The translations under genes and the position numbers were made by a program. Source: Selaginella tamariscina (lineage: Eukaryota > Streptophyta > Lycopodiopsida > Selaginellales > Selaginellaceae). From it: 64,000 bases of DNA. Below, in pieces: positions 1 to 64,000 of this stretch (position 1 is the stretch's first letter; the number at the start of each line of letters is the position of its first letter). The notes beneath the pieces were generated by a model, which was not told the DNA's origin, did not search any database, and was given only the letters and a program-made list of their open reading frames with translations. The stretch is taken from assembly GCA_003024785.1 (NCBI GenBank), contig PUQB01000720.1, forward strand, positions 48,790 to 112,789. Reading direction: 5' to 3'.

Positions 1-492
1 TTGTGCATGCGGAATGGTACTTGTCGGGATCTTCAAAGCAGGCTTCAAAGGCACCCACAAATCCTACAAAGGCACCCACAAATCCTTCAAAGTCTTCCAT
101 CAATGGGTCGTCACGCTCCAGTAAAAGGGCAACCCAAGCCCGTGGATATCCAACTAGTAAGGATGTCAAAAGGCCACCTTTTTGTGCATCAGTTGAGTAG
201 CGGCGTGGTTGCATGTGGATTAAAAGCCTGATTTGATTCAAGAACCCTTGAAAATCGGCGCGATTGCCACCGAACTTTTCCAGCATGCTGATCTTCGACT
301 CCGAAGAAGTGTTCGATGGAGAGAAAACCACGGATGCTTGAGAGAGAGCTGTGCAACAGCCTTGGAGGATGCATCAGCAGCTGCATGCGCCGCGTTGGTG
401 GAACCTTGCAGATCTATGACCACTTGGTGCAAAGTGGCCAGCTCATGAAGCAACATTTGGTGCTCGCGTTGAAATTGTTCAAAATCAGCCAT
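1..492 (-). pseudogene. Gag fragment of Ty3/gypsy element A-prime
   Basis: Read on the minus strand from 492, this begins MADFEQFQREHQMLLHELAT and matches the Gag start of element A at 22046 on the plus strand almost residue for residue. The frame breaks after about 50 residues. The later homology, which corresponds to the Gag core, continues to base 1 in shifted frames. It is the 5-prime coding end of a chromovirus copy whose remainder lies left of the window. It follows its LTR (589-1080) in the expected order on the minus strand. Confidence 0.75.
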
Positions 493-588
493 GATCCATG
501 AAAGAAAAAAGGAGAAAAACGAAGGAGAAGAATCAAGAAAAAAAAGGTAACTGGAAATCGGAAAGTTATAAAAGTAGTTATTATCAAA

Positions 589-1080
589 CTGTCAAGCCAC
601 GATCCAGGAACAAGGAAGAGAGCAGGATTCTAAAAACAAAAAAGCTTGACTCAAGAGCAGGACAAGGAACAGGACAAGGAGTAGGACAGGAACTAGGAAC
701 TCAGGAGCAGAACAAGGAGCAGGACAAGGAGCAGACAAGAACTGGAGCAGGATAGGAACTAGGAACAAGACAAGGGCAGGAGGCAAGGAGCAAGACAAGA
801 ACAAGGAACAAGAATAATCGTAAAATGACTGGTGTTGATAATAACTGATTGTACAACAATTAAGTCGGAGCTTTTATGCTCACAACTTCAAGAGCTAATT
901 TGGTCATGAGCCTAATCTAGTCATGAGCTAAAAATGGTGACCCTTATCCTCTAGGCATATCCTGTAGTATATCCTGTAGGAATATATTCTGTAGGAATAT
1001 CTTATAAGCATATCCTGTATCCCGTCTCCTGTATCCTGTATCTGTATCCGAAATCCTGCATCTTGTATCGGGTCATGACA
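589..1080 (-). repeat. 5-prime LTR of gypsy element A-prime
   Basis: The LTR begins with a TGTCATGAC-type end at 1080 and ends with GTGGCTTGACA at 589, like the LTRs of element A. It contains a run of GATACAGGATAC-type repeats and a long purine-rich tract (pyrimidine-rich in the sense direction). The five bases outside it (TAGAC, 1081-1085) are the complement of GTCTA, the target duplication of element A, so this is the mirrored copy of the same insertion. Confidence 0.8.
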
Positions 1081-1330
1081 TAGACCATCCATGGTAATCA
1101 GCAATCCCTTGAAAGTGTTCCCACCAATGGTACACATTTGCTCTAACCTCTCCCTTGAAGAACTCTGGACGAACACATGGATTTGAACCCAACAGGTGTG
1201 GATTGGCACTCTGTGGCATATTAGCATTCTGCTGCATTCCTTGGTGAATTTCTTGTAGGAGAACAGTCTAATTTGCCACGCTCAACTGCAGTGCATCGAA
1301 TAATTTCAACCACCTTTCTTCATTCACCAT
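1081..1330 (-). pseudogene. Interrupted Gag start of host element E (mirror copy)
   Basis: On the minus strand, from the ATG at 1330, this matches the segment at 21247-21491 that encodes a peptide beginning MVNEERWLKLFDALQLSVAN. It has the same in-frame stop and the same abrupt end where the gypsy LTR was inserted. It is the N-terminal Gag region of an older retroelement. Bases 1331-1610 correspond to its leader and LTR area and hold no gene that I see. Confidence 0.6.
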
Positions 1331-2760
1331 CACGAAAAAGAACAATAAGGGGAGAGGGAAACAAAAAAGAACACCAAAAAACTAAACCTTCAAAGAACTA
1401 ACCAACTTCACCACCATTGAGAGAGATGTGAATATCAAATATGATTCGATTAAGTCTTGACTCATACAAGGTATTTATACTAAGTGTTTGTGCCAAGATT
1501 GGCACCAAGTAAATCCTAGCGCCCAGATTAGTGTGCTTGAAATCTTAGCGCCACATGGCACCTTCATGGTAGAGTATACATGGCGTATATACACTGTATA
1601 TAATGGAACGTTATAATATAATAACTTCATAATAAATTAATATAATATAAGTACATTACAGAGTTACTAACTTTTTGCACCTTAATATCCTTGAGATTTA
1701 TATATAAAACATACAGTAAACAAATTTATATTTATAAAATAGATTTTTATAAATTAAATTAAAATAAATATTAATATACACACTAAAACTTTAAGTCAAA
1801 TTATCAAGTTTCACATGTAATTGAGAGGGCAATATGATTGGGTATATCCCAACAATATATGATATGTAGATTAAATAATGTTTAATCTTAAATATCATTG
1901 AGAAATGATAATAATAAAAAAGCTAGAAAATCCCAGTAAATGTAGGAACAATTAAACATATTTTAAAGATATGCCTCTGATTAACACCAACGTAAACAGG
2001 TAAAGATAGAAATGCATGGAGCATAGTTTGGTTCTGAAAACATCACACACACCGCACATACATGTGTGTGTGTCTGCGTTTGTGTACGTACATGTAGCTC
2101 TAGGTATTGTGAGATACAAACGACGTATAGAAATATATGGTAGTTATGTGGGCACACCACAAAAAAAAATGGAAGAATAATTTTATGGACGTAAAATTAA
2201 AATAAGTAAATATTAAATATATAGAATTGAAATTATTATCTTATCATGTGAAGATGCTCAATACGAGCTTCCTCGCGTCCTTCGGGACTGTTTGGTGCAA
2301 CGTTTAATTTGTCGAGTGTCAGTTAAATATGCTCAAACGCGCCTACACACACATTATGCATAAACTTCTTAAGCAATATGTATCTACGTGAAGTACGTTT
2401 ACACATGCTGACGTACGAATGTACAAAAGACTATACATGTATCAATAAAGAATTAATTCTTTCACTTCAATTTAATAAACTCAAATATGATAACGATTTT
2501 TATTTTATATAAAGAGAATTCCACGTAAAACGATTCTGCTATTTTATTAAACATATAGTTATTAAATGTAATATATATACGCCATGTATGTCCATGCAAC
2601 ACCATCGTCAATGCATTGCCTAACGGTTACGTTAACAACAAATAAATTTATTTGAAAGAAAAAAATAAAAGTTTTTCACCAAACATCTTTTACGTGTTTA
2701 TATATTATTTCAATTAATATATAATTTTGTAGAGACGGCCATATTTTCTAAAGTAGTCTG
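1331..2760. other. Non-coding: element E leader, then distal upstream region of gene copy 1
   Basis: No gene is visible. Bases 1331-1610 mirror the leader region at about 20990-21246. From about 1612 the sequence is shared by all four gene copies; it is AT-rich, with a CA/TG microsatellite near 2042-2075. The border near 1612 (an AT-rich TTATAAT) is where palindrome 1 and palindrome 2 stop resembling each other. Confidence 0.7.
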
Positions 2761-2902
2761 ACAAGGTATACACGTGTGACCAACCAGGAATAGTGTGACA
2801 TCATCAATCTTCCACGTATACATTTTGTTGAGTATAAAAAGAAGCATAACATTATATGTGTATATAAAGGCATTTGAATTAATTGCTTAGTTTGTTTTGG
2901 AG
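2761..2902 (+). promoter_or_regulatory. Promoter and 5-prime UTR of secreted-protein copy 1
   Basis: A palindromic G-box CACGTG lies at 2771-2776, followed by TGACATCATCA near 2796 (a bZIP/as-1-like site), CCACGTAT near 2813 and a TATAAAAA box at 2833, about 70 bp before the ATG. The same boxes are present in all four gene copies. That these plant bZIP-type sites are used here is inferred from sequence only. Confidence 0.5.
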
Positions 2903-3278
2903 ATGGCAATAATTTCTACACGCAATGCATTTCTGTTACTCACTTTGGTTGCATGCTTGAGTTTTGTTACTCAAGCAGCTTACGATCCTGAACTTAGTGA
3001 CACAGAGGAGCACTTTAATGGTAAATAATAATAACTATTACATTTACAATCATAAAGATAATTAATTCAATAAAATTAACCTACAAGTTCATATTGATGT
3101 AATATGTTTATTCTTTTTATGTTATTTAGTTTGAGCTGTCTTTGTACATATACTTTACCATTATTATCATTTGAACACATATAGATAATGAAATATTAAC
3201 TACTTGGTTAATAACTCATAAACCAATTAATATGTCAGGGAATATAACTTATCTTTTAAAATCACATTTTTGTTAAAA

Positions 3279-3313
<35 letters not shown>

Positions 3314-3916
3314 GAAGAAAAAAGTTACTTTATAAATTTTAAATAATATTTCTCTTTCCTTCATTAACACAAGTTAATCATGCTTTTTGAAAGGTGCAAT
3401 GAGGAAGCTAAAAGCAGATCCAACGTCCGATATTTTGGGAGGTTTGGGAATCAATGCAACTATTGCTGTGGATTTAGCAGTTAAACTCCAGCTTATCATC
3501 AAAAACTTAACAACTCTCTGCGGGGTTTATCCGCTGTTAGCGACGCTCCTGAGCGGCATAGTTGTCGTACTTCAGATCATCCTCGACATCTTAACTGGTC
3601 AAATAACCTGCATATCCGTCTTAACCAGCATTAAGATCCTACTTAGCCTCAATATTAAGCTAATTCTGGATATTGGCCTCCTTAACCACTTGCTTGGTAA
3701 GTGAGTGTACTGTGTGTGTGTGTGCGTTTGTATTTACATTGTGTATTACATACAGCGGCGATAATTAAGCTCAAGGTTTCCGATCTCAATCTGCTTCTGA
3801 GCGTTTATGCTACACTGAATGGGATTCTCCTTAGCCTTCCGGTGAACTCTCTTATTTATGCGCTCCTCAAGCTCGTGGTTGTCATCCTCAAGAATGTCAT
3901 TTACATCTGTACTTAA
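2903..3916 (+). CDS. Small secreted Leu/Ile-rich protein, copy 1 (3 exons)
   Basis: Exons are 2903-3020, 3394-3696 and 3756-3916, with GT-AG introns of 373 and 59 bp. They join in frame to give about 193 residues. The protein starts MAIISTRNAFLLLTLVACLS, a clear signal peptide probably cut after FVTQA. A short acidic stretch follows, then about 150 residues very rich in Leu, Ile and Val with scattered Lys, Asn and Ser, suggesting amphipathic helices. Mature cysteines occur in the contexts TLCGV, ITCIS and YICT. There are two N-glycosylation sequons, NAT and NLT. No family is recognised; the composition recalls surface-active or lipid-binding secreted proteins, but that is only a resemblance. 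The small second intron carries a TG microsatellite just after its donor. The start is fixed by the signal peptide and TATA spacing. An AATAAA poly(A) signal is at 3935-3940. Confidence 0.8.
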
Positions 3917-3934
3917 CAAGCATTAGTACAATGC

Positions 3935-3940
3935 AATAAA
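3935..3940 (+). terminator. Poly(A) signal AATAAA of copy 1
   Basis: The hexamer lies 19 bp after the stop codon, in GCAATAAAACAG, and is conserved in the other copies at the same distance. Confidence 0.5.
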
Positions 3941-4352
3941 ACAGTTAGGTTGTTCTTCCTTGGGAAGTATGTAATATGAAAGCTGAATAAAATTGCATGC
4001 ACACTGACATGCAATTCTTATAATTATTTATAATTGGGTAATTGTAATAACTGCGAAGAGGATCCAGTGGTGGCTGTAATCGTTATTGTATACGCATAAA
4101 ACATGTATCTGGTTTAGTAAAACACCAACATTTGTAAAATATATAGAATTCGTATGTAAAAAATCAAAATCAACTCAATACGGATCATATTTACTTCATC
4201 GTGAATTATACAAAATAACATTTCAATATGAATAATGTCCTGAATGTGACAATTGCATCTCAAAGTGTAATTTTGTAATTATTATACTTTAACTTTAAAA
4301 AAGTTTGAAATGATTGTAAGTAAAACTTATGGAATGTTTATGTATTATAAAT

Positions 4353-4704
4353 GTGGAACTTCAACGGCCTTCTTCAAGGGCTGGCCACATCGAGTGAACA
4401 CCATTTGACTGTGGCGGTAATGTTCATCAAATGCTCAGGTCTGATATATGATATGACTCCCATGATATGTGCAATTTTCAACTAGTACAACCAGTATCCG
4501 TCGTATATGTTAATGCCACATTGGATCTCAACCATCCTCCGATTGCGGTGAACAGTTTATAGGTTAAATCGGTGATCATAGTTCGATATACAAAGTCAGT
4601 GTTTAAGCTCCAGAACTATTGTAGTGCCTGAAAAGGAAGACACAATCAAGTTGTGCAAAATCAGCTTTCAAGTCTATTAAGGTTGAGTATGCTTTCGTGT
4701 TTTG
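4353..4704 (+). pseudogene. Coding relic downstream of copy 1 (more decayed version)
   Basis: This aligns with the better-preserved relic at 48246-48618. Blocks that still read as protein include a GGNVHQML-like piece and NATLDLNHPPIAVNS. It has extra stops and a deletion of about 14 bp relative to copies 2 and 3. No family is recognised. It lies on the same strand as, and about 440 bp after, the secreted-protein gene. Confidence 0.4.
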
Positions 4705-4740
4705 ACTTGGAAGGATCATAAGCATGTGGTCAGTAGCCCA

Positions 4741-5540
4741 ATTGCAGTCAAGTCGATAGTTGAGATACCTGGGAATATATATATATATATATATATAGAA
4801 TATTGACTTTAACTAAAATTTTATAATTTATGTTTATAAATTAAATATTTAATATATACAAAAATTATTGATATAATTAATACATACATATACTTTTTTA
4901 TAATATATAACACATTATACATTGACTTATATATTGATAAAGGTTATGTATTAATATTATTTTATTTTTATTTCTCTTATGTAATTTCTCTTATGTTTTA
5001 TGATAAATGGTATATAAAGAAACTATACACCACACACGAAGACAGTTGCACACAGCTCTTATACACAATGTATAATATACATTACTTTTGATATGTATTT
5101 CATTTATACATGCATTGTATTTTAAACATATAAGTATATACATGAATCTTAATTTAATTGTCCTACACTTTTACGTAGGTGTTATATAGTACTACAACAT
5201 GCTCACATAGATATATATATACACACATATATAAACACAAGTGAACATAGTGCACGCATGTAAACATAGATATATTCTCTTGTATAGCAAATACAGTTAT
5301 ATAATACACATATAGAACAATGTACATTGTCTTTTATAACAGAATGTATTCTTGACTTTAAACTCAAAAATCCTAATTAATAAAAAAAATTATTAACCAC
5401 AATTAAATGAAAATTTTAAATAGTTAATTCTTAATTCAATTAACCATTGTAATGTAAATCATAATGTAATTATTATTAATAATGTGGCATATTTTAAATT
5501 TATAAGGGGTTAAATAACCACCACTAATGAAATGAAATAA
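4741..5540. other. AT-rich insertion specific to copies 1 and 4
   Basis: This is very AT-rich, with a TA-dinucleotide run at 4777-4796 and many ATATA/TATAC tracts. It is absent at the corresponding place after copies 2 and 3, where about 60 bp of different sequence joins the flanks. No ORF of interest is present. It is shared with 53020-53800 (inverted), next to copy 4. Confidence 0.6.
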
Positions 5541-5611
5541 CAGGTCCAAATGGAATGTGAGAATAAACATAATAATAACTTGTAACTTTATGTATATATG
5601 TATGTAGTGAA

Positions 5612-5702
5612 TCAGACAAGATGTGGTATGGATTTGTCTGCAATCGCCAACACTCTAATATGGACGCTAAAAGATTGCCAAAGTGAAATCAAGTTTGATG
5701 GT
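5612..5702 (+). pseudogene. Possible orphan exon
   Basis: After a TGTAG acceptor, this reads NQTRCGMDLSAIANTLIWTL and on to KFDG, and ends at a GTAAGAAG donor. The equivalents next to copies 2 and 3 are partly rearranged. It may belong to the same dead gene as the upstream relic. Only splice-like borders and an open frame support it. Confidence 0.3.
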
Positions 5703-5911
5703 AAGAAGTCAGTGGAATTTTTTTTTTTTTTAAAAAAAACAACATTACCAACAGGAATACCATCACTTCACTTATTTTACAACCAACCCAAATTTTTGTC
5801 AAAAAGAAGAGTTAACCAAGGGTTCTACAGTGCTTCCTAACTACCACTGCTCATCCAAACTTCCCCTGTGAGAGTGGAATACCATCACTTTAAGAGTACC
5901 TTATACGGGGC

Positions 5912-8900
5912 TTTCACCAAGGCCTTGAGATCCAAGAGCTCTTGAGTAGGATGAGGTTGAACTACCATGGGAAGGCCTAGCATGGATTGAGGTAGTGGAG
6001 TTTCTATCCACCCGGAACTCGAGCAACTCAAAGTTTAAACGCCGAGTTTTGGGTCTATAGGTTGGACACGTATTGCCTTTCTAGCATCTTCTGACTACCT
6101 AACGGATGGGTACTTGGTTAACCGGGTGCTGGAGATAGCCCGAGGTCATTGGTACCAAGTCCTTCGTAGATCTAAACATTCAGAGGAAAAAGCTTTAGAT
6201 TTGCTAGGTCTCCTTACATACCTCTTCTTGAACAAAGGAGTTTGCCCGTCGTGAATGCCTTCCAATGCACACAATGACTGGAACTCTAGTCAACTAGGTG
6301 GAGTATTTCTCAACAGGAGCATACTTCAAGCCTGATGGGGCAATGATTGAGTGACGATAGCTCCCTTAATCTAGATGTTGATTAATGCAATCCAATGTAG
6401 GCAACCACACGATGGGCCACAAATAGCGTCCCTAGCTTAGATGGAGTCGACTCCCTAGAGATACAAAATGAGTAAAGGAGAAGATCAGACTAGAGGAAGC
6501 ACCAAAGGAAGACCTTGCCCCTGCAATAGAGAAGATGGATCTGACAAGAGGAACCAATGGCACCCGTTGCAACTACATCATGCGAGCCATAGGAAGTTCA
6601 ACTGTAGGTAACGAAACCTCTATCGAGGTAACGAAAACCTCTATCGACTATGTTATAGTTCTTACGCAGTGCCATGTTTAATGTTGCCATATAAGCACCT
6701 CTGCAAGAAATATGCTGCCCAACTCACTTTTTTACTAAAGCTCATGTTAGAAACTGAACAAGGAACATGACTCAATATTTTGGGGCCATTTACTGAGGGT
6801 AGTTACTTTTAAGGAACTTAGGGCGGAACCCTAACTCTATTGCCTACAGTTTTGGCATTGTCTTATTAACACATGGTGATAACACCTAATGGCCACTTGG
6901 CATCATCCCTTGGGTCAAAAATCTAATAAATAGTACTATGTTGCATTTATTATTTAAGTTAGTGACCATGTTTGATTTTTCAACACTAGTATTTATATAA
7001 AAATTTATTACCAATATGCTTTATCATCCATAAATAAACAATGTTACTTTGTGCCTTTATCCACTTCAAAGAAGTTAATGCTACCAATCCAAAGGATGGA
7101 TTGACTGCTAAGTCACTATTCATCAATCAATAGTCATTGGTTTGATTGAGGTGGACATCTTGTCAACTCTTGTTCAGGAGGTGTTGGGGGAGTTCAAGAA
7201 TGTCTTTTCCTTTCATTTACCTATAGGAGTGTCACTTTTGTGGAGTGGATCATAAGATTGAGTTTTGAGCATGGTGCTAAGTCGATTTCAAGGAGTCTAT
7301 ATTGTTTGAGCTTCTTGAAGAAGCTGGAGGTGAAGAAGCAATTGGAATAGTTATTGACACAAGGGTTTATTCACATATCAAGTCACTTTATGGAGCTCTA
7401 GTGCTCCTTGTGCGGAAAAAGGATGGATCGATGAGGATGTGTATCAATTACGTGCCTTAAACAAGGTGATTGTGAAAAATAAGTTTCTTATGCCAAGAGT
7501 TAATGATTTTTTGATTGACTTGCAAGAGCAAGGTAGTTTATCAAAATTGACTTATAAAGTTGGTACATTAGATTTATTATGAGAGAGTAGGACGTTGCTA
7601 AGACAACATTTAGAACCTGGCATGGTCATTTTGAATTTCTTGTTATGCCATTTGACATAACGAACGCCTCTGTGACGTTCATGTAGTTAATGAATTCCAT
7701 TTTTTTCGATTATATCGATCGTTTTGTTGAAGTCTTCTTATATAATATTCTCATTATAGCAGAACTTTAGATGCGCATGGGGAGCATTTATGTCTAGTGC
7801 TACACTCTTGTTTTAAGGACGATGTTGCTCATGATCCTAAGAAGGTAGATGTAATGAGGCATTAGCATGTGCCTAAGATGACGGAGCTTGTTACAGTAGT
7901 CATGCAGGAGATGCATGATAGTCCATTTGCTAGACATGAATGAGAGGACAAGACGTATGATTTGGTGAAATGTCAATTCTTCTACCTAACATGAATCGCA
8001 CTTGTGCTAAGTGCCAGTTGGTTAAGGCTGAGAGAGTGGCTCACTAATGCCTTTGGAAGTGCCTCAAGGAAGATCTCTATGGATTTTATTACACATCTTA
8101 TAAGAACACTGCGTTGCAATGAACATGTGTGGGTCATTATGGATCGCTTGAGCAAATATGTTAAGTTGATTCCTTTGAGGAAGAATGTAACATCGAAGGA
8201 GCTCACATTGGTATATCTAATGCAGTGTATCATGAGTATGGAATGCCAGAGAACATTGTTATGACCGAGACAGTAAGTTTACTTTAGCATTTTGAATGAA
8301 GTTCTGTAGAAACTCGGCACTAAGATGAACTTTAGTAGTGGAGATCACCTGCAATCAGATGGCCAGATTGAGCGTGTGAACCAAGTTCTAAAGGATATGT
8401 TGAGAACTTGTGTGGCTGAGAAGCAAGGACAATGGGACAAGTTCTTGCCTTTGGTTGAGTTTGCCTATAACAACAGTAAGCATAGCTCTTCATTATATAC
8501 TTACAAAGGCAGACATCCTCGTCTCCAGCAGATGTTAAAATATGCTAGGAAGTGGTGAGAAAGGATGTCGAAGCTCATAGCTTGATGGATGATGGGATAC
8601 TTATAATGTGTTGGAAGAATTTGCTTAAGGCAAGGGACCAAGCTAAAAGCTAGCTGATGAGAAGCGCACTTATAAGGTAGTTCAATATAAGAGACAAAGT
8701 GTTTGTGCAAGTCATCTTTGCTTCCTATTAAAGTGTAATTCTTTACAACCTTTGAGACTAGATGTGTGAGAAGCTAAGTCCTTCATATGCTGGTCCATAT
8801 AAAATCCTTGAGAAGATCAATGCTGTAGCTTACAAGTTGAGTTGCCTGAGGGAGTGCAACTACATCCTTTGTTTCATGTGAGTCAATAAAGAGGGCCCTT

Positions 8901-9380
8901 GTACGTGGAAAATACTTGAAGAGTCAGAGGAGTTTGACCAAAAAATGTTTGAAATAACTTGTTCTAAAGAAAAAATCGTTGACATAAATCTTTGCAAAGT
9001 CAATTGGCCTTTGAAGGCAAGGACTTCTTCTAGGGGGTAAATGTTACAACCGAATGTTGGTCCATGGTCTTGGTCAAATGTTGACTATGATTGATCTCAT
9101 AGTTAAGTTAATCACATGGCTAATTAAGTAGATCCTAATTCTAATTGGGGAGATCCTAATTTTGAAGAGCAACAAAGAGTGTAATAATTTTTGAAAATGG
9201 AGTTCAACTTGCTAGAGCTTGGGGTAAACTAGAGTGCTTTAATTGGGGTAACTAGAGTGCTTTAAGGTTGGGCGGTGAGTTAGATAGTGTTTGAGAGTGG
9301 AGTTCAACCTGCTACAACTTGGGGGTGGGTGAGTTAAGCAACATTCAGGTAGTGCTGTAGGAGTGTAACACCATATAAAG
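5912..9380 (+). mobile_element. Decayed Ty3/gypsy element D (copy 1) at the palindrome centre
   Basis: Recognisable pol pieces lie in order on the plus strand: reverse transcriptase near 7330-7870, integrase core near 7980-8560 and integrase C-terminal region near 8600-8960. A purine-rich tract, TCTAGGGGGTAAA, precedes TGTTACAACC at 9042, which looks like the start of the 3-prime LTR. Bases 5912-7130 hold no reading frame I can assign and may be retroelement leader or unrelated insertion. The mirror copy is at about 49140-52670 on the minus strand. Confidence 0.75.
7139..8990 (+). pseudogene. Pol relic of element D
   Basis: Fragments in different frames show the RT fingers ([13 protein letters not shown]), a degraded palm (a YDDIL-type motif worn to YNIL), and the integrase core (KISMDFITHLIRTL, VIMDRLSKYVKLIPL). 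Further pieces are SDGQIERVNQVLKDMLRTCV, PLVEFAYNNSKHSS and a C-terminal block reading SYAGPYKILEKINAVAYKL. Many stops and indels make it non-functional. The copy at 49530-51362 is better preserved. Confidence 0.75.
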
Positions 9381-9790
9381 TACTCTTAAAGTGTGGTATT
9401 CCACTGTCACGGAGAGAGGTGGTGGACAGCAGGCTAATCAACAGTGAAGAGGAAGCACTGTAGAACCCTTGGTTAACTTTCTCTTCGAGGAAAATTTGGC
9501 TTGGTTGTAAAACCTTCTGTTGGTAATGAAAGTGCCCCAGTTAAAAAAAAAGAATTAGAAGAAAAAGCAAAAGTGATGGTGTTCCTCCTAGTTTTAAAAA
9601 TAAAAAAAAACAAAACTTGATTTCTATTTTGCCGATCTTTAACGTCGCATATTAGAGTGTTGGCGATTGCAGATTACATGGGCCGATCTTGTCTATTCCA
9701 TGTGAATTTATCCACTCTTGATTCTATAATAAATCCATAACACATCTCGTCTGATTCACTACATAATACATATATACAAATTATTAACAT
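9380..9790. repeat. Inner end of palindrome 1, right arm
   Basis: Inverted match to about 5598-5912: GTACTCTTAAAG, the AAGCACTGTAGAACCCTTGG block, the TTGGCGATTGCAGA block and TCTGATTCACTACAT all reappear as reverse complements. No gene is visible. Confidence 0.7.
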
Positions 9791-9896
9791 TAACATTTGG
9801 ACCTGTTAGCATTTATAAGACTCGAACATAAATGATACCATATCTATAAGCAACACAAAGTATGACATATGACCACATGCCTATGATCCTTCCAAG

Positions 9897-10268
9897 TCAA
9901 AGACCCAAAAGCATACTCAACCTTAATAGACTTGAAAGCTGATTTTGCACGACTTGGTCTGTGTCTTCTTTTCAGGCACTACAGTAGCACTCGCGCCTTC
10001 TGGAGCTTAAACACTGACTTTGTATATCGACCTATGGTCACCAACGATTTTAACCTTCCTATAAACTGTTCACCGCAATCGGAGGATGGTTGAGATCCCA
10101 TGTGGCATTAACATGTACGACGGATACTGGTTGTACTAGTTGAAAAATGCACATATCATGGAAGTCATATCATATACCAGACATGAGCATTTGATGAACA
10201 TTACCACCACAGTCAAATGGTGTTCCCTCGATGTGGCCAGCCCTTGAAGGAGGCCATTGAAATTCTAC
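9897..10268 (-). pseudogene. Coding relic downstream of copy 2
   Basis: The sequence is essentially the same as the relic at 48246-48618, read on the minus strand. The frame shows FDCGGNVHQMLMSG, then VVHVNATWDLNHPPIAVNS, then, after a one-base shift, KIVGDHRSIYKVSV. After a stop, it shows VVPEKEDTDQVVQNQLSSLL. Family unknown. Confidence 0.45.
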
Positions 10269-10658
10269 ATTTATAATACATAAACATTCCATTTCAAACT
10301 TTTTTAAGGTTAAAGTATAATAATTACAAAATTACACTTTGTTCATATTGGATAATGTTATTTTGTATAATTCACGATGAAGTAAATATGATCCGTATTG
10401 AGTTGATTTTGATTTTTTACATACGAATTCTATATATTTTACAAATGTTGGTGTTTTACTAAACCAGATACATGTTTTATGCGTATACAATAACGATTAC
10501 AGCCACCACTGGATCCTCTTCGCAGTTATTACAATTACCCAATTATAAATAATTATAAGAATTACATGTCAGTGTGCATGCAATTTTATTCAGCTTTCAT
10601 ATTACATACTTCCAAGGAAGAACAACCTAACTGTTTTATTGCATTGTACTAATGCTTG

Positions 10659-11267
10659 TTAAGTACAGATGTAAATGACATTCTTGAGGATGACAACCAC
10701 GAGCTTGAGGAGCGCATAAATAAGAGAGTTCACCGGAAGGCTAAGGAGAATCCCATTCAGTGTAGCATAAACGCTCAGAAGCAGATTGAGATCGGAAACC
10801 TTGAGCTTAATTATCGCCGCTGTATGTAATACACAATGTAAATACAAACGCACACACACACACACAGTACACTCACTTACCAAGCAAGTGGTTAAGGAGG
10901 CCAATATCCAGAATTAGCTTAATATTGAGGCTAAGTAGGATCTTAATGCTGGTTAAGACGGATATGCAGGTTATTTGACCAGTTAAGATGTCGAGGATGA
11001 TCTGAAGTACGACAACTATGCCGCTCAGGAGCGTCGCTAACAGCGGATAAACCCCGCAGAGAGTTGTTAAGTTTTTGATGATAAGCTGGAGTTTAACTGC
11101 TAAATCCACAGCAATAGTTGCATTGATTCCCAAACCTCCCAAAATATCGGACGTTGGATCTGCTTTTAGCTTCCTCATTGCACCTTTCAAAAAGCATGAT
11201 TAACTTGTGTTAATGAAGGAAAGAGAAATATTATTTAAAATTTATAAAGTAACTTTTTTCTTCTGAA

Positions 11268-11298
<31 letters not shown>

Positions 11299-11673
11299 AT
11301 TTTAACAAAAATGTGATTTTAAAACGATAAGTTATATTCCCTGACATATTAATTGGTTTATGAGTTATTAACCAAGTAGTTAATATTTCATTATCTATAT
11401 GTGTTCAAATGATAATAATGTTAAAGTATATGTACAAAGACAGCTCAAACTAAATAACATAAAAAGAATAAACATATTACATCAATATGAACTTGTAGGT
11501 TAATTTTATTGAATTAATTATCTTTATGTAAATGTAATAGTTATTATTATTTTACCATTAAAGTGCTCCTCTGTGTCACTAAGTTCAGGATCGTAAGCTG
11601 CTTGAGTAACAAAACTCAAGCATGCAACCAAAGTGAGTAACAGAAATGCATTGCGTGTAGAAATTATTGCCAT
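10659..11673 (-). CDS. Small secreted Leu/Ile-rich protein, copy 2 (3 exons)
   Basis: Exons on the minus strand are 11673-11556, 11183-10881 and 10819-10659. All junctions are GT-AG, and the phases match copy 1. The predicted protein matches copies 1 and 3, with the same signal peptide, two sequons and three mature cysteines. The gene is convergent with copy 1 across element D. Its promoter is cut by the MULE: the G-box and TATA box remain, but everything further upstream now lies 8 kb away at 19873 and beyond. Whether it is still expressed cannot be seen. Confidence 0.8.
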
Positions 11674-11848
11674 CTCCAAAACAAACTAAGCAATTAATTC
11701 AAATGCCTTTATATATACACATATAATGTTATGCTTCTTTTTATACTCAACAAAATGTATACGTGGAAGATTGATGATGTCACACTATTCCTGGTTGGTC
11801 ACACGTGTATACCTTGTCAGACTACTTTAGAAAATATGGCCGTCTCTA
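11674..11848 (-). promoter_or_regulatory. Proximal promoter of copy 2, truncated by the MULE
   Basis: The G-box is at 11802-11807 and the TATA box at about 11738-11745, as in the other copies. Homology to the other promoters breaks at 11857, the MULE insertion point, and resumes at 19864. Confidence 0.55.
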
Positions 11849-11857
11849 CAAAATTAT
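11849..11857. repeat. Target-site duplication, left (CAAAATTAT)
   Basis: The same nine bases follow the right end of the MULE at 19864-19872. The equivalent sites at copies 1, 3 and 4 carry one copy only (ACAAAATTATATATTAATTG on the matching strand). Confidence 0.9.
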
Positions 11858-12070
11858 GAGTCCCGACAAAAAAGAGGGCTTCCGGGCTTCCGGGCTTGGA
11901 CCCGGAATATTCTAAAGAATCTACCAGAATATTCTTAGAATATTCCTAAATATTCTTAGAATTTAGGATTTGGCTCAGTCGGCAATTAACAACAAAAAAT
12001 ATTTAATCATAGCCATGTTTATATTGTATTATTAATGTTTTATTTCAACACCAAAGAGTACAATTCAACA
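11858..12070. repeat. Left terminal and subterminal region of the MULE
   Basis: Degenerate terminal repeat with two GGGCTTCC units, then a cluster of GAATATTC/AGAATATTC/TAAATATTC palindromes (11915-11962), then a lone half-site CAGTCGGCA at 11976-11984 identical to half of the central array palindrome. The remainder to 12070 is AT-rich and lies after the stop of the minus-strand gene. Confidence 0.6.
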
Positions 12071-12074
12071 CTTG

Positions 12075-15000
12075 TCACTTCTTCTTACGATTGAGCAATG
12101 CTGCAATTCGTGAACCACCAGTCCTACTTGACGTCGCTATTGGTTGGGTTGGGATTTCCTCTGGCTGGATGTTCTCTTTAATCCTATTCATAGCAATTCT
12201 CCCGAGCTCAGGGTTCTTCTCAGTCCCAACAATGTTCTCCCCAGCTCGATAGCTGCAAGCATTGAGGACCCCGTACCACTGCCTATATCCCAGATAAGAT
12301 CACCTGGCCGGGTGAGTCGTTCTATCACGAGCTGCATCAATCGAGTGCTCTTCGGTTGGTAGTCCATCCTGCATGTGAAGATAATGGTAAATACTTAATT
12401 TGTTAAAATGAAATGCCTACCATGCTTCTTGGAACCGCTCAGGATTATCAACAAGAATTGTTGATGACAAACGCAGTGGATTATCGCGCAATCCTCTAGA
12501 TGCATCTTGGAAGACAAGAAGGAGCAGGATGCTCTCCTGTTAAAACATCAAAATCATTAATGAACTTCATGAATAAAGAAAAAAGTACCTTCATCTTATT
12601 GCGGTAGCCCCAACCACGCCCTCTGTAGATGTAGTACGTTGCAGCAAGTTGAAGGTCCACCACACTTGCAGCTCGAACAACTTGATCCCAGGTGTTTGCT
12701 GCAGCAAACACAACCAACCAAACCATTTGCAGCCATATGCATACCTGCAAACTGGAGTGCTTCCATCGAACTTCACTGGATCAAGTAGAGGTATGGCGTA
12801 TCACTCGTTGTATTCCTGGCAAGGTCCCATTTGGAAGGTCGAAGATCACCAAGTTGAAACCATATTCTCCCGCAATATGCTGGTAGCGAGTCTGGCTGTC
12901 AGCTGTATGGTACCTGGCCACCTGTGTCTGAACTTTTCTATAAGGAACCAGTCTAGCGTCAGGAACCTCCTCTTCCTTCTCATCCGTGAGCACGGCCTGT
13001 TGCATCTCCTCGATGTCATCAATCGCCAAGAAATTATCACCTCGAGTTGTAGCAAGTGAAGGGACGAATGTGACCAAGTCATCCTTGATGTCCATGGTTC
13101 CCTGCGATGGTAGCACTTCAGATAAATTGAAGAAGGCAGCTGGATCGCGAGTAGTGGAGGTGCCAGCTACTGTATCTGAGGTCTTCTTTGACTGCTGCAC
13201 AGGCTGACGCCGCTTTGCCTTGGCCTTTGTCTTCTTAATGAAGTCGACCTCTGCCGGATCCCATGAGATGCATGGGAGATCTTTTGAGTGTTCATTGTAG
13301 AGATCCTTCTCCCATGTTGGTGGTTGCCCAGGTGGATAATCAAGCCAGAACGGTACGTGTACACGCTCGAACTCTGTCAGGCCAGATCTTGTCTTCGACC
13401 ACATGTGTGGTGCTTCCATGTAATCTGACCAGAATACCATAGTCTGTGTGTGAGGCACCTTTCTCGCTGCGACATACCTGTAATGAACATATAGTAGTGT
13501 CAGAATGTAACAATGTCAAGAAGATCATCCTTACCTCCAAATCATCCTTCTTGCTGTCTCTTCGTGTTCGAGGAACTCTTTCGGCTCTATGGAGTAAGTG
13601 AACTTCACACACTCATGGAATGGCTGGAACATCACGTTCTTGCATTTTACCCGCACTTCATCGCACCAAGTCGTGAAATCTGTAACCGGCCTGCTCCACT
13701 CGCCATCCTCGATGAGTCCCGTGAGAATCTGTACTGCCTCCTCTCTGATTGCCCGCCAATACAAATCGATAGTAAACCACCTTATCCACTCCTTATCCTG
13801 AACACCCGGCAATCCAAGTGTCTCTTGCTCTCTCTTCAGATCGAGACGTACCAGTTTATTGAAGTACATGATTCTCGTCTCGTTTGGAATTCTCGCCCTT
13901 GAAAGCGCGTACAGCTTTTCCAACCCCATCCATCTGCATTGTTTCCATGTGATTTGGGTCACCTTGTCGAACCACTCTTCACCCAATGCAGGATCGATGA
14001 TGGCTAAGATCTTCATCATGCGCTTGTCATGCTTAATGTAGACCTGTTGTTGCTCCTGGTATTTGTTGCCTTTGGATGCCCTTGCAGCCTTCTCAAGATC
14101 ATCCTCAATCTCACTCTGTAATTCACAGACGTAATCAACTAAGTGATATAAGTGTGAGACGTGGTACCTCAAAAAAGATCTTTGCACAGATCAAATTCGG
14201 AAGTGGATGCCAAGCTTGTTGTCCAGTCGCGCTTTCCTTCCACTTTCTTATGTCATCTCGTTCCTTGTCACTGAGCCTGGCCAAGATCTTCGCTGTGCCC
14301 TCCTCACTGGTGCAACATGTCTTCACAGATAGCAGAAGATGTGGCAGTGTGGTTTGCACTGCCGTTGCGGAGGAACTGCATATTTGAAAAGCTCGAAGTT
14401 AGTTAATCCTATGATCTAGAGGTCACTGTTTACCTATTAATTTGCTGAAACATTGTCACAAGCTGAAGATTATCCATGACCCCAGCACGGATGAAGCCTG
14501 AACGCACTCTCACTGCCCACTGAATCTTATCTTCCGTGTCTTCTGTGTACAGCTTCTGAAGCACCTTTAGCCTGTGATTACCATCCCAACAGATGAACTT
14601 CTTCATCGAAAGCATTGGTGCCCATTGCCGGAACATGTCGGACTGAAGCTCCTCCTCAAAAGCCAAATGCTGAGCATACATCGCTTCATCGCTTCTCAAT
14701 GCTGCCAGATCTGCATCTGTCATGGGGTCCCCAACTTGAAGGATGAACTGAGTGGTGTTGCGCAAATAACCAACTGCCTTCTTGAAACTCCTAGTCAAAG
14801 ATTCCAGATCCGCTGGATTGACTCTCCGCACCTGCTCATTTCCCAGAATTCGGCAAATAGGGACATCCGGTGCCTCTCCATATTCTCGGATTGTGATCTT
14901 CGCGAGAAGACGCACTGCACTCTCCGAATGCATGCTGGCTGCAATGTTGTAAACTTCCTCATTATCTGGCACTTCTGCTTTCCCCTTCTTCTTCTTCTTA

Positions 15001-15392
15001 GCAGCCTCTGAATCTCCAGCAGCTTTGCGTCGTCTCTTCTTGCTCTTGGGTTCATCCTCTTCGTCACTCGACAAAGTCACTGCGCATGAGGCTTGTGTGC
15101 CTTCTGTCTGCTCCTGTGTCTCCTGTGGTAAGACATCATCCTCAACTTCTTCAACAAAGTCTGATTGTTCTTGTTGGGGTTGAACTACATCCTCTTGCTC
15201 TCCTGACCAGTCCTGCTGGCTTGCCTGTTCAACTGGAGCATCACTTGAAGGTCCTTGTTCCTGAACCACAGCCAGCTTCCTACTTCCTCTCCCACGACCC
15301 CGACGCCCTCTCTGAATTGCAGCTCTAGCTTCTGCTTCTCTCTCAGTAGGCTCCTTCATCTTCTTTTCTTGTAAACGTTGTGAAGAGCGCAT
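12075..15392 (-). pseudogene. ParB-like domain / DNA amino-methyltransferase fusion gene, disrupted (6 exons)
   Basis: Exons on the minus strand: 15392-14434, 14375-14168, 14115-13535, 13477-12589, 12536-12421 and 12368-12075. All introns are GT-AG, 52-58 bp, and phases agree, giving about 1,015 residues. Residues 20-140 are charged, with a Lys/Arg-rich likely nuclear signal at 116-138. Residues about 175-335 read as a ParB/sulfiredoxin-like domain: VPICRILGNEQVRRVNPADL, then FICWDGNHRLKVLQKL with the DGNHR motif at 270-274. Residues 390-760 are unassigned. Near residue 796, NLVIFDLPNG fits methyltransferase motif IV but has DLPN instead of a (D/N/S)PP(Y/F/W) core. Near residue 945, PGDLIWDIGSGTGS fits SAM motif I. 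The IV-then-I order matches beta-class amino-methyltransferases. Breaks: an in-frame TGA at 12783-12781 and a one-base shift near 12210-12215, after which VGTEKNPELGRIAMNRIKEN resumes. Divergent from the transposase gene. Confidence 0.75.
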
Positions 15393-15477
15393 CTACAAAA
15401 GCAATAAGGTTTAACAAAAAACTGTAATAAATGTTCAAAGATGTTTAATAAAAATTAAAAAAACATACTAGCCCTCA

Positions 15478-16004
15478 CAGTCGGCGTGCCGACTGAGAGA
15501 GCAGTTGCTGTAAGTCCCAGTCGGCATGCCGACTGGGACTGGCATCAAAAGGCCCAGTCGGCATGCCGACTGGGCCTGGCATCAAAGGGAGTCCCAGTCG
15601 GCATGCCGACTGGGACTGGCATCAAAGGGAGTCCCAGTCGGCATGCCGACTGGGCTGGCAACAAAGGGAGTCCCAGTCGGCATGCCGACTGGGACTGGCA
15701 TCAAAGGGAGTCCCAGTCGGCATGCCGACTGGGACTGGCAACAAAGGGAGTCCCAGTCGGCATGCCGACTGGGCTGGCAACAAAGGGAGGCCCAGTCGGC
15801 ATGCCGACTGGGACTGGGAACGAAACAAGGCCCAGTCAAAATGCTAGGTGGGACTAGAACAGTCAACCCTAGTCAAAATGCTGACTGGGGCTGGAACAGT
15901 CAACCCCGGTCAAAATGTTGACTGGATCTGGAACAGTCCACCCCAGTCGGCCTGCCGACTGGGACGGACAACGAAGTCAGTCCGAGTCGGCAGGCCGACT
16001 CGGA
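15478..16004. repeat. Array of 14 palindromic sites (parS/iteron-like)
   Basis: Each unit is an inverted repeat with half-site CCCAGTCGGCA followed directly by its reverse complement. Units start at 15478, 15516, 15553, 15593, 15633, 15672, 15712, 15752, 15791, 15831, 15868, 15905, 15942 and 15982, so the period is 37-40 bp. The eight from 15516 to 15791 are perfect 22-bp palindromes, some with symmetric flanks. Those from 15831 to 15905 have lost the central CGGC (TCAAAATG), and the last two keep symmetry with changed bases. Spacers are a conserved GGCA(T/A)CAAAGGGAGT in the central part. The array lies between the two divergent genes. Confidence 0.9.
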
Positions 16005-16260
16005 TTTCTTGCAACTGTGAAGAGATGTAAAAAGATGAACAGATCATGAAAAGATCATGAGCAGATCATGAAGAAATCAGAAAATACTCACCCCCTCAAT
16101 GGAAGCCTATTGTGATTAATCCCTGGAGCCACACTTGCTCCACGCTATGCCCCCAAATGCGCCGCTGCTCCACGAAAACCTAGCCGCCCTCGCTGCCCTA
16201 GCCGCCCTAATTGCAAAACCCTAGCCGCCCTAAATCAATTAAAAACCAACCTAATTTCTG
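16005..16260 (-). promoter_or_regulatory. Likely 5-prime leader and promoter of the ParB-methyltransferase gene
   Basis: On the minus strand, a GC-richer segment with repeated GGGCGGCTAGGG and AGGGTTTTGC (telo-box-like AAACCCTA on the plus strand) runs from about 16250. It meets a possible donor, GTGAGTATTT, near 16090. A pyrimidine-containing acceptor, CTCTTCACAG, lies near 16015. A further donor, GTATGTTTTT, lies just below the array (about 15470) and an acceptor, TTTTGTAG, directly precedes the ATG at 15392. If used, these make the palindromic array part of a spliced, untranslated leader. Confidence 0.35.
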
Positions 16261-16497
16261 TAAACATATTGCATGCATGATCGCCACTTGTACATAGTAA
16301 AACTTTTTAATTTACAAAAAACCTACCCAGACGCAGTAAATTAATTTCACTCTTCTACCCAGACGCACGCAATTAATATTATTTTTAATATTTGTCAATG
16401 AAATGATTGCCTCACGACTGACAAACACATTAACCATCGTGTGTAATATGTTCATTGTCTTTGAATTTTAACTTTTGTTTGTTCCATTTTTGCTACA
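16261..16497 (+). promoter_or_regulatory. Non-coding region upstream of the transposase
   Basis: AT-rich interval between the leader of the minus gene and the transposase ATG. It includes a duplicated CTACCCAGACGCA motif (about 16323 and 16357). No clear TATA box position can be defended. Confidence 0.3.
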
Positions 16498-19400
16498 TGG
16501 CAAGAATCAGCTACAATGGTGTTGACAAGGACTTCCCTGCAGATGAAGATGGTATTGCATTTGTCTTTGAAACAGATCTCAGGTCTGCATTTGACATTCC
16601 ACCTTGGCAATCTTTTAAAGTGCTGCATTTGATGTTGTTGGTGGAGATGCTGCGAATGTTGAGGTAGAACCAGAAGGGGCAAGAGCTAGCAGTTTTGTGT
16701 ATTACACACTTCTTCCTTCCAAAGGACCGCTATTCCGGTTGGAGACAACAGATCGGGACAATTCTATGGTAACAATACTTCGCAATAGTCAGAGATGTAG
16801 GATTGGGAAGCAACTGGTGGTCTCGTCATCGATTCAGCAAGTTGCTGAGGTCCCAGAAGATTGCAACGGAAATGTGATTTACGAGTTGCCAGCACACGAA
16901 ACAATGAAGGACAAGTACAAAGGGATGAATAGGAAGGATGGGTGTGATTACTGGACTCAACGCTGCACAACACATTGGAATGTTCCAGCTCGTGTTAGTC
17001 GCAGTTCATGTATTGGCCACATGAAATGCGTAAAGGAAACATGTCCGTTCATCAGCTTCAGTAAGAAAGCAAATGACTGCCAATTTAAGGGCACCATTGA
17101 TAAAGTCCAGTTATCTTCAGATGGTAGAGTGCTTGGAATGAAGTGTGTGCATTGCAACAATGAGCCCCTTCTAGTGCAGACATGCTCCGTTGTTGCATAT
17201 TACATAATTCCAGATGATATCACATGCACGAGGCTTTTCATCCATCTTGGAGAACATCAACACCCACGTAGACCACCCGAATCCATGGTCTCTAAAGACA
17301 GAGCTAAGGAGACAATCAACAAAGCAGTCGCTGCAACCCCAAGAACTAATCAACGTGTCATAGAGTTTCAAGCAGCACGCAATATAATTTTGGAAAAACT
17401 GGTAACAGATTCTGGAGATGTATCATACGACAAGGTTCTGTCAGATCTACTACCACTCACAAATCACCGCCGGTAAGCAAAAAAATTATTATTTCCTTTT
17501 GGAGATGCTTAACCTTTCCAATGTAGAACAAGAGAATGGATATCTCAGGCTAGAACAACAGACACTCGTTTCAAAGAAGGTTACGAAGGACTTCTGCAGT
17601 TAAAGAAGAAGCTATCAATCCCATTCATACATGTTATCCACATACCCGGAATGGACCTCAACGGAGCTGAAGAGCAGCCTTTAATCTTCAAAATGACAGT
17701 TGCCGGCCCAGGATCCGGAATAGACTACATTAGAAGGTGTCAATCTGGAGGTGATCTCGAACAGCAGTGGGTGGTGCTAGACCACACATATCGTATTGAT
17801 GATTGGTGTACACTGGGAATACATCTCTATGATCCATTGTAAGTATTAACATATCTATGTTTTAAAATACTTACTAATATAATGCACTTATGTTTGTGCA
17901 GTTTAAGGTCGATGGTGACACTTGCTTATGGTGACATGATCAGGGAGGATAGTGTGGCGGTGATCAAATTTTTGAACACTATGCTTCAAGTGTGCAGCAA
18001 GCAAGGACTTCATAATGTGAACTTTGCGGGGTTCATGTCAGATGAGTCAGGTGCAATTTGGTTAGCATTGCGTCAAGTTTTCAACAATGGGTCAAAGATG
18101 AGAGGAAGAGAAAGGAGTTGTTTGTTCCATTACATGCAGTCAGTGCGTCAAGTTACAAAGAAGTGGATACTTGAGGAACACAGGGAGGAGCACATGAACC
18201 TTGCACGCTCATGGCCTGCAGCACTAACCAACCAAGATAAGTTGGAACGACGAGTAATGTTGGAGTCATTTTGGGAAGGCAGGTCCAGTAACGTTAGCGC
18301 TTTGCAAACATGGCTGTCATGGTGGGCAAGACATGAAGATCATATTTCCATGACAGAGATAATTGACTTGACAGAAGATGGTGTTGCGAATGTGCCTACC
18401 ACTAACAACTCCGAAGTTGTTCATGCAAGAGCACGAAGAGCAAGGCTGACGAAGCGTGTTCCTTTGTTGGAGGCAACAATGTTAGATTTAACAGATGCTG
18501 TTTTCCAAAGTGCAAAGGTCAAGGCATCATTTGAAGGGAGATATTCAGGCACAGGTCCTTCCATGGAAACTCTTCTGAAACGTGCACAGCAGAAACTTTC
18601 AGCGGGAAAATCAGTGTCTCCAACAACTTTTGCAAATCTTGTTAGTGATGAAGAGCATCTTGCAAGTCCAGAGTTTGCCTCTACAACAAATGTTCGTGTT
18701 CGAACCGTTCGTCAACCGTCAACTGGGGACCATGGGATTGATGCACTTCGTACACATAGACATGACACACAATATGCAGAACAAGTCATCCCAAATGCAC
18801 GCAGGAAAAAACTCAAGTTTCAAGATGTCAATGTCACTGAAAGAGAGACGTTGATGACTCAGTGGGCCATCAGACGCATTGGGGAGGCAAGTCAGGTGAA
18901 ATGTCTAGGTCTCACTCAGGACGGTAACAGCAAGTGTGGCAGACCCATAGGATATCCACATCGTGTACCGGCACCAGGATTTCACGGTAGACGGCAATAT
19001 ACAAATGCATTTGGGAACATTGAGTTCACTCATCAGATGCTATGGTTCTGCCCACGCGATTCTTGTTGCTTCAGACGACCATATGCAGGGATTCCTCCTG
19101 AGAGTATTCCAGAAGTTCCAGAGGTTTGGCCAGTTCAAAAAGGAACAAACTTGAATGCAAATGAGGTTGAAGCTCTTCTGAAAGCAGGATTCAAGTTGGA
19201 GGGATTTGAAGAAATGGTAGACGACAGTAGTAGCCGAATGGATCGAACACCATCACCACCAAGAGGAGAGGGAGCACATAGAGTACCAACATACCATGGA
19301 CGGAGTGTGCGAACACCAACAAGAATGTCCAAGGAACATGAGAAACATTACAACCAGGCAAAGATTCTTCAAGGTCGGATCAACAACGTGGAGGTGGTTC

Positions 19401-19666
19401 AAAGAGGGAAGACTGAGGCCTTCATTGTCTCTGCAGGCATGCAATCTGCTAAGGTAACAATTTCTGCTGTTCCGTCATGCACTTGTGCAACTTTTCAGAA
19501 AGCCAAGAACTGGAGCCCCTGCCAACACATGTATTTTGTGTACACTCATGTTCTTGGATTAGACCCAACGATTACTTACTTCTTACAGAGGCGGACCCTT
19601 ACTCCAGCAGAAGTGCATCGGTTATTGGTTGGTTGCAAGCGCAATGTCGAACCTGCGACTTTTTAA
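16498..19666 (+). CDS. MULE transposase (DDE, GCM1/WRKY-like and SWIM zinc fingers; 3 exons)
   Basis: Exons are 16498-17472, 17527-17838 and 17902-19666, with GT-AG introns of 54 and 63 bp, giving about 1,017 residues. It begins MARISYNGVDKDFPADEDGI. A one-base shift near 16618 is needed to pass from PPWQSF to AFDVVGGDA. A Cys-rich region ends in CTRLFIHLGEHQHP, a GCM1/WRKY-type zinc ligand pattern expected to bind transposon DNA. The catalytic region shows VVLDHTYRID (first Asp, 17780), FMSDESGAIWLALRQVF (second Asp, 18041) followed by RSCLFHYMQSV (the C/H motif of MULEs), and TTNNSEVVH (likely Glu, 18413). Near the C-terminus, CTC...PCQH at 19478-19528 is a SWIM finger. It would act in the nucleus to cut and join the element ends. 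Fit to MULE is good; the exact subfamily is unknown. Confidence 0.85.
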
Positions 19667-19863
19667 GTTTAGTCGGTATAGTAAAGTCTAGTCGGCAAAT
19701 AATTAGCGTTTTTCACTTGTTGGTCGGCATTTTATAATGAAAGTTAAAGATAATCTACTTGGCAGAATATTCTAGAATATTCCCTTTTATTTGACAGAAT
19801 ATTCCTGGATATTCGGGAATATGCGAAAAGCCCGTTGTACGAAGCCCGGTTTTTGCAATCCTC
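19667..19863. repeat. Right terminal and subterminal region of the MULE
   Basis: Directly after the transposase stop lie AGTCGGTA (19671), AGTCGGCA (19690-19697) and GGTCGGCAT (19722-19730), variants of the array half-site. A cluster of AGAATATTC/GGAATATGC palindromes follows (19763-19823), then GAAGCCCGG and the end, CAATCCTC. Only the outermost bases and the GGGCTTC block mirror the left end. Confidence 0.6.
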
Positions 19864-19872
19864 CAAAATTAT
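19864..19872. repeat. Target-site duplication, right (CAAAATTAT)
   Basis: Identical to 11849-11857; see the left copy. Confidence 0.9.
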
Positions 19873-20990
19873 ATATTAATTGAAATAATAATAAACACGT
19901 AAAAGATGTTTGGTGAAAAACTTTTATTTTTTTCTTTCAAATAAATTTATTTTGTTAACGTAACCGTTAGGCAATGCATTGACGATGGTGTTGCATGGAC
20001 ATACATGGCGTATATATATTACATTTAATAACTATATGTTTAATAAAATAGCAGAATCGTTTTACGTGGATTCTCTTTATATAAAATAAAAATCGTTACC
20101 ATATTTGAGTTTATTAAATTGAAGTGAAAGGATTAATTCTTTATTGATACATGTATAATCTCTTGTACGTTTATACGTCAGCTTGTGTAAACGTACTTCA
20201 CGCAGATACATATTTTCTTAAGAAGTTTATGCATAATGTGTGTGTAGGCGCGTTTGAGCATATTTAACTGACACTCGACAAATTAAACGTTGCACCAAAC
20301 AGTCCCGAAGGACGCAAGGAAGCTCGTATGAGCATCTTCACATGATAAGATAATAATTTCAATTCTATATATTTAATATTACTTATTTTAATTTTACGTT
20401 CATAAAATTATTCTTCCATTTTTTTTGGTGGTGTGCCCACATAACTACCATATATTTCTATACGTCGTTTATGTCACAATACCTAGAGCTACATGTACGT
20501 AACAAACGCAGACACACACACATGTATGTGCGGGTGTGTGTGATGTTTTCAGAACCAAACTATGCTCCATGCATTTCTATCTTTACCTGTTTACGTTGGT
20601 GTTAATCAGAGGCATATCTTTAAAATATGTTTAATTGTTCCTACATTTACTGGGATTTTCTAGCTTTTTTATTATTATCATTTCTCAATGATATTTAAGA
20701 TTAACATTATTTAATCATATATGTTGGGATATACCCAATCATATTGCCCTCAATTACATGTGAAACTTGATAATTTGACTTAAAGTTTTAGTGTGTATAT
20801 TAATATTTATTTAATTTAATTATAAAAATCTATTTTATAAATATAAATTATTACTGTATGTTTTATATATAAATCTCAAGGATATTAAGGTGCAAAAAGT
20901 TAGTAAACTCTGTAATGTACTTATATTATATATTAATTTATAATGAAGTTATTATATTATAAGTTCCATGGTATATACTGTGTATATACG
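19873..20990 (-). other. Displaced distal upstream region of copy 2
   Basis: Inverted match to about 1612-2715. AT-rich, with the CA/TG microsatellite near 20512-20542. Contains no gene. Shared homology with palindrome 2 stops near 20970. Confidence 0.7.
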
Positions 20991-21246
20991 CCATGTATAC
21001 TCTACCATGAAGGTGCCATGTGGCACTAAGATTCAAGCACACTAATCTGGGCACTAGGATTTACTTGGCACAAGTAAGTTAATCCTGGCACAGACACTTA
21101 GTAAAATACTTGTATGAGTCAAGACCTAATCGAATCATATTTGATATTCACATCTCTCATTGGTGGAGAAGTTGGTTAGTTCTTTGAAGGTTTAGTTTTT
21201 TGGTGTTCTTTTTTGTTTCCCTCTTCCCTTATTGTTCTTTTTCGTG

Positions 21247-21491
21247 ATGGTGAATGAAGAAAGGTGGTTGAAATTATTCGATGCACTGCAGTTGAGTGTG
21301 GCAAATTAGACTGCTCTCCTACAAGAAATTCACCAAGGTATGTACATAATGTTAGTATGCCGCAGAGTGCCAATCCACACCTGTTAGGTTCAAATCCATG
21401 TGTTCGTCCAGAGTTCTTCAAGGGGAGGTTAGAGCAGATGTGTACCATTGGGAACACTTTTAAGGGATTGCTGATTACCATGGATGGTCTA
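21247..21491 (+). pseudogene. Gag start of host element E, interrupted by element A
   Basis: From the ATG at 21247, the frame reads MVNEERWLKLFDALQLSVAN, an in-frame stop, then TALLQEIHQG. In the neighbouring frame it continues SANPHLLGSNPCVRPEFFKG to ITMDGL. This is typical of the N-terminal part of plant gypsy Gag. It stops at the insertion point of element A and should continue at 27405. The stretch before it (20990-21246) is the leader or LTR of E, with no gene. Confidence 0.6.
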
Positions 21492-21951
21492 TGTCACGAC
21501 CCGATACAGGATACAGGATTCGGATACAGGATACAGGATACAGGAGACGGGATATAGGATATGCCTATAGGATATACTTACATGATATGCCTATAGAATT
21601 CTTACAGGATATACTACAGGAATGCCTAGAGGATAAGGGTCACCATTTTAGCTCATGACTAAATTAGGCTCATGACCAGATTAGCTCTTGAAGTTGTGAG
21701 CATAAAAGCTCCAAACTTAATTGTTGTACAATCAGTTACTATTAACACCAGTCATTTTACGATTATTCTTGTTCCTTGTTTTTGTTTTGTTCTTGTTTTG
21801 CTCCTTGCCTCCTGCTCTTGTCTTGCTCCTAATTCCTATCTTGCTCCAGTTCTTGTCCTGCTCTTGAGTTCCTAATTCCTGTCCTGCTTCTGAGTCAAGC
21901 TTTCTTGTTTCAAAATCTTGCTCTTCCTTGTTCCTAGATCGTGGCTTGAGT
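21492..21951 (+). repeat. 5-prime LTR of element A
   Basis: Begins TGTCACGACC and ends at GTGGCTTGA; the terminal CA found in sister LTRs is missing. Contains repeated GATACAGGATAC units (21502-21545), a CATAAAAGC box near 21700 and a pyrimidine-rich tract (CTTGTTTTGCTCCTTGCC type) at about 21765-21935. Confidence 0.8.
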
Positions 21952-22045
21952 TTGATAGTAACTACTTTATAACTTCCGATTTCTAAGTTACTTTTTTTTC
22001 CTTGATTCTTCTCCTTCGTTTTTCTCCTTTTTTCTTTCATAGATC

Positions 22046-22815
22046 ATGGCTGATTTTGAACAATTTCAATGTGAGCACCAAATGTTGCTTCATGAGCTGG
22101 CCACTTTGCACCAAGTGGTCATAGATCTGCAAGGTTCCACCAATGCGGCGCATGTAGCTGCTGATGCATCCTCCAAAGCTGCTGCACAAGCTCTCTCTCA
22201 AGCATCCATAGTTTCCTCTTCATCGAACACTTCTTCGGAGTCGAAGATCAGCATGCCGGAAAAGTTCGGTGGCAATTGCGCCGATTTCCAAGGGTTCCTG
22301 AATCAAATCAGCCTTTTAATCCGCATACAACCACGCCGCTACTCAACTGATGCACAAAAAGGTGGCCTTTTGACATCCTTACTAGTTGGATATCCACGGC
22401 TTGGGTTGCCCTTTACTGGAGCGTGACGACCCATTGATGGAGGACTTTGAAGGATTTGTGGGTGCCTTTGAAGCCTAATTTGGAATCCCGACAAGTACCG
22501 TTCCGCATGCACGAAGTTACGCAAGCTCACACAAGAATCCCGACCAACTTCTGTCTATGCATCCGAATTTCATCAACTTTGCACGAACATTCCATGGGAC
22601 GAGACTGCATTGATCGAACATTTCCGTTTTGGGTTGAGGATGACATGAAGACCTTTTCCTTATGTTACCGGATGCCCAAACACTAGCGGAGATCATGCAA
22701 CAAGCCATTCATTGCGACAACCGTTTGTTTAAGCATCGTCAGGAAAAATCTCGTCAGCAATTCCTACAAGCCAATCCTGTAGCTGTGGTACATGTTCCAA
22801 CGTAGTTCCTATGGA
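22046..22815 (+). pseudogene. Gag of element A
   Basis: Starts MADFEQFQCEHQMLLHELAT. Residues 1-60 look like a coiled, Ala/Gln-rich N-terminal region, followed by SKISMPEKFGGNCADFQGFL, which starts the Gag core seen in chromoviruses. Frameshifts near 22415 and 22480 break the core. Gag would package element RNA. Confidence 0.7.
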
Positions 22816-22817
22816 GG

Positions 22818-25800
22818 TTGAGAAATACAAACGTGGCTCACTTTCCGCTGTTGAGAAGTAACGTTGCGCATGAGAACCTATGCTTGTATTGTGGTGAAGA
22901 AGGACATAAGGTGGCGGAATGTCCTATTAAAGCCAGGAAGTTCAATACGCATGAAGTTGAAGCTGAAGTTCAATGTCCACTTCGTCTAGGAGCCGAGAAG
23001 TTGGACGTAGGTGCAGGCTCTATTGGTGCTGCTCATACCATTCCATCACTCAAATTTCTTGTACACATTCATCTCAATAATCGAGAGCTCAAGGAGTTTG
23101 CCCTGTTAGACACTAGTGCAAATGCATGTTTCATGGATGACACTTTTGCAACTCAGCATGGCATTCAGGTTATAAAGTTGAAGCGTGTAGTTCTTGTAGA
23201 GGTGGCCGATGGTCGTCTGATTGCTTCTGGCGCGGTTACCCATGCTACCACACCTCTCTCTTGTAGTCATGGTGCATTCAACTATTCAATTTCCTTCGAG
23301 TTGATCAAGACTCGGTTGACTCCCATCGTTTTGGGCATGCCATGGTTCGTGGTTGCAAATCCTTACATTGATTGGAGGTCTAGGACGCTCACATTTTCCT
23401 CTCCGGCATCCAGGATCAATTTTGTACCTTCCTGCGTGCAAGATACATCTTTAGTGTCTGAGGCAATACAAGCTATAGGATTGACCGTGCCTGTTACTGT
23501 ATCAGTGTTGAAGACTCCTCCTCGACAGGATTCACCTCATGTCAGTTCCTCAACACATCCGCAGGCTCTCTCCACTCCTGTAAGTTTGCGGATTCCTGTA
23601 CAGGGTTCTTTCAATCCTGTATCAGTGTCGAAGGTTCTTCCTCAACAGGATCCACCTCATGTTGGTTCATCAGCACACTTGCAGGCTCTCCTCACTCCTG
23701 TGCATCCACATACTTCTGTACATGATTATTCCAATCCTGTACACTTGTCAACATCTGCACAGGTTTTCCCCAATCCTACCTCTTTTCATTACTCACTTCT
23801 GTTCCAACCCCCAAGATCCTTCCTCTTTTTCAGTCACAGCTCCCTCCTTCTCCTCTCCGAGTTCTTACCACTACTATGTATGAACTTGCCACTGATCCAG
23901 CTCCCTTTCATCTTTTTGCTTTCTAAGGAACCCTTACATCCTCTTCTACCTTTCCTGTATCTGACTCTCTTGTTTTTCAATCTCCTTCTCCTTCTCCTTC
24001 TTCTCCTGCTCCTGCTCCTTCTCTTTCTCTTACTTCTTCCTTGCCATCCAAGTATCATTCCTTTCAGGACGTTTTTGACAAGCACAAGGCTGCAGTTCTT
24101 CCTGTTCACAGGTCCTACGACTGTTTTATCGATCTTGCGGAAGGGAAGACTCCACCGTTCGGACCAATTTATGCACTGTCACCTACAGAATTGGAAGTTC
24201 TTTGCCAATACATCAAGGACAACTTGGCATTCGACTTCATTCATCACTCAAAGTCCCTTGCAGGAGCACCTATCTTCTTTGTCAAGAAGAAAGATGGGAG
24301 TTTGCGCTTGGTTGTGGATTACAGGGTTTGAATCAAGTCACCATCCGGAACTGATACCCATTACCATTGATCCCGAACTTCTCGATCGGCTACGAGGAGC
24401 AAAGGTGTTCACAAAGATCGACTTACAAGGGCCTACAATCTTGTACGGATTTGTCTAGGCGATGAGTGGAAGACTGCTTTTCATACAAGGTATGGACATT
24501 TTGAGTACAATGATGCCTTTCGGACTTATCAATGCCCCAGCCATGTTCCAACACACGGTAAACGACATCTTTCATGACTTCTTGGACCAGTTTGTGGTGA
24601 TCTACCTCGATGACATTTTAATTTTCTCTAAGGACCAGGCGGTACATGACAAGCATGTATGATTAGTTTTACAGAGGCTTCACGAGCATGGCCTGTATGC
24701 GAAGTATTTTTTCGACAGGGATATTGTGGAGTTCTTGGGCTACATCGTCTCTCCTGCTGGCATTTCCATGGACATGCACAAGGTGAAGACTATTGTGGAG
24801 TGGGAGAGGCCCAAGTCTGTACGAGACGTACAATGTTTCCTTGGCTTTACAAACTTTTACAGGCGTTTCATACATGACTTCTCCAAGCGTGTACTTCCAC
24901 TCACGGAACTCACCAAGCGCATAGGAGATTTCTCTTGGTCCGACAAGGTGGAACATGCATTCAAGGCACTCAAGGACGCCTTCATGACAGCTCCAATTTT
25001 AGCACATCCTAATCCTTCTCGTCCTTCTTCGTTGAAGCAAAATGCCTCAGATTTTTGCAGTAGGTTCTATCCTATCAAAGTTGGGAAGACAAGTTACTTC
25101 ATCCTGTAGCCTTTCACTCTTGTAAGTTCCTTTCGGCGAAGATCAATTACAAGATTCATGATAAGGAACTTAAGGCCATTGTGGATTCATTTGAGGAGTG
25201 GCGGCACTTCCTGTACAAGTTCTTACGGATCATAAGAACCTGGAGTTTTTTTAAACGGCTCGAGTTCTCAATCGGCGACAGGCTAGGTGGGCAGAATTCC
25301 TATCACATTTTGATTTTATCATCGTCTATAGGCTTGGTTTTCGGAATGGCAAAGCGGACACATTGTCTAGGCACTCCTATCTTGCACCGACCCCAGGCGA
25401 TCCTGCATATGACTGTCAAAAGCAAGTGTTGTTGGGTCCTGATCGTTTTCAACTTGCGGCACTACAGGTTCATCAGGCTTCAGCAAATTCAACACTTCTA
25501 TAAGACATCCGTTTGTAGTTGGCTACAGACGACTTAGCAAAGAATGTGTTCTCGCACATTAGTCCTGACATTGCAAGCTCCTCTTCCTCCAGTTCCCGTT
25601 CATACTACAAGTTATTCGCCATACAGGACAGACTCCTGTACCGGGAAGGTCTTCTATACGTTTTGTTGGTGTTTGTAGGACTCGTGTGGTACAGGATTGT
25701 CATGATACCCCAGCTACAGGACATTTTGGTGTGGCCAAGACAGTTGAGTTAGTGACTCGCAACTATTGGTGGCCTGGGTTGCGAGGTTCTGTCGAAAGGT

Positions 25801-26895
25801 TTGTACAGAGTGTGACACCTACAACAGGTCAAAGATGCATCGTCACACGCCCTCTGGTCTTCTTCATCATCTTCTTGTTCCTTCTGCTCCTTGGAGATCC
25901 ATTTTTATGGATTTCCTTACAGATCTCTTCCTTCTCGTGGATTCGATGCAGTTCTTGTGGTGGTTGACCATTTCACCAAAAAGCTCATTTCCTACCATGC
26001 AACAAGACGGCTACAGGCCAGACAATTGCTGAGTTGGTGATCCATGAAGTGTTCCGACATCATGGTCTTCATGAGAGCATTGTTTCTAATTGAGGCCCAC
26101 AATTCATGTCCAAATTTTGGCGAGAGCTTCTCCAAAGTCTACAAGTCAAAGCAGATCTTTCTTCCGGATATCATTCACAAATTAATGGGCAGTCCGAACG
26201 CACGATTTAGACCTTGGAACAATATCTTCGCTGCTTCATCAATTATCAACATGACAACTGGTTGGACCTTCTTCCAATGGCGGAGTTTGCCTACAACAAC
26301 TCCGTTCATGCATCTACACAGGCTACCATCCACGTTTTGACTTTGCTACTCCTGCTCTCCTTTTTCCGCTCCTACAGTAAGGATTGTCTCCAACATCTTC
26401 GTCAGGTACATGATGATCTCCGGGTTCATCTTCAGCAGGTACAGGAACAGTACAAGCGTCATGCTGATGCTCATCGTCAGTTGGCACCTGCATACAAGAT
26501 TGGTGATCTTGTGTGGCTTCTTCGTCGGCATATTCGCACCAACAGGCCTTCTTTTAAGTTGGATTTTCAATGATTAGACCCTTACAGGATTGCGGTTGAG
26601 GTCAATCCTGTAGCTTTTCGACTCGAGTTACCATCTACGGTGAAACTTCATCATGTGTTTCACACCTCTTTGTTGGAGCCGTATCATCCTTCTTCTCTTC
26701 ATGGTCGTGCTTCTTCTCTCCCCCTCCTATGGTCATTGATGATGAACCTGAGTATGAAGTTGCAGCCATCCTTGATTCTCATCTTCATCGCCGCCAATTT
26801 TAATACTTGGTGGATTGGAAAGGTTATTTGCCTACCGATCGCACTTGGAACCTGGATCCAACTTACTCCATGCTTCTCCCAAGGTTGCTGCCTTT
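22818..26895 (+). pseudogene. Gag-pol region of element A (zinc knuckle to chromodomain)
   Basis: In order: a CCHC knuckle CLYCGEEGHKVAEC (22881-22923); an aspartic protease with LLDTSANACF in place of DTG/DSG (23104-23133); a low-complexity Ser/Pro/Leu spacer; RT with [17 protein letters not shown] (24274-24330) and YLDDILIFS (24604-24630); RNase H remnants near 25000-25300; integrase with HFGVAKTVELVTRNYWWPGL split over frames (25710-25790) and an EFAYNNSVHAS block near 26280. A final YLVDWKGY...TWEP chromodomain near 26805-26860, interrupted by a shift, places it among chromoviruses, whose integrase is guided by the chromodomain. More than ten breaks make it inactive. Confidence 0.8.
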
Positions 26896-26959
26896 CATGG
26901 CATTATCCTGCTAAACCAAGTCCCAAGACTCGTGGAACTCGTCCTTAGGGAGGAGGTGC

Positions 26960-27404
26960 TGTCACGACTCGATACAAGATGCAGGATTCCGAATACAGGA
27001 TACAAGAGACAGGATACAGGATATGCCTATAGGATATTCCTACATAATATGCTACATGATATGCCTAGAGGATAAGGGTCACCATTTTTAGCTCATGACT
27101 AGATTAGGCTCATGACCAGATTAGCTCTTAGAGTTGTGAGCATAAAAGCTTCGACCTAATTGTTGTACAATCAATTACTATCCATTCTACGATTATTCTT
27201 GTTCCTTGTTCTTGTCTTGTTCTTGTCTTACTCCTTGCCTTGCTCCTAGTTCCTATCCTGCTCCAGTTCTTGTCTTGCTCCTTGTGTTGCTCCTTGTTCT
27301 GCTCCTGAGTTCTTAGTTCCTGTCCTGCTCCTTGTCCTGCTCTTGAGTCAAGCTTTCTTATTCTCAAAATGCTCTCTTCCTTGTTTTTGGATCGTGGCTT
27401 GACA
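26960..27404 (+). repeat. 3-prime LTR of element A
   Basis: Begins TGTCACGACT and ends GTGGCTTGACA. It is preceded by the purine-rich tract AGGGAGGAGGTGC. It differs from the 5-prime LTR at many positions, including the number of CTTGTCCTGCTCC repeats, so the insertion is not recent. Confidence 0.8.
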
Positions 27405-27606
27405 GTCTAAATCCCAGCGGTTGCGAGAGTTCCCAACATGTCTGCAAGGACTTGCCTTGCAATGGTACAATGGTGTGCCTATTCTCGATCAACAGATTGA
27501 AACCTCTTGTTCTAGCTATTCAAGCGCTTTTGGTAAGCACGAGGATTCCGCTGCAGCTTTTCGTGAGCTCCATGATTTGAAGCAAGTGTTGGGAGAGACT
27601 GTTTAA
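27405..27606 (+). pseudogene. Gag continuation of host element E
   Basis: Reads LREFPTCLQGLALQWYNGVP and on to FRELHDLKQVLGETV before a stop. This is the classic L.G.A..WY core of plant gypsy Gag. It resumes right after the target duplication of element A. Confidence 0.7.
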
Positions 27607-28360
27607 TGATTCGGGATCAAGTTTCAGAACTTAGTCAATCCTGTGGACCCAAGCATGATAGAATGTGTACGGTTGGGCTTGTTGTGCATGCTGCATTAGG
27701 TTGTAGTTCATAAGAAATCTTGATGGGGAGGCCAAGTGGTACACCATAAGCGTTAGTGGATCCTTGTGTGGAAGATGAAGTGTAAGTTCTTTTGGTTTGT
27801 GAATTCACTTTAACTTTGTAATAGACTTGGCAACTAGCACAACAAGATCTCACTGAGGCCTAGGAGCATTATCGAAAGTTGTAAAATACTCAATGTCGAG
27901 ATTACTTTGTACTTTTAAGCACAAAGAATGTGATACTTCTAGAAGCTCTATCAAAGAAACTTGCACCTCAATATGTGGGTCCTCACGAAATTCTATAATA
28001 GGTTAGTGAGGTGTCCTATGAATAAGATTTATCAAAAGAGTTTGATTAACTCATAATGTGTTTCATATAGTTTACTTGAGTTGTTTCGACACGATGGCCC
28101 ACGCCCTTTTTAATATGAAAGTTTGAGATTTGCTCCAATGGCAATTGATAATAAAACCAGAATACGAGGTGTTAATGATTTTAAAATCGTTTAAAATGCT
28201 CAATGGATCTTGTCAAGTAAGTATTGTAATTATACTTATGTATCATGGTTTAACATGGTTTGTGTTTCGATATCCACATTGCAAAGCTACTTGGGAACCT
28301 GTCACATTGCAAAGCTACTTGGGAACCTGTTGCGAATTTGAAAAATGCTAATAGCCCACA
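27607..28360 (+). pseudogene. Degraded retroelement tail with chromodomain end
   Basis: No long frame. Near 28284-28345 the sequence reads CKATWEPV and, after a 28-bp tandem duplication (28275-28330), ANLKNAN and a stop, like the end of a gypsy chromodomain. It may be the 3-prime coding end of element E after internal deletion. The piece at 27635-27853 has an open minus frame but no recognisable motif. Confidence 0.45.
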
Positions 28361-29218
28361 TCTAGGGACATAGTGTCACATGAAGATGTGACATTAAGCT
28401 AGATGGCACACAGTATAATGTCCGAGGCACGCTCTTTGGGATTGTCTCATGGGCTCAATGCCAAGGAGTTGGATACTCTAACAAGTAGGCATGCTTATGC
28501 TCACATTAGAGTGTTAAGCCTTAGGCAATTGCTTAAGGGAGGTTAGGTCTCCTAACTGGATGTGTTATTTGCACACTTGGCTAAGGAGAGGGTCTTCTCC
28601 TTGGGGTCAAAGAGTTGAACAACCTAAGCTCGTTAGCAAGAGCCTATTCATGAGGCATTTGCAAGGTTGTGTACTTAGGGTTATCCAAACCTAGCCTTGA
28701 TAGTTTACTTAGTAAAACACTTGTGTCTACCTATGGCGCATACTCGTGTCCTCACTAAGTATTAACCATAAGTTTAGGGTATGACTTGGCCACTCAAACC
28801 CTTAGGGGTTAATTGTGGATCAAGGTACTCCTTATTGCTCAAAAGGGGTTGTACTCCTGGACAAAGGTGATTCCTTAAGGGATAAGTGACAACACCTTAG
28901 CTCTGTCACGGCGGTATGTGTGGGACACATTTCCTTAGTGGTGAACGTAGAGCTTTTCAATGAGCACTTCAATGTTGAAATACATAGTGCATGACCAAAG
29001 GTCTATGATCGCATTTAGCACACTATATCATTGAAATCACCTCTTTTTATACATCCTACATTGCATATACACATGTACTTCATTCTAAGGAGACTTATGG
29101 TAGGACCCTAAGTCTCATACATATTTAAACATTTGAGTTAGACTTTCAAAGGTTGTCTTGGAAGACTTAGCATTGCTCACACAAAATGGCCACTTGATAG
29201 TTATATGTTGTCATGTGT
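28361..29218. repeat. LTR-like repeat F, left part
   Basis: Starts near TAGCCCACATCTAGGGACA and matches 44049-44765 and its mirror at about 57690-58400. It is split by element B and resumes at 34965. It sits just after the chromodomain remnant, so it is probably the 3-prime LTR of that element. No gene. Confidence 0.55.
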
Positions 29219-29646
29219 TGTCAAGCCACGACCCAAGAGCAAGATAAGAACAAGAAGGCTTGACTCAAGAACAAGATAAGAACAAGAAACAATACAAGAA
29301 TGATCGTAGAATGACTTGTGTTGATAGTAACTGATTGTACAATAATTAGGTTGGAGCTTTTATACTCACAACTTCAAGAACTAATCTAGGCATAAGCTAA
29401 AAATAATACTCCAGGAGCTAATCTAGGCATGAGCTAAAAATAATACTCCAGGAGCTAATCTAGGCATGAGCTAAAAATAATGTCCCTTATCCTGTAGGTA
29501 TATGTAAGCATATCCTGTAGGCATATCTTGTTGGTATATCATGTAGGTATATTTTATAGGCATATCCTGTATCCTGTATCCTATATCATGTATCTTGTAA
29601 GTCGTATCCTATAAGCATATTCTACATTTTGTATCAAGTTGTGACA
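29219..29646 (-). repeat. 3-prime LTR of element B
   Basis: On the minus strand, begins TGTCACAACTTG at 29646 and ends GGCTTGACA at 29219. A 40-bp GAGCTAATCTAGGCATGAGC-type unit is repeated three times at about 29380-29480. Confidence 0.75.
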
Positions 29647-29759
29647 GCACCTCCTCCCTAAGGACGAGTTTCACGAGTCATGGGGCCTAGTTTAGCAGGA
29701 TAATGTTGATGGAAGGCAGCAACCTTGGAAGAAACATGGAATAAATTGGATGCAGGTTC

Positions 29760-32700
29760 CCAAGTGCAATCGGTAGGCAAATAACCTTTTCAATCCACCA
29801 AATATTGAAGTTGGTGGTGATGAAGACGAGAATCAAGGATGACTACAACTTCGTACTCAAGTTCATCGTCAATGACCACAAGAGGGGGAGGAGAAGAAGC
29901 CCAGAAGAGAAGAAGGATGATATGGTTCCAATAAAGAGGTGTGAAACACAGGATGAAGTTTCACAGTAGATGGTAGCTCTAGTCGGAAAGTTACAGGATT
30001 GACCTTAGCCGCAATCCTGTAGGGCCCAATCATTGAAAATCCAACTTAGAAGAAGGCATATTGGTGCGGATATGCCGATGAAGAAGCCACACGAGATCAC
30101 CAATCTTGTATGCAGGTGTCGGCTGACAATGAGCATCAGTGTGACGCTTGTATCGTTCCTGTGCCTGCTGAAGATCATCCTGTACCTGACAAAAATGCTG
30201 GAGACGATCTTGTACTACAGGAGCGGAAGAAGGAGAAGCATGAGAAGCAAAGTTAAAACGTGGATGGTAGCCTGTAAGAGCGAAGAAAGGTGTCTGGCCT
30301 ATAGATGCGTGAACGGAGTTGTTGTAAGCAAACTCCACCATAGAAAGAAGGTCCAACCAGTTGTCCTGTTGATAATTGATGAAGCAGCAAAGATATTGCT
30401 CCAAGGTCTGAATCGTGCGTTCTGACTGCCCATCAGTTTGTGGACGATATCCTGAAAAAAAATCCGCTTTAACTTGTAAACTCCGGAGAAGCTCTCGCTA
30501 AAATCTGAACATGAATTGTGGGCCTCGATCAGAAACAATGCTCTCAAGAAGACCATAATGTCGGAACACTTCGCAGATCACCAACTCAGCAATTGTCTGG
30601 CCTGTAGCCGTCTTGTTACAGGGTAGAAAATGAGCCTATTTAGTGAAATGGTCAACCACCACAAGAACTGCATCAAATCCATGAGAAGGAGGAGAATTTG
30701 TGAGGAAATCCATAGAAATGGATCTCCAAGGAGCAAAGGGAATAGGAAGAGGACGAAGAAGACTAGAGGGCAGTGACGAGGCATCTTTGACATGTTGCAT
30801 GTGTCACAACTCCGTACAAACTTTTTCACAAAACCTCGCAACTCAGGCCACCAATAGTTGCGAGTCACCAACTCAACTGTCTTGGCCACACTAAAATGTC
30901 ATGTAGCCAGGGTATCATGACAATTCTGTACCACACGAGTCTTGTAAACACTAACAGGAATGTACAGGAGACCTTCCCGGTATAAGAGTTTGTCATGTAT
31001 GGCAAACAACTTGTAGTATGTACGAGAACTGGAGGAAGAAGAGCTTGCAATGTCAGGACTAGTGTGTGAGAACACATTCTTTACCAAGTCGTCTGTCGCC
31101 AATTGCAAACGAATGCCCTGTAGAAGTGTTGAATTTGTTGGAGCCTGATGAACCTGTAGTGCCACAAGCTAAAATCGATCAGACCCAACAACACTTGCTT
31201 TTGACAGTCATATGCAGGATCGCCCGGGATCAGTGCAAGGTAAGAGCGCCTAGACAATGCATCCACTTTGCCATTCCAAAAACCAGGCCTGTAGATGATG
31301 ACAAAATCAAAATGTGATATGAATTCCGCCCACCAAGCTTGTCGTCGACTGAGAACTCGAGTTGTTTGAAAAAACTCCAGGTTCTTGTGATCTATATAAA
31401 ACTTGTACAAAATGCGTAGCACCTTCTAGGAAGTGCCGCCACTCCTCAAACAAATCCACAATGGCTTTGAGTTCCTTGTCATGAATCTCGTAATTGATCT
31501 CCGCCGAAAGGAACTTACAAGTGAAAGGCTACATGATGGAGTAACTTGTCTTCTCCAACTTGTGATAGGATAGAACCTACTGCAAAGTCCAAGCATCTGC
31601 TTCAATGAAGAAGGGACGAGAAGGATCGGGATGTGCTAAAATTGGAGCTATCGTGAAGGCGTTCTTGAGTGTTGTGAATGCATGTTCTACCTTGTCGGAC
31701 CAAGAGAAATCTTCTGTGCGCTTGGTGAGTTCCGTGAATGGAAGTACACGCTTGGAGAAGTCCTATATGATTCGCCTATAGAAATTTGCGAAGCCAAAGA
31801 AACATTGTACGTCTCGTACAGACTTGGGCCTCTCCCACTCCATGACAGTCTTCACTTTGTACATGTCCATTGAGATGCCGGCAGGAGACACGATGTAGCC
31901 CAAGAATTCCACAATATCCCTGTCAAAAAAACTTCTCCAACTTCGCATACATGCCATGCTCGCAAAGCTTTTGTAAAACTAGTCGTACATGCTTGTCATG
32001 TGCCGCCTGGTCCTTGGAGAAAATTAAAATGTCATCGAGGTATATCATCACAAATTGATCTAAGAAGTTGCAAAAGATGTCATTCACCATGTGTTGGAAC
32101 ACGGCTGCGGCATTTATAAGTCCGAAAGGCATCACCGTGTACTCAAAGTGTCCATACCTTGTAAAAAAGGCAGTCTTCCACTCATCGCCTGGACGAATCC
32201 GTACAAGATTATAGGCCCCTCGTAAGTCAATTTTTGTGAACACATTTGCTCCTTATAGCCAATTGAGAAGTTCCGAGATCAATGGCAACGGGTATCGGTT
32301 CTGGATGGTGACTTGATTCAAACCCTTGTAGTCCACAACCAAATGCAAACTCCCATCTTTCTTCTTGACAAAGAGAAGATAGGTGCTCCTGCAGGGGACT
32401 TTGAGTGATGATGAAGTGGGATGCCAAGTTGTTCTCGATGTACTGGCAAAGAACCTCCAATTCTGTAGGTGACAGTGCATAAATCGGTCCGAATGATGGA
32501 GTCTTCCCTTCCGCAATATCGATAAGACAGTCGTAGAACATGTGAATAGGAAGAACTGCAGCCTTGTGCTTATCAAAAACGTCCTGAAAGGAGTGATACT
32601 TGGATGGCAGGGAAGAAGCAGGAGAAAGAGAAGGAAATTGAAAAAACAAGAGAGTCAGATACAGGAGAGGTAGAAGAAGATGTAGGAGTTACTTGAAAAG

Positions 32701-34480
32701 CAAAAAGATGAAAAGGAGCAGGATCAGTGGCAAGTTCATGCATAGTAGTGGTAAGAACGCAAAGAGGAGAAGGAGAGAGCTGTGAATGAAAAAGAGAAGG
32801 ATCTTAGGGGATGGAACAGAAGCAGAGTAATGAAAAGAGGCAAGATTGGGGAAAACTTGTGTTGATATTGATGAGTGTACAAGATTGGAAGAACCATGTA
32901 CATAAGTCCATGAATGCACAGGAGTGAAGAGAGCTTGCGAATGTGTTAATGAACTGACAAGAGGTGAATCATGTCGAGGAGGAACCTTCAACACTGATAT
33001 AGAAACAGGCACGGTCAATCATGTAGCTTGTATTGCCTCAAACACTAAGGTCATATCCTGCACACAGGAAGGTACAAGATTAATCCTAGCTACTGGAGAG
33101 GAAAACGTGAGCGTCCTAGACCTCTAATCGATTTGAGGATTTGCAACCACGAACCATGGCATGCCCAAAACAATGGGAGTCGTCCGAGTCTTGATTAAGT
33201 TGAAGGAAATCGAACAATTGAATGCGCCATGGGTGCAAGAGAGAGGTGTGATAGCATGGGTAACTGTGCCAGAAGCAATCAGACGACCATCTGCGACATT
33301 TACAATAAGAACTACACGCTTCAACTTTACCACGGAATGCCATATTGAGTTAAAGTGTCATTCATGAATCATGCATTTGCACCAGTGTCTAATAGGGCAG
33401 ACTCCTTGAGCTCTTAATTATTGAAGTGAATGTGTACAGGAAACTTGAGTGATGGAATGGTGTGAGCAACATCAATGGAGCATGCGCCTACGTCCAACTT
33501 CGCAGCTCCTAGACGAAGTGGACATTGAGTTTTCTAACTGAACTTCAAATTCAACTTCACGCGTCTTGAACTTCCTGGCTTTAACAGGACATTCAGTCAC
33601 CTTGTGTCCTACTTCACCACAATACAAGCATAAGTTCTCACCATGACGATGTTGCTTCTCAGCAGCTGAAAGTGGGCCACTTGTATTTGTCAACCCCATA
33701 GGAACTATTCCAGAAGATGTCGTAGGAATATGTATTACAACTACATAAATGGCTTGCAAGAACTATAGAAGGGATTTTTCTTGATGAGGTTCGAACAAAT
33801 GGTTGTCGCAGTGAACAACCTGTTGCATGATCTCCGCTAAGGTTTAGGCATCAGTAACGTAAGGAGAAGGTCCTTCACATCATCCCTCAACCCAAAACAG
33901 AAGTGTTTGATCAATGCAGTCTCATCCCATGGAATGTTCGTGCAAAGTTACTAAAATTCGGATGCATAAACGAAAACTGGTCGGGATCTTGTGCGAGCTT
34001 CCTTAACTTTGTGCATGTGGAACAGTACTTATTGGGATCTCTAAAGCAAGCTTCAAATGCAATTATGAATCCTTCAAAGTCTTCCATCAATGGGTTGTCA
34101 CGCTCCAGCAAAGGGGCAACCCAAGCTCGTGGGGATCCAACTAATAAGGATGCCAAAAGGCCAACTTTTTGTGCATCAGTTGAGTAGCAATGTGGTTGCA
34201 TGCCGATCAAAAGCCTAATCTGATTCTGAAACCTTGAAAATCGGTGCGATTACCATTGAACTTCTCCGGCATGCTGATCTTTGGCTCCAAAGAAGAGTTT
34301 GATAAAGAGGGAACCATGGATGCTTGAGAGAGAGCCTGCATAGCAGCCTTGGAGGATGCATTAGCAGCTGCATGCACTACGTTGGTGGAACCTTGCAGAT
34401 CTGTGATCACTTGGCGCAAAGTGGCCAGCTCATGAAGCAACATTTGGTGCTCGCATTGAAATTGCTTAAAATCTGCTATG
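29760..34480 (-). pseudogene. Gag-pol region of element B
   Basis: Read on the minus strand: Gag near 34480-33480, with the start codon apparently ATA instead of ATG, and a CCHC knuckle CLYCGEVGHKVTEC near 33640-33595. A worn protease lies near 33340-33120. RT lies at 32650-31920, with [15 protein letters not shown] and YLDDILIFS. RNase H lies near 31560-31220, integrase near 31160-30030 with TRNYWWPELRGFVKKFV and FAYNNSVHAS, and a chromodomain remnant near 29860-29770. Several shifts and stops disrupt it. It shares the Ser/Pro/Leu spacer after protease with element A. Confidence 0.75.
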
Positions 34481-34571
34481 ATATGTAAAAGAAAAAAAAG
34501 GAGGAAAACAAGGAGAAGAACCAAGAAAAAAAAGTAACTGAAATCGAAGAGTTATGAAAGCAGTTACTATT

Positions 34572-34964
34572 TGTCAAGCCACGACCCAAGAGCAAGATAA
34601 GAACAAGAAGGCTTGACTCAATAACAAGACAAGAACAAGGAACAAGACAAGAATGATCGTAGAATGACTTGTGTTGATAGTAACTGATTATACAACAATT
34701 AGGTCGGAGCTTTTATACTCACAACTCCCAGAACTAATCTAGGCATAAGCTAAAATAATACTTTAGGAGCTAATCTAGGCATGAGTTAAAAATAATGTCC
34801 CTTATCCTGTAAGTATATCCTATAAGCATATCCTGTAGGCATATCCTGTTGGTATATCCTATAGGTATATCTTATAGGCATATCCTGTATCCCGTATCCT
34901 ATATCATGTATCCTGTAAGTCGTATCATGTAAGCATATTCTATATTTTGTATCGAGTCGTGACA
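34572..34964 (-). repeat. 5-prime LTR of element B
   Basis: On the minus strand begins TGTCACGACTCG at 34964 and ends GGCTTGACA at 34572. It is shorter than the LTRs of A because the pyrimidine-rich repeats are mostly missing. Confidence 0.75.
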
Positions 34965-35040
34965 CATGTTAGCCCTTTGGATTAAAACTTTGACAATTGG
35001 TATTAAAGCCTATTCTCTACAATCAGTAAGACTATTTAAA
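34965..35040. repeat. Repeat F, right part
   Basis: Continues repeat F after element B with TAGCCCTTTGGATTAAAACTTTGAC, matching 44735-44765. Confidence 0.5.
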
Positions 35041-38000
35041 GTGTAGTGTGTTTTAGGGTTTAATTAGTTCTAAGTTTTTGAAGTACTTTCACTTTTGGTT
35101 AACATGTCTATGTTCTGCGTGGAGAGTTGGTGATGAGATTTATAACTCTTTAGAAAACACCTGCTTGGTAAGCTGGTGTGGGTTATGGACTCTAATGTTA
35201 AAGGTAGCACTCAGAAGGCAACTTCCAAGTTGCATGCCAAGTTACTTTACCCTCTATGTTTGTCCAGGTTTACCCTCTACATTTATCTAAGTTACTTTAC
35301 CTTCCAATTGTCTAAGTTACTTTACCTTACGGTTGTCCATGTTACTTTATCTTATGTTTGCCTAGGTTACTTTACTTTATGTTTACGCTAGAAACTTCCA
35401 CAAGACATGACAAGTTAGTTTGTTTTGGATTACAAATTAAGTCTTGTGAAATGGATCATATGATATGCTAAGTCTGCACATTATTAAAAAAATTTCTTGT
35501 TTTTTCTTTAAGGTGCATAAAATTATGATAATATATGATTTGTGAATGAACAATGTCCATTGAGTTTTGGCTTAAGTTATGGTTCAATATCAATTTGGCA
35601 ATAGTATTTAAATGGGGAAATGCTTATGTTCAAATGTGCATCTTTAAATTCAGAAAAAAAAGAACATATTCAAACATAAGAGTGAACACTACATTGTGAC
35701 AGAAAATGCAAAATAAGTTCTCACTATAACGCATATTTTAGAAAGTGTGACTCAAGAAACAAGCTATGGTGATGGATTATGATATAATAAAAAGTCGGTT
35801 ATTAACATATGATCAATATGTTGAGTGGGTGGTTCAAAGGTGCAATGTAGTTGAAATATTGTTTGATGTTCGCAATCTTTATATTTGAATAAAGTAACAT
35901 AAAACCTTAGTTAGTTGTAAACACAAACTCTGTGGTCAAGTTAGCTAACTTGGCTAATTTGATTACAATTGTATCCCATATGAGATTATAAAAGAAACTT
36001 GGGATAATAGCTTGTGAATTCACATTCTTATTTATATAGTTTTTGAGTAGATGGCATCATTTACTATAACAGAAATATTGCAAATATACGTTTACAGTTT
36101 TAGTTTATTGAGTAATGGAGAACTTGTATAATGAAAGCGTTTGGCGCAAACTTATGCATTTTCAATGTTAACTCTTTAAGCTTGAAAATCTGTAACGTTG
36201 TTTGTACTATAAGAATAGCTCTTAAACAAGGGTGATTCTTTGGTTTAACAAGAGCATTCAGTTAAGGTTCTCCACTCTATTTATCAACTAAGTAAGGAAA
36301 CTTTTATTGACTTAAGGTTTAATAATTTTCTTGACTTTGGTTTAATATAAGTGAAAGTACGATATTGAATGGCTAAATTAACTCAAAAAGATAGTGTCCC
36401 TTCTTAATGATCATGATCCAAGATCCCTAATGATAATCTGATATCCGGTTCCAAAATATGAGGTTTTCTATCACCTCATATGTTAAGATATTTATATTCT
36501 AAACTTTGAAAGTATTTATGGCAGTCTTTATAAGATTGGTTATAAATGACTTAATAAAGTATGATATAATATATGTTAAATATTGAGATTGGTGCGCTCA
36601 ATATTGAGACTTGATTATGATCATATGAGGTGGCTATAATTATGAAATAGAAATATTCAAAATGAGGGATTGAACTGTAACACTTTAGTAAGGTAGTACT
36701 TTAGTGTTGTAACTTGAAATGTGGTCTTCAAGTTACTTGAAAATTAAGAAAAAGTTTTTTAATTCATTGGGGAGCAATGTAGTACTTTGTGGGATTGTTA
36801 GGTATCTAAAATGAGTGATGTATCTTAGTTTGTTGTATTGAATTAAATATTTTACTCATGTTTGGAGAGTTTAATTGAATTATGAGATATAGTTGAAGTG
36901 TGAAGTTAGTACGACACTTCGGTGTCATGGTAACATTAATGTGGAGGTTGATATCTTACTAAATCAAATTAGGTGAACCAAATGTTAATTCATGATTCCT
37001 TTAATCCCTAAATGGCATCTCAAAATACTAAAAGTAACATTATGTTCCATCTCAAGCTGAAGTTCAATTCGTATTAACTAAGTTCAAATATTCATAGTAC
37101 AATTCTTACATTTCGATAAATTGATATGATTAAAGTCATATACGTTAATGTAACAACTTGTCAGTAAACTTGGCATTGTGATCCTTATCAGTTTGAGAGT
37201 ATCAATATAGAAATTACAATTACTTTTGAAATATGGATTAATTTAAAGGTGTTTGTCAAAACACTAATTGCTCGAATTAGTGAAGAAGTTATACCTCGAT
37301 ATAACTTTGCGAAAATTGTTTACATAATCAATTTGAGAGTTGAAAAATAATTATAATGTTTAAAGGCATGCAGTATTACGAGTTTAGGGAGACTCTTGTT
37401 GTGGAAATTAAGTTTTGAAATCCAGTATATGAACTTAATGAGATAAGAATTAAAAATTATTGAATGAACCTAGTTGTTGTGCACTTTAGGAAATGAATAC
37501 AATAGGAACGGATTAGTTGACATACATGATATCTAGACGGTTGAGGCACTAGATATATATTGAGTTTTCTAGATTCCACATCGGTTTGTTAGAAAGGTAT
37601 GTTAGCTTATATATGCCCATGAACGGGTCAGTGTTTTGAAAAAGTACAAAGTCGGTTATGAAAGGAAAATGGTAATGCTATGTCACTTGGTCACATATTT
37701 GACCTAAATTTGATTTCCATTATGAATGAAATTATGTCAATGACACACCAAGTGAATGGGCAAATTTTAGGTTGATGAGACCTTATTGTATATATGTGTA
37801 CAGCCATTAAGGGACATGTTTACAAAGAACACGGTTTCGAAAATAGAACTCTTGTATTGGAAAAGAGCTTGGTTCTAATAAAAGTCTTATACCTAGTTTG
37901 CCATAGCTATACACTAACAGGGATAGGTATAGTAGTAGACGATTATGCAAGGGATGAGAAACACCGAAGGATGTAGAAGTGTGAGGCTATAATACTGTAA

Positions 38001-38510
38001 CATGTGGAGATTTAGAACCATTGGAAGATCAAAGAAACGTGAAGGCGTTTGGTTGAACATTTTAGATAGACTCAAATTATTTGTTGTGTGCTTGATGACA
38101 AGGTCGTCAAGTGTGTTTTAAGTGAAAGAATAAAGGGGCTGACAGTCAATATTAATTAGAAGTCTCCAATATAAATTCTAATTAAGTAAAGAAATTAACC
38201 ATTATGTTGTCTGTGTTGGGTGGCAAACTTTTTAGACGTGCAAAAGGTCTTCAAGTGACTTCATGTCACAAGTGGTGCCTCCGGCAATTGAGTTTACGAC
38301 TTAGTGAATGACGATTCTGAAATACTTGGTTTCGCATAATGCAAGGGGGTAATGAAAATTATGTAGACTTTTTGGCTAACTCCACATAGAGTAATAAGTT
38401 AGTTTCTAGTTAATTTTTTTAACATTATTTGGTCTTGGGTTGACAATTTCAAAGGCAGAGAGTGTGTCATAGTTTCTACTATGATAACTCTTTACTTTGG
38501 ACGTTAATTG
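35041..38510. other. 3.5 kb without a recognisable gene
   Basis: AT-rich sequence with short, unrelated frames. A TTACTTTACCTTC-type motif is repeated about six times at 35240-35375. Near 37560 CTAGATTCCACATCGGTTTG resembles sequences common in plant LTRs. I see no domain, no RNA gene and no inverted partner here. It separates the two palindromes. Confidence 0.6.
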
Positions 38511-38867
38511 TTGTTACATACCGAACTATGTTGATAAGCCCTAGGTGTTGTAAGAAATAGGCCCCCTTAGTGCATAGTGATGGTCTAACTGAATGTTGTT
38601 AGGTATTTAAAAGAAACTTTAGGCGAAGCTAGTACTTCCATTTAAAAAATTCTTACCTTTGTTTTTTATATCTTAGTTAGGTTATTGGTTAGTTTTAGTG
38701 AGTTTGACACCCTTAGGGTTGCCCTAACCCCATGCCCTAAAACCCTTGGGTTAAGGTTTAGGGGTCGATGGGTCATTAAGTTAAACTCACCAAGTATATT
38801 CTCATTGGAAATGAAATTTCATGCTAACTCACTTTACAAAATAGGAAAATAGGGGCGTGTTAACATG

Positions 38868-39449
38868 GGAGAACTTTTCTGTGTGCAGAAATCATTGTTC
38901 ATAGCGTAGGAAAAGCTTTCTAGTTAAAGGTTATGAGATTTTGTCTTAAAATAGGTTTATAAATATACCTTATCTCGTTTTTAAGGTCAAGGATAGGATT
39001 TTTCTTTGGCCATTGTCATGTTATAACATTAATAAGATAGCTTTCTTATAGGACAAGCATATATTCACTATATATATATATATATATTATATATATCATA
39101 GATATATAATCGTGCACTTGCATTATTAAATGGTTATAAGAGATAGTAAGTGTGGAGACTTACTTCTCTCCTAGAGATCCTCTCTCTCACATGCAATCCT
39201 CTCCATAACTCTCCATAGCCTTCATAGCCTCTCTCTCTCCCCCTTCTTGCCCTAACTTGCCCTAATTGAATCCTGTCATGCTCCAACCGTCATAACCGTC
39301 TGTTTCCTGCATGCGTAGGATATTTCCTACCGCCATAGGATTTTCCTGTCATAGGATTTTTCCTACTAAACCTTTCCTACGAGCTTTCCTCCACTGTAAG
39401 AAAATTCAATAAATGTAATTTCTACATGCTCTGTTTTTAGTCCCTAACA
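38868..39449 (-). repeat. 3-prime LTR of element C, left copy
   Basis: Sense starts TGTTAGGGACTAAAAACAG at 39449 after a polypurine tract AAGGTGGGGAATAG. Contains AGAGAGAG tracts and a TA run near 39069-39097. Confidence 0.8.
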
Positions 39450-39769
39450 CTATTCCCCACCTTAAATATTTGTAATGTCCTCACTACAACTATCCTACTC
39501 CTTTATTATGCTGATCTTCATGGTACTTTAGACTTACTTCTTTATGCTTTTGAAAGTTGTTCCTCTCTTCCTTGAGTTCTTGGTTGGAAGTTGATACCTT
39601 GACTTGTAACACTTAATTTTCTTCATGATGTTCCTTAGGCTCACTATTTCCTTTCTCTTCCTGTTCCTAAATAATTTTTCCTTCCTGTTCCTGAATAGTT
39701 TTTCCTTCTTGTTTATTAAGCTCATCCTCTGTAAATAGAATAGGAAAACATCATTTTTCGTGGCATCAT

Positions 39770-42700
39770 TTAGCTTCTTGTATTTTACACATACTCTTCA
39801 ATTTCCCATTCTTATTAGGAACTATCACAAGTGGTAATAACCATTGTGCACCTTGTATAAGATAAATGAAACCAACATTTAATAGCTTATCTATCTGCTC
39901 CTTAACAAGTTGTGCATAATTAAGATTCATTATATATGCTTTTTGTTTCACATGTTCACTTCCTGGTAATAATTGTATAGTGTTTGTAGACAATTCAAGA
40001 GGTATGCCTTTAAGATCTCTATAAGACTAGGCAAAAACATCTTGATACTTTTAAAGTAAGTTCATTCCTTTTTCTCAAAATTCCTTATTAATTCATGAGC
40101 AATAAATAAGATTTTAGGCTCGTTTTCTGTGCTTATATTCACTTGCTCTAAAGGTTATATGGTATACACATATGTATACTCTATAGGCTTTTCATGTGGA
40201 TCAATCTTATACGGGATTGCTTTATAAAACTTTTCCTGTAATCTAGGCCTGTCATTTTCCTTCTACTAAATAGTTTTCTTTCCTTTCAGCACTACATGAA
40301 GGTCAATATCTTTCTACTTCTTCTTGACCATTTAACCCATTAAACCATTTAACCCATTAAACCATCTAAAACAAGAGGTTGATTTTCCTTTTTAACACAC
40401 CTTTTAGTATTATTATAAATCATTGCTTTTCTTCTCCTTCTCCCAACGTCATCTATCATGTTCCTCAATCCTATATAACTTTTATAGATTTCAACCAAAG
40501 TCTTCCCAATAACATGCTATATACAGTATCTTTTCCTTCCATTTGGAGGATAATAAGTGATATTTTATACTTAAGACCTTTTATAGATATAGTTACTCCT
40601 CTCACTATACTTACAAGCTTCACACTTCTTTGATCTGCCATTTTTAGATTAAAAGGAGAAAGCTCAACAGGTCCTAAACCAATTTTCTTACAAGCATATT
40701 CTTTAATAAAGTTAATTCCTAAGCCTTCATATATAAGTGCTTCTTTTATCTTATTTCTACCAATATATACTGTGATACTTGGTACATACCCATCATAATC
40801 ACTTTCTTTTTCATAATGTTTCTCTACTCGGTGAATCTCATGTTCTATATAAGTAGGTAGAGATTTCGGGATAATGTTTAATATTTACAAATTTTGATTT
40901 TTAATATATGGGGCAATATGTATTAATTATCCCAACGTGATTGTGATAATGCACTCTGAGCTATTGATTCTGCCACGTCATCCTAAATTTGCTTCACATG
41001 AATACTCTGTTTTACAGGAATATTCTATTGTAAAGAAATATTCTGTTTCATAGGAATATTTTGTTTTATAGAAATATTGTTTTTCTCCTGAATATTCCTC
41101 TATAAAATAGAATCAATTATTTTTAGATCTTTAGGTATATCTGTTGATTGTTTCTCATCATCCGAGATATACTCAGGGAGATTTCGTTCTTGAAGATGAA
41201 TATTCATTTCTTTTCCTGTCTGCATACTATCATGTGATGGATACACATAATTTCCTTCTTCTGTAATAAGGTATTCCTGTTTCTAATTTTTATTTTCTTT
41301 TATACAAGTTACTGCTCTCACACAAAATGATTTTGTACTTGTCTCTCCTCCACATCAATTAATCTAGCTCCAGGTTGACGTTTAGGAGCATTATTTGAAG
41401 TAGAAGGTTGATTCCTAGGACAATTTGGAGAAATATGTCTTTCTCCCCACATGTATAACAAGTAAGATTACTTGAATTCCTTCTTTGTACTTCTCCTTGT
41501 ATATAATCATTTTGATCTTTATAAACTTCTTTTCTTGGATAGGACCTATCTGGTCCTCTGCAGGAAGTCTCATTCCTTCCCATATTAGGCATGTATAGTG
41601 GAACATAATTAGTTTGATTCCTTTCATACAGCTTATCATTTCCTGTATAAGGAGCATCCCTTCTATTATTAACAAGATTTCTATTTCTTCCTTCTTGCCA
41701 ATTCCCAGTATTTGTCCCATAATAGAGCTTCCTATTATGAGATGGGAATGTATTAACAAGAGGTTGTCTCACAAGAAGGGGCCTATTATACCGACCTTCC
41801 TTCCTTCCTTCATTCCTCCTTTCTCTTTCCACACGTGTTATGTTTTGATTAAGGAAATACTTACAGTCTTTTGCCGAATGTCCTTCTTTATCACATATTT
41901 GATATTTTTGGCAACTTTAGTCTGCATTCTTCCACAGTATGCCAAGGATTTTTACACTTAGCACACCATATCCTAGCATCTAATTCCTTATATGTAGGAC
42001 TTTTTTTTAAGGATTTTACCAACTGTAATAGCATTTTCTCATCAGTTTTATAATCTCGAACCTTAATAGGTTCTTCCTCTTCATCTGAATTATCCTCTCT
42101 TCTCCTTGAGAACTTCATTTTTCCTTCAGCTATGTTCTCTATTTGTCTCCTCTTCTTCTCATAATCTTTTAAATGTTTTACAAGATCTTTTCTATTTATT
42201 TCCTGAATGGTCATTGCATAATGCCTATATGGCTTCTGCAATCCTTACTTATACCATTGAAGCAAAGCATCTTCATTAACATATAGTTTACATTTCTTTT
42301 CATTCTTCTTAAAACGGTGTGTATACTCTTTTATAATTTCAATTTTTCCTTGTAGGATATTCTGAGCTTCTCTAAGTCCTCTTCTGACAACTCTTTTTTT
42401 TTAAAAGTATTCTTTGAAAGCTTCTGTTACTTTTCTCATAATCTTCTCTCACATCTTTCTCTAACTTATAATACCAAATCAGATGCATTTCCTTTTAATG
42501 TGTGAGAAAATATAAGTAATTTATCTGCATTGCTTACTTTATACAACTTCACAACTTTCTTAAACTGTAATAAGTGTCTTTTAAGATTTTCTTCTTTCAT
42601 GTAGAAAATATTGGGTACATCAATGTACCTCCAAACATTCCAAGGAAAAGTGTTATATTATACATTCTCGATGGGCTTTCTCTACCACCTTCCTCCTCAC

Positions 42701-42905
42701 TAACTCCTGCTAGTTTACTATGAAATCTTGTTTTCCAAAGAGTTCCTTCCAACTTCTCTTCTCCTACAATTTGATAGTCACCGTATTGTATATCCTCCAC
42801 ATCTTTAGTGGCACTCCTCAACTGCCTATTATCTCTCTTGCAGGATTATGATACCTTCAAGGCTCAATCCATCATCGTATATACACACTGTTTTTTCTCA
42901 TTTAA
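39770..42905 (-). pseudogene. Gag-protease-RT start of element C, left copy
   Basis: Mirror of 59580-62750. Pieces read on minus: a Gag core reading ASDWYYKLEKDVREDYEKV (about 42480-42400), zinc knuckles near 41950-41850 and 41470-41420, a hexapeptide repeat near 41100-40995, and a protease-like region 40860-40470. The RT start reads ELSTNTIQLLPGSEHVKQKA (about 40000-39780). It is broken by several shifts; the right copy is better preserved. Confidence 0.7.
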
Positions 42906-43015
42906 GCTCTACTTCTTTCAAACTTATATCACATATATCACTTCTCACTTAAGAATTTCACGAATTCTTACACAACAATGATGAAATCCCTCCGTGGTCG
43001 TCATGTGTTAACATG

Positions 43016-43578
43016 GGAAAAACTTTTATGTGTGCAGAAATCACTGTTCACAGAGCACAAGAAAAGCTTTCCTAATTAAAGGTTATAAGATTTTGTCCTA
43101 AAATAGGTTACCTTATCTCGTCTTTAAGGTCAAGGATAGGATTTTGCTTTGGCCATTACCATGTTATAGCATTAATAAGATAGCTTTCTCATAGGACAAG
43201 CATATATTCACTATATAAATAACATATTTATATATATATATATATAATCATGCACTTGCATTACTAAATAGTTACAAGAAATAACAAGTGTGGAGACTTA
43301 CTTCTCTCTTAGAGATCCTCTCTCTCATGCAATCCTCTCCATAACTCTCCATAGCCTTCATAGCTCTCTCTCTCCCCCTTCTTGCCCTAATCAAAACATG
43401 TCCTGCTCCAACAGTCATAACCGTCTATTTCTTGTCTGCGTAGGATATTTCCCACTACCGTAGAAATTTTTCTGTCATCGTAGAATCTTTTCTACTGCAC
43501 CTTTCCTACAAACTTTTCTCCATTGTATAAAAGTTTAATAAATGCAATTCCTACATGCTCTATTTTTGGTCCCTAACA
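43016..43578 (-). repeat. 5-prime LTR of element C, left copy
   Basis: Sense starts TGTTAGGGACCAAAAATAG at 43578 and ends CATGTTAACA at 43016. It differs from the other LTR by many substitutions and a length difference of about 20 bp. Confidence 0.8.
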
Positions 43579-43743
43579 GGAAGGCCTCTGTCTCATATAT
43601 TAAGTAGTACATATAGTGAGAGTTCCTACATTCATAACTGAGCTTATTATTCTTTTACTAGTGCAAGCTCTAACTTGTGTCGTTAAGGCAACTCTCTATT
43701 GTGGCACCACAACTTCCAAACAATAGGGGTACGTCCCACTTTT

Positions 43744-43915
43744 GGGATATCTTACCTTTAACGTTGGCGAATCCATGCTTGAGAGGTCTTCTTGGACTGT
43801 ACGTTCCAAGGATTAAAGGTTGAGGCATGTCTCCAGCCTCCTCTTCCATGTCAAGATAGGAGTAGCACTTACAATTAAGCAGGGCACATTCGTGTCCATA
43901 TCCAATTATGAGCAT
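43744..43915 (-). pseudogene. Orphan exon-like frame, left copy
   Basis: Minus-strand mirror of 58524-58682: MLIIGYGHECALLNCKCYSY and on to KHGFANVKG with a GTAAGATA donor. Family unknown. Confidence 0.3.
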
Positions 43916-44048
43916 GGAATCTCAGCTGACAGGTTTTCTTTACCCAGTTCTTGAGGGTTCACATAGGGGCTCTAGAGTTAACATTTGAGAGCCACATTCA
44001 TGGCACCTGGTGTAACTCTTGAATTTAAAGAGCTATGGCGTGATAGCC

Positions 44049-44765
44049 CACATCCAGGGAAACAATGTCATATGAAGATATAACACTAGGCTAGATGGCA
44101 CATGGTATAATGTTCGAGGCATGTCTCATGGCTCAACACCAAGGGATTGGATACTCTAGCAAGCAAGCATGCTCGTGCTCACATTAGGGTGTTAAGCCTT
44201 GAGCATTCGCACAGGGGAGGCTATATCTCCTAATTGAATGTACTATTGGCACACTCAGTTAAGGAGGGGGTTCTTCTCCTTGCGATCCAAGAGTTGAACA
44301 ACCTAAACTCGTTAGCAAGAGCCATTCATGAAGCACTCACAAGGTCGTGTACTAAGGGTTATCCAAACCTAGCGTTGGGGAGTTTACTTAATAGAACACT
44401 TGTGTTCTCACTAAGTATTAATCCTAAGTCTAGGGTATGACTTAGCCACTCAAACCCTTAGGGGTTAATTATGAATCAAGGTACTTCTTGCTGCTTAAAA
44501 AGGGTTGTACTCATGCATAAGGGTGATTCAAGCATGAACAGAATCTTAAAGTCTACATGGGTTATCCTCTAGAGTTTGAAAGGTAGTCAATCTAGGAGAC
44601 TTAAGGTAGGACCCTAAGTCTCTTATTTGGATATCTGAGTTAGACTTTCAAAGGTTGTCTTAAAAATTTAGTATTGCTCACACATGGTGTTGATGCTGGA
44701 TAACCACTTGGCAGTTATATGTTGCCACGTGTTAACCCTTTGGGTTAAAACTTTGACAATTTATA
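44049..44765. repeat. LTR-like repeat F, solo copy
   Basis: Matches 28361-29218 plus 34965-35040: the TAGCCCACATC start, CTAGATGGCACA, GGATACTCTA, CCTTAGGGGTTAATT and the TTGGGTTAAAACTTTGAC end. No internal region is attached, so it may be a solo LTR. No gene. Confidence 0.5.
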
Positions 44766-46680
44766 TGTTCAGCCCAATCAACTACTACAAATAATCTTAG
44801 ACTTGCTAGTTTATTCTCTTACTTTGACCATTCGTTTGAGAATAATATGTTGTATTAAACAGTTTGAATAATGCTCCTTAAATATTTTTAGTAAAACAAG
44901 GATTCTTATATGAGATCATTGTTCCAACATTTGGTGAATTTGAATAACTTTATGAAAAGCCACTTGTCAAGGATTCACTTCATTAACAACTAGAATGAAA
45001 TGCATTATCACAAAAAAGCAATTCACAACAACCATTAACGACATATATATTCGCAACTTTGACAATATTATCATGGAGTCAACTAAAGAAGATGGTCTCC
45101 TTCGTGATAAGTGAGTTTATATAATGTTGCTTCGAAGGAATGTGTTTATGGTGTCCATAACAGAAGTATATATAAGAACATACGACTTAATGGTAAGTTA
45201 ATACATGTTAGGTCTCATGAGATAAGGTTTTTCTTCAGGTTTTAGGGTAAACAGTCTAGGATGTAGGACATGTCCCTTAGACTATTGTATGATTGAAAAT
45301 TTGAACATAAATGAGTCTGGGGCTTTAAAGACTTACCGTTTTTACATAAAGGTAACGACATCAAATGGTCATTAAGTAACTAGGTGTTGCCACATGTTGT
45401 CCTTGACGTTAAAACTATAACACTTCTTATGTATTTATATTTGCTATTCATTATGTGTTTTCTTATAAATATATAATAACTTAATAATAAATTATTGAGT
45501 ATATAAAATAAGTTCATTACAAAGTTACTAGTTTTTAACTTAATAATAAATTATTGAGTATATAAAATAAGTTCATTACAAAGTTACTAGTTTTTTGCAT
45601 CTTAATATCCTCGAGATTTATATATAAAACATACAGTAAACAATTTTATATTTATAAAATAGATTGCTATAAATTAAATTAAAACAAATATTAATATACA
45701 CACTAATCTACAAGAGCCCCTCCAGAAATTTTAAATCAATTATCAAGTTTCACATGTAATTGAGAGGGCAATACGATTGGGTATATCCCAACAATATATG
45801 ATATATAAATTAAATTATGTTTAATCTTAAATGTCATTGAGAAATGATAATAATAAAAAAGCTAGAAGGTCCCAGTAAATGTAGGAACAATTAAACATAT
45901 TTTAAAGATATGCCGCTGATTAACACCGACGTACACAGGTAAAGATAGAAATGCATGGAGCATAGTTTGGTTCTAAAAACATCACACACACACACACATA
46001 CATGTGTGTGTGTGTCTGCGTTTTTGTACGCTGTAGGTACTGTGAGATATAGAGATATATTGCAAGTATGGTAGTTATGTGGGCACACCACCACAAAAAA
46101 TGGAAGCTGGACGTAAAATTAAAATAAGTAAATATTAAATATATAGAATTGAAATTGTTATCTTCATGTAATATTCTACATGGAAGATGCTCAATACGAG
46201 CTTCCTTGCGTCCTTCGGGACTGTTTGGTGTAACACGTTTAATTTGTCGAGTGTCAGTTAAATATGCCACATCATGCATAAACTTCTTAAGCAATATGTA
46301 TCTACGTGAAGTACGTTTACACATGCTGACGTACGAATGTACAAGAGACTATACATGTATCAATAAAGAATTAATTCTTTCACTTCAATTTAATTTAATA
46401 AACTCAAATATGATAACGATTTTTATTTTATATAAAGAGAATTCCACGTAAAACGATTCTGCTATTTTATTAAACATATAGTTATTAAATGTAATATATA
46501 TACGCCATGTATGTCCATGCAACACCATCGTCAATGCATTGCCTAACGGTTACGTTAACAACAAATAAATTTATTTGAAAGAAAAAAATAAAAGTTTTTC
46601 ACCAAACATCTTTTACGTGTTTATATATTATTTCAATTAATATATAATTTTGTAGAGACGGCCATATTTTCTAAAGTAGT
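44766..46680. other. Non-coding: left flank, then distal upstream region of copy 3
   Basis: 44766-45469 is shared only with the other arm of palindrome 2 and includes a 60-bp tandem duplication at about 45477-45590 (ACTTAATAATAAATTATTGAG repeated). From about 45470 onward it matches the upstream regions of the other gene copies. CA/TG microsatellite near 45985-46015. No gene recognised. Confidence 0.6.
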
Positions 46681-46827
46681 CTGACAAGGTATACACGTGT
46701 GACCAACCAGGAATAGTGTGACATCATCAATCTTCCACGTATACATTTTGTTGAGTATAAAAAGAAGCATAACATTATATGTGTATATATAAAGGCATTT
46801 GAATTAATTGCTTAGTTTGTTTTGGAG
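46681..46827 (+). promoter_or_regulatory. Promoter and 5-prime UTR of copy 3
   Basis: G-box at 46694-46699, TGACATCATCA near 46719 and a TATAAAAA box near 46756, in the same spacing as copy 1. The MULE target site is present unoccupied just upstream (near 46640). Confidence 0.5.
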
Positions 46828-47212
46828 ATGGCAATAATTTCTACACGCAATGCATTTCTGTTACTCACTTTGGTTGCATGCTTGAGTTTTGTTACTCAAG
46901 CAGCTTACGATCCTGAACTTAGTGACACAGAGGAGCACTTTAATGGTAAAATAATAATAACTATTACATTTACATTAATTTTTACATAAAGATAATTAAT
47001 TCAATAAAATTAACCTACAAGTTCATATTGATGTAATATGTTTATTCTTTTTATGTTATTTAGTTTGAGCTGTCTTTGTACATATACTTTACCATTATTA
47101 TCATTTGAACACATATAGATAATGAAATATTAACTACTTGGTTAATAACTCATAAACCAATTAATATGTCAGGGAATATAACTTATCTTTTAAAATCACA
47201 TTTTTGTTAAAA

Positions 47213-47256
<44 letters not shown>

Positions 47257-47854
47257 AAAAGTTACTTTATAAATTTTAAATAATATTTCTCTTTCCTTCA
47301 TTAACACAAGTTAATCATGCTTTTTGAAAGGTGCAATGAGGAAGCTAAAAGCAGATCCAACGTCCGATATTTTGGGAGGTTTGGGAATCAATGCAACTAT
47401 TGCTGTGGATTTAGCAGTTAAACTCCAGCTTATCATCAAAAACTTAACAACTCTCTGCGGGGTTTATCCGCTGTTAGCGACGCTCCTGAGCGGCATAGTT
47501 GTCGTACTTCAGATCATCCTCGACATCTTAACTGGTCAAATAACCTGCATATCCGTCTTAACCAGCATTAAGATCCTACTTAGCCTCAATATTAAGCTAA
47601 TTCTGGATATTGGCCTCCTTAACCACTTGCTTGGTAAGTGAGTGTACTTGTGTGTGTGTGTGCGTTTGTATTTACATTGTGTATTACATACAGCGGCGAT
47701 AATTAAGCTCAAGGTTTCCGATCTCAATCTGCTTCTGAGCGTTTATGCTACACTGAATGGGATTCTCCTTAGCCTTCCGGTGAACTCTCTTATTTATGCG
47801 CTCCTCAAGCTCGTGGTTGTCATCCTCAAGAATGTCATTTACATCTGTACTTAA
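46828..47854 (+). CDS. Small secreted Leu/Ile-rich protein, copy 3 (3 exons)
   Basis: Exons 46828-46945, 47331-47633 and 47694-47854, in the same phases as copy 1, encode about 193 residues. Exons 2 and 3 encode exactly the same residues as copies 1 and 2. Intron 1 is 385 bp and differs mainly in its TA microsatellite; intron 2 is 60 bp with a TG run. Signal peptide, sequons and cysteines are intact. An AATAAA poly(A) signal follows near 47873. This copy has an undisturbed promoter. Confidence 0.8.
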
Positions 47855-48245
47855 CAAGCATTAGTACAATGCAATAAAACAGTTAGGTTGTTCTTCCTTG
47901 GGAAGTATGTAATATGAAAGCTGAATAAAATTGCATGCACACTGACATGTAATTCTTATAATTATTTATAATTGGGTAATTGTAATAACTGCGAAGAGGA
48001 TCCAGTGGTGGCTGTAATCGTTATTGTATACGCATAAAACATGTATCTGGTTTAGTAAAACACCAACATTTGTAAAATATATAGAATTCGTATGTAAAAA
48101 ATCAAAATCAACTCAATACGGATCATATTTACTTCATCGTGAATTATACAAAATAACATTATCCAATATGAACAAAGTGTAATTTTGTAATTATTATACT
48201 TTAACCTTAAAAAAGTTTGAAATGGAATGTTTATGTATTATAAAT

Positions 48246-48618
48246 GTAGAATTTCAATGGCCTCCTTCAAGGGCTGGCCACATCGAGGGAACACCATTTG
48301 ACTGTGGTGGTAATGTTCATCAAATGCTCATGTCTGGTATATGATATGACTTCCATGATATGTGCATTTTTCAACTAGTACAACCAGTATCCGTCGTACA
48401 TGTTAATGCCACATGGGATCTCAACCATCCTCCGATTGCGGTGAACAGTTTATAGGAAGGTTAAAATCGTTGGTGACCATAGGTCGATATACAAAGTCAG
48501 TGTTTAAGCTCCAGAAGGCGCGAGTGCTACTGTAGTGCCTGAAAAGGAAGACACAGACCAAGTCGTGCAAAATCAGCTTTCAAGTCTATTAAGGTTGAGT
48601 ATGCTTTTGGGTCTTTGA
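48246..48618 (+). pseudogene. Coding relic downstream of copy 3 (best preserved)
   Basis: From 48246 the frame reads VEFQWPPSRAGHIEGTPFDC and on through GGNVHQMLMSGI to a stop. It continues in frame with QLVQPVSVVHVNATWDLNHP and PIAVNS, shifts by one base, reads KIVGDHRSIYKVSV to a stop, and then VVPEKEDTDQVVQNQLSSLL and a final stop. So about 120 codons show only two or three stops and one shift, far better than chance. The same relic is at 9897-10268, with worse versions at 4353-4704 and 53869-54223. I recognise no family. It may be the 3-prime part of an ancestral neighbour gene duplicated with the secreted-protein gene. Confidence 0.45.
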
Positions 48619-48739
48619 CTTGGAAGGATCATAGGCATGTGGTCATATGTCATACTTTGTTGTTGCTTATAGATATGGTATCATTTATGTTCGAGTCTTA
48701 TAAATGCTAACAGGTCCAAATGTTAATGTTAATAATTTG

Positions 48740-49140
48740 TATATATGTATGTAGTGAATCAGACGAGATGTGTTATGGATTTATTATAGAATCAAGAGTG
48801 GATAAATTCACATGGAATAGACAAGATCGGCCCATGTAATCTGCAATCGCCAACACTCTAATATGCGACGTTAAAGATCGGCAAAGTTGTTTTGTTTTTT
48901 TTTTATTAAAACTAGGAGGAACACCATCACTTTTGCTTTTTCTTCTAATTCTTTTTTTTTAACTGGGGCACTTTCATTACCAACAGAAGGTTTTACAACC
49001 AAGCCAAATTTTCCTCGAAGAGAAGAGTTAACCAAGGGTTCTACAGTGCTTCCTCTTCACTGTTGATTAGCCTGCTGTCCACCACCTCTCTCCGTGAGAG
49101 TGGAATACCACACTTTAAGAGTACTTTATATGGTGTTACA
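48740..49140. repeat. Inner end of palindrome 2, left arm
   Basis: Inverted match to about 52670-53010, and direct match (inverted sense) to the inner ends of palindrome 1. Contains CTGCAATCGCCAACACTC and TAACCAAGGGTTCTACAGTG. No gene. Confidence 0.65.
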
Positions 49141-49529
49141 CTCCTACAGCACCATACCTGAATGTTGCTTAACTCACCCACCCCCAAGTTGTAGCAGGTT
49201 GAACTCCACTCTCAAACACTATCTAACTCACTGCCCAACCTTAAAGCACTCTAGCTTACCCCAATCTCTAACAAGTTGAACTCCATTTTCAAAAATTATT
49301 ACACTCTTTGTTGCTCTTCAAAATTAGGATCTCCCCAATTAGAATTAGGATCTACTTAATTAGCCATGTGATTAACTTAACTATGAGATCAATCATAGTC
49401 AACATTTGACCAAGACCATGGACCAACATTCGGTTGTAACATTTACCCCCTAGAAAAGTCCTTGCCTTCAAAGGCCAATTGACTTTGCAAAGATTTATGT
49501 CAACGATTTTTTCTTTAGAACAAGTTATT

Positions 49530-51362
49530 TCAAACATTTTTTTGGTCAAACTCCTCTGACTCTTCAAGTATTTTTCCACGTACAAGGGCCCTCTTTAGTT
49601 GACTCACATGAAACAAAGGATGTAGTTGCACTCCCTCAGGCAACCTCAACTTGTAAGCTACAGCATTGATCTTCTCAAGGATCTTATATGGACCAGCATA
49701 TGAAGGACTTAGCTTCTCACACATTCTAGTCCTCAAAGGTTGTAAAGAATTACACTTTAATGAGGAAGCAAAGATGACTCGCACAAACACCTTGTCTCTT
49801 ATATTGAACTACCTATAAGTGTGCTTCTCATCAGCTAGCTTTTAGCTTGGTCCCTTGCCTTAAGCAAATTCTTCCAACACATTATAAGTATCCCATCCAT
49901 CAAGCTATGAGCTTCGACATCCTTTCTCACCACTTCCTAGCATATTTTAACATCTGCTGGAGACCGAGGATGTCTGCCTTTGTAAGTATATAATGAAGAG
50001 CTATGCTTACTGTTGTTATAGGCAAACTCAACCAAAGGCAAGAACTTGTCCCATTGTCCTTGCTTCTCAGCCACACAAGTTCTCAACATATCCTTTAGAA
50101 CTTGGTTCACACGCTCAGTCTGGCCATCTGATTGCAGGTGATCTCCACTATTAAAGTTCATCTTAGTGCCGAGTTCTCTACAGAACTTCATTCAAAATGC
50201 TAAAGTAAACTTACTGTCTTGGTCACTAACAATGTTCTCTGGCATTCCATACTCATGATACACTTGCATTAGATATACCAATGTGAGCTCCTTCGATGTT
50301 ACATTCTTCCTCAAAGGAATCAACTTAACATATTTGCTCAAGCGATCCATAATGACCCACACATGTTCATTGCAACGCAGTGTTCTTATAAGATGTGTAA
50401 TAAAATCCATAGAGATACTCTTCCATCTTCCTTGAGGCACTTCCAAAGGCATTAGTGAGCCACTCTCTCAGCCTTAACCAACTGGCACTTAGCACAAGTG
50501 CGATTCATGTTAGGTTAGAAGAATTGACATTTCACCAAATCATACATCTTGTCCTCTCATGTCTAGCAAATGGACTATCATGCATCTCCTGCATGACTAC
50601 TGTAACAAGCTCCGTCATCTTAGGCACATGCTAATGCCTCATTACATCTACCTTCTTAGGATCATGAGCAACATCGTCCTTAAAAACAAGAGTTTGTAGC
50701 ACTAGACGTAAATGCTCCCTATGCACCTCTAAAGTTCTGCTATATATGAGAATATCATATAAGAAGACTTCAATAAAATGATCGATATAATCGACAAAAA
50801 TGGAATTCATTAACTGCATGAACATCACAGAGGCGTTCGTCATGTCAAATGACATAACAAAAAATTCAAAATGAGCATGCCAGGTTCTAAATGTTGTCTT
50901 AGCAACGTCCTACTATCTTATAGCAATCTAAATGGTATTAACTTTATAAGTCAATTTTGGTAAACCACCTTGCTCTTGCAAGTCGATCAAATAGATCATT
51001 AGCTCTTGGCATAGGAAACTTATTTTTCACAATCACCTTGTTTAAGGCACGGTAATCGATACACATCCTCATCGATCCATCCTTTTTCCGCACAAGGAGC
51101 ACTAGAGCTCCATAAAGTGACTTGATATGTGAATAAACCCTTGTGTCAATAGCTCCTCCAATTGCTTCTTCACCTCCAGCTTCTCCAAAAAGCTCAAACA
51201 ATATAGACTCCTTGAAATCGACTTAGCACCATGCTCAAATTCAATCTTATGATCCACTCCACAAAATGGTGGCATTCCTATAGGTAAATGAAAGGAAAAG
51301 ACATTCTTGAACTCCCTCAACACCTCCTGAACAAGAGTTGACCAAATGTCCACCTCAATCAA
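49530..51362 (-). pseudogene. Pol relic of element D, copy 2
   Basis: Minus-strand pieces: a protease/RT linker near 51362-51102; RT with [20 protein letters not shown] and [10 protein letters not shown] (51201-50944) and a palm with FLYDILIYS (50855-50631). The integrase core follows with SISMDFITHLIRTL, DRLSKYVKLIPL and YGMPENIVSDQDSKF (50452-50192), SDGQTERVNQVLKDMLRTCV and FAYNNSKHSS (50191-49937). A C-terminal block reads SPSYAGPYKILEKINAVAYK and HPLFHVSQLKRAL (49790-49530). This is the better preserved D copy, but each piece is in a different frame. Confidence 0.8.
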
Positions 51363-52080
51363 ACCAATGACTATTGATCGATGAATAGTGACCTAGCAGT
51401 CAACCCATCCTTTGGATTGGTAACATTAACTTCTTTGAAGTGGACAAAGGCACAAAGTAACATTGTTTATTTATGGATGATAAAGCATATTGGTAATAAA
51501 AAAATTTATATATACTAGTGTTGAAAAATCAAACATGGTCACTAACTTAAATAACAAATGCAACATAGTACTATTTATTAGATTTTTGACCCAAGGGCTG
51601 ATGCCAAGTGGCCATTAGGTGTTATCACCATGTGTTAATAAGACAATATGCCAAAACTGTAGGCAATAGAGTTAGGGTTCTGCCCTAAGTTCCTTAAAAG
51701 TAACTACCCTCAGTAAATGGCCCCAAAATATTGAGTCATGTTCCTTGTTTAATTTCTAACATGGGCTTTAGTAAAAAAGTGAGTTGGGCAGCATATTTCT
51801 TGCAGAGGTGCTTATATGGCAACATTAAACATGGCACCGCGTAAGAACTATAACATAGTCGATAGAGGTTTTCGTTACCTCGATAGAGGTTTTCGTTACC
51901 TACAGTTGAACTTCCTATGGCTCGCATGATGTAGCCATTGGTTCCTCTTGTCAGATCCATCTTCTCTATTGCAGGGGGCAAGGTCTTCCTTTGGTGCTTC
52001 CTCTAGTTTGATCTTCTCCTTTACTCATTTTGTATCTCTAGGGAGTCGACTCCTGAGCTAGGGACGCTATTTATGGCCCA

Positions 52081-52234
52081 TCGTGTGGTTGCCTATATTG
52101 GATTGCATTAATCAACATCTAGATTAAGGGAGCTATTGTCACTCAATCATTGCCCCATCGTGTGGTTGCCTATATTGGATTGCATTAATCAACATCTAGA
52201 TTAAGGGAGCTATTGTCACTCAATCATTGCCCCA
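52081..52234. repeat. 77-bp tandem duplication
   Basis: Two adjacent near-identical 77-bp units starting TCGTGTGGTTGCC. The matching place in element D copy 1 (about 6340-6420) has only one unit. Confidence 0.8.
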
Positions 52235-53019
52235 TCAGGCTTGAAGTATGTTCCTGTTGAGAAATACTCCACCTAGTTGACTAGAGTTCCAGTAATCGTG
52301 TGCATTGGAAGGCATTCACAGCGGGCAAACTTTTGTTCAAGAAGAGGTATGTAAGGAGACCTAGCAAATCTAAAGCTTTTTCCTCTGGAATGTTTAGATC
52401 TACGAAGGACTTGGTACCAATGACCTCGGGCTATCTCCAGCACCCGGTTAACCAAGTACCCATCCGTTAGGCAGTCAGAAGATGCTAGAAAGGCAATACG
52501 TGTCCAACCTATAGACCCAAAACTCGGCATTTAAACTTTGAGTTGCTCGAGTTCCGGGTGGATAGAAACTCCACTACCTCAATCCATGCTAGGCCTTCCC
52601 ATGGTAGTTCAACCTCATCCTACTCAAGAGCTCTTGGATCTCAAGGCCTTGGTGAAAGCCCCGTATAAGGTACTCTTAAAGTGATGGTATTCCACTCTCA
52701 CAGGGGAAGTTTGGATGAGCAGTGGTAGTTAGGAAGCACTGTAGAACCCTTGGTTAACTCTTCTTTTTGACAAAAATTTGGGTTGGTTGTAAAATAAGTG
52801 AAGTGATGGTATTCCTATTGGTAATGTTGTTTTTTTTAAAAAAAAAAATTCCACTGACTTCTTACCAGGTCAAACTTGATTTCACTTTGGCGATCTTTTA
52901 GCGTCCATATTAGAGTGTTGGCGATTGCAGACAAATCCATACCACATCTTGTCTGATTCACTACATACATATATACATAAAGTTACAAGTTATTATTATG
53001 TTTATTCTCACATTCCATT

Positions 53020-53800
53020 TGGACTTGTTATTTCATTTCATTAGTGGTGGTTATTTAACCCCTTATAAATTTAAAATATGCCACATTATTAATAATAATT
53101 ACCATTATGGTTTTACATTACAATGGTTAATTGAATTAAGAATTAATCATTTAAAATTTTTATTTAATTGTGGTTAATAATTTTTTTTATTAATTAGGAT
53201 TTTTGAGTTTAAAGTCAAGAATACATTCTGTTATAAAAGACAATGTACATTGTTCTATATGTGTATTATATAATGTTTGCTATACAAGAGAATATATCTA
53301 TGTTTACATGCGTGCACTATGTTCACTTGTGTTTATATATGTGTGTATATATATATTATGTGAGCATGTTGTAGTACTATATAACACCTACGTAAAAGTG
53401 TAGGACAATTAAATTAAGATTCATGTATATACTTATATGTTTAAAATACAATGCATGTATAAATGAAATATATACATATCAAAAGTAATGTATATTATAC
53501 ATTTTGTGTATAAGAGCTGTGTGCAACTGTCTTCGTGTGTGGGTGTATAGTTTCTTTATATACCATTTATCATAAAAACAGAGTAAATTACATAAGAGAA
53601 ATAAAAATAAAATAATATTAATACATAACCTTTATCAATATATAAGTCAATGTATAATGTGTTTATATATATGATATAAAAGTATATGTATGTATTAATT
53701 ATATCAATAATTTTTGTATATATTAAATATTTAATTTATAAACATAAATTATAAAATTTTAGTTAAAGTCAATATATATATATATATATATATATATATT
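53020..53800. other. AT-rich segment next to copy 4
   Basis: Inverted match to 4741-5540, with a TA run at about 53774-53799. The 66-codon frame at 53203-53403 has no recognisable features. Confidence 0.6.
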
Positions 53801-53868
53801 CCCAGGTATCTCAACTATCGACTTGACTGCAATTGGGCTACTGACCACATGCTTATGATCCTTCCAAG

Positions 53869-54223
53869 TCAAAAACACGAAAGCATACTCAACCTTAATA
53901 GACTTGAAAGCTGATTTTGCACAACTTGATTTGTGTCTTCCTTTTCAGGCACTACAGTAGTTCTGGAGCTTAAACACTGACTTTGTATATCGAACTATGA
54001 TCACCGATTTAACCTATAAACTGTTCACCGCAATCGGAGGATGGTTGAGATCCAATGTGGCATTAACATATACGACGGATACTGGTTGTACTAGTTGAAA
54101 AATGCACATATCATGGGAGTCATATCATATATCAGACCTGAGCATTTGATGAACATTACCGCCACAGTCAAATGGTGTTCACTCGATGTGGCCAGCCCTT
54201 GAAGAAGGCCGTTGAAGTTCCAC
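53869..54223 (-). pseudogene. Coding relic downstream of copy 4
   Basis: Same decayed version as after copy 1 (4353-4704), including the same 14-bp deletion, read on the minus strand. This supports pairing copy 4 with copy 1. Confidence 0.4.
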
Positions 54224-54656
54224 ATTTATAATACATAAACATTCCATAAGTTTTACTTACAATCATTTCAAACTTTTTTAAAGTTAAAGTATAATAATTA
54301 CAAAATTACACTTTGAGATGCAATTGTCACATTCAGGACATTATTCATATTGAAAATGTTATTTTGTATAATTCACGATGAAGTAAATATGATCGTATTG
54401 AGTTGATTTTGATTTTTTACATACGAATTTATATATTTTACAAATGTTGGTGTTTTACTAACCAGATACATGTTTTATGCGTATACAATAACGATTACAG
54501 CCACCACTGATCCTCTTCGCAGTTATTGCAATTACCCAATTATAAATAATGATAAGAATTGCATGTCAGTGTGCATGCAATTTTATTCAGCTTTCATATT
54601 ACATACTTCGCAAGGAAGAACAACCTAACTGTTTTATTGCATTGTACTAATGCTTG

Positions 54657-55658
54657 TTAAGTACAGATGTAAATGACATTCTTGAGGATGACAACCACGA
54701 GCTTGAGGAGCGCATAAATAAGAGAGTTCACCGGAAGGCTAAGGAGAATCCCATTCAGTGTAGCATAAACGCTCAGAAGCAGATTGAATCGGAAACCTTG
54801 AGCTTAATTATCGCCGCTGTATGTAATACACAATGTAAATACAAACGCACACACACACACACAGTACACTCACTTACCAAGCAAGTGGTTAAGGAGGCCA
54901 ATATCCAGAATTAGCTTAATATTGAGGCTAAGTAGGATCTTAATGCTGGTTAAGACGGATATGCAGGTTATTTGACCAGTTAAGATGTCGAGGATGATCT
55001 GAAGTACGACAACTATGCCGCTCAGGAGCGTCGCTAACAGCGGATAAACCCCGCAGAGAGTTGTTAAGTTTTTTGATAAGCTGGAGTTTAACTGCTAAAT
55101 CCACAGCAATAGTTGCATTGATTCCCAAACCTCCCAAAATATCGGACGTTGGATCTGCTTTTAGCTTCCTCATTGCACCTTTCAAAAAGCATGATTAACT
55201 TGTGTTAATGAAGGAAAGAGAAATATTTAAAATTTATAAAGTAACCTTTTTTCTTCTGAAATATATATATATATATATATATATCATTTTAACAAAAATG
55301 TGATTTTAAAAGATAAGTTATATTCCCTGACATATTAATTGGTTTATGAGTTATTAACCAAGTAGTTAATATTTCATTATCTATATGTGTTCAAATGATA
55401 ATAATGTAAAGTATATGTACAAAGACAGCTCAAACTAAATAACATAAAAAGAATAAACATATTACATCAATATGAACTTGTAGGTTAATTTTATTGAATT
55501 AATTATCTTTATGTAAATGTAATAGTTATTATTATTTTACCATTAAAGTGCTCCTCTGTGTCACTAAGTTCAGGATCGTAAGCTGCTTGAGTAACAAAAC
55601 TCAAGCATGCAACCAAAGTGAGTAACAGAAATGCATTGCGTGTAGAAATTATTGCCAT
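54657..55658 (-). pseudogene. Small secreted Leu/Ile-rich protein, copy 4 (frameshifted)
   Basis: Exons on minus: 55658-55541, 55178-54878 and 54816-54657. Splice sites and signal peptide are as in the other copies. Exon 2 is two bases short at about 55073, where a Lys codon region has lost bases, so the frame changes after KLQL. Exon 3 is one base short near 54788. The two losses together total three bases but lie about 280 bp apart, so most of the mature protein would be out of frame. It is either a young pseudogene or carries assembly errors. Its promoter (G-box 55787-55792) is intact. Confidence 0.75.
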
Positions 55659-57000
55659 CTCCAAAACAAACTAAGCAATTAATTCAAATGCCTTTATATA
55701 TACACATATAATGTTATGCTTCTTTTTATACTCAACAAAATGTATACGTGGAAGATTGATGATGTCACACTATTCCTGGTTGGTCACACGTGTATACCTT
55801 GTCAGACTACTTTAGAAAATATGGCCGTCTCTACAAAATTATATATTAATTGAAATAATATATAAACACGTAAAAGATGTTTGGTGAAAAACTTTTATTT
55901 TTTTCTTTCAAATAAATTTATTTGTTGTTAACGTAACCGTTAGGCAATGCATTGACGATGGTGTTGCATGGACATACATGGCGTATATATATTACATTTA
56001 ATAACTATATGTTTAATAAAATAGCAGAATCGTTTTACGTGGAATTCTCTTTATATAAAATAAAAATCGTTATCATATTTGAGTTTATTAAATTAAATTG
56101 AAGTGAAAGAATTAATTCTTTATTGATACATGTATAGTCTCTTGTACATTCGTACGTCAGCATGTGTAAACGTACTTCACGTAGATACATATTGCTTAAG
56201 AAGTTTATGCATGATGTGGCATATTTAACTGACACTCGACAAATTAAACGTTACACCAAACAGTCCCGAAGGACGCAAGGAAGCTCGTATTGAGCATCTT
56301 CCATGTAGAATATTACATGATAAGATAACAATTTCAATTCTATATATTTAATATTTACTTATTTTAATTTTACGTCCAGCTTCCATTTTTTGTGGTGGTG
56401 TGCCCACATAACTACCATACTTGCAATATATCTCTATATCTCACAGTACCTACAGCGTACAAAAACGCAGACACACACACACATGTATGTGTGTGTGTGA
56501 TGTTTTTAGAACCAAACTATGCTCCATGCATTTCTATCTTTACCTGTGTACGTCGGTGTTAATCAGCGGCATATCTTTAAAATATGTTTAATTGTTCCTA
56601 CATTTACTGGGACCTTCTAGCTTTTTTATTATTATCATTTCTCAATGACATTTAAGATTAAACATAATTTAATTTATATATCATATATTGTTGGGATATA
56701 CCCAATCGTATTGCCCTCTCAATTACATGTGAAACTTGATAATTGGATTTAAAATTTCTGGAGGGGCTCTTGTAGATTAGTGTGTATATTAATATTTGTT
56801 TTAATTTAATTTATAGCAATCTATTTTATAAATATAAAATTGTTTACTGTATGTTTTATATATAAATCTCGAGGATATTAAGATGCAAAAAACTAGTAAC
56901 TTTGTAATGAACTTATTTTATATACTCAATAATTTATTATTAAGTTATTATATATTTATAAGAAAACACATAATGAATAGCAAATATAAATACATAAGAA
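55659..57000 (-). promoter_or_regulatory. Promoter and distal upstream region of copy 4
   Basis: G-box at 55787-55792 and TATA box near 55724-55731, as in copies 1-3, with the MULE target site unoccupied near 55840. Shared homology with palindrome 1 stops near 56960. No gene in the distal part. Confidence 0.5.
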
Positions 57001-58523
57001 GTGTTATAGTTTTGACGTCAAGGACAACATGTGGCAACACCTAGTTACTTAATGACCATTTGATGTCGTTACCTTTATGTAAAAACGGTAAGTCTTTAAA
57101 GCCCCAGACTCATTTATGTTCAAATTTTCAATCATACAATAGTCTAAGGGACATGTCCTACATCCTAGACTGTTTACCCTAAAACCTGAAGAGAAAACCT
57201 TATCTCATGAGACCTAACATGTATTAACTTACCATTAAGTCGTATGTTCTTATATATTTCTGTTATGGACACCATAAACACATTCCTTCGAAGCAACATT
57301 ATAAACTCACTTATCACGAAGGGAGACCATCTTCTTTAGTTGACTCCATGATAAGATTGTCAAAGTTGCCAATATATATGTCGTTAATGGTTGTTGTGAA
57401 TTGCTTTTTTGTGATAATGCATTTCATTCTAGTTGTTAATGAAGTGAATCCTTGACAAGTGGCTTTTTCATAAAGTTATTCAAATTCACCAAATGTTGGA
57501 ACAATGATCTCATATAAGAATCCTTGTTTTACTAAAATATTTAAGGAGCATTATTCAAACTGTTTAATACAACATATTATTCTCAAACGAATGGTCAAAG
57601 TAAGAGAATAAACTAGCAAGTCTAAGATTATTTGTAGTGTTTCATATTAGTTAGTTGATTGGGCTGAACATATAAATTGTCAAAGTTTTAACCCAAAGGG
57701 TTAACACGTGGCAACATATAACTGCCAAGTGGTTATCCAGCATCAACACCATGTGTGAGCAATACTAAATTTTTAAGACAACCTTTGAAAGTCTAACTCA
57801 GATATCCAAATAAGAGACTTAGGGTCCTACCTTAAGTCTCCCTAGATTGACTACCTTTCAAACTCTAGAGGATAACCCATGTAGACTTTAAGATTCTGCT
57901 CATGCTTGAATCACCCTTATGCATGAGTACAACCCTTTTTAAAGCAGCAAGAAGTACCTTGATTCATAATTAACCCCTAAGGGTTTGAGTGGCTAAGTCA
58001 TACCCTAGACTTAGGATTAATACTTAGTGAGAACACAAGTGTTCTATTAAGTAAACTCCCCAACGCTAGGTTTGGATAACCCTTAGTACACGACCTTGTG
58101 AGTGCTTCATGAATGGGCTCTTGCTAACGAGTTTAGGTTGTTCAACTCTTGGATCGCAAGGAGAAGAACCCCCTCCTTAACTGAGTGTGCCAATAGTACA
58201 TTCAATTAGGAGATATAGCCTCCCCTGTGCGAATGCTCAAGGCTTAACACCCTAATGTGAGCACGAGCATGCTTGCTTGCTAGAGTATCCAATCCCTTGG
58301 TGTTGAGCCCATGAGACATGCCTCGAACATTATACCATGTGCCATCTAGCCTAGTGTTATATCTTCATATGACATTGTTTCCTGGATGTGGGCTATCACG
58401 CCATAGCTCTTTAAATTCAAGAGTTACACCAGGTGCCATGAATGTGGCTCTCAAATGTTAACTCTAGAGCCCCTATGTGAACCCTCAAGAACTGGGTAAA
58501 GAAAACCTGTCAGCTGAGATTCC
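57001..58523. other. Flank with repeat F, right arm
   Basis: Inverted copy of 43920-45420. Repeat F spans about 57690-58400. No gene recognised elsewhere in the interval. Confidence 0.55.
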
Positions 58524-58841
58524 ATGCTCATAATTGGATATGGACACGAATGTGCCCTGCTTAATTGTAAGTGCTACTCCTATCTTGACATGGAAGAGGA
58601 GGCTGGAGACATGCCTCAACCTTTAATCCTTGGAACGTACAGTCCAAGAAGACCTCTCAAGCATGGATTCGCCAACGTTAAAGGTAAGATATCCCAAAAG
58701 TGGGACGTACCCCTATTGTTTGGAAGTTGTGGTGCCACAATAGAGAGTTGTGCCTTAACGACACAAGTTAGAGCTTGCACTAGTAAAAGAATAATAAGCT
58801 CAGTTATGAATGTAGGAACTCTCACTATATGTACTACTTAA
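58524..58841 (+). pseudogene. Orphan exon-like frame, right copy
   Basis: Reads MLIIGYGHECALLNCKCYSY, then QPLILGTYSPRRPLKHGFAN and VKG, where a consensus donor GTAAGATA (from 58684) follows. The frame stays open to 58841. No family is recognised. It ends 21 bp before element C. It could be an exon of a plant gene broken by the retroelement, or part of an unrecognised transposon. Confidence 0.3.
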
Positions 58842-58862
58842 TATATGAGACAGAGGCCTTCC

Positions 58863-59431
58863 TGTTAGGGACCAAAAATAGAGCATGTAGGAATTGCATT
58901 TATTAAACTTTTATACAATGGAGAAAAGTTTGTAGGAAAGGTGCAGTAGAAAAGATTCTACGATGACAGAAAAATTTCTACGGTAGTGGGAAATATCCTA
59001 CGCAGACAAGAAATAGACGGTTATGACTGTTGGAGCAGGACAGGTTTTGATTAGGGCAAGAAGGGGGAGAGAGAGAGGCTATGAAGGCTATGGAGAGTTA
59101 TGGAGAGGATTGCATGAGAGAGAGGATCTCTAAGAGAGAAGTAAGTCTCCACACTTGTTATTTCTTGTAACTATTTAGTAATGCAAGTGCATGATTATAT
59201 ATATATATAAATATGTTATTTATATAGTGAATATATGCTTGTCCTATGAGAAAGCTATCTTATTAATGCTATAACATGGTAATGGCCAAAGCAAAATCCT
59301 ATCCTTGACCTTAAAGACGAGATAAGGTAACCTATTTTAGGACAAAATCCATAACCTTTAATTAGGAAAGCTTTTCTTGTGCTCTGTGAACAGTGATTTC
59401 TGCACACATAAAAGTTTTTCCCATGTTAACA
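58863..59431 (+). repeat. 5-prime LTR of element C, right copy
   Basis: TGTTAGGGAC start and CATGTTAACA end. AGAGAGAG tract near 59067-59125 and a TA run near 59196-59210. Confidence 0.8.
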
Positions 59432-59579
59432 CATGACGACCACGGAGGGATTTCATCATTGTTGTGTAAGAATTCGTGAAATTCTTAAGTGAGAAGTGAT
59501 ATATGTGATATAAGTTTGAAAGAAGTAGAGCTTAAATGAGAAAAACAGTGTGTATATACGATGATGGATTGAGCCTTGA

Positions 59580-60126
59580 AGGTATCATAATCCTAACTCA
59601 TCTCTAGCAAGAGAGATAATAGGCAGGTTGAGAAAGAGGCTGCCTGAGCTGAGCAAATAGATCTTGTTAATAGGCAAGAAGCTCTTATAGGACTCATTGA
59701 TCAGATAAGAGAAAGTGCCACTAAAGATGTGGAGGATATACAATACGGTGACTATCAAATTGTAGGAGAAGAGAAGTTGGAAGGAACTCTTTGGAAAACA
59801 AGATTTCATAGTAAACTAGCAGGAGTTAGTGAGGAGGAAGGTGGTAGAGAAAGCCCATCGAGAATGTATAATATAACACTTTTCCTTGGAATGTTTGGAG
59901 GTACATTGATGTACCCAATATTTTCTACATGAAAGAAGAAAATCTTAAAAGACACTTATTACAGTTTAAGAAAGTTGTGAAGTTGTATAAAGTAAGCAAT
60001 GCAGATAAATTACTTATATTTTCTCACACATTAAAAGGAAATGCATCTGATTGGTATTATAAGTTAGAGAAAGATGTGAGAGAAGATTATGAGAAAGTAA
60101 CAGAAGCTTTCAAAGAATACTTTTAA
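59580..60126 (+). pseudogene. Gag N-terminal and core region of element C
   Basis: One frame (to 59932) reads KDVEDIQYGDYQIVGEEKLE; the next (from 59929) holds the Gag core HTLKGNASDWYYKLEKDVRE, matching the usual L.G.A..WY pattern. The two frames are offset by one base. Bases 60127-60284 continue the Gag region out of frame. Confidence 0.6.
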
Positions 60127-60284
60127 AAAAAAGAGTTGTCAGAAGAGACTTAGAGAAGCTCAGGAATATCCTACAAGGAAAAATTGAAATTATAAAAGAG
60201 TATACACACCGTTTTAAGAAGCATGAAAAGAAATGTAAACTATATGTTAATGAAGATGCTTTGCTTCAATGGTATAAGTAAGGA

Positions 60285-61244
60285 TTGCAGAAGCCATATA
60301 GGCATTATGCAATGACCATTCAGGAAATAAACAGAAAAGATCTTGTAAAACATTTAAAAGATTATGAGAAGAAGAGGAGACAAATAGAGAACATAGCTGA
60401 AGGAAAAATGAAGTTCTCAAGGAGAAGAGAGGATAATTCAGATGAAGAGGAAGAACCTATTAAGGTTCGAGATTATAAAACTGATGAGAAAATGCTATTA
60501 CAGTTGGTAAAATCCTTAAAAAAAAGTCCTACATATAAGGAATTAGATGCTAGGATATGGTGTGCTAAGTGTAAAAATCCTTGGCATACTGTGGAAGAAT
60601 GCAGACTAAAGTTGCCAAAATATCAAATATGTGATAAAGAAGGACATTCGGCAAAAGACTGTAAGTATTTCCTTAATCAAAACATAACACGTGTGGAAAG
60701 AGAAAGGAGGAATGAAGGAAGGAAGGAAGGTCGGTATAATAGGCCCCTTCTTGTGAGACAACCTCTTGTTAATACATTCCCATCTCATAATAGGAAGCTC
60801 TATTATGGGACAAATACTGGGAATTGGCAAGAAGGAAGAAATAGAAATCTTGTTAATAATAGAAGGGATGCTCCTTATACAGGAAATGATAAGCTGTATG
60901 AAAGGAATCAAACTAATTATGTTCCACTATACATGCCTAATATGGGAAGGAATGAGACTTCCTGCAGAGGACCAGATAGGTCCTATCCAAGAAAAGAAGT
61001 TTATAAAGATCAAAATGATTATATACAAGGAGAAGTACAAAGAAGGAATTCAAGTAATCTTACTTGTTATACATGTGGGGAGAAAGGACATATTTCTCCA
61101 AATTGTCCTAGGAATCAACCTTCTACTTCAAATAATGCTCCTAAACGTCAACCTGGAGCTAGATTAATTGATGTGGAGGAGAGAGAAGTACAAAATCATT
61201 CTGCTGTGAGAGCAGTAACTTGTATAAAAGAAAATAAAAATTAG
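60285..61244 (+). CDS. Gag C-terminal region with two zinc knuckles, element C
   Basis: An open frame of 319 codons, whose true start probably lies upstream in the broken Gag. It carries basic stretches, then a pair of knuckle-like motifs: CAKCKNPWHTVEEC directly followed by ICDKEGHSAKDC, whose first ligand is lost (CQIC-type reads YQIC). Further on is a canonical CYTCGEKGHISPNC near 61064-61107. Such knuckles bind element RNA. The frame ends at 61244, before the hexapeptide repeat. Confidence 0.65.
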   Translation: MQKPYRHYAMTIQEINRKDLVKHLKDYEKKRRQIENIAEGKMKFSRRREDNSDEEEEPIKVRDYKTDEKMLLQLVKSLKKSPTYKELDARIWCAKCKNPWHTVEECRLKLPKYQICDKEGHSAKDCKYFLNQNITRVERERRNEGRKEGRYNRPLLVRQPLVNTFPSHNRKLYYGTNTGNWQEGRNRNLVNNRRDAPYTGNDKLYERNQTNYVPLYMPNMGRNETSCRGPDRSYPRKEVYKDQNDYIQGEVQRRNSSNLTCYTCGEKGHISPNCPRNQPSTSNNAPKRQPGARLIDVEEREVQNHSAVRAVTCIKENKN

Positions 61245-61430
61245 AAACAGGAATACCTTATTACAGAAGAAGGAAATTATGTGTATCCATCACATGATAG
61301 TATGCAGACAGGAAAAGAAATGAATATTCATCTTCAAGAACGAAATCTCCCTGAGTATATCTCGGATGATGAGAAACAATCAACAGATATACCTAAAGAT
61401 CTAAAAATAATTGATTCTATTTTATAGAGG

Positions 61431-61538
61431 AATATTCAGGAGAAAAACAATATTTCTATAAAACAAAATATTCCTATGAAACAGAATATTTCTTTACAAT
61501 AGAATATTCCTGTAAAACAGAGTATTCATGTGAAGCAA
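61431..61538 (+). repeat. Six-fold 18-bp repeat (hexapeptide NIxxKQ)
   Basis: Six consecutive 18-bp units, each close to AATATTCCTATGAAACAG, would encode NIQEKN, NISIKQ, NIPMKQ, NISLQ-stop, NIPVKQ and SIHVKQ. Mirror at about 40996-41103. It lies between gag and protease and looks like a low-complexity linker grown by slippage. Confidence 0.65.
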
Positions 61539-61669
61539 ATTTAGGATGACGTGGCAGAATCAATAGCTCAGAGTGCATTATCACAATCACGTTGGGATAA
61601 TTAATACATATTGCCCCATATATTAAAAATCAAAATTTGTAAATATTAAACATTATCCCGAAATCTCTA

Positions 61670-62754
61670 CCTACTTATATAGAACATGAGATTCACCGAG
61701 TAGAGAAACATTATGAAAAAGAAAGTGATTATGATGGGTATGTACCAAGTATCACAGTATATATTGGTAGAAATAAGATAAAAGAAGCACTTATATATGA
61801 AGGCTTAGGAATTAACTTTATTAAAGAATATGCTTGTAAGAAAATTGGTTTAGGACCTGTTGAGCTTTCTCCTTTTAATCTAAAAATGGCAGATCAAAGA
61901 AGTGTGAAGCTTGTAAGTATAGTGAGAGGAGTAACTATATCTATAAAAGGTCTTAAGTATAAAATATCACTTATTATCCTCCAAATGGAAGGAAAAGATA
62001 CTGTATATAGCATGTTATTGGGAAGACTTTGGTTGAAATCTATAAAAGTTATATAGGATTGAGGAACATGATAGATGACGTTGGGAGAAGGAGAAGAAAA
62101 GCAATGATTTATAATAATACTAAAAGGTGTGTTAAAAAGGAAAATCAACCTCTTGTTTTAGATGGTTTAATGGGTTAATGGAAATGGTTAAGAAGAAGTA
62201 GAAAGATATTGACCTTCATGTAGTGCTGAAAGGAAAGAAAACTATTTAGTAGAAGGAAAATGACAGGCCTAGATTACAGGAAAAGTTTTATAAAGCAATC
62301 CCGTATAAGATTGATCCACATGAAAAGCCTATAGAGTATACATATGTGTATACCATATAACCTTTAGAGCAAGTGAATATAAGCACAGAAAACGAGCCTA
62401 AAATCTTATTTATTGCTCATGAATTAGATAAGGAATTTTGAGAAAAAGGAATGAACTTACTTTAAAAGTATCAAGATGTTTTTGCCTAGTCTTATAGAGA
62501 TCTTAAAGGCATACCTCTTGAATTGTCTACAAACACTATACAATTATTACCAGGAAGTGAACATGTGAAACAAAAAGCATATATAATGAATCTTAATTAT
62601 GCACAACTTGTTAAGGAGCAGATAGATAAGCTATTAAATGTTGGTTTCATTTATCTTATACAAGGTGCACAATGGTTATTACCACTTGTGATAGTTCCTA
62701 ATAAGAATGGGAAATTAAGAGTATGTGTAAAATAAAGAAGCTAAATGATGCCAC
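61670..62754 (+). pseudogene. Protease-like region and truncated RT of element C
   Basis: SITVYIGRNKIKEALIYEGL followed by GINFIKEYACKK and, later, MLLGRLWLKS fits the layout of a retroviral-type aspartic protease, with YEG where D(S/T)G is expected. After a frame break, ELSTNTIQLLPGSEHVKQKA and LLNVGFIYLIQGAQWLLPLV plus IVPNKNGKLRVCVK are the start of RT. RT is cut off just after, with no palm motif. Confidence 0.6.
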
Positions 62755-63064
62755 GAAAAATGATGTTTTCCTATTCTATTTACAGAGGATGAGCTTAATA
62801 AACAAGAAGGAAAAACTATTCAGGAACAGGAAGGAAAAATTATTTAGGAACAGGAAGAGAAAGGAAATAGTGAGCCTAAGGAACATCATGAAGAAAATTA
62901 AGTGTTACAAGTCAAGGTATCAACTTCCAACCAAGAACTCAAGGAAGAGAGGAACAACTTTAAAAAGCATAAAGAAGTAAGTCTAAAGTACCATGAAGAT
63001 CAGCATAATAAAGGAGTAGGATAGTTGTAGTGAGGACATTACAAATATTTAAGGTGGGGAATAG

Positions 63065-63659
63065 TGTTAGGGACTAAAAACAGAGCATGTAGAAATTACA
63101 TTTATTGAATTTTCTTACAGTGGAGGAAAGCTCGTAGGAAAGGTTTAGTAGGAAAAATCCTACGATGACAGGAAAATCCTATGGCGGTAGGAAATATCCT
63201 ACGCATGCAGGAAACAGACGGTTATGACGGTTGGAGCATGACAGGATTCAATTAGGGCAAGTTAGGGCAAGAAGGGGGAGAGAGAGAGGCTATGAAGGCT
63301 ATGGAGAGTTATGGAGAGGATTGCATGTGAGAGAGAGGATCTCTAGGAGAGAAGTAAGTCTCCACACTTACTATCTCTTTAACCATTTAATAATGCAAGT
63401 GCACGATTATATATCTATGATATATAATATATATATATATATATATATAGTGAATATATGCTTGTCCTATAAGAAAGTTATCTTATTAATGTTATAACAT
63501 GACAATGGCCAAAGAAAAATCCTATCCTTGACCTTAAAACGAGATAAGGTATATTTATAAACCTATTTTAAGACAAAATCTCATAACCTTTAACTAGAAA
63601 GCTTTTCCTACGCTATGAACAATGATTTCTGCACACAGAAAAGTTCTCCCATGTTAACA
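63065..63659 (+). repeat. 3-prime LTR of element C, right copy
   Basis: Preceded by AAGGTGGGGAATAG. Same ends as the 5-prime LTR, about 26 bp longer. Confidence 0.8.
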
Positions 63660-64000
63660 CGCCCCTATTTTCCTATTTTGTAAAGTGAGTTAGCATGAAA
63701 TTTCATTTCCAATGAGAATATACTTGGTGAGTTTAACTTAATGACCCATCGACCCCTAAACCTTAACCCAAGGGTTTTAGGGCATGGGGTTAGGGCAACC
63801 CTAAGGGTGTCAAACTCACTAAAACTAACCAATAACCTAACTAAGATATAAAAAACAAAGGTAAAATTTTTTAAATGGAAGTACTAGCTTCGCCTAAAGT
63901 TTCTTTTAAATACCTAACAACATTCAGCTGGACCATCACTATGCACTAAGGGGGCCTATTTCTTACAACACCTAGCTTATCAACATAGTTCGGGTATGTA
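63660..64000. other. Outer end of palindrome 2, right arm, in window
   Basis: Inverted match to about 38515-38867. It includes CCCTAACCCCATGCCC-like sequence in the mirror. No gene is visible. Confidence 0.6.

Follow-up and report, generated by a model that had tools for sequence, protein, structure and literature searches.

Genes combining ParB and methyltransferase parts have already been reported in algal transposons of the Sola type, where, in the available description, accessory proteins with a ParB-like and an N4C/N6A-type methyltransferase domain are encoded opposite the transposase strand and were proposed to bind or mark their own transposon (PMC12477816). In VANDAL elements, which are MULEs with an accessory gene, VANC21 and VANC6 are described as binding short motifs, repeated in tandem in the non-coding parts of their own elements (PMC5735166). 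Fungal DNA transposons with TET/JBP dioxygenases also carry a DNA-modification enzyme, as far as described, of another class and in another host (PMC12730594). No land-plant or MULE case of a ParB/methyltransferase cargo was found among the best matches listed in a literature largely made up of papers outside subscription.

The element described here lies in a 64-kb stretch of Selaginella tamariscina DNA (the window). It resembles the algal case in architecture (1,104 aa there, 1,015 aa here, the gene again opposite the transposase strand) and in its domain combination. Unlike the Sola elements as described, it is of MULE type with a 9-bp target-site duplication, has DLPN as methyltransferase motif IV, sits in a host with a plant-like mutation pattern and carries a target-motif array with end sites, of which the available text on the algal system makes no mention (PMC12477816). 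The likeness to VANDAL/VANC, going by the available descriptions, lies in a MULE with an accessory gene, in tandem short motifs in its own non-coding DNA and in a repeat number that varies between copies (PMC5735166, PMC10398659). The motif is different (YAGTATTAY there, AGTCGGCA here) and has been retained rather than altered in the two families found here, and the cargo exceeds the PF01555 cut-off.

The element and its families

The initial annotation had proposed a single 8,006-bp element with a 9-bp duplication, and its boundaries proved exact (Table 1). The duplication CAAAATTAT is perfect. Three empty copies of the target are present in the window; the joined flanks of the element align to them at 98.8-99.3% identity, with a single CAAAATTAT in the one at 55643-56043. 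The 9-bp duplication typical of MULEs was seen in the window copy, in other copies and against empty sites. The MULE assignment is based on this duplication, the GAG...CTC ends, a SWIM finger and DDE-like motifs, whereas the Pfam profile of the MULE transposase core found no match in the element proteins. The SWIM finger scored 19.8 bits on a 65-aa fragment (cut-off 19.6) and 14.5 in the whole protein. A C-terminal SWIM finger is common in MULEs, but not universal. The D..D and C..H motifs were picked out by eye and are taken by us to be those of the transposase.

Table 1. Features of the window copy and its insertion site.
Feature	Position	Strand	Remark
Whole element	11858..19863	.	8,006 bp, ends GAG...CTC, weak terminal inverted repeats
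Left 9-bp target-site duplication	11849..11857	.	CAAAATTAT; single in the empty site at 55643-56043
Right 9-bp target-site duplication	19864..19872	.	CAAAATTAT; single in the empty site at 55643-56043
Empty target sites	55643-56043; 46443-46843; 2520-2918	+; -; -	joined-flank match 98.8-99.3%
Left subterminal repeats	11905..11962	.	AGAATATTC; termini only, both families
Left-end half-site	11977..11984	+	AGTCGGCA; in 20/20 other copies
Cargo exon 6	12075..12368	-	motif I (GSGTGSS) of the methyltransferase; private indel at 12237
Cargo exon 5	12421..12536	-	
Cargo exon 4	12589..13477	-	motif IV FDLPNG; frameshifted in window copy
Cargo exon 3	13535..14115	-	family-specific middle region
Cargo exon 2	14168..14375	-	
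Cargo exon 1	14434..15392	-	basic/acidic N-terminal part, ParB-like domain, CWDGNHRL
Array between divergent genes	15476..16004	.	22-28-bp palindromes of half-site AGTCGGCA, ~40-bp spacing
Transposase exon 1	16497..17472	+	frameshifted near 16615 in window copy
Transposase exon 2	17527..17838	+	DHT motif
Transposase exon 3	17902..19666	+	SDES, C..H motifs, SWIM finger
Right-end half-site variant	19671..19678	+	AGTCGGTA; 19 bp before next half-site; in 20/20 other copies
Right-end half-site	19690..19697	+	AGTCGGCA; not found in 1/20 other copies (L020)
Right-end half-site variant	19722..19729	+	GGTCGGCA; not found in 1/20 other copies (L015), TGTCGGCA in L014
Right subterminal repeats	19764..19822	.	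AGAATATTC; termini only, both families

In the 300.7-Mb host genome the element belongs to a young, high-copy family (family A) with at least about 150 recognisable copies, some of which have intact genes. All 20 further copies that were fetched are full length or nearly so, with segments 96.9-99.6% identical, and 13 of them show, by eye, exact 9-bp duplications at different sites. The family has transposed recently. Transposase, divergent six-exon gene and array occur together in every one of the 20, which rules out a one-off capture of the cargo, and a cargo-domain match lies within 4 kb of the array at 38/40 array loci among the matches listed. The linkage of the three parts, which the initial annotation had proposed to check on other genome copies, is fixed. 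Both genes are interrupted in the window copy: the cargo frame, which has private indels in exon 4 at 12815, 12786, 12764 and 12722, meets a stop at residue 814, and the transposase frame meets one at residue 56. With this copy included, the cargo frame is unbroken in 4/21 copies and that of the transposase in 6/21, one of which (L021) contains an internal out-of-frame stretch.

A second family (B) shares the layout of family A in two of the five loci read. Its cargo is 58% identical to that of family A, with saturated silent sites, and matching segments of the transposases are 32-88% identical.

C-to-T changes per 1,000 sites, measured on element copies only, came to 52 (CG), 37 (CHG) and 15 (CHH) in the cargo half, with A/T transitions at 7, and to 30, 20 and 12 in the transposase half, with A/T transitions at 4. 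Because of the excess at CG and CHG, many element copies have probably been methylated. Given this 5-methylcytosine pattern, any anti-silencing would be incomplete or past.

The cargo protein

The divergent cargo gene with a DGNHR-type motif and methyltransferase motifs was recovered as annotated: six exons with GT-AG introns, encoding 1,015 aa with CWDGNHRL and GSGTGSS. Nucleotide changes show purifying selection on the protein. In 19 rows of family A we counted 21 changes that are silent and 29 that are replacements (ratio 0.45, p=0.005), a small set in which 45/50 changes are single-copy and 33/50 fall at or past residue 800, where misalignment at indels may add noise. The corresponding counts for the transposase were 9 and 30 (ratio 1.1, p=0.66). 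Between families A and B, cargo pS is 0.84 (saturated) and pN 0.27.

Kinship of the cargo with ParB is weakly supported, and the domain is at best ParB-like. The motif CWDGNHRL is present, as had been noted, but the Pfam profile PF02195 (ParB N-terminal) found no match in the element proteins, while the same search gave matches in 11/14 control genomes. Aligned by hhalign with ten plasmid ParBs, the domain scored 27.4 in local mode (E 8e-4 at a probability of 24%, covering the first box only; maximum of 30 column-shuffled controls 17.5) and 19.1 in global mode (E 1.1e-3, both boxes in order). The domain gave only chance-level matches to other proteins in a PDB sequence search and one such match each in tblastn against phages and plasmids. 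AlphaFold returned no usable model for the exon alone (pLDDT 42).

In the intact cargo of another copy, the N6_N4 DNA methyltransferase profile PF01555 matched with 36.4 bits (E 7e-9, cut-off 26.7), over profile positions 165-220 of 221 only, which is the motif I part; the window cargo scored 23.0 bits when spliced, below the cut-off, and 27.1 with the last exon alone. No other Pfam profile exceeded its cut-off in the cargo. Canonical motif IV reads (D/N/S)PP(Y/F/W). Both families have DLPN instead, which excludes the decay of a DPPY in the window copy alone, and three phage relatives show, by eye, DPPY, DIPY and DPAY.

An active N6-adenine or N4-cytosine DNA methyltransferase, writing a mark that blocks 5mC silencing, would be near the mode proposed for the algal proteins in the available text (PMC12477816). 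The PF01555 score speaks for such an enzyme, as do PDB sequence matches to the adenine-specific methyltransferases MboIIA, DpnA and CcrM, which fill the first four places when the two-family profile is used, and a motif I region whose open segments are 65-78% identical between the two families. Ribosomal and arginine methyltransferases are also listed, so these matches reflect the general SAM-binding motif; the Pfam match is limited to motif I, and DLPN speaks no less for a reader, or for an enzyme with altered function, than for an active one. We regard an active enzyme as improbable.

Relatives of the cargo were sought in a set of 5.8 billion proteins with the 944-aa window reading, the 180-aa ParB-like domain and the two-family alignment (for the first and last of these, 8,000 candidates sharing most words were scored), and in scans of viral contigs and prokaryote genomes. 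None was found.

The array and its half-site

The regular palindrome array between the two genes was confirmed: TRF reports 15513-15817 with period 40 and 94% matches, the cores being perfect palindromes of 22-28 bp. A degenerate 37-bp part follows at 15831-15948, and variant units lie at both edges. As in ParB-parS systems, the array unit has a 16-bp palindromic core, which is the length of parS, and a DGNHR-type motif occurs in the cargo. Unlike them, the cargo has no PF02195 match and the half-sites occur in three arrangements: a convergent palindrome in family A, TGCCGACTGA-N-TCAGTCGGCA in the differently built array of family B, and direct, 19 bp apart, at the ends. The element contains no ParA gene. 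The two families orient their arrays differently, which makes a strict ParB-parS mode unlikely. The array is tied to a motif at the element ends. The 'parS-like' description fits only in part, since conservation does not extend to the palindrome itself.

Conservation is seen in the half-site AGTCGGCA, which both families, although their silent sites are saturated, keep in the array and at the ends. Of all 8-mers it is the one most widely shared by the six non-coding compartments taken from A and B (an exact match in 5/6, with one mismatch in 6/6), and none of 200 Markov-resampled sets had any 8-mer in 5/6, in a test with one copy per family and analyst-drawn compartments in which, at the 7-mer level, 56/200 sets do equally well. 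The 64-kb window contains 27 instances of GTCGGC or its complement: 22 in the array, three at the element ends, two outside the element and none in the coding part.

The number of palindromes varies between copies (8 to 13), as would be expected of a neutral minisatellite expanded by slippage in a transposon with a captured gene. We reject this explanation as very improbable on two grounds, the contrast between cores (divergence 0.3% in 56 units of 39 nt, 2.7% in 122 units of 40 nt) and spacers (18-19%), and the recurrence of the half-site in family B and at the ends. Another explanation would be a promoter of host transcription factor sites driving both genes. The array lies between the two divergent genes, and its distance of about 85 bp to the start codon of the cargo would suit such a promoter, but the end half-sites beyond both 3' ends would be left unexplained, and we consider it quite improbable.

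The half-site could also belong to the transposase, with the array serving as internal enhancer or sink for the divergent promoters, or in end pairing, and the cargo unrelated to the motif. Half-sites lie near the termini in A and B, with the 19-bp direct spacing at 3/4 ends, and sites in such positions are often those of transposases. Here the transposase is Cys-rich in its N-terminal region, is linked to the motif in all 20 fetched copies and is itself conserved between the families. Most half-sites, however, are internal, within the array, and AATATTCT, found in all four termini of A and B and in neither intergenic region, offers a separate and more natural candidate transposase site. This assignment of the half-site is unlikely, in our judgement, if well worth keeping in mind.

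A predicted self-recognition system

The explanation we prefer, tentatively and with slightly less than even confidence, is that the element carries a self-recognition system of a MULE-type transposon, in which the cargo is predicted to bind AGTCGGCA for anti-silencing or self-marking. The cargo would be a chromatin- or DNA-targeting accessory protein with a ParB-like domain, a middle region specific to each family and a DNA-methyltransferase fold of the beta type. This protein, rather than the transposase, most likely recognises the half-site, of which some twenty lie in the array and a few at the ends. With sites so placed, it could cover the two promoters and the two ends of each copy while occupying little other DNA. 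Such binding may oppose silencing, and the element would probably benefit by keeping its copies expressed and mobile. VANC plays a comparable part in VANDAL MULEs; here a prokaryote-type protein would have taken it on.

A fuller version, possible but rather doubtful, is that a MULE lineage evolved sequence-specific anti-silencing self-recognition from a prokaryote-type ParB-like/methyltransferase protein, convergently with VANC, the fold now being non-catalytic or an altered reader and the half-site being kept at array and ends past silent-site saturation. The domesticated prokaryotic-type binding and modification module of the initial annotation gains from the stable linkage, the purifying selection and the tie between array and end motif, and loses from the weak ParB kinship, the non-canonical motif IV and the unconserved palindrome.

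New here are the half-site AGTCGGCA at the element ends and in the family B array, and the confinement of AATATTCT repeats to the termini. A candidate target is thereby supplied for ParB/methyltransferase accessory proteins of transposons, for which the available text of PMC12477816 names no binding site. With a young family of many copies, genes intact in some of them and a site predicted, self-marking against silencing can be tested directly. If the proposal is true, proteins that use tandem motifs to recognise a transposon's own non-coding DNA would have arisen repeatedly in transposons of unrelated make-up.

Structure and insertion of the element

The element had been annotated as a single unit with a 9-bp target duplication, and this was borne out by the duplicated flanks (see the table) and by empty-site matches. 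Once joined, the flanks match three other sites of the same 64-kb window with 98.8–99.3% identity, which marks the insertion as precise and probably recent; a single CAAAATTAT was present in the one empty-site alignment examined. The termini are GAG...CTC with weak inverted similarity, and AGAATATTC repeats are found at both. The layout described in the initial annotation was also observed, with a central array between two divergent genes, the accessory (cargo) gene in six exons on the minus strand and a three-exon transposase gene on the plus strand.

The window is also rich in long inverted duplications, whose identity is about 95–99%; among them is a giant palindrome with its centre near 51 kb. 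These duplications may be genuine or may result from misassembly.

Features located in the window
Feature	Position	Remark
MULE-type element	11858-19863	CAAAATTAT abutting both sides (9-bp duplication)
Inverted duplication pair	38515-45536 and 56888-64000	
Inverted duplication pair	6334-11857 and 46644-52159	
Inverted duplication pair	1616-6419 and 52151-56953	
Retrotransposon fragment	22806-24458	zinc-knuckle open frame; weak aspartic-protease match
Retrotransposon fragment	41359-41916	zinc-knuckle open frame over cut-off
Retrotransposon fragment	60282-61244	zinc-knuckle open frame over cut-off

Related copies in the host genome

Searching the 300.7-Mb host genome with array DNA gave at least 40 loci, the window's included (40 of 217 candidates scored), and the 179-aa ParB-like domain gave at least 151 matches (150 of 1,411 candidates scored), at least 51 of those listed, again counting the window's, having 100% protein identity. 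At least 38 of the 40 listed array loci have a cargo match; C929:157214 and C571:561220 of G000, the host assembly, have none among the matches listed and might be non-autonomous copies.

All 20 further copies sampled from this main family (family A) are full length or nearly so, with segments 96.9–99.6% identical, and the linkage of cargo, array and transposase raised initially holds in 20/20. By eye, an exact 9-bp duplication was read in 13 of the 20 (four of them, L011, L012, L014 and L026, after a boundary shift) and one with a single mismatch in L010, while it is absent or unreadable in L009, L015 and L028. L017, L018 and L021 lie at one common site, where about 8 bp of the duplication can be read, and so are taken as copies of one insertion. 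They lie on three contigs and differ by small indels; the redundancy may reflect haplotypes, duplications or the assembly.

With the window copy included, the cargo frame is unbroken in 4/21 copies (L009, L015, L021 and L027; 1,011–1,015 aa), the transposase frame in 6/21 (L009, L012, L016, L025, L027 and L021, the last of which runs out of frame for a stretch close to the C terminus), and both in three. Both are broken in the window copy, whose cargo indels are found in no other copy. Many family A copies carry indels of their own, some within homopolymers, and the latter may be assembly errors.

A second family, B, was detected through a PF01555 search (at least 150 matches, all listed over the cut-off; 150 of 739 candidates scored), its cargo being 58% identical to that of family A in a pieced reading. 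Five loci were sampled. L039 and L040 have divergent cargo and transposase genes with an array between them, the L040 transposase being partial; L042 is rearranged, with an array; neither a transposase match nor an array was found at L041; and L043 was covered only in part, arrays being compared at the other four loci. Family B arrays have a period of 124–139 bp and contain the family A half-sites in the arrangement TGCCGACTGA-N-TCAGTCGGCA; at the family B ends, CTCAGTCGGCA, GGTCGGCA and variants with one mismatch are present.

The accessory protein

The N-terminal domain, initially annotated as ParB-type, does contain CWDGNHRL, and global profile-profile alignment with ten plasmid ParBs (score 19.1) placed both ParB boxes in order, but Pfam, NCBIfam and PDB searches gave no ParB match. 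Local alignment covered the first box only, with a score of 27.4, a probability of 24% and, for a single comparison, an E of 8e-4; the maximum score in 30 column shuffles in local mode was 17.5. The domain is here called ParB-like, not ParB.

The DNA-methyltransferase profile PF01555 matches residues 923–978 of an intact copy's cargo at 36.4 bits (cut-off 26.7); the window's own spliced cargo reaches 23.0 bits, below the cut-off. Among PDB sequences, adenine-specific methyltransferases were matched, taking the top four places with a two-family profile, as were ribosomal and arginine methyltransferases. Motif IV precedes motif I, which is the order in beta-type methyltransferases. Family A has FDLPNG as motif IV, and family B has LDLPNE; by eye, the three compared phage enzymes have DPPY, DIPY and DPAY. 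Because of this DLPN reading, activity as a methyltransferase is doubtful.

Selection was estimated from 19 rows, namely 18 copies plus the window; L017 and L018 were dropped as copies of the L021 site. Silent and replacement changes number 21 and 29 in the cargo (ratio 0.45, p=0.005), compared with 9 and 30 in the transposase (ratio 1.1, p=0.66). The signal of constraint on the cargo within the family is suggestive, because 45/50 changes are each private to one copy and 33/50 lie at or past residue 800. On these few changes, constraint within the young family appears stronger on cargo than on transposase, suggesting the opposite of what is expected of passive cargo. Between families A and B, pS is 0.84 and pN 0.27 (sum of seven open segments, excluding an eighth, overlapping one), indicating that the protein was kept while silent sites became saturated.

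In the literature searched, we found neither a MULE with ParB-like/methyltransferase cargo nor a described target motif for such cargo. The accessory genes and domains named in a MULE survey include mutB, vanB, vanC, PMD, SET and Ovarian Tumour Gene, and "methyltransferase" is absent from its main text (PMC6446971).

Half-site motifs and proposed working

The family A array unit is a palindrome of the half-site AGTCGGCA, repeated every 39–40 bp. We took 195 units from 19 rows and compared those of 39 or 40 nt, 17 being of other lengths. Divergence of the 22-bp core is 0.3% (56 units of 39 nt) and 2.7% (122 units of 40 nt), with 18–19% in the spacer; choosing units at ≤4 mismatches to the core biases core divergence downwards, yet the cut alone permits far higher values. 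Across all 195 units, half-pairs are changed in 65 cases, 19 of them on both sides.

The 64-kb window contains 16 occurrences of GTCGGC and 11 of GCCGAC: 11 of each in the array, three at the element ends and two outside the element. The three at the ends compare with about 0.015 expected in 413 bp of end sequence, as derived from the two outside occurrences in about 56 kb. These end half-sites are kept in the 20 other copies with three exceptions, one right-end site not found in L015, one in L020 and one altered in L014. Across six non-coding compartments of family A (window) and family B (L039), AGTCGGCA is the 8-mer with the widest sharing, being exact in five and present in all six with one mismatch allowed. 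In 200 first-order Markov resamplings, no 8-mer was common to five compartments; repeated with 7-mers, the test is weak (56/200). AATATTCT is present in 4/4 termini of the two families and 0/2 centres. Half-sites stand 19 bp apart in direct order at three of these four ends, namely both ends of L039 and the window element's right end (19671–19697), a spacing close to two DNA turns.

Family A copies show a C-to-T excess at CG and CHG, the usual trace of 5mC, which argues against full escape from silencing. A precedent exists in VANC/VANDAL elements: in Arabidopsis, VANC proteins encoded by MULEs recognise short motifs repeated in tandem in the elements' own non-coding DNA, and cause methylation loss (PMC5735166; PMC10398659). 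Here, two motif classes suggest two binders: the AATATTC repeats would be transposase sites and AGTCGGCA the accessory-protein site, so that in every copy the accessory protein would occupy the promoters as well as the two ends.
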